Source: a virus. Taken from it: a DNA stretch of 43,778 nucleotides. Position 1 is the stretch's first letter, and every line of letters starts with the position of its first letter. The stretch lies in IMG/VR virus record IMGVR_UViG_3300025789_000070, positions 1 through 43,778 of that record; one strand, given 5' to 3'. Both the position numbers and the translations under genes were made by a program. The notes beneath the pieces are model-generated. The model saw nothing but the letters and a program-made list of their open reading frames with translations, made no database searches and had not been told where the DNA came from. Below are positions 1-43,778 of this stretch, piece by piece.

Positions 1-195
1 TTGTGTTTTTCATATAGTAAAAGTAAAAAGTAATTTTGATATTTAAAAGCTCTTTAGAATATATTTCTTTTTATAATATCAAATCTATTTTAGATTTACT
101 CCCCCTTCTACTTTCTTTTCACGTGCGTATAATCTAGAGATATTTATTATAATAGAGGATTTTAATTCAATTTAATTTTTATTTCTTTTTATTTT

Positions 196-247
196 AAAAA
201 AATACCTTTTTTATTTTCTAGTCTGCCTAGATACCTTTTTTGTTTTT
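196..247. repeat. 50-bp direct repeat, copy A
   Basis: This copy and the one at 523-574 share the plan A7-TACCTTTTTT-(A/G)TTTTCT-(A/G)GTCT(A/G)CC(C/T)AG-ATACCTTTTTTGTTTT. Each copy itself contains the 16-mer ATACCTTTTTTGTTTT twice, with one base changed in the first instance here. A third, weaker relative lies at 253-275. Differences between the copies are mostly transitions. The role is unknown; a protein-binding or transcription-control site is possible. Confidence 0.7.
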
Positions 248-294
248 ATAGTAAAAAATACTTTTTTTGTTTTTTCTCCAAAACTAGTATATTT

Positions 295-496
295 ATGAAT
301 GTAAGAGCAGTTGATTTATTATATAGTCTGCGTAGCAATTAGGCCACTGGTCCAGAGTAGCATAGCCCTAGCGCTTGGAAATGGATGACACAGAAAAAAA
401 TAAATAGACCTCTCTTATAGACATTATATCACTGCAGGCCCACAAGGTGTATCTGATCTAGCTTCAGATCTCGTTGATGTCAATGATCCTTGCTAA
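295..496 (+). pseudogene. Shattered plus-strand coding remnant
   Basis: Position 295 opens a reading frame of 15 residues (MNVRAVDLLYSLRSN) ending in TAG at 340-342. Further on, the +1 frame from 404 to a TAA at 494-496 reads as protein-like sequence ending ASDLVDVNDPC, and a third frame gives MDDTEKNK around 382. The motif TATATTTATG (288-297), like motifs found before several minus-strand genes, overlaps the ATG. The pieces could be one decayed gene with several indels; I do not recognise the product. Chance coding in three frames cannot be excluded. Confidence 0.3.
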
Positions 497-522
497 ATAG
501 GAAGTCAATCGGTAGAGACTAT

Positions 523-574
523 AAAAAAATACCTTTTTTGTTTTCTGGTCTACCCAGATACCTTTTTTGTTTTA
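523..574. repeat. 50-bp direct repeat, copy B
   Basis: Second copy of the repeat at 196-247, same orientation, separated by about 275 bp that contain the shattered plus-strand remnant. Both internal 16-mers ATACCTTTTTTGTTTT are exact in this copy. Confidence 0.7.
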
Positions 575-600
575 CCTTTGCAGGAGACCTCTGGTGCCTG

Positions 601-813
601 TTAAAAATTTTTTTTTGCTAATACTAGATAGTATACATCATATCCAAATAACAGCATAGCTAATAGTGATATTACTATAATCATATAGACTAATCGCTTT
701 TCATCTCTGCGAAAGTATGTATACGCTGGAGTAAATAGTGTCACTATACTTGCAAATAGAGTTATAAAATTAAAAATTAATATTATTGTATTAATCATGA
801 TAAGTAGTCCCAT
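601..813 (-). CDS. Small two-helix membrane protein
   Basis: A 70-residue protein with two hydrophobic stretches, about residues 4-28 and 40-65, separated by a short charged loop (FRRDEKR) and ending KKNF, so it is probably a small inner-membrane protein. It starts at ATG 813; an in-frame ATG at 798 is an alternative. No family was recognised. It is the last minus-strand gene before the non-coding left end. Short hydrophobic frames arise easily in AT-rich DNA, so confidence is moderate. Confidence 0.5.
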   Translation of the reverse strand: MGLLIMINTIILIFNFITLFASIVTLFTPAYTYFRRDEKRLVYMIIVISLLAMLLFGYDVYYLVLAKKNF

Positions 814-1101
814 ATTGATTTACGCGTTTTTTCTATAAAAATAATAAAAAATTTTTTAAAAAAATAATAATTTTCGCAAGTTTACGCATATTTATAGATA
901 GAGAAGATTTATTAATTCACTCGAAAGATTAATTTTTTCCTGTGAGTTTCAAAGTCCTGGAACCCACCCTCCCAGTTTTACTAAAATCGACTCTCTATAA
1001 TCCCCTTCTTTATACCGATATTTTACACCTATTTACCTAATTTTTAAGAGATCGCCTCTTATACCTACTTTACTACTATTTCTATAGGATTTACCACGCC
1101 C
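814..1101. other. Gene-poor stretch
   Basis: No start codon with a reasonable frame is seen on the minus strand apart from an 18-codon lysine- and leucine-rich frame near 860. No hairpin terminator or tRNA-like element was recognised. Confidence 0.5.
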
Positions 1102-1352
1102 CTATTTTTTTATTCTAAAAAATCTGTTATAATTAAATTTCTTTGATTTCTTTGGTTCTGCTAATGGACTTTCAAATAGAGTAATGCGGGGGGCTATTGT
1201 ATTTGCAATGTCAAATATAACGTATGGGCATTAATCTCTGATACTTGAAATCTACCTCCTATAGAGTAGGCCTGCCTTGTCCATCTATATACTCTGATTG
1301 CACTTATTATATAAATTCCTATTAGGATCATTCTTGTTATTAATGGTGTCAT
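1102..1352 (-). pseudogene. Small membrane protein gene with apparent frameshift
   Basis: From ATG 1352 a 52-codon frame (stop TAG at 1194-1196) encodes a hydrophobic N-terminal helix, roughly residues 4-20, followed by a basic segment RVYRWTRQ. A second frame, reached by a -1 shift between about 1225 and 1197, continues with protein-like sequence (VIFDIANTIAPRITLFESP, then a lysine-rich tail) to TAG at 1102. Joined, they would give a protein of about 83 residues with one membrane helix and a basic cytoplasmic tail. A run of six G lies at 1188-1193, but no classical slippery heptamer is seen at the junction. It may be a decayed gene, a sequencing indel, or two unrelated short frames. A possible ribosome site (AAGGT) precedes the ATG. 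Confidence 0.4.
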
Positions 1353-1520
1353 ACCTTGTTTTTTTATTATAAATTATATTATTATACTTCTTTTATAAAC
1401 TCTCTGCTTTATTTATATCCTGGAGTGCTATTCTCTATACTAGTGATCTTATCTATATTATTCTTATAGTTATTGTTATAGATCTATTTTAATTATGCTC
1501 TCCTTCTTTATTGTCTTGGG

Positions 1521-1679
1521 TTACTCCTTGATTATTAATTCTGGATATGTCTCTATTATATTCACTATCTTATTTACTATTTCTTTTGGTCCAAATGTGG
1601 TTTTCCAATCAAACTCATCACTTACTTTATTAACCCACTCCATATACAATTTATATACCTCCTTTTCATCTATTTTCAT
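1521..1679 (-). CDS. Small hypothetical protein (52 aa)
   Basis: A 52-residue charged, helical protein (starts MKIDEKEVYKLYMEWVNKVS, ends YPELIIKE) that is too short to stand out by length. Its ATG overlaps the stop of the upstream gene in an ATGA junction (1679-1676), which indicates translational coupling and supports the call. The plus-strand frame covering 1495-1761 is the antisense shadow of this gene and its neighbour. Function unknown. Confidence 0.65.
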   Translation of the reverse strand: MKIDEKEVYKLYMEWVNKVSDEFDWKTTFGPKEIVNKIVNIIETYPELIIKE

Positions 1680-1918
1680 TTCATACTATTTTTTAGGTTC
1701 TCGATGGCTTGCAAATTGGGTACGATACAAATTTTACTTCCCTCTGAAAATACCTTATTAATTGAGAATAGGTATTTATCAGGATTGTTGAACACCTCGT
1801 CAATAGCCTCTTTTCGTGCTGCGTTGAGGGCTTGTTCTATCTTAGAATAATCCTCGGTGGTTAAATCTTCCTGCAATTCAGGGAAGTACTCTTGAATTAT
1901 ATTGTGCGCTGTTCTCAT
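1676..1918 (-). CDS. Hypothetical protein (80 aa)
   Basis: An 80-residue protein with a strongly charged helical middle (EQALNAARKEAIDEVF) and an acidic N-terminal region. Its start (ATG 1918-1916) overlaps by four bases the stop of another frame in the ATGA arrangement, and its own stop overlaps the next gene in the same way, so it sits in a tightly coupled run of tiny genes. No family recognised. Confidence 0.6.
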   Translation of the reverse strand: MRTAHNIIQEYFPELQEDLTTEDYSKIEQALNAARKEAIDEVFNNPDKYLFSINKVFSEGSKICIVPNLQAIENLKNSMK

Positions 1919-2025
1919 TTTTTCTCCATTTTAGTTTTAACAATCTCCACCGCTCGCTCTATAGCGGCTATGAGGGCTGCTCCATCGGTATCGGGGACGA
2001 GGAAATGTAGGAGAAATCCGAATCC
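1915..2025 (-). pseudogene. Out-of-frame coding-like segment without a start
   Basis: In a frame different from the gene at 1968-2150, an open stretch ending in TGA at 1917-1915 encodes DGAALIAAIERAVEIVKTK, an amphipathic-helix-like sequence with coding character. It has no ATG before 1929, only upstream stop codons. It ends in an ATGA overlap with the next gene, the same junction style used between the real genes here. It may be the tail of a gene whose start was lost, or may be joined to the upstream frame by a shift. Confidence 0.3.
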
Positions 2026-2150
2026 TTAAACGGCTCAGTTAGCCCCGCAACATACCAGTCTTCACAATACCATTCGGCAATCATTGGGGTTTTATCTTGG
2101 TCATTATTGAGTACGTAATAATAACCCTCTTTTCGTTCTTTCCTTTCCAT
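1968..2150 (-). CDS. Small DUF551-like protein
   Basis: A 60-residue protein with a basic start (MERKERKEGYYYVLNN) and an aromatic-rich body (AEWYCEDWYVAG) ending in an F..I...PIP.EQP pattern. Spaced tryptophans and a closing proline motif resemble small DUF551-type proteins of gut Bacteroidetes and their phages, as does its neighbour at 2387-2737. The biochemical role of these proteins is not known. It starts at ATG 2150. Confidence 0.5.
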   Translation of the reverse strand: MERKERKEGYYYVLNNDQDKTPMIAEWYCEDWYVAGLTEPFKDSDFSYISSSPIPMEQPS

Positions 2151-2202
2151 TAGTTTCTGTGTTTTTATTCGCTACCTGCGGGGTTTTACTTATTTTTATT
2201 TT

Positions 2203-2229
2203 TGCTCCAATGCCCGAATCGAACGGGCA
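2203..2229 (-). other. tRNA 3'-end-like T-arm fragment
   Basis: On the minus strand the bases read GCCCG-TTCGATT-CGGGC, a 5-bp stem with a perfect T-loop, followed by ATTGGAG and C as an acceptor-like tail. No matching 5' acceptor strand (CTCCAAT), D-arm or anticodon arm lies upstream at the right distance, so it is not a complete tRNA. A bare tRNA 3' end is what an attachment site or a recombination scar would leave. It lies in the 230-bp gap between two accessory genes. Confidence 0.3.
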
Positions 2230-2386
2230 AGAAACCATTTTGGAATGTGTTAGTAACAATTAAAATCAGTAGTGCTTAGTTGATATGGCAATCCTTTAGA
2301 CTTCCACATAAACCTGTTCCACATTTTAGACTTTGCATTATCGAACGGACTTCATCCGTGCTGAATATCTTAGAGTGGCGCATGGG

Positions 2387-2737
2387 TTATGGTTTTAAGG
2401 GTGAATCAATTAATTCCATCCAGTATTCATCATCATTTGGTTTTCTATTGCCGTACTGCCATCTTTTTTGACCTGTTGTGCAATCCTTCGTTATGTAGTC
2501 TATTGTTTGATTATCATACTCAGGATGCCCTTCAACCCTATAGTCAGACCTGATTACTTTTTTGTTAATTGGCGGAGGGTCTGAACTAACGTGATGCCAC
2601 TTTAGTTTATAAAATCCCTTATTTTGTTCTTCGTAGTAATACTCTGCATAATGTTGCATCATTTCGGCTATTGGAGATTTTTGGTAAAAGTCTCCTTTTG
2701 TTGATAGCCATTCTTGTGGTGTTTGTACTTCTTTCAT
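2387..2737 (-). CDS. DUF551-family-like protein
   Basis: A 116-residue protein. The C-terminal half has the layout of DUF551: a tryptophan followed by a conserved V.SDPPP...KV segment at about residues 47-62, a variable middle, then YWMELIDSPLKP at the end. The N-terminal part (QEWLSTKGDFYQKSPIAEMM) resembles the short helical prefix found with this domain in Bacteroidetes prophages. Function is not established. Base composition is visibly richer in G and C than in the genes further right, suggesting separate ancestry for the 1.9-3.4 kb segment. Confidence 0.6.
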   Translation of the reverse strand: MKEVQTPQEWLSTKGDFYQKSPIAEMMQHYAEYYYEEQNKGFYKLKWHHVSSDPPPINKKVIRSDYRVEGHPEYDNQTIDYITKDCTTGQKRWQYGNRKPNDDEYWMELIDSPLKP

Positions 2738-2761
2738 AATCTTCTTTGAGTGAGTGGTTAG

Positions 2762-3382
2762 TTAAATAAGGTTAGATATTCTTAATAAATGATTGATGTC
2801 ATATTCAGTAGCATTCCCGTAAAGTCCACCTGCATTTACAATTCCTAAGTCTTGATTTGACCACGCATATGGCTTATAACCATCCCATTCCTTGCCCTCA
2901 TAAACTAACCACGATGCACATGTATTTTCAGGAACAAAAACGGTGTGAATAGTAGACGCTTTCATAAATTGAGATTCACCCTGAAGAATATTTGTGGTGC
3001 TAACATCCTGTAAAAAATCGGTACCGTCTTTTATAAATCGCATTGTATCGGTGTTTATTTTAGAAGAATATATCCACCTATCAAATTCCATGCAATCATT
3101 ACCTGTAACCTCATTAACTACCCTGACAATCTTGTTTTGCAAAATACCATTAGTGACATGTAGTGTCAATTGGCAATGATGTGGGTGATAAGCCAACGAT
3201 ATAGGAGTTGTACAATTTTTCCATAGTTCATGATTATAGTCAGCTACATACAACCTTATTCTACTTTCTGGGCAATCTACTAACATAATGCTATGCATAC
3301 CCATAACATGACAGTTTAAAAGTGATTTGGATAATATCTTATCCATGTTTGTTTTTAGGAGGTGCTTTATCAAATGTTTCAT
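2762..3382 (-). CDS. Hypothetical protein, possibly cupin-like
   Basis: A 206-residue protein from ATG 3382 (start MKHLIKHLLKTNMDKIL). I prefer this to the upstream TTG at 3415 because it begins a more natural N-terminus behind the promoter-like site near 3440. The sequence is beta-rich, with a histidine cluster (SLAYHPHHCQLTLHV) and a later stretch HTVFVPENTCASWLVYEG that together resemble cupin-type barrels, although I cannot identify a full metal set. Function unknown. Confidence 0.55.
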   Translation of the reverse strand: MKHLIKHLLKTNMDKILSKSLLNCHVMGMHSIMLVDCPESRIRLYVADYNHELWKNCTTPISLAYHPHHCQLTLHVTNGILQNKIVRVVNEVTGNDCMEFDRWIYSSKINTDTMRFIKDGTDFLQDVSTTNILQGESQFMKASTIHTVFVPENTCASWLVYEGKEWDGYKPYAWSNQDLGIVNAGGLYGNATEYDINHLLRISNLI

Positions 3383-3439
3383 ACTGTTTCTTTTTACCTG
3401 CGCCGTTGGTAGCAAGGTGGTGAGTTAATTATTATGATG

Positions 3440-3447
3440 TAAAAGTA
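3440..3447 (-). promoter_or_regulatory. Bacteroidetes-type promoter -7 element
   Basis: The minus strand reads TACTTTTA, one base from the Bacteroidetes consensus TAnnTTTG, about 58 bp upstream of the start at 3382. The -33 region is only weakly T-rich. Confidence 0.4.
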
Positions 3448-3487
3448 CAACTATTTTTTGATAAAAAAAACTTTTTATAAAATATTT

Positions 3488-4174
3488 TTATGACAAATAT
3501 TTAGAAAGATTAATAGCTGCCCGTTTTGCCTCTTCTAAAGTCTCTATTATTTTACTACCTCGTTTTCTAAATGGAATATAATCACATATATTTTTATCAT
3601 CACTATCACTATTATTCATATCATACTCAAATCCAGCCCACTCCCACTCTTCATAATCTTCTTCTTTTGGAATATATGTCTCTTCAAATAATTTATCTCC
3701 TATATAAAATGGCGCACCTCCTCTATGTGTAAATCCATAATATGCCTCAAGTTTTTCATTATCATATATCTCTGCTACTCCAATAGGGTAATCTTGGCAA
3801 ACTTTAAAATTATTTTTATAATAAAACCAACCAATAGTGGCATCGCCTATATAATTACCATCTGCAGTTACAAAACTATCATATAAGTAAAATATTTCTG
3901 GATTAGTCGAATGAGACAAAAATGGATCTTCAATTTTATAATCCCTAATAAATCCACCAGTTTTAGTCTCTATTAAATGTACTTTTTCTTTATTAAGAAT
4001 CATTTTACTAGTTGTCTTAGAGAGTTTTGTGGGCATTATTCTACTTACAAGTTTAGTAAATCCAAGATCTAGATGAATTTTATTTAGTACACCATCTGAA
4101 ATACTCGTATAATGTGGATATTTTTCAAATTTCAATACTATTCTACCTTGATAAATTGTTTGGTTTTTAATCAT
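3488..4174 (-). CDS. Hypothetical protein (228 aa)
   Basis: A soluble protein of 228 residues. A conserved-looking centre is rich in aromatic residues and glycine (YYGFTHRGGAPFYIGDKLFE, about residues 145-165), followed by an acidic loop and a helical tail (ETLEEAKRAAINLSKYLS). No signal peptide, membrane segment or known catalytic motif was recognised. It starts at ATG 4174 and is preceded by a possible 22-codon gene. It lies in the accessory region with host-type promoters. Confidence 0.6.
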   Translation of the reverse strand: MIKNQTIYQGRIVLKFEKYPHYTSISDGVLNKIHLDLGFTKLVSRIMPTKLSKTTSKMILNKEKVHLIETKTGGFIRDYKIEDPFLSHSTNPEIFYLYDSFVTADGNYIGDATIGWFYYKNNFKVCQDYPIGVAEIYDNEKLEAYYGFTHRGGAPFYIGDKLFEETYIPKEEDYEEWEWAGFEYDMNNSDSDDKNICDYIPFRKRGSKIIETLEEAKRAAINLSKYLS

Positions 4175-4201
4175 CTTTTTTTATTTTATTTATTATTAAT
4201 A

Positions 4202-4270
4202 TTATTTTATATGTGTCTCTGAAATAATTTCAAAATCACTATCTGAAATTTTTCTAATATCTAAATTCAT
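4202..4270 (-). CDS. Possible 22-residue peptide
   Basis: ATG 4270 opens a frame of 22 codons (MNLDIRKISDSDFEIISETH, then two residues and a stop) ending TAA at 4202. Codon use resembles the neighbours and the frame lies immediately upstream of the gene at 3488-4174, so it may be a leader peptide or a tiny gene. The evidence is only its protein-like composition. Confidence 0.3.
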   Translation of the reverse strand: MNLDIRKISDSDFEIISETHIK

Positions 4271-4419
4271 ATATTTTTATTTATAGATTCACTTGAAATT
4301 TAAATTAAATTTAGATGTTATTCTTGATCATCTAATACTCTATAATATAATACTTTGATTTTATTATTTAAATAGCAAATTTAATAATCTGGATAGCTTT
4401 AATTTAGTTTAAGAGTATA

Positions 4420-4677
4420 TTATAATGACAATTTACTAATAAAAGTACTTATTGGTACACATTTTATTTTATTATCATTTTGAATTGTATAATTTACAAA
4501 AACACTCGTATGACCAAAAAATATAGAAGTAACTGTCTTATCTTTATAAACAGAGCCAATTTTAATCAAAATCATGGTTTTATTATTATGATCTGGATAA
4601 TATACTCTTTCATACTGATTAGTTTTATGTTTAAGTGGCCAATAGATCGGTGTAGATTGGTATTTAATATTGCTCAT
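4420..4677 (-). CDS. Hypothetical protein (85 aa)
   Basis: A basic, beta-rich 85-residue protein with tyrosine- and threonine-rich stretches (YQSTPIYWPLKHKTNQYERV; SIFFGHTSVFVNYTIQN). The alternation of hydrophobic and polar residues suggests a small SH3-like or OB-like barrel, but no family is recognised. A promoter-like TACTTTTA lies only about five bases before the ATG, so the transcript may be nearly leaderless. Confidence 0.55.
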   Translation of the reverse strand: MSNIKYQSTPIYWPLKHKTNQYERVYYPDHNNKTMILIKIGSVYKDKTVTSIFFGHTSVFVNYTIQNDNKIKCVPISTFISKLSL

Positions 4678-4681
4678 AAAG

Positions 4682-4689
4682 TAAAAGTA
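4682..4689 (-). promoter_or_regulatory. Bacteroidetes-type promoter -7 element
   Basis: TACTTTTA on the minus strand, five bases before the start codon at 4677. It matches TAnnTTTG at all fixed positions except the last. The closeness to the ATG would give a very short 5' leader. Confidence 0.35.
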
Positions 4690-4733
4690 TTATATTATTG
4701 ATTAGAGATAAAGTCTAAATTTTAAGTATAAAA

Positions 4734-4762
4734 AAAAGACCTACTTTTTTTGTAGGTCTTTT
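4734..4762. terminator. Bidirectional intrinsic terminator
   Basis: A perfect 11-bp inverted repeat AAAAGACCTAC / GTAGGTCTTTT with a loop of seven T. Read on the minus strand it follows the HTH gene ending at 4789 and is followed by a T-rich tract, giving a standard intrinsic terminator. It also has the A/T flanks to work in the other direction. Confidence 0.8.
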
Positions 4763-4788
4763 AATAAGTAATGTCTCTTTTTTATTAA

Positions 4789-5034
4789 TTAGTTAATCTC
4801 AGAGACTATTTCAGCATTTTGCTTACGATTACGAGCCATATTAAAAATATGATTCATAATGCGAGTATTAAACTGCTTACCACTTACTACATCACTTACA
4901 TGTGTAATAGAATAACCAGTACGCTCTGCTGTAAGAGTAATATCACCATTACGGAGACGGCGATTAGCGATGATCGCTTTTTGAATGTAAGAACGAGTCT
5001 TGTACTGCTTTGGACGATTTGTTTGATTCCTCAT
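4789..5034 (-). CDS. Small helix-turn-helix DNA-binding protein
   Basis: An 81-residue basic protein. Residues 28-60 (GDITLTAERTGYSITHVSDV then SGKQFNTRIMN) form a helix-turn-helix of the type seen in small Bacteroidetes phage regulators, where a transcription factor-like TGYS.THVSDV segment is the recognition region. It is bracketed by its own promoter (5073-5080) and terminator (4734-4762), so it is a single-gene transcription unit. It probably acts as an early regulator; the target is unknown. Confidence 0.65.
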   Translation of the reverse strand: MRNQTNRPKQYKTRSYIQKAIIANRRLRNGDITLTAERTGYSITHVSDVVSGKQFNTRIMNHIFNMARNRKQNAEIVSEIN

Positions 5035-5072
5035 TTTTTTGAGTTTTTATGTGTTAAAAATAGATTACAATA

Positions 5073-5080
5073 CAAAAGTA
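5073..5080 (-). promoter_or_regulatory. Bacteroidetes-type promoter -7 element
   Basis: The minus strand reads TACTTTTG, an exact match to TAnnTTTG, about 39 bp before the HTH gene start at 5034. It is the best promoter candidate in the window and supports a Bacteroidetes host. Confidence 0.6.
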
Positions 5081-5124
5081 AAAATAATAGATGAGATATA
5101 AAAACTTATTTTCTAAGTATAGTA

Positions 5125-5340
5125 TTAATTTACTACTCTTTTATTTTTATAAAATTTCATATTTTCTATAAGATCATCCAAAAATTTTTCAAATTTAGAC
5201 CTTAATGCATCATTTGGATCTCCTTCAGTAGATTCAATAAATTGTTTAAATGAATAAATGTCTACTTCAAATCCGGCTATTCCATTTTCACTAAAAAATG
5301 TGGAGACTGTTTCTTGTGGAAATTCGATGTGATTGTTCAT
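5125..5340 (-). CDS. Hypothetical protein (71 aa)
   Basis: An acidic N-terminal half (EFPQETVSTFFSENGIAGFE) is followed by a helical, lysine-rich C-terminus (LDDLIENMKFYKNKRV). No family recognised. It is one of four consecutive small genes (5125-6023) with short gaps that read as one operon. Confidence 0.55.
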   Translation of the reverse strand: MNNHIEFPQETVSTFFSENGIAGFEVDIYSFKQFIESTEGDPNDALRSKFEKFLDDLIENMKFYKNKRVVN

Positions 5341-5357
5341 AACTTTTAATTTTTATT

Positions 5358-5561
5358 TTATTGGTTTAAAATACCGTATTTTATTTTTAGGGTATCTATA
5401 TAATATTTTATAGCCCTGTCTGTATTAGAAGATTTTATATTCGATCCTGAATTTGTATTATTAAGACACTCGGAATATCCTAATAGATATGCATATTCCA
5501 TAGATATTCTTATTTGATCTATTAATTCTTCAGGAGAAATTACCTTATTATTATCTTCCAT
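5358..5561 (-). CDS. Hypothetical protein (67 aa)
   Basis: A 67-residue, mainly helical protein with a segment EELIDQIRISMEYAYLLGYS and a serine- and asparagine-rich linker before a second helix. This layout resembles small phage proteins with an alpha-helical hairpin, but no family can be named. It lies 11 bp from its upstream neighbour. Confidence 0.55.
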   Translation of the reverse strand: MEDNNKVISPEELIDQIRISMEYAYLLGYSECLNNTNSGSNIKSSNTDRAIKYYIDTLKIKYGILNQ

Positions 5562-5572
5562 AAAATATAATT

Positions 5573-5758
5573 TTATTCTTCATCATGTAATATTAAATTA
5601 TTACTCATATTACCTCCAGACTCTTCAAGATTTTTTTTACCTTTATTAATAAGTTCTATAATTTTTTTCTTGATCTCTTTTAGAGAAGTTGCATATTGTT
5701 TTACTTGCTCTTGTTCGTAGTCTGGTAATGTGCTTATAGCTTCTTTAATATTTGACAT
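5573..5758 (-). CDS. Small coiled-coil protein
   Basis: A 61-residue highly charged protein. Residues 12-46 (EQEQVKQYATSLKEIKKKII and onward) have the heptad character of a coiled coil. No function can be assigned. It belongs to the small-gene operon 5125-6023. Confidence 0.5.
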   Translation of the reverse strand: MSNIKEAISTLPDYEQEQVKQYATSLKEIKKKIIELINKGKKNLEESGGNMSNNLILHDEE

Positions 5759-5774
5759 ACAGATAAATTATTTT

Positions 5775-6023
5775 TTAATAAATATCTGAATTTGATGATA
5801 TAGATTTAAGTCTCTGTATTTCTTGAGCTATTTTAGGATCTCTTATGATCTCTATTGAAGAGACTTCATTGCTCTCTGTGCCTTCTGTAACTATTAATCC
5901 TGTAAATTTAGATGTTTCTGAGTGATTTACGCATGTGGTTTTATATCCCAATGCTGCTCTTTTTGGATGTATTTCTACATTACAAATTTTACAATAGTAC
6001 TTATTCTCTAATTCTTGCTGCAT
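5775..6023 (-). CDS. Small zinc-finger protein
   Basis: An 82-residue protein. Residues 11-34 hold CKIC, then a basic stretch (HPKRAALGYKTT), then CVNH, a layout close to the single treble-clef zinc finger of DksA/TraR-like proteins, with the last ligand possibly His. The C-terminal half is helical and acidic (DPKIAQEIQRLKSISS). It may bind nucleic acid or RNA polymerase; this is inference from the finger type alone. Confidence 0.55.
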   Translation of the reverse strand: MQQELENKYYCKICNVEIHPKRAALGYKTTCVNHSETSKFTGLIVTEGTESNEVSSIEIIRDPKIAQEIQRLKSISSNSDIY

Positions 6024-6111
6024 ACTTATTCAAAACTGATTTAAAATATAAAATTAAATAAAAATTTTGTAAATAAAAAATTTAACTTTTGTGTTTATTT
6101 TGATAATACTT

Positions 6112-6201
6112 TAATATTTTTTTATTTTTACGTGATATTGAAAGTATAATTATTGTTAAAATGAATATTATATATACAAAATAAGACATAATGAATTCCA
6201 T
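6112..6201 (-). CDS. Tiny single-pass membrane protein (29 aa)
   Basis: ATG 6201 opens a frame of 29 codons: a hydrophobic helix (FIMSYFVYIIFILTIIILSI) and a basic tail SRKNKKY, consistent with a single-pass N-out membrane peptide. It lies eight bases downstream of a holin-like gene, so it may belong to the lysis functions. Hydrophobic frames are common in AT-rich DNA, so this is tentative. Confidence 0.4.
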
Positions 6202-6209
6202 ATTTAATA

Positions 6210-6515
6210 TTATTTATGGTTTATCATAAAAGTTAAAATAGACTTCTGTAATTCTGTTAATGCTCTTGTATTATCTTCTATAAGTTTAGCTAATCTATCA
6301 CGCTCTTCTATAAGTAAATTTGTCATATCTAATTGTACTTTATCTATCTTTTGCTCTAATTGTGCATTTCTCTCTACTAATTTTTGATATTGATGAAATG
6401 CAACCCAGGCAAGTATAACAGTAATTATCCCTAATATTCCATATTGTAATACATAGTTCTGATAAGAATTAAGTGGATTAGGCATTGGTGTTATATTAGA
6501 TTGTAATATTATCAT
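6210..6515 (-). CDS. Holin-like membrane/coiled-coil protein
   Basis: A 101-residue protein with one membrane helix at about residues 24-42 (YGILGIITVILAWVAFHQYQ) followed by a long charged coiled coil (residues 43-95). A short periplasmic N-terminus, one helix and a cytoplasmic coiled coil are typical of BhlA/UviB-type holin-like proteins, but no endolysin lies beside it, so the assignment is by architecture only. A TAATATTTATTA motif lies about 20 bp upstream of ATG 6515. Confidence 0.45.
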   Translation of the reverse strand: MIILQSNITPMPNPLNSYQNYVLQYGILGIITVILAWVAFHQYQKLVERNAQLEQKIDKVQLDMTNLLIEERDRLAKLIEDNTRALTELQKSILTFMINHK

Positions 6516-6575
6516 GGTAAATTTTTATAATAATAAATATTATCATTATTTAGAAAAAACCAAAATGTACTACTT

Positions 6576-6722
6576 TTATTTAGGAATTTTACTCTTTAAA
6601 AGACCATTAACATAAAATTTAAAATTTCCAATATCTATCTTTATTCCATTAAAAGTTATATATAAAGAAAATAAAATATATGCTAAGAGTCTTAAAAGAT
6701 TTCCCTTATTGATCTTTTTCAA
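6576..6722 (-). CDS. Small membrane protein with TTG start (48 aa)
   Basis: A frame of 48 residues begins at TTG 6722, two bases after the stop of the upstream gene. It encodes a basic N-terminus (KKINKGNLLR), a hydrophobic helix (LLAYILFSLYITF) and a basic tail ending LLKSKIPK. No ATG is available in frame. Close packing behind 6725-6919 and protein-like composition support it. Function unknown. Confidence 0.45.
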   Translation of the reverse strand: MKKINKGNLLRLLAYILFSLYITFNGIKIDIGNFKFYVNGLLKSKIPK

Positions 6723-6724
6723 AT

Positions 6725-6919
6725 CTATCGTATTTTATGAGTCATTGCCAATTGCCTAAATGTAATAGGCACTCTTGAACTTACATTATAATCAATAGCC
6801 CATTTATTAAAATCTGGTCTATTTTCTGGTTCACATGTCCTAAACCCAATTGAATTTGATAAAATTGATTGACCTTTTGCTGGAATTCCAAAGAAAAATT
6901 CTGTGATTTTATATTTCAT
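6725..6919 (-). CDS. Hypothetical protein (64 aa)
   Basis: A 64-residue protein from ATG 6919 (MKYKITEFFFGIPAKGQSIL). A longer start at TTG 6937 is rejected because that TTG lies inside the promoter element TACTTTTG at 6942-6935. No family recognised. Confidence 0.55.
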   Translation of the reverse strand: MKYKITEFFFGIPAKGQSILSNSIGFRTCEPENRPDFNKWAIDYNVSSRVPITFRQLAMTHKIR

Positions 6920-6934
6920 AACCTTAATTTTTAA

Positions 6935-6942
6935 CAAAAGTA
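6935..6942 (-). promoter_or_regulatory. Bacteroidetes-type promoter -7 element
   Basis: TACTTTTG on the minus strand, an exact TAnnTTTG match, 16-23 bp upstream of ATG 6919. It drives the small genes 6725-6919 and 6576-6722 and settles the choice of start for the first of them. Confidence 0.55.
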
Positions 6943-6983
6943 CAAATTAAAATTGAAGAATAGAAATCTATCTTTTAAGTAGA

Positions 6984-8279
6984 CTACTGGTAATCTATAA
7001 GATCTTCTGGTAGTGGATTTTTATCATCTTTTATAGGCTCTTGAACTTTTTCTGCTAATTGTCCAATTCCCAAACTTTTAAGATGTTCTAAATAAAAATC
7101 ATCTATTTTATAAAAGCTTTCAGATTCTTGTGGTGCATCTGGAGACTCTGGAGCAGTACCTTGTAATATTTGTCGTTTATTTCTATTAGTAAAATCTAAA
7201 GCTAGTATAAAAGCACAATTATAACATACCCATCTTAAATTACTTTCAGTCCAATCAGAACGATCTCCATTGATAAAATTTATCATTAGGGGCATCTTCA
7301 TATCAATAGGTCTTTTAGAACAATATCCGCACTCACTACAAGAATATCCAAGTCTACCATCTTTCATAAGTCTTGAGGCTAATTGATCAATTCTTTTAGG
7401 AGTGGCAGTTTGACCTTTAATTAATTGATATCCTAATTCTACAAATTGAAAACTATTTTTAGTCTTTTTAGTTCTTGCTTTTGGTATACCTGTACCATTT
7501 GATAAATGCAAATTAAATAAAGATCTACCTGTCTGTTGATCAATATACATTTTTGCATACTTTTTCCAAGTCTTATATGATACTCTCAGCCATTGAGCCG
7601 CCTCTTTATTAGACCTAGTATTACGCATAGCGCCTCGAATAATCTCTTCAGATAATTCAAGTCCTTTATATTTCCAATTATCTGGGCGCTCGCTCATTGG
7701 TGGGAGATTTTCAGATGTGAATTTCTGCTTTTCCCATTTCTCTTTTATTTCAGCCGCCTTTTGAGGATCGTAATTTTTAAATTTCTCTTTTCTTAGTTTA
7801 TACTTTTCAAATGAGTATTTCTTCCACTTTTGATATTGTATTTCAAAAAGACTTAATTTAGTCTCTTCATCTATAATAGCAGATGCACATTTCTTATATA
7901 CATATGGTGAAGCCCCTAAAATTTCTGCAGCCTGTTTATTACATAAAGTAACAGACATTGCATATCTTATCTCCTCTTCAGTAAACTCATTCTTATCATG
8001 ATAGCTTTTATAGGTTCTTATTGGTTTTTTACCTATTTCTTGAGCTTTAGCTAAAAGTAAATTTCTATTTTGTAATTCTAAAAGATTTAACCCAGTATCT
8101 GGATCTAAATATTTTTTTGCGTAATTTTTAAATCTATCCGTAGATACATTAAGATATGCAGCGGCTTTATAAATATAATTACTATGATTTATAGCCTCTC
8201 TTATTTTAGATTCTGGAATAACTAATTTAGCATTACGATCCTTGAGAGCCTGTCTAGGATCTTGGAATAAGTCTGCCAT
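6984..8279 (-). CDS. Three-repeat HTH protein with degenerate HNH domain
   Basis: A 431-residue protein. Three repeats of about 48 residues are seen near 22-70, 97-147 and 213-262. Each has an alpha-helical pattern (IREAI, KAAAYLNVS, FKNYAKKYLD; AMSVTL, KQAAEILGAS, YKKCASAIID; AMRNTR, KEAAQWLRVS, WKKYAKMYID) followed by a TGLNL- or TGRSL-like turn, reading as helix-turn-helix modules. Near residues 315-365 lies CSECGYC, then MINFINGDRSDWTESNLRWV and CYNC, which has the zinc-knuckle HNH layout but with Asn where the first catalytic His is normal and no final His. It is probably a DNA-binding protein rather than a nuclease, possibly a regulator. A proline- and glutamate-rich tail follows. Confidence 0.55.
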   Translation of the reverse strand: MADLFQDPRQALKDRNAKLVIPESKIREAINHSNYIYKAAAYLNVSTDRFKNYAKKYLDPDTGLNLLELQNRNLLLAKAQEIGKKPIRTYKSYHDKNEFTEEEIRYAMSVTLCNKQAAEILGASPYVYKKCASAIIDEETKLSLFEIQYQKWKKYSFEKYKLRKEKFKNYDPQKAAEIKEKWEKQKFTSENLPPMSERPDNWKYKGLELSEEIIRGAMRNTRSNKEAAQWLRVSYKTWKKYAKMYIDQQTGRSLFNLHLSNGTGIPKARTKKTKNSFQFVELGYQLIKGQTATPKRIDQLASRLMKDGRLGYSCSECGYCSKRPIDMKMPLMINFINGDRSDWTESNLRWVCYNCAFILALDFTNRNKRQILQGTAPESPDAPQESESFYKIDDFYLEHLKSLGIGQLAEKVQEPIKDDKNPLPEDLIDYQ

Positions 8280-8286
8280 AAAATCT

Positions 8287-8694
8287 CTATTTATTTATTT
8301 TAGGATTAATTTTTATCATTAAATCCCAAAGATCATAAGGACTTTTAAATTCTATATGATTACCAAATGTGTCTACTAATGCTAGAGAATTACCATCTTC
8401 ATCCATACGTTCCCAAAGATAAAAGCTAATTAGATCATAACATTCAGGTCCATAACTCATAAGAAGTAGATAATCAATAATACTATAAAACTTTTCATCA
8501 TATTTAGCAGTATCTATTTCTAGATCTGAGTATGCTATATTTGATCTTACTATAGCCTCATCTATCATATTTATGATCATTACAAAGATCTCTCTCTTCT
8601 TTTCAATCCCACCTCTTTGCGCCTTTTTTTTAATAAATGATTGTATATTCAATATAGAATTTACTGCCTCTTGTATTTGCTTATATTCTTCCAT
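8287..8694 (-). CDS. Conserved phage hypothetical protein (135 aa)
   Basis: A 135-residue, mostly helical protein with an acidic centre. The C-terminal part (YDLISFYLWERMDEDGNSLA, then SPYDLWDLM) looks like a family seen in T4-like phages with a dLI.fYlyeR.d.dG pattern, but no role is known. It lies eight bases upstream of the three-HTH gene and seven downstream of the next, so all are in one operon. Confidence 0.55.
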   Translation of the reverse strand: MEEYKQIQEAVNSILNIQSFIKKKAQRGGIEKKREIFVMIINMIDEAIVRSNIAYSDLEIDTAKYDEKFYSIIDYLLLMSYGPECYDLISFYLWERMDEDGNSLALVDTFGNHIEFKSPYDLWDLMIKINPKINK

Positions 8695-8700
8695 GACCTT

Positions 8701-9045
8701 TTACTTTTTTAACGGGATTTTTTTCTGCTTGTCTTTTATCTCTTGTATCAACCATGCTATTTTTTTACAAGTATCATAGTCCTCTTGAGTAACATACATA
8801 GCTAATATTGATTCTAATGCAGAGATCCAATTATTTTTATGAATTTCTATATAAGATGTAGAGTCATTTATTTCAAATAAAGTTGCAAATATTTTATTAG
8901 ACTTATGAGCATCTTCTATTGCTATAGGAGTTCTCTCTTTAAGCATATCTAAAAATTGCTGAGATTTTACTATATCTTCTGCAGTCAATTCCTGTATATT
9001 GTCAAATATTGCCCTAATTATTTTATCTTTTTTTGCTAAAGCCAT
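8701..9045 (-). CDS. Hypothetical helical protein (114 aa)
   Basis: A 114-residue all-helical, lysine-rich protein (KKDKIIRAIFDNIQELTAED at the start, IQEIKDKQKKIPLKK at the end). No motif is recognised. It sits in the run of genes between the ClpP-like protease and the three-HTH protein. Confidence 0.55.
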   Translation of the reverse strand: MALAKKDKIIRAIFDNIQELTAEDIVKSQQFLDMLKERTPIAIEDAHKSNKIFATLFEINDSTSYIEIHKNNWISALESILAMYVTQEDYDTCKKIAWLIQEIKDKQKKIPLKK

Positions 9046-9062
9046 AACTAATACTATTTGAT

Positions 9063-9380
9063 TTATTTTGAACCTTTAAGTATATTAATCAACATATTAG
9101 TGATTGAATTTAATGGCACAATAAATCCTATAACATTTTTATAAGGAGTTCTGTCATCAAAATCCACCATTAATCCAGCATCACCAAATCTTTTTTGAAG
9201 AGCTGTTGATATTTTCTCAGTTAAATCTTGTTTTTCTTTTGGATCCATTTCATCTGAATCTAATATGAATTGCATCTTAACTCCTCTCTTAGTCTCATTA
9301 GTATTTAAATCAAACTGAAGACCTAATTTTTTACCAGCTATATTTACTGATGTTCTTGGTTTTGGTATTATATTATCCAT
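9063..9380 (-). CDS. Hypothetical protein (105 aa)
   Basis: A 105-residue protein with an alpha/beta look: a beta-rich front (SVNIAGKKLGLQFDLNTNET), an acidic helix (DPKEKQDLTEKISTALQKRF) and a hydrophobic C-terminal helix (VPLNSITNMLINILKGSK). No family recognised. A TATAAATATT motif (late-promoter-like on one strand) lies 12-21 bp upstream of ATG 9380. Confidence 0.55.
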   Translation of the reverse strand: MDNIIPKPRTSVNIAGKKLGLQFDLNTNETKRGVKMQFILDSDEMDPKEKQDLTEKISTALQKRFGDAGLMVDFDDRTPYKNVIGFIVPLNSITNMLINILKGSK

Positions 9381-9391
9381 GTAATTTTTAT

Positions 9392-9401
9392 TATAAATAT
9401 T
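9392..9401 (-). promoter_or_regulatory. AATATTTATA motif upstream of a start
   Basis: The minus strand reads AATATTTATA 12-21 bp before ATG 9380. Similar (A/T)TATTTAT(A/T) motifs lie before genes at 6515, 17902, 21397, 34227, 37047, 41438 and 41932. It may be a phage-specific (late) promoter core or a ribosome-entry enhancer; AT richness makes single cases weak. Confidence 0.3.
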
Positions 9402-9952
9402 TAAATTATCTCATCAATCAATCCTAATTTAAGAGCCTCTTTTGGAGATATATACCACTCTTCTTTTCTGAGTTTAATATCATCAAGTTTCTTCTTTGGT
9501 ATTTTAGAGCGTTCTAAAATAATAGAATCATACATATCTTGTAATCTACGACCCTCTTCAACTTCTTTATGATGAGTACTAAGTTTTGTGTCAGATCCTA
9601 TTTCCCAAGAGACTTCATGATACATTAAAGTAGATCTTTTTGACATTGATCTATGATGTCCTACACATAATATTGGTAGTGCCATAGATTGTGCTTGACC
9701 TAATATAGTAATATGTACTGGTATTTTTGAAAGTTCAATACAATCTATAAGTCCAAATCCTCTATAGACTTCTCCACCCTGTGAATTTATTATTAATTTT
9801 ATAGGTTCTAATTTTTCAGTAGGTACATTAGAATCTAATTCATTAATTTCTAATATTTGAGATATACAGTCATTTACATTCTCATCATCAATATCTCCTA
9901 AAACCACTATTCTACTTTGAGGTTTTTCCTCTTTTTTATTTTTAGAACTCAT
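9401..9952 (-). CDS. ClpP-like serine protease (S14)
   Basis: A 183-residue ClpP/crotonase-fold protease. Visible landmarks are LIINSQGGEVYRGFGL (the ClpP oxyanion strand), the nucleophile Ser89 in GQAQSMALPI, the catalytic His112 in LMYHEVSW, and the final EEWYISPKEALKLGLID. The third catalytic residue is normally Asp in a RDxF.S..EA motif; here the aligned position is Glu (E164 or E165). Length fits a single ClpP subunit without a long leader. In phages such enzymes serve as prohead proteases or act on host or phage proteins; no capsid gene lies next to it here, so the target is open. Confidence 0.85.
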   Translation of the reverse strand: MSSKNKKEEKPQSRIVVLGDIDDENVNDCISQILEINELDSNVPTEKLEPIKLIINSQGGEVYRGFGLIDCIELSKIPVHITILGQAQSMALPILCVGHHRSMSKRSTLMYHEVSWEIGSDTKLSTHHKEVEEGRRLQDMYDSIILERSKIPKKKLDDIKLRKEEWYISPKEALKLGLIDEII

Positions 9953-9999
9953 ATGATATTAATTTAGATAATAAGAACATATTAAATAATAATGAAATT

Positions 10000-11127
10000 T
10001 TAAAATAAATGTATTAAGTCACTCTGTCTTTCTATAATTTGATTTATTGTAATTTTTAAGTCTTCTAATTCAAAATATCCAGGTTCTCCTGATTCTTTTA
10101 TTATAGCAGGAAGAGATTGTAATAATTCAAATGTTCTTTGGTTAAATTTTAAACAATCAAATTCTACTATAATATCATTATCTTGAATAGGATTTGAATT
10201 TATGAGTGGCAATATTCTTTTTGTCAAATCATATTTAGTATTTGGTTGTTCTTTTTCTATATAATTAAATAGATCATTGATATATATTTTATCGCACCAC
10301 GGTTCTAAAGTTTCTAATGCGTGAATATTACAATTATGAGCTACATATGCTATATTATATTTTAGATAATTTCCTCTTGATCCCCATTTTCTGATATAAT
10401 TTCTATTTGATTTAATCTCTAGTATTTGAGTTTGTATTTTATATTCTTCTGAAAATCTAGAAGTCTTACTTACAAAATGATAACATATTGCATCTAAAGA
10501 AGTTATTAATTCTAAACCATATAATTTAAGTCTATTTATTATATCATCATCTTCACAAAAAAAAGGATTAAATAGATTATCCATACCACCTATTTCTAAT
10601 AAAACTTTTCTAGGCATACACATAAAAAATGTTACCCCTGGTTCTAGCATATTAGATTTATTATGAGCCTCTTCATTTGCAAACTTATACATATCAGAAG
10701 TCCTAAAGCTATTTATATCAATACCAAAATCTCTTATAATCTTACCAAGTCTTTCATGTCCTGAGAATATAGGTGGTTCTATCGTAGTATATGATACAGC
10801 TCTAGAGTGAGTCATATGCTTTAATATATTTTCTATAAAGTTTGGAGCTAAAACAATATCATTATGTAAATATGCTACATAATCTTTAGTAGCTATTTGT
10901 GTTGCCTTATTAAATGTATCTGATAATGTTTTAGAATCTTTTTCATAGTAATACTTTAGATTAATATCAGATAATGAGTCTAGCCATTCATGTGTACCAT
11001 CTGTAGATCCATAACTTACAAAGCATATCTCAATTTCTGGATATAATTTTCTAGTTGTGAAGTAGAAATTTTTTGAGTAGTCTAGATTATTTTTAAGACC
11101 AACTAAAAGAGATATATTATTCTTCAT
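10000..11127 (-). CDS. GT2-family glycosyltransferase
   Basis: A 375-residue protein with a GT-A fold domain. SYGSTDGTHEWL (about residues 38-49) is the GT2 nucleotide-binding pattern, HNDIVLAPNF takes the place of the DXD metal site, and EDDDIINRLKLYG matches the ED acceptor motif. The last 120 residues form an extra helical region of unknown role. It would move a sugar from a nucleotide donor to an acceptor that cannot be read from sequence. It overlaps the upstream gene by 11 bp. It is the last gene of the sugar cluster. Confidence 0.8.
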   Translation of the reverse strand: MKNNISLLVGLKNNLDYSKNFYFTTRKLYPEIEICFVSYGSTDGTHEWLDSLSDINLKYYYEKDSKTLSDTFNKATQIATKDYVAYLHNDIVLAPNFIENILKHMTHSRAVSYTTIEPPIFSGHERLGKIIRDFGIDINSFRTSDMYKFANEEAHNKSNMLEPGVTFFMCMPRKVLLEIGGMDNLFNPFFCEDDDIINRLKLYGLELITSLDAICYHFVSKTSRFSEEYKIQTQILEIKSNRNYIRKWGSRGNYLKYNIAYVAHNCNIHALETLEPWCDKIYINDLFNYIEKEQPNTKYDLTKRILPLINSNPIQDNDIIVEFDCLKFNQRTFELLQSLPAIIKESGEPGYFELEDLKITINQIIERQSDLIHLF

Positions 11128-11998
11128 ATATAAATTTATTTAAGCTACGTTTACTTTTTTCTGCCATTTGTTTATATTCTATATCTTCTCTTGTTGATAT
11201 AGTATTTACTCTTTTATTAGGATGATAATAATTATGACCTTTTATTCTAGTAGCTAAATGATATTGTGGAATTTGATACTTTTGAAAAAATAAAGCTGCG
11301 CATGTATCTTCTTGTATAAAATTCATATCAGGTGCAATAAATGGAGTAGGTAAATTTCCTGATAAAGCAAGTAATGATCCATCTATTTTATTATTGTCTA
11401 ATTTTATAATTGATATATCATATTTATCATTAAATTCATTAAGTTGATCTAGAGTTATTCTGTCATAATAACGAAATGGTTTTAATTCTTCATTACTAGG
11501 TTTTTGATTATCTAAATTTGGATATTGTTTTAAGTCATTATGTTCAACACAAGTCCATGAATCATCCCACATTATTCTAGAAGCACAACTTAATGTATGC
11601 GGTTCTGAAATATCTAAATTAGATAAAATGTAAAAATAATCATTAGGTATTAAACAATCACTTTCACCCCATACTGTATATTTTGCATTAGTATTATATA
11701 TTTCTCTGCGCCAATCTCCTATATTATAAAATGGATGATCATCTGTTTTATGTATTATTTTTGCATCTTTTAATATTGGATGAGATAAAAATTCATTAAA
11801 CATATCTTCAGATTTTCCATCAATAGGCTTTTCTAAATATGTTTGGGAATTAAGGCAAATTACTAATTCTACTGGTACAGAACTATAGATTAGCGCTGCT
11901 TGTAATGAATCTAATATTTCATTTACTATCTTAGACTCATACCACATTATGTGTTGTTGATAAAGGACCATATTTAGTATTTTAAAGGAGAATTCCAA
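11117..11998 (-). CDS. Glycosyltransferase-like protein (GT-A fold)
   Basis: A 293-residue protein, if read from TTG 11998; ATG 11971 gives a form nine residues shorter. It has an N-terminal strand pattern SFKILNMVLYQQH, a middle DWRREIY...AKYTVWGESDCLIP that matches a GT-A donor-binding site with a DXD-like ESD, and a C-terminal APDMNFIQEDTCAALFF where ED may be the catalytic pair. It is less canonical than its neighbours. It belongs to the sugar cluster and overlaps the next gene by 11 bp. Confidence 0.6.
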   Translation of the reverse strand: MEFSFKILNMVLYQQHIMWYESKIVNEILDSLQAALIYSSVPVELVICLNSQTYLEKPIDGKSEDMFNEFLSHPILKDAKIIHKTDDHPFYNIGDWRREIYNTNAKYTVWGESDCLIPNDYFYILSNLDISEPHTLSCASRIMWDDSWTCVEHNDLKQYPNLDNQKPSNEELKPFRYYDRITLDQLNEFNDKYDISIIKLDNNKIDGSLLALSGNLPTPFIAPDMNFIQEDTCAALFFQKYQIPQYHLATRIKGHNYYHPNKRVNTISTREDIEYKQMAEKSKRSLNKFIYEE

Positions 11999-12093
11999 TT
12001 AGACTGCATTATTATACCTAAATAATTTTTGGTTATCATTTTTTTATTATATTTTACTGTTATATATACTCAATATACTACTAAATAAGATTA

Positions 12094-12834
12094 TTATCCA
12101 TAATACGTGTAATTTTTTGTTTTTTCTCTTAATTCATATAATTTTGAAGAAAGATTTTTATCTTCAAAGTACTTTATCATTTCTTTATATGCATTATTAT
12201 TATAATCTGCTATATGAGCTTTATCAGAATTATCTTTAATACTCCCCCCTCCATAATGTATTACTGGAAGCCAATCACATACACCTATTTTCCAATTTTT
12301 TTCTTCACATACTATACCACTCATGACATCTTGCACCCATCCATATTGACTTCCAAAAGCTTTTACTTCTTCTATAAATTCTCTTTTTAATAATACACAT
12401 TGATAATCTACCCATGGGACATATCTTATTTCTTGAGAATTCCAACAATGCATTTGTGGCCAATAACATTGATCTTTTCCTGGTTGTATAATACAAGCTG
12501 AGCACATCATCAATTCGGGAATTGAAAAAAGTTGGTTTCTTAAATTTTTAATAAAATTATATCCGTGGATTATTAAATCTGAATTTAAGAAAAGAAGTGA
12601 ATCATATTGGGGATTTTCTAAAAAAAACTGAAATCCTATATCTAATCCGCCTCCATAATAACAGTTTTCTTCTATTTTATGTGTTGTATATTTACTTTCT
12701 TTTCCTTTATCGCTTCCATTATCAAAAACTAATAAATCATAATCATTATTTTCATATGGTTTTAATATTTCAAATAAAGTATCTGTATATTGGATTGAAT
12801 TATAGTGTAGTATTATTGCTAGTGTTTTATTCAT
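12094..12834 (-). CDS. GT2-family glycosyltransferase
   Basis: A 246-residue GT-A protein. DLLVFDNGSD (about residues 33-42) is the classic GT2 donor motif, SLLFLNSDL supplies the DXD-like site, and GWVQDVMSGIVCEEKNW carries the acceptor-site acidic residues. Length suits a single catalytic domain without membrane helices, so it acts in the cytoplasm. It overlaps the upstream gene by eight bases. Confidence 0.8.
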   Translation of the reverse strand: MNKTLAIILHYNSIQYTDTLFEILKPYENNDYDLLVFDNGSDKGKESKYTTHKIEENCYYGGGLDIGFQFFLENPQYDSLLFLNSDLIIHGYNFIKNLRNQLFSIPELMMCSACIIQPGKDQCYWPQMHCWNSQEIRYVPWVDYQCVLLKREFIEEVKAFGSQYGWVQDVMSGIVCEEKNWKIGVCDWLPVIHYGGGSIKDNSDKAHIADYNNNAYKEMIKYFEDKNLSSKLYELREKTKNYTYYG

Positions 12835-13492
12835 ATATATATTCGTTTATCGTGTACTCTTTAATATCTGCTTCAGCAACAAAAGTATGTATACATTTTA
12901 ATTTAGCATTAGGGTTAGAACCTATCCAAAATTCTGCTCCCATTCTTTTATGTATATAATTTTCATCTAAATATGAATTATCTAAAGACATTATATGTTT
13001 ATATTTAGACCACCAAAAATTTCCACTAAAATGAGGAAAATATCCTAAAAATGTATCTTCTCTATACAATGGACCTACACTATCATATTCATGTAATATT
13101 TCTATACATTTTTTCCATTCATAAATAACTTTATATTGTACTAATCTTCTCCATAAATTTTGAGATATAGAGTTATGAGTTATTCCTTTAGTATGAAAAT
13201 ATAATACATAATCATTTGGTTTTATTATTAATGGTATTAATCTTAAAGTATGCTTTTCATCTCCATTATCAAAAAAATGTAATTTTATTTTTGAATATTT
13301 TCCTACTAAGTTAATTATCCACTTTTTTTCTTCTTCTCCACCTACAATACCTATATGGAATTCTTGACAATATTTGTATAATCCTGAATTAAAAATATTA
13401 GTTAATTGTTCTGTTATAATATCTTTATAGTTATTAATTAGATAGGCGTGATAAAATAATTTTATATCTTTTTCCATATACCAATTCCACAT
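12827..13492 (-). CDS. Rhamnan-synthesis-like glycosyltransferase (FHTKG type)
   Basis: A 221-residue protein. YVLYFHTKGITHN followed by LWRRLVQYKVI matches the FHTKG...WR signature of a glycosyltransferase-like family linked to rhamnan and other surface polysaccharides, and GYFPHFSGNFWWSKY is the expected acceptor-side segment. The start may be ATG 13477 (MEKDIKLFYHAYL) rather than 13492, since the former gives a cleaner N-terminus. It overlaps the upstream methyltransferase gene. Confidence 0.65.
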   Translation of the reverse strand: MWNWYMEKDIKLFYHAYLINNYKDIITEQLTNIFNSGLYKYCQEFHIGIVGGEEEKKWIINLVGKYSKIKLHFFDNGDEKHTLRLIPLIIKPNDYVLYFHTKGITHNSISQNLWRRLVQYKVIYEWKKCIEILHEYDSVGPLYREDTFLGYFPHFSGNFWWSKYKHIMSLDNSYLDENYIHKRMGAEFWIGSNPNAKLKCIHTFVAEADIKEYTINEYIYE

Positions 13493-14091
13493 GTTGTTTT
13501 ATAAATAAATTCTAAACATTCACTATGTTTTATATCTTGCCATAATTTAACTACACCTGGACATGCAGTGCTAGCTATATCATGTAAAACTATATACCCG
13601 TTTTCTTCTAGTAAAGGTAAAGCATTATTATAATCAGTTTTAACACCTTCATATGAATGATCTCCATCAATAAAAATAATATCATATTTTTTATTACATT
13701 TAGTTAACCATTCATTACTATCAGTATCATAAAATTCTATTGTATTAGTTAAATTATTTTTCAACCATTTTATTTTTTCTACAATAGATTCTCTTTGATC
13801 TTGATGCCAATAAGAAGAGTTATCTATGGCTGTTGAAGATTCTAAATTTTCTTGAATAAAAGTTTCAATTAAAAATGATCCACCTTTACCAATTCCTATA
13901 TTTAAATAATTTTTAAATTTTTTATTTTTTAAGAACCATAAATATTCAATATATTCTTCAGGTACTTGTTGTATTTCTAGTCCACCTACATATAAATGAT
14001 CACCAAACCAACTATGATGATTAACTCCAGCTTCATTACATAACCAATAAAAAAGTTCATCTTTTGTAATTTTTTTTATATTTGGTATCAT
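13462..14091 (-). CDS. Class I SAM-dependent methyltransferase
   Basis: A 209-residue Rossmann-fold methyltransferase of the Methyltransf_24 / cephalosporin-hydroxylase-like group. YLNIGIGKGGSFLIE (about 63-77) is the SAM-binding motif I, and IIFIDGDHSYEGVKTDY with GYIVLHDI are the later motifs with the IDGDH signature. These enzymes often O-methylate sugars. It follows the C-methyltransferase gene after three bases, supporting a role in finishing the same glycan. Confidence 0.75.
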   Translation of the reverse strand: MIPNIKKITKDELFYWLCNEAGVNHHSWFGDHLYVGGLEIQQVPEEYIEYLWFLKNKKFKNYLNIGIGKGGSFLIETFIQENLESSTAIDNSSYWHQDQRESIVEKIKWLKNNLTNTIEFYDTDSNEWLTKCNKKYDIIFIDGDHSYEGVKTDYNNALPLLEENGYIVLHDIASTACPGVVKLWQDIKHSECLEFIYKTTCGIGIWKKI

Positions 14092-14094
14092 ATT

Positions 14095-15321
14095 TTAAAT
14101 AGTTTTTATGTTTGGTATTAAAATAATAAATTTTCCTTTATATTCTAAATTTAAAGATTTAATAATATAATCTGCAAAATTATGTGCTAAAATTAATATA
14201 TAATCTGGTTGTTTTTGTTTTAAAATACTTCTATTTACTATTTGAATACCTGTACCAGGAATAAATTTTCCTTGTTTAATATCAGTATCATCAATAACAA
14301 CATCAATATCATTATAGTCTAAATTCATTGCATTTAAATAAATGCACCCTTTAGCAGCTGCTCCAAATCCATAGATAGTTTTCCCTTCAGATTTTAATTG
14401 TTTAATAAAGTTTTTAGAATTAATAATATGTTTTTGGACTTCTTCTCCCCATTTAATATGATAATCTAAATCATACTTTTTTTCTAATTGAATATATTCT
14501 TCAATGGTGTTATCTACAGTATGTTTAGAATTAAATTTAGCTATTATAAGTCTTAGAGTACCACCATGTATATCTTGTTTAGTAATATTAATAATTTTCA
14601 TTCCATGTTTTTCCATCATCATTTTCATAGGAGTTATAGAATGATAAAATACATGCTCATGATATATTTGATCAAATTGATTAGTTTCCATTCCGCTAAT
14701 CCAATATGGAAATTCTAAAATCCAAATACCATTTTCAGTTAATAAATGTTCAACTCCTTTTGCAAAAGAATTTATATCTAATAAATGTTGAAATACGTTA
14801 GTAGAAATAATCACATCAGATTTTTTATCTAATTCTATAGCTATTTTATATGAAAAAAATTTAGTTAAACATGGAATATTTTTTTCTTTACACGCTAAAG
14901 ATAAATTTTGTGATGGATCTATATTTAATAAATCTAATACTTTATCACTTACACTTCTAAATGAATTAAGTAATGTACCGTCGTTACCACCAATATCAAT
15001 TATACTTGTATTATCTTCTATATTAATATACTCTTGAATATTTTTAAACATTTCTTGACAATGTTTAGAATATGGCTTATTTACTTCTGATTTAAATAGA
15101 TAATATGAAAACAATAATTCCCCATCTACAGCTATACTTAATGAAGATTCTCCTGATTTAGGATAATAATTTATATTTAACGGAAATTTTTGAGCATTAA
15201 TAGAGTCTTCTCTAGTATCACACAAATTATTAACTAATGGAATATTTCCTAAATCAAAATATTTTATTTGTTTATTATGCTCGGTTATTGGACATTTACT
15301 AATCACTGAGTAATTTTTCAT
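14095..15321 (-). CDS. NDP-sugar C-methyltransferase (TylC3/EryB3-like)
   Basis: A 408-residue protein with the three-part layout of the sugar C-methyltransferases: an N-terminal cysteine-containing putative zinc-binding segment (SKCPITEH and NLCDTRED), a SAM domain with IIDIGGNDGTLL near residue 108 and IYHEHVFYHS near residue 220, and a C-terminal domain with YGFGAAAKG near residue 318. The family transfers a methyl group to C3 of a deoxy-ketosugar nucleotide. It overlaps the reductase gene upstream by 23 bp, implying coupled synthesis of a branched deoxysugar. Confidence 0.8.
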   Translation of the reverse strand: MKNYSVISKCPITEHNKQIKYFDLGNIPLVNNLCDTREDSINAQKFPLNINYYPKSGESSLSIAVDGELLFSYYLFKSEVNKPYSKHCQEMFKNIQEYINIEDNTSIIDIGGNDGTLLNSFRSVSDKVLDLLNIDPSQNLSLACKEKNIPCLTKFFSYKIAIELDKKSDVIISTNVFQHLLDINSFAKGVEHLLTENGIWILEFPYWISGMETNQFDQIYHEHVFYHSITPMKMMMEKHGMKIINITKQDIHGGTLRLIIAKFNSKHTVDNTIEEYIQLEKKYDLDYHIKWGEEVQKHIINSKNFIKQLKSEGKTIYGFGAAAKGCIYLNAMNLDYNDIDVVIDDTDIKQGKFIPGTGIQIVNRSILKQKQPDYILILAHNFADYIIKSLNLEYKGKFIILIPNIKTI

Positions 15322-15976
15322 ATTTACTAATATTTAAACTAAAATTATTATTTGTTGGTTTTTTAATTGATTCAACTTTATTATACTTAGATGCATATTC
15401 AAATATAGTTTTAGCATGCGTTCCTATATTTAATATTCCAGTAATATCAGATTTTATCGCTTTTAATATCATTGGAGCTATAATATCAATATAATCTTTA
15501 CTAACTATTTGATTAGTCCATGCTTTTGTATATGGAAATTTATTTGAACCAAAACTAGTTCTAATTATTAAATGATTTGGATTCAATCTAACTGAGCACT
15601 CTCCTCCTAATTTTGTCCATGCATAATTATTATATGGCAGTATATGATCTATTTCTTTATAATTTCCACGTATTCCTGGATATATATAATCAGTAGATAT
15701 ATAGATTAATCTTTTATTATTCTCAATGCAATATTCAGATATATATCCAGTACCTATTATATTAGTTTTTATAGCAAGTATTGGATTTATATCTATATCA
15801 TGTGAATTAGTTATAGCTGCTGCATGAATTATAATATCTGGATTTATTGATTTTAATTTTAATTTTATATCATCTTTTGTAATATCAAAATCATTGCTAG
15901 ATAGTCCTATAATATTTGGATCTATTTTTTGTAATTCTCTACTTAACAATCCATTCTTCCCAGTAATTACTATCAT
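15299..15976 (-). CDS. rfbD: dTDP-4-dehydrorhamnose reductase-like protein
   Basis: A 225-residue short-chain dehydrogenase of the RmlD_sub_bind family. MIVITGKNGLLSREL is the NAD(P)-binding loop, YISTDYIYPG holds the Ser-Thr-Asp strand and YAWTKLGGE the catalytic YxxxK. Family members reduce the 4-keto group of dTDP-6-deoxy-hexulose. It is shorter than the usual 280-300 residues, missing part of the substrate domain. RmlA, RmlB and RmlC are not in this window, so the precursor would have to come from the host or elsewhere in the phage. It overlaps the next gene by four bases. Confidence 0.75.
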   Translation of the reverse strand: MIVITGKNGLLSRELQKIDPNIIGLSSNDFDITKDDIKLKLKSINPDIIIHAAAITNSHDIDINPILAIKTNIIGTGYISEYCIENNKRLIYISTDYIYPGIRGNYKEIDHILPYNNYAWTKLGGECSVRLNPNHLIIRTSFGSNKFPYTKAWTNQIVSKDYIDIIAPMILKAIKSDITGILNIGTHAKTIFEYASKYNKVESIKKPTNNNFSLNISKYEKLLSD

Positions 15977-16599
15977 ATTGTTTCGTATAATTTATTTTGT
16001 TTTTCTTGCTTTTCTATTGTTTTTGGGTGATATAATCTAAAATCATCTGGAAGCCTTGATACGTATTTAAAACCTTCTAGTCTTTCATGTACTTTTCCTT
16101 TCCAATATATCTCAGAAGTATTTTTCATGATACGTGACTGAAGATCTGGCCAATTAATTCTACTTTGATCATCTAGATTCCAACCCCATTTAGATATATG
16201 CTCCTTTGTTAAACCTTCTACTGTATTCCATCTTGGAATATAGTACAGATCTACTTCGGGATTCATTTCTAATATCATTGGTAGATATTCAATAATATCC
16301 TCATTTAAGTATTCATCAGCATCTATAAAAATAATATAATCCTTTTTACAAAAATTCTTTATATTGTTCTTGAAAGTGGCAAAATCTTTATTTAATGGAA
16401 ATTCTATAACTGTCCTATTTTGTACACCTTTTATAAATTCATTCGCCAGTAATTGTCTAACTGCAGCTGTTGCGCTTGTATCTATTTGAATAATGATCTC
16501 ATCGTCTAGTCCTATATGTGTCTCTAATTGCGTAATTAAGCGCTTTAATTCTTCATGTTCATTACATGCTGTGATTGCGTAACTTATTGTTGGTATCAT
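15973..16599 (-). CDS. GT2-family glycosyltransferase
   Basis: A 208-residue GT2 protein. It starts with a canonical ISYAITACNEHEELKRLI, has the metal site DYIIFIDADEYLNEDI at about residues 87-102, and a WKGKVHERLEGF segment typical of the WaaE/KdtX-like group of LPS core glucosyltransferases. Cytosolic, single domain. Part of the overlapping chain of sugar genes. Confidence 0.8.
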   Translation of the reverse strand: MIPTISYAITACNEHEELKRLITQLETHIGLDDEIIIQIDTSATAAVRQLLANEFIKGVQNRTVIEFPLNKDFATFKNNIKNFCKKDYIIFIDADEYLNEDIIEYLPMILEMNPEVDLYYIPRWNTVEGLTKEHISKWGWNLDDQSRINWPDLQSRIMKNTSEIYWKGKVHERLEGFKYVSRLPDDFRLYHPKTIEKQEKQNKLYETI

Positions 16600-17117
16600 T
16601 ATTTTCTTTTTATAAAAAGTAAATTTTTCTCCACATCCTCTTTCATTTCATATTCAGATTTATTTAAAATAGAATTTAATGCTATTCTATATAATCTATA
16701 TCTAATTTCATCTGTAGGATCTAAAGTTATATAATCTATTCCAAAGTGATTTTCATATGATTTTAGTAAAGGTAATATTTCATCTACAAAAATCTTAAGA
16801 TGTGTATTAAATACTTTTTCATCTGTATATGGTGGCTTATCATACTTTGGTTTATCATCTTTTCCAATCCAAAAAAACTTAACAGTTATTTGCTTATCTT
16901 CTACTCCTGGATTATAATTTACTTTTGTGTAATGCTTTATGTTGTGCTTATCATTAAAAGACCATATAGATGACCCTTGTTTTTGATAATTATATACACT
17001 ATCTAAGTCTATATTTTCTCCAATAAGCGTATATGATTCAAGCAATATTTTCTCTAAGATAGAAAATAGACTAAAATTGGAATTAGACTGTAAATTATTT
17101 AACTCTTGAGTTTTCAC
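16599..17117 (-). CDS. Hypothetical protein, GTG start
   Basis: A 172-residue protein read from GTG 17117 (VKTQELNNLQSNSNFSL). Longer starts at 17189 or 17183 would lie inside the HNH gene and encode sequence that is only the shadow of that gene's zinc-finger tail, so they are rejected. The C-terminus has a conserved-looking DPTDEIRYRLYRIALNSILN followed by a basic end. No family recognised. It sits directly downstream of the HNH gene and shares one base with the GT2 gene. Confidence 0.6.
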   Translation of the reverse strand: MKTQELNNLQSNSNFSLFSILEKILLESYTLIGENIDLDSVYNYQKQGSSIWSFNDKHNIKHYTKVNYNPGVEDKQITVKFFWIGKDDKPKYDKPPYTDEKVFNTHLKIFVDEILPLLKSYENHFGIDYITLDPTDEIRYRLYRIALNSILNKSEYEMKEDVEKNLLFIKRK

Positions 17118-17124
17118 TACTCTT

Positions 17125-17787
17125 CTATTTATTTTTTCTACAATTATCAAAATGCCATCTTTCCATATTAGTAGTTGAGGCATATTCACAATGCGGACAT
17201 TTTTTAATTGGTCTATTAATTGCCGATTTTCTCATTTTAAGTTTAGTCTCTTCTGATCTAATTTTTCTCATTTTATTTTTTGATTCTTCAGAATGAGTTT
17301 TTCCAATCCAAGATTTTCCTCGACCAGATTCTATCCATAATTTTTTAGTACTATTTGATATAATTTTACCTTTATGCGTGCGTGATATTTTTTCTTTTGC
17401 ATTTTTAGAGTGTGTTTTTCCGTACATTGGATTTCCTGAGCCCTTCATACTATTAGCCATCGCTAATCTCGAATATTCTACTATTCTTGAACTTGGAATA
17501 TATCTATAATCTTTCATAGTATAGCACATTGAATAAAAAGCTATTGATAATTGGTTATTATCTGGATATATTTCATGAAGTAACCAATGACATAAAAAAT
17601 GTTCTCTTCCAGTAAGAAGTACTATATTTTCATGATAATATTGTCTACTAAATCCAACTCCTCCTAAGCATCTTGGAATAATATGATGTCCTTCATAATA
17701 ATCACCTTTCTTTTTTCTACCGATTCTATCTAATATTTGATCCTTCGCTCTTTTTATTATCTGATCGTATATTCTTTGATAATTCAT
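17125..17787 (-). CDS. HNH homing endonuclease with NUMOD3-like repeats
   Basis: A 220-residue free-standing HNH endonuclease. The HNH core is YYEGHHIIPRCLGG (His34, His35) with ENIVLLTGREHFLCHWLL. The linker carries repeated GK.HSEE.K.KM segments of the NUMOD3 DNA-binding type, and the end is a zinc finger, CPHCEYASTTNMERWHFDNC. The paralog at 23532-24215 has the same three-part plan. It overlaps the end of a small ribbon-helix-helix gene and forced the next gene to start right after its stop, suggesting a mobile gene that inserted here. Confidence 0.85.
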   Translation of the reverse strand: MNYQRIYDQIIKRAKDQILDRIGRKKKGDYYEGHHIIPRCLGGVGFSRQYYHENIVLLTGREHFLCHWLLHEIYPDNNQLSIAFYSMCYTMKDYRYIPSSRIVEYSRLAMANSMKGSGNPMYGKTHSKNAKEKISRTHKGKIISNSTKKLWIESGRGKSWIGKTHSEESKNKMRKIRSEETKLKMRKSAINRPIKKCPHCEYASTTNMERWHFDNCRKNK

Positions 17788-17902
17788 TTTTTATTAATTT
17801 TTCTATAAGAGATTTCATAATAAGCCCATTATTTTTACAATAAGATTTTAATTCTGTGTGTAAATTATAACTAATAGGTAACATTTTTAAGTTCTTATCC
17901 AT
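17726..17902 (-). CDS. Small ribbon-helix-helix-like protein
   Basis: ATG 17902 opens a 58-residue frame. Residues 8-40 (LPISYNLHTELKSYCKNNGL then IMKSLIEKLIKNEL) fit a ribbon-helix-helix DNA-binding domain: one beta strand and two helices. The last 18 codons lie in another frame of the HNH gene (start 17787), so the natural end was probably replaced when the HNH gene arrived. An AGATATTTATT motif lies 6-16 bp before the start. Likely a small regulator, or a remnant of one. Confidence 0.55.
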   Translation of the reverse strand: MDKNLKMLPISYNLHTELKSYCKNNGLIMKSLIEKLIKNELSKNIRSDNKKSEGSNIR

Positions 17903-17956
17903 ATATTAATAAATATCTGAAATTATACTAAAATTATACTTTTTTATAATTAAATT

Positions 17957-18409
17957 TTATTCCTCTAAAGAAAAAAATCCTATATAATCACAAGCATCAA
18001 AAAATCCGTCTATTCCAAAATGTTGCATAGTCTGTGGGTCAGATTTATGCGTTTGATTTTTAAAACGTGGAGATTGCGTCTCCTCTTTAGTCAATTCTTT
18101 TGTTTTAATTCCAGAAAAATAGCAATCATCTTTTGAAGTACCATTTAAAAATACAGTGCCTTTTGTAGGAATATTTATAGTAGCTGGGTACCAAACTCTA
18201 CCACTTTCTTCTACATATGCACATTCTTTATGAAGTTCTGGGAGTGTGGACTCAAATTCTTCAAAATCAAATTCTCCTTTTATCATTAAATCAGATGTTT
18301 GATACCCACATTGAAAACAAATATAGGAGTTCATAGTCTCATTTATAGGAGTAGTATAGCAAGATTCTAATGCTTCACATTTTGGACAAGTAGTTAATTT
18401 ATCTATCAT
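17957..18409 (-). CDS. Zinc-ribbon hypothetical protein
   Basis: A 150-residue protein. CPKCEALESC near residues 8-17 and CFQCGYQTSD near 31-40 form an N-terminal zinc ribbon. The rest is alpha/beta with RVWYPATINIPTKGTVFLNG and an acidic tail. Similar zinc-ribbon proteins occur in T4-like phages of Bacteroidetes and marine bacteria without known role. It directly abuts the GT4 gene. Confidence 0.6.
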   Translation of the reverse strand: MIDKLTTCPKCEALESCYTTPINETMNSYICFQCGYQTSDLMIKGEFDFEEFESTLPELHKECAYVEESGRVWYPATINIPTKGTVFLNGTSKDDCYFSGIKTKELTKEETQSPRFKNQTHKSDPQTMQHFGIDGFFDACDYIGFFSLEE

Positions 18410-19717
18410 TTACATTTTTTTTAAAGCGGGTAATTCTATTTTTTTGAGTTGGGGTAATTTTAAAGCTACATGTTTAGGGAATTTATCTAAAGTCTCATTG
18501 AGTTTTTCTTTCATTTTATCATATGTAAAATTCTCAAATACATATCTAGATTGACGTTTAGCATTAACCTCATAATTCTTATAATTCTGCCACATATCTA
18601 GCATCTTCTTAGCTGCAAAGTCCATATTTGGATAAAACCATTGTGATCCTTGTATAAGCATATTCTGTGCTTGAGCTGAGGGGTGTATCTCTTTAAGTTC
18701 TCCTGGGACAAAATTACAAAATTCATCATTACAAAAATCAAGATGACCTGACCAATATGATACTAATGCTGGCTTTTTAGACATAAAGAACTCTGAAAGT
18801 GGTCTAAAATACCCTTCGCCTTTTACTAGACCTAACATAACCTTAATTTTATCATGATTATATAGATCATTCATGTCATTATCTCCAAGTTCACCATGAA
18901 GTAAATACACATTTGGAAGTGTTTTAGCTATCACAGTCTTTCTAATTGAATCTATTTTATTAAGAATATCATCTCTATCCATTATACTATTTGTGCCTCT
19001 TGCTGTCTTTAATATCAGAGCCGGTGGATTAGTCTTATTCTTAAATGTCTCAAGGAAAGTTTTTATAGTTAATCCCACATTTTTTCTATCTTCTCCGATA
19101 TCTCCATTCATCCAATGACCTACAAATAAAAAGCAGAAATTTTCTTTGATCTCATCAAGAGAATCTACTAAATCAGAACCTTTGATATTATTATCATCAA
19201 TATAAAAATATTTAGATGTATCAATACCCTCAAATAGAACTTCTACTGGTTTCTCAAGTTTTATATGCGCTATTATCTGACCAGTATTATTATCTTTTTG
19301 ATCAAATTTTGAATTCTCAAATACCTGTTTAGCATGTTCAGATGATACTAAAGTTAAATTCATTTTATTCACTCCTTGAATCCAACTAGGATCGCATATA
19401 GTAGTCTCTATACCTGCAGTTACGCCTAAATTATATAGTTTACCTATAGGTTGAAATTCATTTGGTACTGTGATCTGGCACCAATAATCTGGTTGTTGAT
19501 TAAGTTGATAAATTAGTAGAGTATTCATCCAACCCATAGTCTCCTGATGATCATTAATAAAACCCCATGGGCAATTACCCCAACGCTGAGGCAGTACTTT
19601 AATATCCCACTCGTCTTTTTTTGACTCATAAAGAGCTTTAATAAAATCTCTACTTCTTGCACCATATCCTGAATAAGTGTCAATAGGACATGATATTACA
19701 CATAACGGCTTTATCAT
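18410..19717 (-). CDS. GT4-like glycosyltransferase
   Basis: A 435-residue GT-B protein. The N-terminal domain starts PLCVISCPIDTYSGYGARSR, with the flexible SGYG loop used for donor sugar contact. The C-terminal domain has CFLFVGHWMNGDIGEDRKNV and a late segment KGEGYFRPLSEFFMSKKPAL that matches the acidic E-x7-E nucleotide-sugar site of GT4. It abuts the next GT4-like gene with one base between. Donor and acceptor unknown. Confidence 0.75.
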   Translation of the reverse strand: MIKPLCVISCPIDTYSGYGARSRDFIKALYESKKDEWDIKVLPQRWGNCPWGFINDHQETMGWMNTLLIYQLNQQPDYWCQITVPNEFQPIGKLYNLGVTAGIETTICDPSWIQGVNKMNLTLVSSEHAKQVFENSKFDQKDNNTGQIIAHIKLEKPVEVLFEGIDTSKYFYIDDNNIKGSDLVDSLDEIKENFCFLFVGHWMNGDIGEDRKNVGLTIKTFLETFKNKTNPPALILKTARGTNSIMDRDDILNKIDSIRKTVIAKTLPNVYLLHGELGDNDMNDLYNHDKIKVMLGLVKGEGYFRPLSEFFMSKKPALVSYWSGHLDFCNDEFCNFVPGELKEIHPSAQAQNMLIQGSQWFYPNMDFAAKKMLDMWQNYKNYEVNAKRQSRYVFENFTYDKMKEKLNETLDKFPKHVALKLPQLKKIELPALKKM

Positions 19718-19718
19718 A

Positions 19719-21161
19719 TTAGTATGTTAATTTATGTTTAATCCTTTTAGGCTTGATTGATTCAATTTTTATCAATTGAAATTTCTTTCTTGGCTCAAAA
19801 TTATCAATTGTCTTATTTATCGTATTTATTACATTCTTACACATCCATCTTGCACTCATCATAGACTCATCACCTGTAACCCATTTTCTAGCGCTCAGAC
19901 CAATTCTCTGACGATCTTCTAGGCCTATGTTATATAGATAATGGATTGCGGTAGAAATGTCCCTAAAATCGCACCTATCATCCCAAATATATGGAGTAGG
20001 CAGACTACCTACTAGACTTAAATTAGAAGGGAATACTGGAATTGCCCATGCGCCATGATCTTTTAAAGTGCCTTGATGATTAGATGGTAGTTCTGTAGAA
20101 GGAGTAAACCACTGACCTTGATCATCTACAAATCTCATTTGATCTTGCATACCTCCAGTAACGTTTGCAATTATCATTTTGCCTGCCATCATAGACTCTG
20201 TCAAAGATAGACCCCAACCCTCATTAGAACTTACTAGAGCAGTTCCGTCTGCAATATTATATAGCAAATTCATTTGATCTGGACTATATGCACCATCTGC
20301 AAAATATACTTTCTGATACTCTGGATCACATAGTAATTCTATAACTACAGGTAGATCAGTACCATTCTCATCAGTTTTATGAGTATGCAGTAGTAGTGCA
20401 CATTTCTTTGCATTCTCTTTGCCTATAGAATCCGTAAAGTGAGACCAGGCTGCAATCAGATCTGAAGTAGATTTTCTACGAATATTACGAGCATTGTATA
20501 AAAGTACAAATTCTGGATCGAAATCACCAAATATAGATTTTTTAAGTGTTATCATATCATTATACTCAGGTGAATATTCTGTGATTGGTTTAAAGATATT
20601 CTCATTAATTCCATGTGGTACATATTCTATTATCTTCTCTTTTGCAAGAGAATCAAGCACCATCTCTGTTATTAATTTTGTCTGCTTTGAAATGCACATG
20701 AAAGTATCACATGATTCATAATATGATTTATTATATAGAGGAGCTGGAAAATTATCCCATATACTTAGATATATTAGGGGGGTGGTTTTTCTAATCTCAG
20801 CTTCCATATCAAAAAGCCAAGTATAATATCTAGGATCAGTAAATATTAATATAGCATCTGGCTTTTCTATTTGTAATATTTGACGTATTAGATCTGGATT
20901 TCCATATCCATCAGTAGGATATAATATTACAGAAGAATTATCAATTCCTAAAATACTATCTGTATCTGTTGAAAGATCGAGTCTCTTACCTTTGTCTGGA
21001 TGGTTCATTCCTCCAGCTATTTGAACCCAGTTAAATATATGAGCAGTACCTAAAACTATTTCTTTAGACATAGTAGCAATACCGCTAAAAAATCTAAGAT
21101 CATCACCTAAAAATAGGATCTTTTTCCTATCTTCTTTTTTAATGTAACCTGTATTTGTCAT
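19719..21161 (-). CDS. GT4-like glycosyltransferase
   Basis: A 480-residue GT-B enzyme. FLGDDLRFFSGIATMSKEIV is the N-terminal acceptor-domain loop, FVLLYNARNIRRKSTSDLI opens the donor domain with the conserved Arg and Lys, and SNEGWGLSLTESMMAGKMII is a textbook E-x7-E motif. It pairs with the GT4-like gene that follows. Together they probably add consecutive sugars. Soluble; no membrane helix seen. Confidence 0.85.
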   Translation of the reverse strand: MTNTGYIKKEDRKKILFLGDDLRFFSGIATMSKEIVLGTAHIFNWVQIAGGMNHPDKGKRLDLSTDTDSILGIDNSSVILYPTDGYGNPDLIRQILQIEKPDAILIFTDPRYYTWLFDMEAEIRKTTPLIYLSIWDNFPAPLYNKSYYESCDTFMCISKQTKLITEMVLDSLAKEKIIEYVPHGINENIFKPITEYSPEYNDMITLKKSIFGDFDPEFVLLYNARNIRRKSTSDLIAAWSHFTDSIGKENAKKCALLLHTHKTDENGTDLPVVIELLCDPEYQKVYFADGAYSPDQMNLLYNIADGTALVSSNEGWGLSLTESMMAGKMIIANVTGGMQDQMRFVDDQGQWFTPSTELPSNHQGTLKDHGAWAIPVFPSNLSLVGSLPTPYIWDDRCDFRDISTAIHYLYNIGLEDRQRIGLSARKWVTGDESMMSARWMCKNVINTINKTIDNFEPRKKFQLIKIESIKPKRIKHKLTY

Positions 21162-21163
21162 AA

Positions 21164-21397
21164 TTATAAACTTTTTAATTTTTTAATGTCATCTACGAAT
21201 TGACTTCCTGTATAGTATGTACTGTATGTACTATGCATTTTATGTCTAAATTCTGGATCTGTAATATATAAAAATACAGATCTTTCTGCTAAATCTTGTA
21301 AATACATTTTATTGATCTTAGTCAATACTTTAAAATCTTCATAAATACCCTTTGGGAGTTTAATTGATGTAAGTACTCTTTGCTGTTCTTGTATCAT
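21164..21397 (-). CDS. Small ribbon-helix-helix-like protein
   Basis: A 77-residue protein. RVLTSIKLPKGIYEDFKVLT and LQDLAERSVFLYITD follow the beta-helix-helix pattern of ribbon-helix-helix DNA-binding proteins, resembling the one at 17726-17902. A strong TATAAATATACA motif (TGTATATTTATA on the coding strand) lies 12-23 bp upstream. It heads the sugar cluster and may regulate it. Confidence 0.55.
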   Translation of the reverse strand: MIQEQQRVLTSIKLPKGIYEDFKVLTKINKMYLQDLAERSVFLYITDPEFRHKMHSTYSTYYTGSQFVDDIKKLKSL

Positions 21398-21408
21398 ATT
21401 TCTTTATC

Positions 21409-21420
21409 TATAAATATACA
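21409..21420 (-). promoter_or_regulatory. TGTATATTTATA motif
   Basis: TGTATATTTATA on the minus strand, 12-23 bp upstream of ATG 21397. Part of the recurring motif set described under findings. Confidence 0.35.
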
Positions 21421-21458
21421 TAAAATATTTATGATGTATATTTTAAGAATATTTTTTA

Positions 21459-22361
21459 TTATTTTTTACTGCAAAGTTGATCATTATCCTTAAATGGACA
21501 CCACTTACATGAATCAAAATTCTTAGGGTATTCTTTATCTATGTATTGACCATCTGAAGTAAATGCATCTTTTACAAATGATTTAAGATCTTCTATTGCT
21601 TTTTTTACTGATGGTTTACCTTGAGAAGGCTTGAATTCTTGCACTCGCTTTATAGGAAATTCTGCATCTTCATAAATCTTACGACGAACGATAAAGAATT
21701 CTACATCAACCATTTCTGGATCAATGTTTAATTTTTTTGAATAAAAGTGCTTATAGAAAAGAACTTGATTTATTTTATTCTTATCAGATTTATCTTTATC
21801 TTTCCACCCTGATGTACTAGTTTTAATATCATAGATAGTATATTTCCCCGTATTCTTATTCTTCATAATAAGATCTATACTACCAATCATTAGCACATTG
21901 GGTATTTCATCTACTACATGTTCAGTAATAGGTATTTCTATGCCCACTAAAGTATTATTTTTAAGACTAAAATACTCAGTTCTCTTCTTTTTAATATACT
22001 CAAGTATTGTATTACCGTCTTCTAAAAATTCTTGTAATTCTGTAGGATTAGAAAAATGATTTCCATTATTAGAAGTGAGCGCCTCTTTATAATTTTCTAT
22101 CATTCTCTGTTTAAAAAAACCTAGTAAATCAATTTTATCTGCAGCAGTTCCAGATTCTGTATACATTATCTCTATATACTTTTGCAGAGCCTCATGTATA
22201 GAAGTTCCAAAAGTTAGATGAATACTTTGCTCAAATTTTTTATTCTTCTTTACATACTGCAAATACCAATTATGAGGACATGATTTATACATGCTATATT
22301 GCGAATATGATATAGCTTTTTGACCTAAATCATATCTAACTCCATAATTCTGATTAGGCAT
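21459..22361 (-). CDS. Cas4/RecB-like PD-(D/E)XK nuclease
   Basis: A 300-residue nuclease of the PDDEXK_1 superfamily. SYSQYSMYKSCPHNWYLQYV opens the fold and FGTSIHEALQKY follows. The catalytic part is MIGSIDLIMKN...YTIYDIKTS (Asp and D-x-K), with QVLFYKHFY as the QxxxY-type motif. Cys28 plus the C-terminal Cys285, Cys288 and Cys297 fit an iron-sulfur cluster as in Cas4 and AddB. It would degrade or trim DNA ends during replication and recombination. It overlaps the next gene by eight bases. Confidence 0.8.
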   Translation of the reverse strand: MPNQNYGVRYDLGQKAISYSQYSMYKSCPHNWYLQYVKKNKKFEQSIHLTFGTSIHEALQKYIEIMYTESGTAADKIDLLGFFKQRMIENYKEALTSNNGNHFSNPTELQEFLEDGNTILEYIKKKRTEYFSLKNNTLVGIEIPITEHVVDEIPNVLMIGSIDLIMKNKNTGKYTIYDIKTSTSGWKDKDKSDKNKINQVLFYKHFYSKKLNIDPEMVDVEFFIVRRKIYEDAEFPIKRVQEFKPSQGKPSVKKAIEDLKSFVKDAFTSDGQYIDKEYPKNFDSCKWCPFKDNDQLCSKK

Positions 22362-22587
22362 CTAGCTGAGTTTTTTGTAATTCTTTAGGCATGAAATCAT
22401 CATTAGTATGTCCACACACTGCACAGCAAAATACTTGAATAGGCACAAGTGCATCTTGAGGAGTGCCAGTTAGAAATTTAGAAGCTTTACGGATTAAAAG
22501 CCCATCTCTAAATACATTTCCACCACATTTTTCACATACTACTGCTGTAGTCTTATCTAATGATATGTTTAATTTCTGATTGTTCAT
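22354..22587 (-). CDS. Zinc-ribbon protein
   Basis: A 77-residue protein with CEKCGG near residue 18 and CCAVCGHTNDDF near residue 54, forming one zinc ribbon, and a proline-containing linker GTPQDALVPIQ between. Small proteins of this type accompany the RecB-like nuclease in several T4-like phages; function unknown. Confidence 0.6.
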   Translation of the reverse strand: MNNQKLNISLDKTTAVVCEKCGGNVFRDGLLIRKASKFLTGTPQDALVPIQVFCCAVCGHTNDDFMPKELQKTQLDA

Positions 22588-22623
22588 AATATAATATGAT
22601 TATAAATGTTATTAAATTTAAAT

Positions 22624-22875
22624 TTATCCTTTAAGTAGATTAATTAATTGAGGTTTAGACATTGCACCTACTGCCTTATTTACTGTTATGCCATTTTCCA
22701 TTACTACAATTGTGGGTACTGATGTAACTGAATGTGCTTGGGCCATAGATGGATTTTGTTGTGCATCTATATAATTTACATTAATGCCTAGTTCTAGTGC
22801 AGTAGATTGTACTAGTGGTTTAAACATTTTACAAGGTGTACATGTCTGTGTTGAAAAATAAAGTACGCTTCTCAT
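22624..22875 (-). CDS. Thioredoxin-like protein
   Basis: An 83-residue thioredoxin-fold protein. The redox site is CTPC (Cys12, Cys15) in YFSTQTCTPCKMF, and SVPTIVV carries the cis-proline. It is compact, closer to the phage thioredoxin/glutaredoxin type. A likely job is to supply electrons to the ribonucleotide reductase at 34.2-36.8 kb. A damaged copy of its first third lies at 23428-23520. Confidence 0.85.
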   Translation of the reverse strand: MRSVLYFSTQTCTPCKMFKPLVQSTALELGINVNYIDAQQNPSMAQAHSVTSVPTIVVMENGITVNKAVGAMSKPQLINLLKG

Positions 22876-22881
22876 TTTATA

Positions 22882-23349
22882 TTAAAAGTTTGATGTTGAA
22901 AGATTTTTCATATAATCTAAAGTATTCTGATTTGTTATAGTATGAATATGCTTTATAGCCTCTTGATCTATAGGAATACATATATTATCAGTAACTAAGT
23001 GTTCTATTAAACTATCCTGAGTAATCATATTAGTAGGATCTAGTTCATACACTTTTCCAGAATATGGATTATTTAATTTATTAAGAGGTACTGCAATAAA
23101 ATAAGTTCTATAACTATTTCTAATCTTATTTAATTGATTTCTTTTAATCATAAAAGATTTATCTTTAATCATAGGTACTAGAGTTTTTACTTCTACATTT
23201 TTTCCATCTATAGTCATATCCTTTTCATGATCAAATGGATTTTCAGATAGTATTGTAATTATACCTCTTGAGTTAAAGTAGTTTGCTATGATCTTTTCTC
23301 CTAATGTACCTAATTCCTTATTCTTGTATTCTACTGATTTTGCATACAT
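22882..23349 (-). CDS. PD-(D/E)XK endonuclease-like protein
   Basis: A 155-residue protein. LGTLGEKIIANYFNSRG (helix with Glu), then ENPFDHEKDMTIDG and KNVEVKTLVP supply the E, D and E-x-K of a PD-(D/E)XK nuclease in the order seen in archaeal Holliday-junction-like and restriction-like enzymes. Length fits a minimal nuclease domain. It may cut branched or foreign DNA; the substrate cannot be read from sequence. Confidence 0.65.
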   Translation of the reverse strand: MYAKSVEYKNKELGTLGEKIIANYFNSRGIITILSENPFDHEKDMTIDGKNVEVKTLVPMIKDKSFMIKRNQLNKIRNSYRTYFIAVPLNKLNNPYSGKVYELDPTNMITQDSLIEHLVTDNICIPIDQEAIKHIHTITNQNTLDYMKNLSTSNF

Positions 23350-23351
23350 TC

Positions 23352-23435
23352 TTATTGAAAATTTAATTTATGTTTATAGTATGATTTATGCTTTTCTACT
23401 CCTGGTATATTCCAACCATTTTCAAAATCACTCAT
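23352..23435 (-). pseudogene. Duplicated 3' end of the TS-fusion gene
   Basis: This 27-codon stretch encodes DFENGWNIPGVEKHKSYYK, identical to residues near the end of the 605-residue TS-family protein (its gene ends at 24339), and then diverges. The DNA is also nearly identical over about 60 bp. It lies on the far side of the HNH gene, as expected when a homing gene and its target flanks are rearranged. Confidence 0.75.
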
Positions 23436-23520
23436 AGTATGATGCGGCTTGCTGTGCTATTAGTTTAAACATTTTACGAGGCGCGCGTGTCTTTGTACTA
23501 AAGTAGAGTAGTGTTATCAT
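23428..23520 (-). pseudogene. Truncated thioredoxin copy, active site lost
   Basis: From ATG 23520 the frame reads LLYFSTKTRAPRKMFK and stops at TGA 23428 after 30 codons. It aligns with the start of the thioredoxin at 22624-22875 (VLYFSTQTCTPCKMFK), but both active-site cysteines are arginine. DNA identity to the intact gene is visible. The remnant runs directly into the duplicated TS tail, forming a mosaic next to the HNH gene. Confidence 0.75.
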
Positions 23521-23531
23521 ACTTGTTAATT

Positions 23532-24215
23532 TTATTTATTTTTACAATTGTCTAAATGATATCTTTTCATATTAACTATTCCACCTTCTTTATTACAATG
23601 TAAGCATTTAATAATTTTTTGTGGATGAGATAGTCCTTTATTCCAAGTAGATTTTCCGTAATTTGGATTTTTATTACCAATTTTACATAAACTCATTTTA
23701 TTTTTTGTGTCATCTGATAATTTTCTATTTTTTAATTTACTAGGCTTACCAATCTGAGCTAAACTCATTTTATCTATAGTTTCTTGAGAATGTTTTTTTC
23801 CCAACCATTTTTTATTACCAATCTGAGCTAAACTCATTTTTAGTTTAGTTTCATTGGATAATTTTGACCCTGTTTTTTTATCTCTAGATAATTTTCTAGC
23901 ATATTCAATAATTCTTGAGCTGGGAGTATACCTACTTATTTTAGTAGATTCACACATAAATTGAAATGCGTATATTAATTTTTTATTATTTGGACTTATC
24001 TCACAAAGTAACCAATGACATAAAAAATGTTCTCTTGCGCTTAAAGGTGCTATATTCTCATCATCCCAATCATAACTATGACCATTACCACCTAAACATT
24101 CTGGAATAATATGATGTCCTTCGTAATATCCTCCATTTTTCTTATGTTCTTTTCTTTGAACTAATTCAGATTTTGCTCTTTGACAAATTTGATCGTATAT
24201 TCTTTGATAATTCAT
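23532..24215 (-). CDS. HNH homing endonuclease with NUMOD3-like repeats
   Basis: A 227-residue paralog of the HNH protein at 17125-17787, with the same start (MNYQRIYDQI), HNH core YYEGHHIIPECLGG, NUMOD3-like repeats (SLAQIGNKKWLGKKHSQET and relatives) and a final zinc finger CLHCNKEGGIVNMKRYHLDN. It lies between the TS-fusion gene and a mosaic made of a truncated thioredoxin and a duplicated TS 3' end, so it is probably the agent of that rearrangement. Confidence 0.85.
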   Translation of the reverse strand: MNYQRIYDQICQRAKSELVQRKEHKKNGGYYEGHHIIPECLGGNGHSYDWDDENIAPLSAREHFLCHWLLCEISPNNKKLIYAFQFMCESTKISRYTPSSRIIEYARKLSRDKKTGSKLSNETKLKMSLAQIGNKKWLGKKHSQETIDKMSLAQIGKPSKLKNRKLSDDTKNKMSLCKIGNKNPNYGKSTWNKGLSHPQKIIKCLHCNKEGGIVNMKRYHLDNCKNK

Positions 24216-24338
24216 AAAATGAAAAAGGTCCTGAAAAATATGCAGAGCTACTACCTTCTGCAGTTTTAGAGGACCAAATAAGTTTATTATAGATAATTAG
24301 TAGTAGTAATTCTCTATCTATAATAAATATCATGACTT

Positions 24339-26156
24339 TTATAATTTGCCCTGATCTTCAAATATTTTTTTAAATTTATAATAGGATTTATGCTTTTCTA
24401 CTCCTGGTATATTCCAACCATTTTCAAAATCTCTAAATGTATGTCCAGGTTTAATATAATATTCCCAAATTGGGTTTTTTATATATTTTAAAAAAACACA
24501 TAACAAATCCTCTAAATCCATCGGCTTCATATTATATCTCTCTGCTAATTTTATAAAATCCCCATATTTAAATCCTGGCTTTAGTATTTTCATTGAAGCT
24601 GTAGCAGTAGGACCTAATTTACAATGTGTCCACTCATTTATTTCAAATAGACCATTTAGTTTAGTGTCAAGATTTACATAATTTGCAAGATCTCCTGCCA
24701 TTAAAAGATAGTGGAAATTAAATGCATGGAGTTTATTATCTCTATTATACTCATTCATTATATCTACTATACCATCAAGACTAGTACCTGGTTTTATTTT
24801 ATCAATGATATGATCTGCCCAAGGTCTAAAATGATTTATTACTAGATCTTTTAGTGGATAACGTGGAGGTTGATTTACACAGCAGCTTACAAAATTTCCA
24901 GTATCTGCTTTCATAAAAGGATAAAAATCTTCATAAGAATTAAATCTTTGGAAATTCAATAATATAGTATTATTATATCCATGATTATATTGATTTGAAG
25001 TACCTGATCCAAATATTCTATGTGAGTAGATCAAGAAGAGATAATCATAAATTCCCCAATTAGGATTTGCTACTGGTTTATATAGATCCCAAGTGAGTGA
25101 ATTTTCTTGCATAAAATAATCTTCAAGCAAGAATATAAAGCCCTCATATCTTCTATCAATATTATGAAATAAATTTACATTATCTATATATTTATCTCCA
25201 GTATTAAATTCTCTTTTCTTAGTATCTATAAAAACTTTTTCTGTCTTTCGATTAATATCTATATAATAGTCAAGACATTCTAGAGCTATTGGATTAAATC
25301 CCTGTTCATTTAATATCACACTCTTCTTTGTAATTTTTTCTGTATCTTCAAGTTTATATACACTCTGAGATCCTTTAGACTCCTCTTGCTCTATTGATAT
25401 ATTATCTTCTATTTTACATTGATATTCTTGAGTCTCTTCATTTTTAAATGATACATAGCTTTGAGATACTGTAGTTTCCATATCTGGAATATCAGAGAAT
25501 TTCATATAGCTAGTTTGAGGTTTGATCTTATCATAATGTCTTGGATATATATGTAAATTTGTTATAAAAAAATGCATAGATCCAATTTCTAATCCCAATT
25601 CTGTATTGACTTTATTCATGAGCTTTGCAAAAGTATATTGATCATTGCAGAATCCCAGCCATAAATCAATACTTCTTGCGAATACTGTAAGATTAAGTCG
25701 ACCATCAACTATTGTGAAGTTTAATACAACATTACATGGAGTGTCTGAGGCATATCTGTCTAGCTCATTTATATCGTAATGAACTACTATCGCTCTTCTT
25801 GTATTCGGGTTGCTCTTGAGCTCCTGGATAGCACGATCTAACTGTCCATTTTTATTCCAAAAAAATCCATAATTACTATTCACTTCTGTAGTGCCTGGAA
25901 TCATCATGTTCTTCCATATCTTAGCACGTTCAGAAATTTCAGATGCGTCTCTATTTCCTGTTAAATACCAATGCCACTCATATTCTGCATAGTCTACATT
26001 AAACTTACGTTCTGGTTCTGTGATAATCATCTGCATTGGATTATCTAAAGTAAAAGAGGCATTAAATTTTGCTTTAGTACTAGCAAAATCTACCCCCGTA
26101 GACATTATATCTAAGTAAAGACTTTTAAATGCTTCATTTGCGTTTTTAAATCTCAT
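24339..26156 (-). CDS. TS/dCMP-hydroxymethylase-family fusion protein
   Basis: A 605-residue protein. Residues 1-215 are a thymidylate-synthase-family domain: NSNYGFFWN, catalytic Cys141 in DTPCN, RSIDLWLGFCNDQYTF at 161-176 and HFFITNLHIYPRH. At the position of the conserved TS Asn that selects uracil this protein has Asp172, as in dCMP hydroxymethylases, so the substrate is probably dCMP. Residues about 280-605 form a second domain (NVNLFHNIDRRYEGF, NTILLNFQRFNSYEDF, KLGPTATASMKILKPGF) that resembles the helical domain of the HMUDK / alpha-glutamyl-putrescinyl-thymine pyrophosphorylase group of DNA hypermodification enzymes; this is by pattern only. It overlaps the deaminase gene by 11 bp. 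Confidence 0.7.
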   Translation of the reverse strand: MRFKNANEAFKSLYLDIMSTGVDFASTKAKFNASFTLDNPMQMIITEPERKFNVDYAEYEWHWYLTGNRDASEISERAKIWKNMMIPGTTEVNSNYGFFWNKNGQLDRAIQELKSNPNTRRAIVVHYDINELDRYASDTPCNVVLNFTIVDGRLNLTVFARSIDLWLGFCNDQYTFAKLMNKVNTELGLEIGSMHFFITNLHIYPRHYDKIKPQTSYMKFSDIPDMETTVSQSYVSFKNEETQEYQCKIEDNISIEQEESKGSQSVYKLEDTEKITKKSVILNEQGFNPIALECLDYYIDINRKTEKVFIDTKKREFNTGDKYIDNVNLFHNIDRRYEGFIFLLEDYFMQENSLTWDLYKPVANPNWGIYDYLFLIYSHRIFGSGTSNQYNHGYNNTILLNFQRFNSYEDFYPFMKADTGNFVSCCVNQPPRYPLKDLVINHFRPWADHIIDKIKPGTSLDGIVDIMNEYNRDNKLHAFNFHYLLMAGDLANYVNLDTKLNGLFEINEWTHCKLGPTATASMKILKPGFKYGDFIKLAERYNMKPMDLEDLLCVFLKYIKNPIWEYYIKPGHTFRDFENGWNIPGVEKHKSYYKFKKIFEDQGKL

Positions 26157-26547
26157 ATTTGGAAATTTCTATAAATTGTTTTAAAAAATCTATACCATCA
26201 GTTTTTCTATACTGCTCTAGATATAGTACTCTTTTTATTCCAGATTGTAATATTAATTTTGCACATTCAATACAAGGACTAAGAGTCAAATATAAAATGG
26301 CATTATTTATTGAATATCCTGATTTTGCAGCTTTAAGAATAGCATTCATTTCAGCATGTACAACATACGGGAGTGTAATATTGTCTCTTTCACAGCAATT
26401 ATCCATTCCAGAAGGAGTACCATTATACCCAAATGCTATAATATTTCCATCTTTTATTAAAAGTGCACCTACTTTATTTCTCTCACAATGAGAAAGGGTG
26501 GCTATCTCTTTTGCAATATTAAGATAAACTTTATCTAATTTTGACAC
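26146..26547 (-). CDS. dCMP deaminase
   Basis: A 133-residue zinc-dependent deaminase. HAEMNAI (His64, Glu66) and SPCIECA (Cys92, Cys95) form the metal site. The N-terminal CERNKVGALLIKDG and FGYNGTPSGMDNCCE match the dCMP deaminase family. It converts dCMP to dUMP for dTTP synthesis and so competes with, or feeds, the TS-family fusion. It starts at GTG 26547; no ATG is available. Confidence 0.9.
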   Translation of the reverse strand: MSKLDKVYLNIAKEIATLSHCERNKVGALLIKDGNIIAFGYNGTPSGMDNCCERDNITLPYVVHAEMNAILKAAKSGYSINNAILYLTLSPCIECAKLILQSGIKRVLYLEQYRKTDGIDFLKQFIEISKYEI

Positions 26548-26565
26548 AACCTTTATTTTATTTTT

Positions 26566-26997
26566 TTAGTTAATTCCAGTACTTCCAAATCCACTTTCAC
26601 CTCTTTGAGTCTCTATAGAATCTAATTGATCTACTACTTCAACTTCTTCATAATTTACTGGTACGAGTATAAACTGAATAATTTTTTTACCTGCTTCAAG
26701 TATATCATTTGCTTTACCTGCATTGAATACGTGAATATGAATTTCTCCAGTATAATCCTCATCTACTATTTCAGCTCCTTTAATGAGCTTATTTTTTGTA
26801 GCTATTCCACTTTTATTTGCTGCCATTAACATATATCCAGTAGGAATATTTGCTTTAATACCTGATGGAATTAGAATATCTTCTCCTGGTCTAAGTATTG
26901 TACATTCAAAATCATTTGGAATATAAAAGTCTATACCTGCACTTTTATTAGTACCTCTGGTTGGAGTTTTTACTGGTCTTGTTTTAATTATCTTCAT
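26566..26997 (-). CDS. dut: dUTPase
   Basis: A 143-residue trimeric-type dUTPase. Motifs are visible in order: AGIDFYIP, NKSGIATK, IVDEDYTGEIH, and the C-terminal glycine-rich motif RGESGFGSTG. It hydrolyses dUTP to dUMP and diphosphate, limiting uracil in phage DNA. The gene lies 18 bp upstream of the dCMP deaminase start, in one nucleotide operon. Confidence 0.95.
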   Translation of the reverse strand: MKIIKTRPVKTPTRGTNKSAGIDFYIPNDFECTILRPGEDILIPSGIKANIPTGYMLMAANKSGIATKNKLIKGAEIVDEDYTGEIHIHVFNAGKANDILEAGKKIIQFILVPVNYEEVEVVDQLDSIETQRGESGFGSTGIN

Positions 26998-27000
26998 ATC

Positions 27001-27282
27001 TTATTTTGTTTTATTATAATCTTCTTTATAATGATCTACCATTGCTGCCATATAAGATATAGCATCTAGTATATTATCATACTTTTTACTATAAGATTCT
27101 CTAGACATTTTTAATGCTACCATACAAAGATACATGTCTTTTGCTGTAATTTCTTTATTGCACATAGTAGAAGCTAATAGAGCGGCTTTTTCCATACTCT
27201 CTTTCATAGGACCATATTGTCTAGATCCCTCTTCACCTCTTTTAAAAACTATATTATTTGCTTGTTCTAATATATTACTCAT
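27001..27282 (-). CDS. DUF6378 (MazG-like) protein
   Basis: A 93-residue helical protein. SRQYGPMKESMEKAALLAST, then ITAKDMYLCMVALKMSRESY and DNILDAISYMAAM match the DUF6378 pattern, an all-alpha family related in plan to MazG nucleotide pyrophosphohydrolases. It lies three bases upstream of dut, so a nucleotide-pool role is likely but not shown. Confidence 0.7.
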   Translation of the reverse strand: MSNILEQANNIVFKRGEEGSRQYGPMKESMEKAALLASTMCNKEITAKDMYLCMVALKMSRESYSKKYDNILDAISYMAAMVDHYKEDYNKTK

Positions 27283-27308
27283 AATAGAATTTAATCATAT
27301 TATTATTA

Positions 27309-28232
27309 TTAAGACAATATATCCTGTAAGTATGGATAATATTTAGGTTTGAGATGTACACTTTGCCTAGATTCTAAAATATCTAACATCGCAGTACCAT
27401 CATCATCAATCCAGCTATCTGGCCATGATATAAATTTAAGTCCAGAATTAGCAATAATATCATTTGCTATTTGTCTTAATTCCATTCTTTGCTGTCTAGA
27501 TCCAAAAAATGGTTGCTTTTTATATAATCCAGTTCCTGGTATTTTACGAGATTCATGTTCTATTGGAAGTAATTGAACTAGTATAGGATTATTTAATTCT
27601 TTTGCAAAATTTACATATTTTGTAAATAATTCTTTTGTGGCAGTAATTGGATCTATATTTCTACATAAATGATGACGAATATCTATATTTCCAAAATAAA
27701 GTATTACATTGCCACCTCTGATTTCATTTATAGCTTGTGCATTTGCATGTTTAAGCCAACCATATAGCGTTTTACCTGGATTAAAACTAAGAGCGTACCC
27801 TGGTCTCCAGACTGAGAGAGAATGTGAATCTCCTATTACAATATTAGGATTTGGTTTAGAAAAATAATCTACAGCACTGCTTATAGGCCAATTATGACTA
27901 TCGACTTTTATCCTCTGGTTAAATTTTCTAAAATCAAAAATTTTATTAACAAATTCAAATTCGCCTTCAAATTCAGATATTGCCTGCATCTTCTCAGTAT
28001 GAATTGACTGAGGTCCTCCTGGGATATTAAAACTGCCATCAGTAAAATTTACACCTTCACATATATAAAGTTTTTCATATTGACTCCAAGTACTAGGATC
28101 TGGATTGACATCTATTACATCTTGTGGATTTTGATCTTTGACCATTTTTGTGCATATGAGACCATATCCAGATCCTTGAGAATTCATCCCAGTTCCTATA
28201 TTACTCATTATTGATATTAATGCAGCTTTCAT
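27309..28232 (-). CDS. SGNH/GDSL hydrolase-like protein
   Basis: A 307-residue protein. NIVIGDSHSLSVWRPG near residue 131 carries the GDS nucleophile block, VILYFGNIDIRHHL the oxyanion block with Asn, and the end has SVHLKPKYY with His and a nearby Asp, fitting the SGNH catalytic scheme. The N-terminal 100 residues are of unknown fold. Its place at the head of the nucleotide operon rather than with lysis or tail genes suggests a substrate in nucleotide or DNA-base metabolism, but it could equally deacylate a glycan. Confidence 0.6.
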   Translation of the reverse strand: MKAALISIMSNIGTGMNSQGSGYGLICTKMVKDQNPQDVIDVNPDPSTWSQYEKLYICEGVNFTDGSFNIPGGPQSIHTEKMQAISEFEGEFEFVNKIFDFRKFNQRIKVDSHNWPISSAVDYFSKPNPNIVIGDSHSLSVWRPGYALSFNPGKTLYGWLKHANAQAINEIRGGNVILYFGNIDIRHHLCRNIDPITATKELFTKYVNFAKELNNPILVQLLPIEHESRKIPGTGLYKKQPFFGSRQQRMELRQIANDIIANSGLKFISWPDSWIDDDGTAMLDILESRQSVHLKPKYYPYLQDILS

Positions 28233-28263
28233 AAATCTTTATTTTTTATTTGCAGAAATAATA

Positions 28264-28307
28264 ATAAAAGCTTTTATAATCTATATCTAGAAATAAAAGC
28301 TTTTATT
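28264..28307. promoter_or_regulatory. Paired palindromes ATAAAAGCTTTTAT
   Basis: Two copies of the 14-bp perfect palindrome ATAAAAGCTTTTAT (28264-28277 and 28293-28306), the second extended to 16 bp, stand about 29 bp apart in the gap between groEL and the SGNH gene. The regular spacing of nearly three helical turns suggests paired operator sites, though weak terminators are also possible. Confidence 0.45.
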
Positions 28308-28369
28308 ACATATATTATGGTTTAAAATTGAATTATAATCAAATAATTATATAATATCCTTAGTAGAGA

Positions 28370-30019
28370 TTACATACCCATGCCCATCATAGGATCTGGA
28401 GTGTCTTGCTCTTTATCTGATTTTTTTTCAAGTACCACGGCATCTACTGTGAGTATTGTACCAGCTACACTCGCTGCATTTTTTATAGAAGATATTACTA
28501 CTTTTGTAGGATCAAGTAGACCAGCTTCAATACCATTTACTACTGCTCTATTTTTAGCATCAAATGTTGTAAATGCATCGTCTTTAGAATTTACATTATA
28601 TAAAATTTCATACCAATTCTCAATACCTGAATTTGATAGAATTGTTTTAAATGGCGCATAGCAGGCAGTTTCTACTATAGAAAGAGCAATCTTTTCATTT
28701 GAATTCCAATTTATAGTATTATTCTTTATAGACATAAATGCTTTGATAAGTGCAATACCACCGCCTGGAAGTATACCTTCTGCAAGTGCGGCTTTAGTCG
28801 CCAGAAGTGCATCTTCTACTCTGTCTTTCTTTTCTTTGATCTCAATTTCAGAATTTCCACCTACATTTATAATAGCAACTCCACCTACAAGTTTACCAAG
28901 ACGCTCTTGAAGTTTCTCTTTTTCAAAAAATGATGTTGCACTTTCTATCTGCTCTTTAATCTCATTTGCTCTATTAGAAATTGCTGTCTCATCCCCTTTA
29001 CCATCTACTATTGTAGTAGTCTCTTTAGCTACTGTGGCAAGACGTGATTTACCTAGATATTTATCTAATTCTGAAGATGAGAGTTTATCAAGTTTATGTC
29101 CTTTGCTTTTTGACATTACTGTACCTCCAGTAAGAATTGCCATATCTTCAAGAATCAAAGTTCTTCTATCTCCAAAGTCTGGTGCTTTTACTGCACATAC
29201 TTTTACTACATTTCGCATTTTATTTACGATCATTAGTGCGAGTGCCTCATCTCCAAAATCTTCTGCAATTACTAGAAGTGATCTATTTTCAGTATTTGCT
29301 TTCTGTAAAAATGGAATCATTTCAGCTGCAGTTTGAATACGACCATCATAGAGCATAATATAGCAATCATCTAGTACTGCATTCATTGTAGTATTATTAG
29401 TCACAAAATATGGACTCTTATATCCACGATCAAATTGCATACCTTCAACTACTTCAAGAGTAGTTTCACCGGTCTTAGATTCTTCAATAGTCACAATACC
29501 TTCACGACCAACTTTATCTATAGCAGCAGAAATCAGCTCTCCTACTTCAATATCATTATTACCTGAGATAGTTGCCACTTGTTTAATTTGATCTTCTGTG
29601 CTGACATCTACTGATAGTGATTTAAGTTGATCTATAATCATAGTGACTGTCTTATCAATACCGTGCTTAACTTCTACTGCATTAACTCCTTGACGTATAG
29701 TCTTCATACCTTCACTGATCATAGTAGCTGCCAATAAAGTTGAAGTTGTAGTACCATCGCCAGCTTCATTTGCAGACTTAATAGAAACCTGCTTTACCAT
29801 CTGAGCCCCAATATCTTCGATATCATTCTCAAGCCTATTGTAGCTTTTTGCAACTGAAACTCCATCTTTAGTGGCTTTTACTTCACCATAAGGTTCACGT
29901 ATTAGTACTGTTCGTCCACCTGGACCTAATGTAGATGATACTGTCTTATTTAATTTCTCAATACCAGCAAGAAGCTGCTCTTTAAGTTCTGTTCCGAAAA
30001 CGCTATTTGTTGTACTCAT
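28370..30019 (-). CDS. groL: GroEL-like chaperonin
   Basis: A 549-residue full-length type I chaperonin subunit. The N-terminal equatorial domain has [14 protein letters not shown] and the ATP-site [14 protein letters not shown]. The apical and second equatorial domains follow, with [15 protein letters not shown], and the tail ends MMGMGM like bacterial GroEL. It folds proteins in the cytoplasm in a 14-mer with GroES. The gene for GroES lies one base upstream, so a phage-borne folding machine with its own cap is made. Confidence 0.97.
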
Positions 30020-30020
30020 A

Positions 30021-30311
30021 TTAATTTATTATTGCTAAAATTTCTGTTTCTCTTGTTATATAATAATCTTGTCCTTCTAGTTTTACTGACATTGATCCAA
30101 GTTTTGGAATAAGTACAATGTCTCCTACATTTAGATTTGAAGGGACTTCTTTATCAGTGTGATAGTTCCAAGCATTTGAGATTGCTACTACTTCACCTGA
30201 TTCTGGACGCTCTTTGCCCATGTCTGGAAGGATAATATTTCCTACCATCTCTTCCGATGTTTCTACTGGTCGCAGTACTACATGACCATTTAGTGGTTTT
30301 AATTTTGACAT
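30021..30311 (-). CDS. groS: GroES-like co-chaperonin
   Basis: A 96-residue co-chaperonin. LKPLNGHVVLRPVE is the canonical start, SEEMVGNIILPDMGKERPES spans the mobile loop with the IIL-P anchor that binds GroEL, and GSMSVKLEGQDYYI with ETEILAII closes the barrel. It caps the GroEL encoded just downstream. Confidence 0.95.
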   Translation of the reverse strand: MSKLKPLNGHVVLRPVETSEEMVGNIILPDMGKERPESGEVVAISNAWNYHTDKEVPSNLNVGDIVLIPKLGSMSVKLEGQDYYITRETEILAIIN

Positions 30312-30325
30312 AACGATTTATTTAA

Positions 30326-30613
30326 TTAAAGTTTGTTTGCTATTTTTAAAATTGCGTGTTCATCTTCTACACTCAGTCTCCATTTATTTTCAACTAGTTT
30401 TGAACAGGCATTTATAAATGTACTAGGTTCTGATGAATGCCCTATATGAGGCATTACTATCACAGCACTTGATTGAGAATTTGATTCGATATTATATCCT
30501 CTAATTTCTTCATCAATTAGGCCTCTAAATTCTAATAATTCTGGACCTGTCATTGATTCAATTATATCATAAACATCTACTTCAACTTCTGTGTCTATTT
30601 GAATGTATCTCAT
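30326..30613 (-). CDS. Hypothetical protein (95 aa)
   Basis: A 95-residue acidic protein. It begins with a strand (RYIQIDTEVEVDVYDIIESM), has a helical EFRGLIDEEIRGY, and a C-terminal helix RLSVEDEHAILKIANKL. No family recognised. It is the first gene of the groS-groL operon, 14 bp before groS. Confidence 0.55.
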   Translation of the reverse strand: MRYIQIDTEVEVDVYDIIESMTGPELLEFRGLIDEEIRGYNIESNSQSSAVIVMPHIGHSSEPSTFINACSKLVENKWRLSVEDEHAILKIANKL

Positions 30614-30698
30614 AACTGTATATTATTAAATTGATTTGATATTAAAAAACTTATTTTTAAAGTGTAAAATTCTATAATAAATACTCTAAATTTATATT

Positions 30699-33008
30699 TT
30701 AGTGGCCATCTTTCCAATTGTAGGCAATAGCTGGAGGTGCTTTAAGATCTATGCTTATTTTAGTAGTATTTTCCATACAATCTTGTACTATCTTAGCACA
30801 GATTTCTGCATCTTTTGCTGGCACTTCTGTAATAATCTGATCATGAATTTGTGCACATACCCATCCATTTATACCTAAATCTTTGAGTCGTCTATTAATT
30901 GCAATGGCGGCACGGTTTACTATAGATGCAGATAACCCCTGAATCTGTACATTTCTGGCATTATTAATACCATTAACATAGTCTCTATACAGCTTAGTAA
31001 CTTTATCTTTACCGTATTGTTTAATTAATAATTGTCTAACTTGCCAATCAGTAATAGCCTCTCCTAGAGTATCATGTATCTTTTTAACCTTGTCTAAGTG
31101 ACGTATACGACCTACTTGAGTTTTTACATACCCTAGATTTTGTGCATCATATTTAGATCTGTCCATCCACTCTTTTAGTGCAGGAAATCCATTAAGATAA
31201 CCGTCTACTAAAACTTGTGCCTGTTTTGCTGGTATACCTAGATTCATACCAAGTGCATAAGCTCCCATACCATAAGGAATACCTAGAGCATAGGCTTTGG
31301 CTTTATTTCTAAGTTTTGGCGCCTGCTTTCTTAAGAAATTTTCTGCTTTTTTATCAGGGGAGTATTGATCTAATTTTTCTGTTTTTATTGCGATAGTAGA
31401 GTAGAAGTCCCAGTTATTCCTAAAGATGTCCTTGAGTCCATCATCTCCAGATACATGTGCGAATACATGTGGCTCAAGAGACTCATAGTCACAATCTATA
31501 AATTTATTATCTGTATCTGGAATAAAGAATGCTCTTACTAGATTTGTATATTCTACTACTATAGGATCATCATCGCCTTCTTCTTTAGGTCTAGGTAATT
31601 GCTGAGAGTCTGAACCATATCTTCCAGAGACTGTGCCATGCTGTTTATAATAAAAGAAATATCGACCATCTTCATGTGCTTCTAAGAATCTATCCATATA
31701 AGTAGATCTTATTTTTAGTAACTTACCATATATCCTTAGATTTTTAGCCCATTCATATTTATCTGAAATACTTTGAATAAGTTCATCATCAAATTGTGGT
31801 TTGCCTCCTGGTGTACTTGATAGTGGTTTTATACCTAATGCATTGAATGCAATATCTCCCATTTGATCTTTAGACTGTATATTAAAAAATAGTCCATCAT
31901 TATCGTCTTTCCATAGTTTAAGACTAATTGCTTGAATATCAGAATCTTCTAATAAAAAATCATGACCTTCAATTAAAAATCTCTGTGCTGGTGAAGCGGG
32001 CAATAAAGTTAGATTTGATCTTGTAATATTATATTTTCCAGTTTTTTCAGATTTTGGAAGTGGTAATTTATAATAATCTGCAATAGCTTGAGCAAATTTG
32101 CCTTTATTACTTACTGGCCACTCTTGTTGAGCCTTATTTAATATCCAAGTTTTAACTTGTTGTTTTGATAGTAGATCTTTAGTAATTATATCTATATACT
32201 TGCTCATCTCCACATTTATCTTTTCTCTTGAAGATTTAATGAGTTCAATATCTAATTTTACCCCCTTATCTTCCATAGGTATAGTTACTTCTTTATAAAG
32301 AGGCATAACCTCATCATTAAAAAAGAAATTAGTCAAACCCTGTTCTTCAATCTTAGTAAGATAGTAATCATATATCCTAAGAGTTAAGTCAACGTCAGCA
32401 CAGGCGTATTTTGAGAGTATATCAAGATCAGCTTTCCAAATCTCATAATTGTCTTTTGTAATACTACCCCCATTTCTTTTTATAGACTCTTTAAGTTCTA
32501 TCTGCTCTTGATTAGCCTCACTAGATACATCAATGCCAATTTCAGATTGTATGCTTTTAGCCACCTCTTTAAGTGCAAAAGACCCACCTCCATTTTCTGA
32601 ATTTACACCCTCTTCTTGAATAGTATGCACCATAAGTATAGTATCTGCATGAATACTATTAATAAGATCTACACCATAAAAATTCTTAACGAATCTGGCA
32701 TCGAAAGATAAGTTATGCCCTATAATTTTTTTATCAATTAATAGTGCAATAATTCTCTTAGCTATATCATGGCATAGCACACCCTCTATCTTAGAGTCTA
32801 TAAGCAGACCATCTTGAAGGATCATAGTAGGCATATAGTAACCATGATCCCTTTCTCCAGTAATAGAGAATCCTATAATTTTACCTTTTCTGGGATTTAG
32901 AGAGTTTGTTTCAGTATCAAATGCAATTATATCATGCTTTTGAATGTGAGCTATCATCTCCTTGACGCTCGCTAAAGTATTTACTGTTAAATATTGTCTC
33001 TGAGTCAT
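30699..33008 (-). CDS. Family A DNA polymerase with 3'-5' exonuclease
   Basis: A 769-residue replicative polymerase. Exonuclease motifs are FDTETNSLNP (Asp31, Glu33), GHNLSFDARFV and YACADVDLTLRIYD. Polymerase motif A is FIDCDYESLEPHVFAH, where Glu and His replace the common Ser and Arg of DYSxxELR. Motif B is LRNKAKAYALGIPYGMGAYA and motif C is VCAQIHDQIITEVP. No separate 5' nuclease domain is fused; that role falls to the gene at 38469-39497. Family A is unusual beside an otherwise T4-like replisome. The first 26 codons overlap the upstream small gene. Confidence 0.95.
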   Translation of the reverse strand: MTQRQYLTVNTLASVKEMIAHIQKHDIIAFDTETNSLNPRKGKIIGFSITGERDHGYYMPTMILQDGLLIDSKIEGVLCHDIAKRIIALLIDKKIIGHNLSFDARFVKNFYGVDLINSIHADTILMVHTIQEEGVNSENGGGSFALKEVAKSIQSEIGIDVSSEANQEQIELKESIKRNGGSITKDNYEIWKADLDILSKYACADVDLTLRIYDYYLTKIEEQGLTNFFFNDEVMPLYKEVTIPMEDKGVKLDIELIKSSREKINVEMSKYIDIITKDLLSKQQVKTWILNKAQQEWPVSNKGKFAQAIADYYKLPLPKSEKTGKYNITRSNLTLLPASPAQRFLIEGHDFLLEDSDIQAISLKLWKDDNDGLFFNIQSKDQMGDIAFNALGIKPLSSTPGGKPQFDDELIQSISDKYEWAKNLRIYGKLLKIRSTYMDRFLEAHEDGRYFFYYKQHGTVSGRYGSDSQQLPRPKEEGDDDPIVVEYTNLVRAFFIPDTDNKFIDCDYESLEPHVFAHVSGDDGLKDIFRNNWDFYSTIAIKTEKLDQYSPDKKAENFLRKQAPKLRNKAKAYALGIPYGMGAYALGMNLGIPAKQAQVLVDGYLNGFPALKEWMDRSKYDAQNLGYVKTQVGRIRHLDKVKKIHDTLGEAITDWQVRQLLIKQYGKDKVTKLYRDYVNGINNARNVQIQGLSASIVNRAAIAINRRLKDLGINGWVCAQIHDQIITEVPAKDAEICAKIVQDCMENTTKISIDLKAPPAIAYNWKDGH

Positions 33009-33186
33009 GACTTTTATTTTTATAGGGAAGTAATCTATTTAGTGCACCTTGTCGTCTTTGGCATCCACAGTCCTGTAAACCTAGTATTTTTTTAGCAAAC
33101 CATGAAGAAAATTTATCAAGTCCAAAGAAATGCGTAAATTTAGCTACAGTGTCTCCAAAACCTCTACTGCTTATCTTGTTTTTCAT
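32932..33186 (-). CDS. Small conserved phage protein (CGC motif)
   Basis: An 84-residue basic protein. FGDTVAKFTHFFGLDKFSSW and DCGCQRRQGALNRLLPYKNK match a small phage protein family with a CGC.RR...LN.LfPY core, often encoded near structural or replication genes. The last 26 codons are in a different frame of the polymerase gene, an overlap of 77 bp, so that DNA is read in two frames. Function unknown. Confidence 0.6.
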   Translation of the reverse strand: MKNKISSRGFGDTVAKFTHFFGLDKFSSWFAKKILGLQDCGCQRRQGALNRLLPYKNKSHDSETIFNSKYFSERQGDDSSHSKA

Positions 33187-33361
33187 CTATCTTTTTTTCT
33201 AATACAGTCAATGCACTTGCTACACCTATTACTATATTGTGTATTTGTAATTCTAATTGAACTTTAAGTGATTTTATTTTAGACCACTGATACACTTGCA
33301 ATATTATCAGCAATAAGATAATTGATAAATAAATATTCTCTGTTGTTATAGTAAATGTCAT
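33164..33361 (-). CDS. Small membrane coiled-coil protein
   Basis: A 65-residue protein with one membrane helix (IYLSIILLLIILQVYQW, about residues 10-26) followed by a charged coiled coil ending KKIDEKQDKQ. It overlaps the next gene by 23 bp. Similar in plan to the holin-like protein at 6210-6515 but shorter; role unknown. Confidence 0.5.
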   Translation of the reverse strand: MTFTITTENIYLSIILLLIILQVYQWSKIKSLKVQLELQIHNIVIGVASALTVLEKKIDEKQDKQ

Positions 33362-33411
33362 ATTTAAATCTATGATTTTTTTATAACATTATTAAATATT
33401 TCTTATGAGTA

Positions 33412-34227
33412 TTATAATTCTATACTCAATCTTTTAAGAAATCTCTTATATAATTGCTCATCAGTTGACCAAGCCTTAATCTTGACCAGCTCAGAATAAA
33501 AATTATCTCTTGCTGTCTCAATTCTGTCTTTTATCCACGGTCCTCTTAGGAATAAAAAAGGAACTGCTGTATTTTTATACTTATTATATACCTCATCGTA
33601 GCTCTTAGTCTTTATGTCAGAAAGAGCCTTAAATAGTTGGCTTTTAACTGTTGACATTGCCACCTTATCCTTGTCTTTCTTTGCAAGCCCTGAGGCTATT
33701 GTATTTATCAGAGTTGAAGTATGTGCATCAAATTCTGCAGGTGAATTTAAGTGCGCTATAAGATCCTTTTCATATTGCTCTATTTTATCTGGGCTTGCAT
33801 TCTTACTCGGGGCTTTAGGTGCTCTCACTCCAAGTTTTGCATCTAATTCTGCATCATAGGCTTTTGGGTCTATAGCATGTACTAGTTCGTGTTCTATGCT
33901 TGTTACAAAATTATACTCGTCTGTTAATTTTGAGATATTTACTATAACTGCCCTATTCTGCTGGTCCATTCTAGCATAAGCATTATCTTTAGGATCATTA
34001 TACAGTCCTAGACTTATCGATATTAAATTACCTCTAAGATCTTCTATATTAAATATATTCTTAAAGCTCTTAGGAATATACGGGTCTTGTATATAGCTTT
34101 TAGGTGATTTCTTTTTAAGAGAGTCTGCATTCTTTTTTATGTAAGAAAACGCAGAATCAGCCTTTAATAACTGACTCTGCGGTATCTTTATTATCTTCTC
34201 AGTAAGTAGATCTACTAATTTTATCAT
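33412..34227 (-). CDS. HExxH metallopeptidase-like protein with capsid-type leader
   Basis: A 271-residue protein. Residues 1-10 are MIKLVDLLTE, a leader ending L-T-E that resembles the T4 capsid-targeting peptide and the (L/I)-x-E cleavage rule of the T4 prohead protease. FVTSIEHELVHAIDPKAY carries a zincin motif HELVH (113-117). The C-terminal half is helical with RGPWIKDRIETARDNFY. It may be a protease packaged in the capsid and delivered to the host. The third metal ligand is not certain. A TATAAATATG motif lies just upstream. Confidence 0.6.
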   Translation of the reverse strand: MIKLVDLLTEKIIKIPQSQLLKADSAFSYIKKNADSLKKKSPKSYIQDPYIPKSFKNIFNIEDLRGNLISISLGLYNDPKDNAYARMDQQNRAVIVNISKLTDEYNFVTSIEHELVHAIDPKAYDAELDAKLGVRAPKAPSKNASPDKIEQYEKDLIAHLNSPAEFDAHTSTLINTIASGLAKKDKDKVAMSTVKSQLFKALSDIKTKSYDEVYNKYKNTAVPFLFLRGPWIKDRIETARDNFYSELVKIKAWSTDEQLYKRFLKRLSIEL

Positions 34228-34241
34228 ATATTATAAATATG

Positions 34242-34925
34242 CTATACTGCTATCTCACATGCATTTCCAGCACATGCCACTTGATCCTTAAGATCTGTAT
34301 TATCATCTGACTCTATTACTTTTGATAAGTCTATATTTGTCAATGATTTCATCATCTCTTCATATTTCTCCTTAGTGCAATCTTCAAAAGGTGCTTGGAT
34401 ATATGTATGATCTGAAAATGGAAGTACTGAAAGTCCATTATAACAATTCTTATTCTCCCACATCCAATTACCAACTTCCTCCCACTCATTATCTTTAATT
34501 GATACTGTTGCAGAAATATTATGCGTATTTTGTCCAGTGATATGACCAGGCTTAATCCAATATTCGTAAAAATGTTTTACTCTATCTAAAAGATCTAATG
34601 CTGATTCTGTTCTTAATATTGACCCTTGTGGAGCTCTTTGAGGTACTGATATTACTGCTGTATCATGTGGTCTAAAGTATTCATCTTGTACCAGCTCTGG
34701 ATGATATATGCTTAGATATGTATAGATTGCTTCATTCTTACCTACTCTTATATTCCTGATATAATATTCATTATGCCACGCATGTATGCCAGAAGATGTG
34801 CCCAGGACTAAAGAGGAGGTGTTATGAACCACAGATTTATTTTTTAGTTGATATGTATGAGTATTATCTACTTCTATGTCAACAGTAAATTTATTTCCAG
34901 ACTTTGTTATCTTTTTAATTTTCAT
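34242..34925 (-). CDS. nrdJ: C-terminal split intein plus C-part of ribonucleotide reductase
   Basis: A 227-residue protein in two parts. Residues 1-35 are an intein C-fragment: KFTVDIEVDNTHTYQL (block F) and KSVVHN (block G, His-Asn), with Thr36 as the +1 residue. Residues 36-227 are the C-part of a class II reductase: LVLGTSSGIHAWHNEYYIRN continues the TTIKPSG sequence that ends the N-half, and CAGNACEIAV at the end is the redox cysteine tail. Splicing with the product of 35161-36771 would rebuild an enzyme of about 619 residues. Confidence 0.9.
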   Translation of the reverse strand: MKIKKITKSGNKFTVDIEVDNTHTYQLKNKSVVHNTSSLVLGTSSGIHAWHNEYYIRNIRVGKNEAIYTYLSIYHPELVQDEYFRPHDTAVISVPQRAPQGSILRTESALDLLDRVKHFYEYWIKPGHITGQNTHNISATVSIKDNEWEEVGNWMWENKNCYNGLSVLPFSDHTYIQAPFEDCTKEKYEEMMKSLTNIDLSKVIESDDNTDLKDQVACAGNACEIAV

Positions 34926-35124
34926 AATATTTAATTAATTCTATTATATTTTCTAATATTAATTGCTTGTTTTTTAAATAATCTGATTCTTTAACTCTAA
35001 TTAAATTTAATCCTATATTAGCATATATCTTATCCTTTAGTCTATCTCTCTCTATATTATTAGGTAGAGAATGCCAATAATCTCCATCAAATTCAATTAC
35101 GGTATTTCCTATTTTAATATCTAA
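34915..35124 (-). pseudogene. Remnant of Vsr/EDxHD-type homing endonuclease
   Basis: A frame of 69 codons without a start, preceded in frame by TAA at 35125-35127, encodes NTVIEFDGDYWHSLP, ERDRLKDKIY and LIRVKESDYL. This is the core of the Vsr-like (EDxHD) homing endonucleases, which are known to lie between the halves of split inteins. The N-terminal part of the enzyme is gone. Its stop overlaps the start of the intein C-fragment gene. Confidence 0.7.
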
Positions 35125-35160
35125 TTAATTATGATAATAAGCTTAATTGTGAAAATTAAT

Positions 35161-36771
35161 CTAATAATTTACAATATCATCACTATCTTCCAATTCATCT
35201 GCTCTAATCCACCCTCTATTTTTAGTTAAAAATTTATGATTTGCTGTAACTGTAACTACCAAGCCATCTTCAAACTCTACATCAAATGTTTCTTCTATTC
35301 CATTAATGTATAATTTATTAATTTGTTGCCATTCATCATTTAAGTCTTTGACTTTTATATCTTCTGTTACTTCTAAAAATAGCTTTTCATTATTCTTAAA
35401 ATCAAGTAAATCATATCCATTTGCTTTAAATATCTCTTCTAATGAAAGAATTCCTTTATTTGTTATTATTTCAGTTTCAGGTACCATACACCCACTGGGT
35501 TTTATTGTAGTACAACGAGCAGCAGAATTAATTCCTATGATTTTAGCCACCTCTAAATTAGTGCTTTTTACTATATTTGAGGCCATTTCAAGATCTAAAT
35601 TTTGAACAACTCCAGATCCAATACCAGTCATACCAACTCCTATAAGTGCCTCTTTTTCTGTAGTTCTCTGCCAAACTGATCTAAGATAGTGGAAATTTGT
35701 ATAACCAGCTTGCAATGTTCCAATTAGCGCGGCAGCTTTAACTCTTTTATTAAGATCTGCTTGATCTACTACATCTGATACATTTACTTCACATAAATTA
35801 CAAAATTGAAAAGGGCGTAGTGCAATTTCACAACACGGGTTTGTACCCCAATCTTTATCATTATTTAAGTAGATACCAGGCTCTCCACTGCCTGAATTTT
35901 TAATCTTATCCCAAAGACTCATAAAGAATTCTTTGGTTATTTTATTTCTAAGAAGTACTGCTGAGTTATTTGCTCTGCCACGTTGAGGATTAAGTTCCCA
36001 CCAATTTCCAGATTTACAAGAAATCATTTCATCATCATCAGCAGAGAATAGAGAAATCAGCGCAGCTCTACGAATGCCTCCGGCTAATACTGCATCTGCA
36101 ATATGACACACCATATCATGCACTTCTATTGAAGATAATTTATCCCCATTCTCCTTTTGACTTAATATGCTCTCTAATTTAAATAGACACTCTTTTAGTG
36201 GTTGAGGTCCTGGCGCTTTACCTCCCGAAGTAACAAGTGCTGCACCTTTAGGTCTAATATCAGAGAAATCAAATTCTAGAGATGAGCTGCCTTCAAAATA
36301 AGATTTTACTAGAGCTTTTACTGCATCTGCCCAGCCTTCAATAGAATCATTGATTAAGAATCTCTTTTTTCTCTTTTTATTTGGAAGTTTTATCTCTGGT
36401 AACTTTTCTACGTGATGTTTTTGTACTGAAAATCCCACTCCAGTTCCACCTAGTAAAAGAAACATAGTCTCTGAAAATGATCTATAATCATCTATAGGCA
36501 GATACGCGCAGTTATAAATTCTATTTGGACTGATTTCGATAGACTTTCCTCCAAATTGAAGGCTTCTCATAGAAGGAAGTACTTTCTTATCATAAACTAA
36601 TTCATATGCATCTTCAATCTCTTTAGTTAATTGAGGGTACTTTTTAAGATGCATTTCCATGTTTCTCGTAACTAGATCTTCCCAAGTCTCTCTTCTTTGC
36701 AATTGCGGCAGATATTTTGAGTATTTCATATATACTGTAATATCTGATAATATTTTTTGTTCTATATTCAT
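35161..36771 (-). CDS. nrdJ: N-part of class II ribonucleotide reductase plus N-terminal split intein
   Basis: A 536-residue protein. Residues 1-427 are the N-part of a B12-type (class II, NrdJ/RtpR-like) reductase: YNCAYLPIDDYRSF, LLLGGTGVGFSVQ, GTNPCCEIALRPFQFCNLCE with the active-site cysteines, and CTTIKPSG at the junction. Residues 428-536 are an intein N-fragment: Cys1 in CMVPETEIITNKGILSLEEI (block A) and VTANHKFLTKNRGW (block B, TxxH), ending with a stop after DDIVNY. The partner is encoded at 34242-34925. Class II enzymes make deoxynucleotides without oxygen. Confidence 0.92.
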   Translation of the reverse strand: MNIEQKILSDITVYMKYSKYLPQLQRRETWEDLVTRNMEMHLKKYPQLTKEIEDAYELVYDKKVLPSMRSLQFGGKSIEISPNRIYNCAYLPIDDYRSFSETMFLLLGGTGVGFSVQKHHVEKLPEIKLPNKKRKKRFLINDSIEGWADAVKALVKSYFEGSSSLEFDFSDIRPKGAALVTSGGKAPGPQPLKECLFKLESILSQKENGDKLSSIEVHDMVCHIADAVLAGGIRRAALISLFSADDDEMISCKSGNWWELNPQRGRANNSAVLLRNKITKEFFMSLWDKIKNSGSGEPGIYLNNDKDWGTNPCCEIALRPFQFCNLCEVNVSDVVDQADLNKRVKAAALIGTLQAGYTNFHYLRSVWQRTTEKEALIGVGMTGIGSGVVQNLDLEMASNIVKSTNLEVAKIIGINSAARCTTIKPSGCMVPETEIITNKGILSLEEIFKANGYDLLDFKNNEKLFLEVTEDIKVKDLNDEWQQINKLYINGIEETFDVEFEDGLVVTVTANHKFLTKNRGWIRADELEDSDDIVNY

Positions 36772-36846
36772 TATTAAAATTTTGACAATATTTTATACTT
36801 TGGGCTCTGAGATGAGTCCATTAATTAGATCAATATTTTTAAAATA

Positions 36847-37047
36847 TTATTGACCTGGAGTCTTTGGATTTGATATTTTAGAAGGTCCTATTGTAGACAG
36901 TCTATTCAATTTGCTAGTACTAGGTGAATTTTGATTAGTTGCATTTAATGCAGCAACACTGTCATTATATTTACTAGGCGCATCAGTTGTTCTGTAATTA
37001 TTGTTCTTAGTTGCCTTTTTAAATAGATCTATTAAAAAATTTGCCAT
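36847..37047 (-). CDS. Hypothetical protein (66 aa)
   Basis: A 66-residue protein with a short amphipathic start (ANFLIDLFKKATKNNN) and a long Ser/Asn/Pro-rich disordered tail. Such tails are common in phage structural or packaged proteins, but no family is seen. An ATATTTATT motif lies 25-35 bp upstream. Confidence 0.5.
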   Translation of the reverse strand: MANFLIDLFKKATKNNNYRTTDAPSKYNDSVAALNATNQNSPSTSKLNRLSTIGPSKISNPKTPGQ

Positions 37048-37084
37048 ATGTTAGTTTTTTTTCTTCGTAATAATAAATATACAA

Positions 37085-38461
37085 TTATTTTGATAATTCA
37101 AAGAATTTTTTACTTAATATTGCTTTTTCTTCAGAAGATAATCCTGTTTTATCTTGAGTTTGAGCTGATGCTGCTGCCATGGTTCTGATTTCTTCTTCAG
37201 TTAGTTCTTTATCATCTATTTGTATAAACCCATTATCTGTGTCTATTATAGCATTATATGTCATGCCATCACTACCATATCGGTTTTTCATAATATGTAC
37301 TCTACCAGTTTTATTGATCTTATCAGCTCGTTTTCTTGATAACGACATAATAAAATCTGCAATCATGATCTTATTATATGAACCAGCAGCCTTGTCTCCT
37401 TCTACAATATCATCTTTAGCGCCTTGACGATTAACTTGACTTACTGACCATATTGGAGTATTAAGCTCTCTTGCCATGCCTTTTATTGCAGTATACACAT
37501 CATCTATTTCATCTTTTATTTCACCGCCAACTCTCTTCGACTTTAATAGATCTATATAGTCGATAATGATTAGATCTGGCTTGTGTCCCATGTCTGTGCA
37601 CTTTCTAATATGAGATTCTACTGTATTTACAGTAGTTTTACCCATCGGGTATTCTGCAATAGTTAATCGACCTGGGAGATTGCTTACTACCTCTTCTACC
37701 TTCTCTCTATGTAAGTGTATTTCTTTAAATCCTATTCCTGTAAATACTGAGTCATATCTTTTACCTGTGTAGATGTCTGATAGTTCTAATGTATAATGAT
37801 TTACTGTTAAACCATTCTTTACAGCCTCTGCTCCCAAATTTATTAAAAACCATGATTTACCTGAGCCTGGTCCACCAAATATAATACCAAGATCTCCTCT
37901 TCCTAGTCCACCCATAAGATGATCACTTATATTCTTCCATGGAGTTGGTACTGCCCGTCTATCATCTTCTCTATATCTTTGTTCAATGTCTTGAAGATAC
38001 TCGTGTCCTATATTTTTATCAGATCCTGCTTTTAATGCACGGTCAATAATAATTCGTATGTCTTCAAATTGACCTTTAGACAGCAGATCTACTGAATTAA
38101 GTAGTGCTTTTTTGAGTTGTTGATTTTTACAAAAATTAGAAAATTCCTGCTCAATATAAAGATGATCCTCATTTGATGCTTTAAGTGCCTCCTTAACCTG
38201 TTCTGCTACTGAGATTTTAAGCACTTCATTTTGTATCTTCTTTACTTCTACTTGTAAAAATTCTATAGATGGATTTGTATGATATTTGAAATAGTACCTT
38301 AAAGTCTCTTTAACAATCCATTGTGATGCTGGACTATCAAACATCTCTGGCTCTACAACATCACTGATATTCTGTAAAAATTCTCTATGTTTTAAAAGAG
38401 AATTAAGAACTTTTGTTTGAAAACCAGACCCATAAGAATTTAAGGAGTTTAATTGACTCAT
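37085..38461 (-). CDS. DnaB/gp41-like replicative helicase
   Basis: A 458-residue hexameric helicase. Residues 1-150 are a helical primase-interacting domain. The RecA-fold has Walker A GGPGSGKS (196-203), Walker B LIIIDYIDLLKS, and WSVSQVNRQGAKDD as the H3/sensor region. SLSRKRADKINKTGRVHIMK carries the arginine-finger region. It unwinds DNA ahead of the family A polymerase. It lies seven bases downstream of the FEN nuclease. Confidence 0.93.
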   Translation of the reverse strand: MSQLNSLNSYGSGFQTKVLNSLLKHREFLQNISDVVEPEMFDSPASQWIVKETLRYYFKYHTNPSIEFLQVEVKKIQNEVLKISVAEQVKEALKASNEDHLYIEQEFSNFCKNQQLKKALLNSVDLLSKGQFEDIRIIIDRALKAGSDKNIGHEYLQDIEQRYREDDRRAVPTPWKNISDHLMGGLGRGDLGIIFGGPGSGKSWFLINLGAEAVKNGLTVNHYTLELSDIYTGKRYDSVFTGIGFKEIHLHREKVEEVVSNLPGRLTIAEYPMGKTTVNTVESHIRKCTDMGHKPDLIIIDYIDLLKSKRVGGEIKDEIDDVYTAIKGMARELNTPIWSVSQVNRQGAKDDIVEGDKAAGSYNKIMIADFIMSLSRKRADKINKTGRVHIMKNRYGSDGMTYNAIIDTDNGFIQIDDKELTEEEIRTMAAASAQTQDKTGLSSEEKAILSKKFFELSK

Positions 38462-38468
38462 AACTTTT

Positions 38469-39497
38469 TTATTTGTATTTTGCTATTTCGTTAAAATTTG
38501 TATATAACCAAGATTGTAAATTTGTAATGCTTGCTCCTAGTTGATCTTCATTATATAGAGAAGTAAATATTGCAGGTTCATATCCTTTATTAGGATTTTG
38601 TATCATTGAGTCTATTTCAATCTTTGAATCTTCTGGAATATTAGGTTCATCTAAATCCATTAATTGTCTATTGATCTCTAATTGATTTTTAAAAGCGTAT
38701 ATCTTTTGCAATATTGGTACTTCACTATCTTTGCATTTGTTTATAATATGCTCTAGATTAATAGTACGTAATTCTCCTAATTCTGGAAAATGCTTTAACA
38801 AAGTCTTAGGACCTAATCCTTTAACTCCAGGAACATTATCGCCCTTGTCTCCAAGTAGTATCTTCTGAGTTAAGAAATTATTAGATGTGACTTCGTACTC
38901 ACTTAAGACGTCTTTTGGAGAATAGAATTTTTTCTTTGTTGGAGAGTAAATACTTATTCTATCTGATGCTAGCTGTAGATAATCTCTGTCTGAAGACATA
39001 ATAGTTACCTCTTTTCCTATATGTTTTGCTATATATCCTATGACATCATCTGCCTCTATCTTGTCTATTGATAGTAGATCTACTGGAAGACATTTGAGAT
39101 AGTCTATGAGCCTCAGAAGCTGGTTTTTAATAGCATCAGATTCTTCATCTTGTGAATCAAATATATCCCAATTTGTAATGCGTTTTACTCCTCGATTGGC
39201 TTTGTATTCAGGGTAGAGGTAGCGCTTATTTGTAGAACTACCTCTACCATCGAATACTATTATGACACGTGTTGGTCTTACTAGTCTCATCCCATATGCC
39301 ATAGACTTAAGAAACCCTGTTAGTGCTCCTATATGCTGCCCTGCTGGATTTACATGCTGGATCATTGCAAAGGATCTTAGAAAGTTGTTGAGTTAAAGAC
39401 CGTCGACTATGAAAACCTTTGAATTCAGGCTTAAGTCGACGGTCTGTGTATTATTTTGTGAAAGATCATTTATCATTTCTGCATATCTACTATTCAT
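38469..39497 (-). CDS. FEN/RNase H-like 5'-3' exonuclease with in-frame TAA (possible programmed bypass)
   Basis: The frame from ATG 39497 to 38469 (343 codons) encodes a FEN-type nuclease interrupted once, at codon 35, by TAA (39395-39393). Before it lies NSKVFIVDGL, after it L-NNFLRSFAMIQHVNP; together they form the standard N-terminus VDGLNNFLR whose Asp binds metal. Later motifs are RVIIVFDGRG, YPEYKANRG, DKIEADDVIGYIA, MSSDRDYLQL and the H3TH loop GDKGDNVPGVKGLGPKTLL. Starting at Met 39365 would lose the catalytic Asp. The codons at the break are CTT-TAA-CTC, both Leu, directly after a 12-bp stem. It removes RNA primers in replication. Confidence 0.8.
39397..39445 (-). promoter_or_regulatory. 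12-bp stem-loop before the in-frame stop
   Basis: Perfect inverted repeat AGACCGTCGACT / AGTCGACGGTCT with a 25-nt loop, inside the coding sequence of the FEN nuclease. In the mRNA the 3' arm ends two bases into the CTT codon that precedes TAA. Its GC-rich arms are out of character for this AT-rich gene. It fits a recoding or translation-pausing element. Only three U follow, so it is a poor intrinsic terminator. Confidence 0.75.
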
Positions 39498-39513
39498 ATT
39501 ATAGATTTAATTT

Positions 39514-40605
39514 TTAAGAATCTTCAGTATCAAATATATCATTCTTTGATGGATCTTCTTCTTCTACAATATCAAATGTTTCAGAACCCAATATCTTTGT
39601 CCACTCATGAGAATATTCATTTTTATATTTATTTATCGCCGATAGAGAATCATCAATAAAACCATGTGCTGTCATTATGACTTTGCCTACGGCCGTAACA
39701 CCTGTTATATGATTTTTATCGCAGGAAATTCTAGTTCTCTTAGCAAATTCTACGTCTTTTCCGTTTTTTGTAGCTTTTATTTTATTAGTACCCGCCTTTG
39801 AAATATTCCCAAAAGTGATTACAAGAGTGGCATCAAAATACATAGTATTACCTCCTTTATTCTGTAAAGTTGGTTGTCCCATTGGGTTATCTGGTTTTGC
39901 AACCCATACTTTATTTATAGCTACAAGGGTATTAGTATATGGTTGACTTTCTTTTCTTGACATAATAATACGCTGATTGATGAAGTTGCCAAATTGAGTT
40001 GACATAGCACCTGCCGCCCATTCATTATTATTAGTGGATTTTTCTATGCTCAGACGGCAAGGTATTGATCCTACAGAATCCCAAAAGAAGCAAATATTAT
40101 ATGGTAGATTACCCTTCTTCTGCTCGTCTAATATGTCTGCCATGAAACCTGCCACATCCTCTATGCACTGCGTCTTCTCTCTATCTACATAGATAAAAAA
40201 TCCGCTATAATCTACTACTTCCCCAGTCTCTTGATTAACTACTTCATCAAATTGCAAACCCATTGTCTTAGCATGATCCCAAGACCACTTCATCTCAGTA
40301 ATTATAAACACTGGTAATATTCCAAGTCTTTGAGCACTAACAGCCGCTTCAAGTAGAGCGGTTGTCTTTCCTGTATCACTATGACCTCTAAGCAGAGTAA
40401 TATGACCCATAGGAATACCTGGAATTTGTAATGTGTCTTTAAAAGCACTCGAGAGTGGAATCCACCTAGTCTCTTTAAACTTTACTGATGTTGATGCGAG
40501 GTTTTTTGACTTTTTAAATTTGTCAAGAGGTGATATATTACTATCTGATTTGATAGCATCTGAGAGCGCTCCAGTAAGCCCCTCTTTTTTCTTTGTTGTT
40601 GCCAT
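39514..40605 (-). CDS. uvsX: UvsX/RecA-like recombinase
   Basis: A 363-residue strand-exchange protein. Walker A is GHSDTGKT (74-81), the Walker B region is NICFFWDSVGSIPC, and NKGGNTMYFDATLVITFG is the RecA loop/L2-like segment. An acidic tail (IVEEEDPSKNDIFDTEDS) is like that of T4 UvsX. It forms filaments on ssDNA for recombination-dependent replication and repair with the gp32-like protein encoded 17 bp upstream. Confidence 0.88.
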   Translation of the reverse strand: MATTKKKEGLTGALSDAIKSDSNISPLDKFKKSKNLASTSVKFKETRWIPLSSAFKDTLQIPGIPMGHITLLRGHSDTGKTTALLEAAVSAQRLGILPVFIITEMKWSWDHAKTMGLQFDEVVNQETGEVVDYSGFFIYVDREKTQCIEDVAGFMADILDEQKKGNLPYNICFFWDSVGSIPCRLSIEKSTNNNEWAAGAMSTQFGNFINQRIIMSRKESQPYTNTLVAINKVWVAKPDNPMGQPTLQNKGGNTMYFDATLVITFGNISKAGTNKIKATKNGKDVEFAKRTRISCDKNHITGVTAVGKVIMTAHGFIDDSLSAINKYKNEYSHEWTKILGSETFDIVEEEDPSKNDIFDTEDS

Positions 40606-40622
40606 TAAAACCTTTTATATTA

Positions 40623-41438
40623 TTATATTTTAAATAAATCATCTATCTCTTTATCTACATCTGTCTTCTTTGTACTTAAAGAGTAGCTCTTTTTTGGCTT
40701 CTGCTCTTCTGTTTTTTCCCAAGGTAGATCTCCTACTGTAGAATCTTCATCTGATTCTTTTACGGTTGGTGTTTCAGTCTCTTCTTCTGGAGTAAGATGA
40801 GATTGCAGAGCTGACTTCATTTCCTCATAAGTGTATTTCTTAAATTGATCAAGTGGATTTGGTTGATTTGAAATCCAATCTTTAACTTGAGCTGCATTAT
40901 CAGAAAGTGGGGTTGATTTACCGCGAACACGTACTTTAGATTGATTGTAATTTGTACCATTTGTTTCTGGTGCAGTTGTTTCTATAGTAATATCACGACC
41001 AGACATTACATCTGTATAATCACCTACGTCCTCATCTTCTGCAATAGCGAGTAGTTCCATAAATACTTGCTTACCAAATTCCCAAAGACGTACGCCTTTA
41101 TCTTCCTCACCACGTACAATTACAGGCACAAATACTCGCATTTTTGATTCAAGTTTTTTTGCAAGCTGCCAATCTTCTTTGTTTCCACTCTTACGTAGCT
41201 TTTGAGTAAATTCAACAATCGGATCTTTTTCTCCAAAATTCACTGGAGAGATCATTGTCTTGTTATTAATCCCGTAATAGATTAATACCTCTTTAAATGG
41301 ATTTGATTTGTCATACGCGCTAGGTAGGATCCTAACTGAATGTTTACCTACGGTAGGTCTCCAAAGAGTCTTGTTTTGCTCACCGCCTTTTGGATTTTGT
41401 AGAGCCTGAAGACGACTCTTTAATGCATCAATGTTCAT
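40623..41438 (-). CDS. gp32-like single-stranded DNA-binding protein
   Basis: A 271-residue protein with the layout of T4 gp32: a short basic N-terminus (MNIDALKSRLQALQNPKGG), a core OB-fold with WRPTVGKHSVRILPS near residues 27-41 and VFVPVIVRGEEDKGVRLWEF, and a C-terminal acidic tail ending KEIDDLFKI. The cysteine-based zinc site of T4 gp32 is not seen. It coats ssDNA at the fork. TGTTATATTTATG overlaps its start codon, a position shared with other motif copies. Confidence 0.82.
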   Translation of the reverse strand: MNIDALKSRLQALQNPKGGEQNKTLWRPTVGKHSVRILPSAYDKSNPFKEVLIYYGINNKTMISPVNFGEKDPIVEFTQKLRKSGNKEDWQLAKKLESKMRVFVPVIVRGEEDKGVRLWEFGKQVFMELLAIAEDEDVGDYTDVMSGRDITIETTAPETNGTNYNQSKVRVRGKSTPLSDNAAQVKDWISNQPNPLDQFKKYTYEEMKSALQSHLTPEEETETPTVKESDEDSTVGDLPWEKTEEQKPKKSYSLSTKKTDVDKEIDDLFKI

Positions 41439-41497
41439 AAATATAACAGTTTATTTTAAAAGAAAATAATATTAATCCTCTAGATAGGAAAATAAAT

Positions 41498-41932
41498 TTA
41501 TAAAGTCGTATTAATTATCTTATGTACGACAGTATTTAATTTCTTAAAATCTTGCCCTTGAGTAAGCAGAACGCTATTTTTATATTCTGTCCAGTTTATA
41601 GGATATTTGGTATCTAAAACTCCAGAATTAAGACTTGAAATTAATATATTGAGAGCATTGATTGTATATAGAGTGTTTGTTTCTTTTTTTCTGTGGAGTA
41701 GAATTGTATTTGATAATACTGTAGCTTTACCTCCTTCAATCTCTATATTATAAGTACACATATACTCATCTATCTCTGGAGAAGCTAGTATAAATATTTT
41801 GCCATACATGATTTTATATTGAGAATTTATTTCTCTTAATCTCTCATCAAGTAGGTCTTTTGATGTAAAGCTACAAAATAATCTATTTGCCAAACTTTGT
41901 GGTGTTATTGTTACTATTTTATAATTCTGCAT
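41498..41932 (-). CDS. Hypothetical protein (144 aa)
   Basis: A 144-residue alpha/beta protein. The C-terminal part (INALNILISSLNSGVLDTKY then INWTEYKNSVLLTQGQDFK) looks like a conserved phage family but no role is known. It lies next to the gp32-like gene, where T4 relatives carry helicase-loading or late-transcription genes, but no such motif is seen. Confidence 0.55.
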   Translation of the reverse strand: MQNYKIVTITPQSLANRLFCSFTSKDLLDERLREINSQYKIMYGKIFILASPEIDEYMCTYNIEIEGGKATVLSNTILLHRKKETNTLYTINALNILISSLNSGVLDTKYPINWTEYKNSVLLTQGQDFKKLNTVVHKIINTTL

Positions 41933-41945
41933 AACCGTTTATGTT

Positions 41946-41957
41946 TATAAATATACT
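41946..41957 (-). promoter_or_regulatory. AGTATATTTATA motif
   Basis: AGTATATTTATA on the minus strand, 14-25 bp upstream of ATG 41932, one of the better copies of the recurring motif. It lies between the LRR gene and the replication genes, a plausible promoter site. Confidence 0.4.
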
Positions 41958-41967
41958 AATTATTTTA

Positions 41968-42870
41968 TTATTTATAAATAGTCCCTTTAATATCTCCACC
42001 TTGTTGAATTATTATATTTTTAATTTCTTCTTTAGTGTATTTTTTTGAGATAGGAGTATTACTTAAATCTAAATACACTCCTACTTTTAAATTATCTGGT
42101 AGTGAAGTTATAGGAGTATGATTTAAATATAAACTCCCTCCTACTTTTAAATTATCTGGTAGTGAAGTTATTTTAGTACCACTTAAATTTAAATTCCCTC
42201 CTACTTTTAAATTATTTGGTAGTGAAGTTATAGGAGTATCACTTAAATTTAAACTCCCTCCTACTTCTAAATTATCTGGTAGTGAAGTTATAGGGGTATT
42301 AGTTAAATATAAACCCCCTCCTACTTTTAAATTATCTGGAAGTGAAGTTATTTTAGTACCACTTAAATATAAACCCCCTCCTACTTTTAAATTATCTGGT
42401 AGTGAAGTTATAGGGGTATTAGTTAAATATAAACCCCATCCTACTTTTAAATTATCTGGAAGTGAAGTTATAGGAGTATTACTTAAATCTAAATACCCTC
42501 CTACTTTTAAATTATCTGGTAGTGAAGTTATAGGAGTATGATTTAAATATAAACTCCCTCCTACTTTTAAATTATCTGGTAGTGAAGTTATAGGAGTATG
42601 ATTTAAATATAAACCCCCTCCTACTTTTAAATTATCTGGAAGTGAAGTTATTTTAGTACCACTTAAATATAAACCCCCTCCTACTTTTAAATTATTTGGT
42701 AGTGAAGTTATAGGAGTATCATTTAAATCTAAATCACCTTTAGACCCGTCTTTTATATATTGCTGTATTTTCTTTTGAATTGAAATTTTATAATTCTTTT
42801 CACGTTCTTCTGAGGAACGTCTTGGAATTAGTATATTCTCCTCTTTTAAGAAAGAAATTAATTTTATCAT
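41968..42870 (-). CDS. Leucine-rich-repeat protein with capsid-type leader
   Basis: A 300-residue protein. Residues 1-10 are MIKLISFLKE, a leader ending L-K-E. A basic helical linker follows (SSEEREKNYKISIQKKIQQY). Residues 47-275 hold 11 full 20-residue repeats plus a partial one, of the form LYL.(N/G)T.ITSLPDNLKVGG, the short bacterial LRR type also found in IpaH/SspH effectors. The last 25 residues form a charged cap. The gene starts one base inside the stop of its upstream neighbour. A near-identical second copy begins at 43632. It may bind a host protein. Confidence 0.75.
   Translation of the reverse strand: MIKLISFLKEENILIPRRSSEEREKNYKISIQKKIQQYIKDGSKGDLDLNDTPITSLPNNLKVGGGLYLSGTKITSLPDNLKVGGGLYLNHTPITSLPDNLKVGGSLYLNHTPITSLPDNLKVGGYLDLSNTPITSLPDNLKVGWGLYLTNTPITSLPDNLKVGGGLYLSGTKITSLPDNLKVGGGLYLTNTPITSLPDNLEVGGSLNLSDTPITSLPNNLKVGGNLNLSGTKITSLPDNLKVGGSLYLNHTPITSLPDNLKVGVYLDLSNTPISKKYTKEEIKNIIIQQGGDIKGTIYK
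42046..42732 (-). repeat. 60-bp tandem repeats coding LRRs
   Basis: About 11.5 head-to-tail units of 60 bp, each with the near-invariant core ACTTCACTACCAGATAAT on the coding strand. Units differ at a few codons, so the array can change by slippage or unequal exchange. It is coding and should not be read as CRISPR. Confidence 0.9.
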
Positions 42871-43616
42871 TATGATATTCCTATTATATTTGTAAATTTA
42901 TTTATATCACTACTGCTTATTTGTTTATCTAATCCATCATATCCATCAATTTTTCCATTATTTAATATGGCTAAAGCTACTACCTCAAGTTGTTTGTATT
43001 TATTAGGAAATGATTTTTTTAATTCAGATATTAATTCTGGTGATTTTACTCTTATATAATAAAATGTAACATTGTTTTTATAATAATAGTCATTAAAATG
43101 ATCTGGTGCTTTGTAAGTTGTACACCAAGCAGAATCTTTTCCTCCTTCACAATCTCTAAATGAAAATTTACTAAGTCCTAATTTTCTAGATGCTTCATGT
43201 GTATGTGGTACACATATTAAAAGATTAGAATTATCTACAATTGTCTCATAATCATTTTCTAAATCTTTTACAGATGTGCTCTCTCCAGATTGATTTATTT
43301 GATCTACTTCTGATTCTAAATCTTTAAAATTTTTAAATTGAAATATATCTTTAGTTTTAGTTTTTCCTTTATTTAATAGTGTATTAAATTCTTCAACTTT
43401 ATTTCTAAGATCATCTATATCTGGTTTATCTTTAATAAAGACTTTTGCCATCCACCCCACATATTTTTTTTGTGATGTAGGATCTGCTTGAGCTAAAATA
43501 TCCATATCTTCTTTTGATAATTTACCCTGATCTACTAATTGCTTTGCTAATTTTAGATTTTCAAATACTAAGTTTTTGTATTTTAGTTTTACTGTATTTT
43601 CTCTTAATAATCTCAT
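42870..43616 (-). CDS. Hypothetical protein with capsid-type leader
   Basis: A 248-residue protein. It opens MRLLRENTVKLKYKNLVFEN, where L-R-E fits the same leader rule as the LRR and metallopeptidase proteins. A conserved-looking core FSFRDCEGGKDSAWCTTYKA, then NDYYYKNNVTFYYIRVK, matches a widespread phage domain with a SWCTA/WCT signature whose function is unknown. The stop overlaps the LRR start by one base, so both are co-translated. Confidence 0.6.
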   Translation of the reverse strand: MRLLRENTVKLKYKNLVFENLKLAKQLVDQGKLSKEDMDILAQADPTSQKKYVGWMAKVFIKDKPDIDDLRNKVEEFNTLLNKGKTKTKDIFQFKNFKDLESEVDQINQSGESTSVKDLENDYETIVDNSNLLICVPHTHEASRKLGLSKFSFRDCEGGKDSAWCTTYKAPDHFNDYYYKNNVTFYYIRVKSPELISELKKSFPNKYKQLEVVALAILNNGKIDGYDGLDKQISSSDINKFTNIIGIS

Positions 43617-43631
43617 TTTATCATTATTTTA

Positions 43632-43778
43632 TTATTTATAAATAGTCCCTTTAATATCTCCACCTTGTTGAATTATTATATTTTTAATTTCTTCTTTAGT
43701 GTATTTTTTTGAGATAGGCGTATTACTTAAATATAAACCCCCTCCTACTTTTAAATTATCTGGTAGTGAAGTTATAGG
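43632..43778 (-). CDS. Second leucine-rich-repeat protein (C-terminal end only)
   Basis: The last 48 codons of an LRR gene that continues beyond the right edge of the window. Its end (SNTPISKKYTKEEIKNIIIQ and on to KGTIYK) is the same as that of the gene at 41968-42870, and the DNA differs at very few bases, including the non-coding bases after the stop. This is a recent tandem copy. Confidence 0.85.
   Translation of the reverse strand, partial: PITSLPDNLKVGGGLYLSNTPISKKYTKEEIKNIIIQQGGDIKGTIYK

Follow-up and report, generated by a model that had tools for sequence, protein, structure and literature searches.

A candidate natural stop-hop in a mobile, homing endonuclease-linked 5' segment of a phage FEN nuclease gene

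The window, a stretch of 43,778 nucleotides analysed over its whole length (IMG/VR virus record IMGVR_UViG_3300025789_000070), contains a gene for a FEN-type 5'-3' exonuclease on the minus strand (38469..39497; PF02739 and PF01367). Its upstream neighbour encodes a UvsX/RecA-like recombinase (39514..40605, minus; phrog_97) and its downstream neighbour a DnaB-like replicative helicase (37085..38461, minus; phrog_19). Read from 39497 to 38469, the FEN frame is 1029 nt long and has a single internal stop, its 343 codons including this TAA and the final stop. The TAA is codon 35 (39393..39395, minus) and is preceded by a CTT codon for Leu 34 (39396..39398, minus) and followed by a CTC codon at position 36 (39390..39392, minus), the site reading GTC GAC GGT CTT TAA CTC AAC AAC TTT. 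Both the frame broken only at codon 35 and the two flanking leucine codons had been pointed out in a sequence-only reading of this DNA; the sequence confirms them, and the Pfam match bears out the continuity of the frame. A six-frame search of the window gives a PF02739 match that spans the TAA and covers model positions 1-163, and the match likewise runs uninterrupted across the stop in six related contigs. The stop is located in the conserved catalytic region of FEN. In an alignment with Taq 5' nuclease, the Asp in the KVFIVDG segment 5' of the stop falls on the N-terminal VDG, which places the conserved N-terminal metal-binding Asp of FEN upstream of the stop. The six-frame PF02739 search finds no second FEN-type match in the window or in any of the six related contigs, so that no back-up copy of FEN is seen. 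When the window and two related contigs were scanned for stops between matched codons, the FEN site was the only one within a conserved domain, the remaining cases being gene-gene junctions. TAA terminates 30 of the 37 genes counted in the window, and a change in the genetic code is ruled out because TAA is a normal stop here. Annotation would give a truncated FEN protein of 298 aa starting at 39365, but the product may be full length if the stop is passed.

Several other features of this phage group were seen. The ribonucleotide reductase of the window (35161-36771 and 34242-34925) looks split by a split intein, with an intein-like N-terminal sequence at the end of the first part and an intein-like C-terminal piece at the start of the second. 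The window also encodes a GroEL-like chaperonin (28370-30019; phrog_5725, E 5e-136) and a repeat protein (41968-42870) with units of about 20 residues, ITSLPDNLKVGGxLxLxxTP, related repeats being present in relatives. The near-identical phage contig L117 has 17 tRNA genes and a tmRNA at 9732-16814 (RF00023, 62.2 bits; predicted tag ANVELSTWTFEDAMAFADGEFAMAA).

A stem-loop detected by folding and by an inverted-repeat scan lies directly upstream of the FEN stop (39397..39445, minus) and consists of 12 perfect base pairs and an inner 6-bp helix. Its arms, AGACCGTCGACT and AGTCGACGGTCT, extend from 39445 to 39397 and end at the second base of the CTT, in agreement with the earlier statement that a perfect 12-bp stem ends inside this codon; the 3' arm covers the coding for IVDG and runs two bases into the take-off codon. 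Perfect stems of at least 12 bp with a loop of at most 40 nt occur three times in the 43.8-kb window, the FEN stem among them. The 91-nt strand containing it folds at -26.4 kcal/mol as compared with a shuffled mean of -10.2 (z = -6.97), and none of 200 shuffles folds as well. In 11 intact relatives the corresponding stretch folds more weakly, at -6 to -18 kcal/mol, through other pairings, which mostly do not extend to the codon. These relatives (L005-L010, L015, L016, L018, L019 and L021) have neither TAACTC nor a strong stem at the site, whereas the stop-bearing copies have both, indicating that stem and stop co-occur. The alignment of homologs that had been proposed as a check on the site thus separates copies with the insert, which have TAACTC and the stem, from copies that lack all of it. 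Rfam contains no known RNA matching the window, L011 or L004.

The interrupted site recurs. CTTTAACTC and the stem are present in nine further IMG/VR contigs, and a tenth contig, L091, reads CTTTGACTT. A FEN protein search yields 80 loci, nine of them with TAACTC and the stem, and exact DNA scans recover the same nine contigs and add L091. Since the ten contigs carry eight sample identifiers, a sequencing error or a single-isolate mutation is ruled out, and the insertion or disabling mutation private to this isolate that had been offered as an alternative is not borne out. Several of the contigs compared are metagenome fragments. A degenerate scan of viral contigs for D-G-L-stop-L-N-N-F with TAA or TGA gives 18 matches, 10 of which are the FEN site and eight unrelated frames, and the same scan with TAG gives a single, unrelated match. 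None of 80 distant FEN genes taken as a second sample has an internal stop, and no copy of the interrupted site is found in the bacterial genomes searched, where the single FEN relative has 29% identity. Within the window group, the part of FEN 3' of the stop shows no nonsynonymous and 0-2 synonymous differences. All interrupted copies come from closely related phages, which are possibly recent recipients of the allele, so that there may have been little time for purifying selection to show.

The L091 allele has changed at the site itself, which lies 123 nt from the end of that contig. L091 and L002 differ at 4 of 3106 positions, three of them within 8 nt at the site, and these three changes (TAA to TGA, CTC to CTT and AAC to AAT) produce CTT TGA CTT AAT AAC, in which the take-off and landing codons are identical. 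Stop, leucine, asparagine, matched codons and frame are all conserved, and the chance that all three identities survive is 0.008 for random substitutions and 0.07 for transitions only. Since the chance of three of the four differences clustering within 8 nt is about 7e-5, the changes are probably a single conversion event from an unseen allele, and they should accordingly not be counted as three independent tests. The allele points to selection acting at the site and speaks against a tRNA specific to one stop. Another variant, L004, has a 2-nt deletion at about 1230-1245 in the 5' end of FEN, so that the usual start is no longer in frame and FEN needs an alternative in-frame ATG, that of MIFHKIIHTVDLS. 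L004 keeps the stop site and a 10-bp version of the stem despite this deletion.

A comparison between lineages suggests how the site has moved. A 119-nt segment (39379..39497, minus), extending from the FEN start to 11 nt past the landing codon, aligns without a difference between the window lineage and the L011/L013 lineage (119/119 nt), whereas from the downstream ATG on the window and L011 lineages match at only 684 of 894 positions (76.5%), indicating that the 5' end of FEN travels as a cassette. An HNH homing endonuclease gene (phrog_655, E 2.6e-34) is inserted between UvsX and FEN in L004, L011-L014 and L020, and is thereby immediately upstream of FEN in six of the 11 interrupted copies. 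The window has no endonuclease gene here; its junction between the UvsX-like gene and FEN, AAATTAAATCTATAAT (39498..39513, minus), matches the sequence 3' of the L004 endonuclease gene and is a probable scar of a lost endonuclease. The same position is occupied by an unrelated 192-aa ORF in L001 and L003 and by a 71-aa ORF in L002 and L091; the latter was considered as an endonuclease remnant and dropped because it has no family match. Endonuclease and stop are not strictly coupled, since L007 has the endonuclease (98% identical) together with an intact FEN without the stop. The L007 FEN reads GTG GAC GGG TTG AAT AAT at the site, and its many synonymous changes may be an alternative escape from cleavage. 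Members of the window group differ at 0-1 of 1023 nt in FEN and at 29-36 positions in the downstream genes, and the L004 FEN has six differences, four of them in the 5' segment. Such low diversity of FEN relative to its neighbours is as expected for a recent sweep by conversion.

Homing endonuclease-type genes are also associated with other features in the window and its relatives. An HNH homing endonuclease gene (23345-24215; phrog_655) is located right after a thymidylate synthase-like gene (24339-26156), and vestigial C-terminal coding of the latter, FENGWNIPGVEKHKSYYK, is found 3' of this endonuclease. A structured leader recurs, mostly before homing endonuclease-type genes, and comprises a stem, TTTATTATAGATAG/CTATCTATAATAAA, a second hairpin, CTTATTGGNCC...GGNCC, and then TTTTATTTTATG. 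It is present at 24283-24327 of the window (minus, before 24215), before the endonuclease of L011 and L004, and in L031, L121, L122 and L123. Seven different sequences occur in loop 1 of the leader (GGGCAAT, CTACTAC, CCTGCATG, CCGTAAT, CTAGGAA, ATCCGAC and GCGGAAT), and in 8 of 8 distinct copies 7-8 nt of the loop are complementary to the second hairpin, which gives the leader the appearance of a covarying kissing-loop RNA; Rfam has no match for the copies in the window, L011 and L004.

The architecture of the FEN site, its presence in further contigs, the variation among its alleles, its transfer from lineage to lineage and the genes around it are seen directly, and from them we infer a hop, a role for the hairpin and protection from cleavage. 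Our preferred reading, with moderate confidence, is that a mobile cassette carries a natural and very short translational bypass, or stop-hop, at this site. A ribosome on the FEN mRNA would halt with peptidyl-tRNA-Leu on CUU while its A site contained UAA C or UGA C; the tRNA-Leu would then release and re-pair six nucleotides further on at CUC or CUU, so that nine nucleotides would be read as one leucine and the product would contain VDGLNNFLRSF as in every close relative. A near-identical phage contig encodes a tRNA-Leu with the anticodon UAG, which is able to read CUN codons. Behind the ribosome, the hairpin, whose 3' arm extends into the CUU, would fold again and draw the mRNA from the exit side, favouring forward movement; because the stem overlaps the take-off codon, part of it could re-form only if the mRNA moves forward. 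The interruption would be retained because a homing endonuclease that inserts immediately 5' of FEN would lose its target, and the FEN 5' end with its stop and stem would spread by co-conversion. The bypass suggested in the sequence-only reading is thus consistent with the site, the stem, the spacing, the second allele and the endonuclease context, and the joined product is a prediction from the sequence. Whether the cassette carries the first natural in-frame stop-hop, kept while its stop and its landing codon both changed, we would put at an even chance.

The sharpest rival to the hop is that homing spreads a gene which no longer works. The 6-nt insert would disable FEN and at the same time shield the cassette from the endonuclease, the allele being copied into recipients without any protein being made, and FEN would perhaps be dispensable, with 5'-nuclease activity coming from the host. 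Such a broken allele would account for the cassette transfer and for the low FEN diversity, and it gains from the observations that PF02739 is common in the bacterial control genomes and that T4 rnh is not essential. However, a broken gene gives no reason for a stem found only together with the stop, for matched leucine codons or for a TGA/CTT/AAT variant that retains all three identities. Neither a second stop nor a frameshift has appeared downstream in any copy, and the NSKVFIVDG coding 5' of the stop is intact, though it would be useless. Spread of a broken allele is therefore unlikely.

Readthrough, in which a near-cognate or suppressor tRNA would decode the stop and add two residues (X-Leu) after VDGL, agrees with the open frame beyond the stop, and termination is weak in the contexts UAA C and UGA C. 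In a survey of 160 FEN loci in two samples, the motif is present in 159, nine of which have the stop; in each of the 150 intact relatives, a spacing of exactly 7 separates the Asp from the Arg in the helix that comes next. A hop would preserve the spacing of 7, whereas readthrough would alter it to 9. In addition, the occurrence of both TAA and TGA would require different decoders, no tRNA encoded on a 75.6-kb fragment of a near-identical phage shows a suppressor anticodon, and the matched leucines are left unexplained, making readthrough very improbable.

Termination at codon 35 followed by re-initiation at the ATG at 39365 would produce a 34-residue peptide and a 298-residue protein, cooperating or not. 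This ATG is 27 nt downstream of the stop, and split genes following homing endonuclease insertion are known (T4 39/60 and Aeh1 nrdA). In intact relatives, however, the same ATG simply encodes the internal Met of FAMIQH and has a similar context; the long product would lose LNNFLRSFA, which is conserved in close relatives, and the metal-binding Asp would be left on the short peptide. The L091 changes in this stretch are moreover synonymous, and production of two polypeptides appears highly doubtful. An RF2-like +1 or -1 frameshift at CUU URA C is ruled out: the L091 heptamer CUU UGA C is an exact RF2 shift site (PMC5009743), but the +1 frame of the window reads N-S-T-T-F and then stops, and FEN is encoded by the zero frame and by neither shifted frame. 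As far as sequences can test them, the hop fits the evidence better than readthrough, frameshifting or a downstream start.

To our knowledge, bypassing in bacteria and their viruses is essentially one case, T4 gene 60, whose 50-nt insert has been proposed, with mobA, to break a homing endonuclease target. The FEN site may be classed as working like a gene 60-type bypass rather than as a proven member of that class. In gene 60, matched codons, a stop after the take-off codon and a stem are combined with mobA, an HNH homing endonuclease gene that lies upstream (PMC3014915). The first three elements, named as shared in the sequence-only reading, are all found at the FEN site: the matched codons are CTT/CTC in the window and nine contigs and CTT/CTT in L091, the stop directly 3' of the take-off codon is TAA or TGA, and the 5' stem-loop is the 12-bp stem ending in the CTT. 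The two systems also have in common the upstream HNH gene, present here in the six copies described above, and an insert that is missing from other relatives. The 5' stem-loop of gene 60 is thought to be a motor, pairing as the mRNA exits the ribosome (PMC5009743), and further stimulators of its bypass have been described (PMC11194080). The systems differ in the gap, which is about 50 nt in gene 60 and 3 nt, one in-frame stop codon, in FEN; in the amino acid, glycine there and leucine here; and in the gene and the phage group. Gene 60 further needs a nascent-peptide signal, whereas no KKYK-type signal is found in the FEN N-terminus, MNSRYAEMINDLSQNNTQTVDLSLNSKVFIVDGL, where signals of other kinds are possible.

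Synthetic stop-hops are inefficient as a rule. Those made over matched codons in E. coli have been reviewed (PMC5009743, reference 54 therein), and according to the same 2016 review a natural in-frame stop-hop was not known. The synthetic cases are test constructs, whereas the FEN site lies in a natural gene, with a hairpin, in several phages. The FEN complex, in which UAA C or UGA C follows CUU, resembles the bacterial RF2 (prfB) shift site, CUU UGA C (PMC5009743), and in L091 the take-off codon, the stop and the following base are identical to it. RF2 uses a +1 shift with a Shine-Dalgarno stimulator, whereas only the zero frame is sensible in FEN. The byp elements of Magnusiomyces capitatus mitochondria are similar in that short inserts in coding sequences are neutralised by bypassing; they differ in that mitochondrial ribosomes pass 81 block inserts, apparently independently of mRNA context (PMC5009743). 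If the stop-hop is real, it would be a second, far simpler bypass system with natural alleles, TAA/CTC, TGA/CTT and no stop, through which the minimal needs of a ribosome for codon skipping could be asked. T4 gene 60 would then exemplify a general strategy, with homing elements disrupting their own target site and relying on ribosome bypass so that the gene hosting them stays functional, and bypassing tied to homing endonuclease biology would be a repeated outcome rather than a curiosity.
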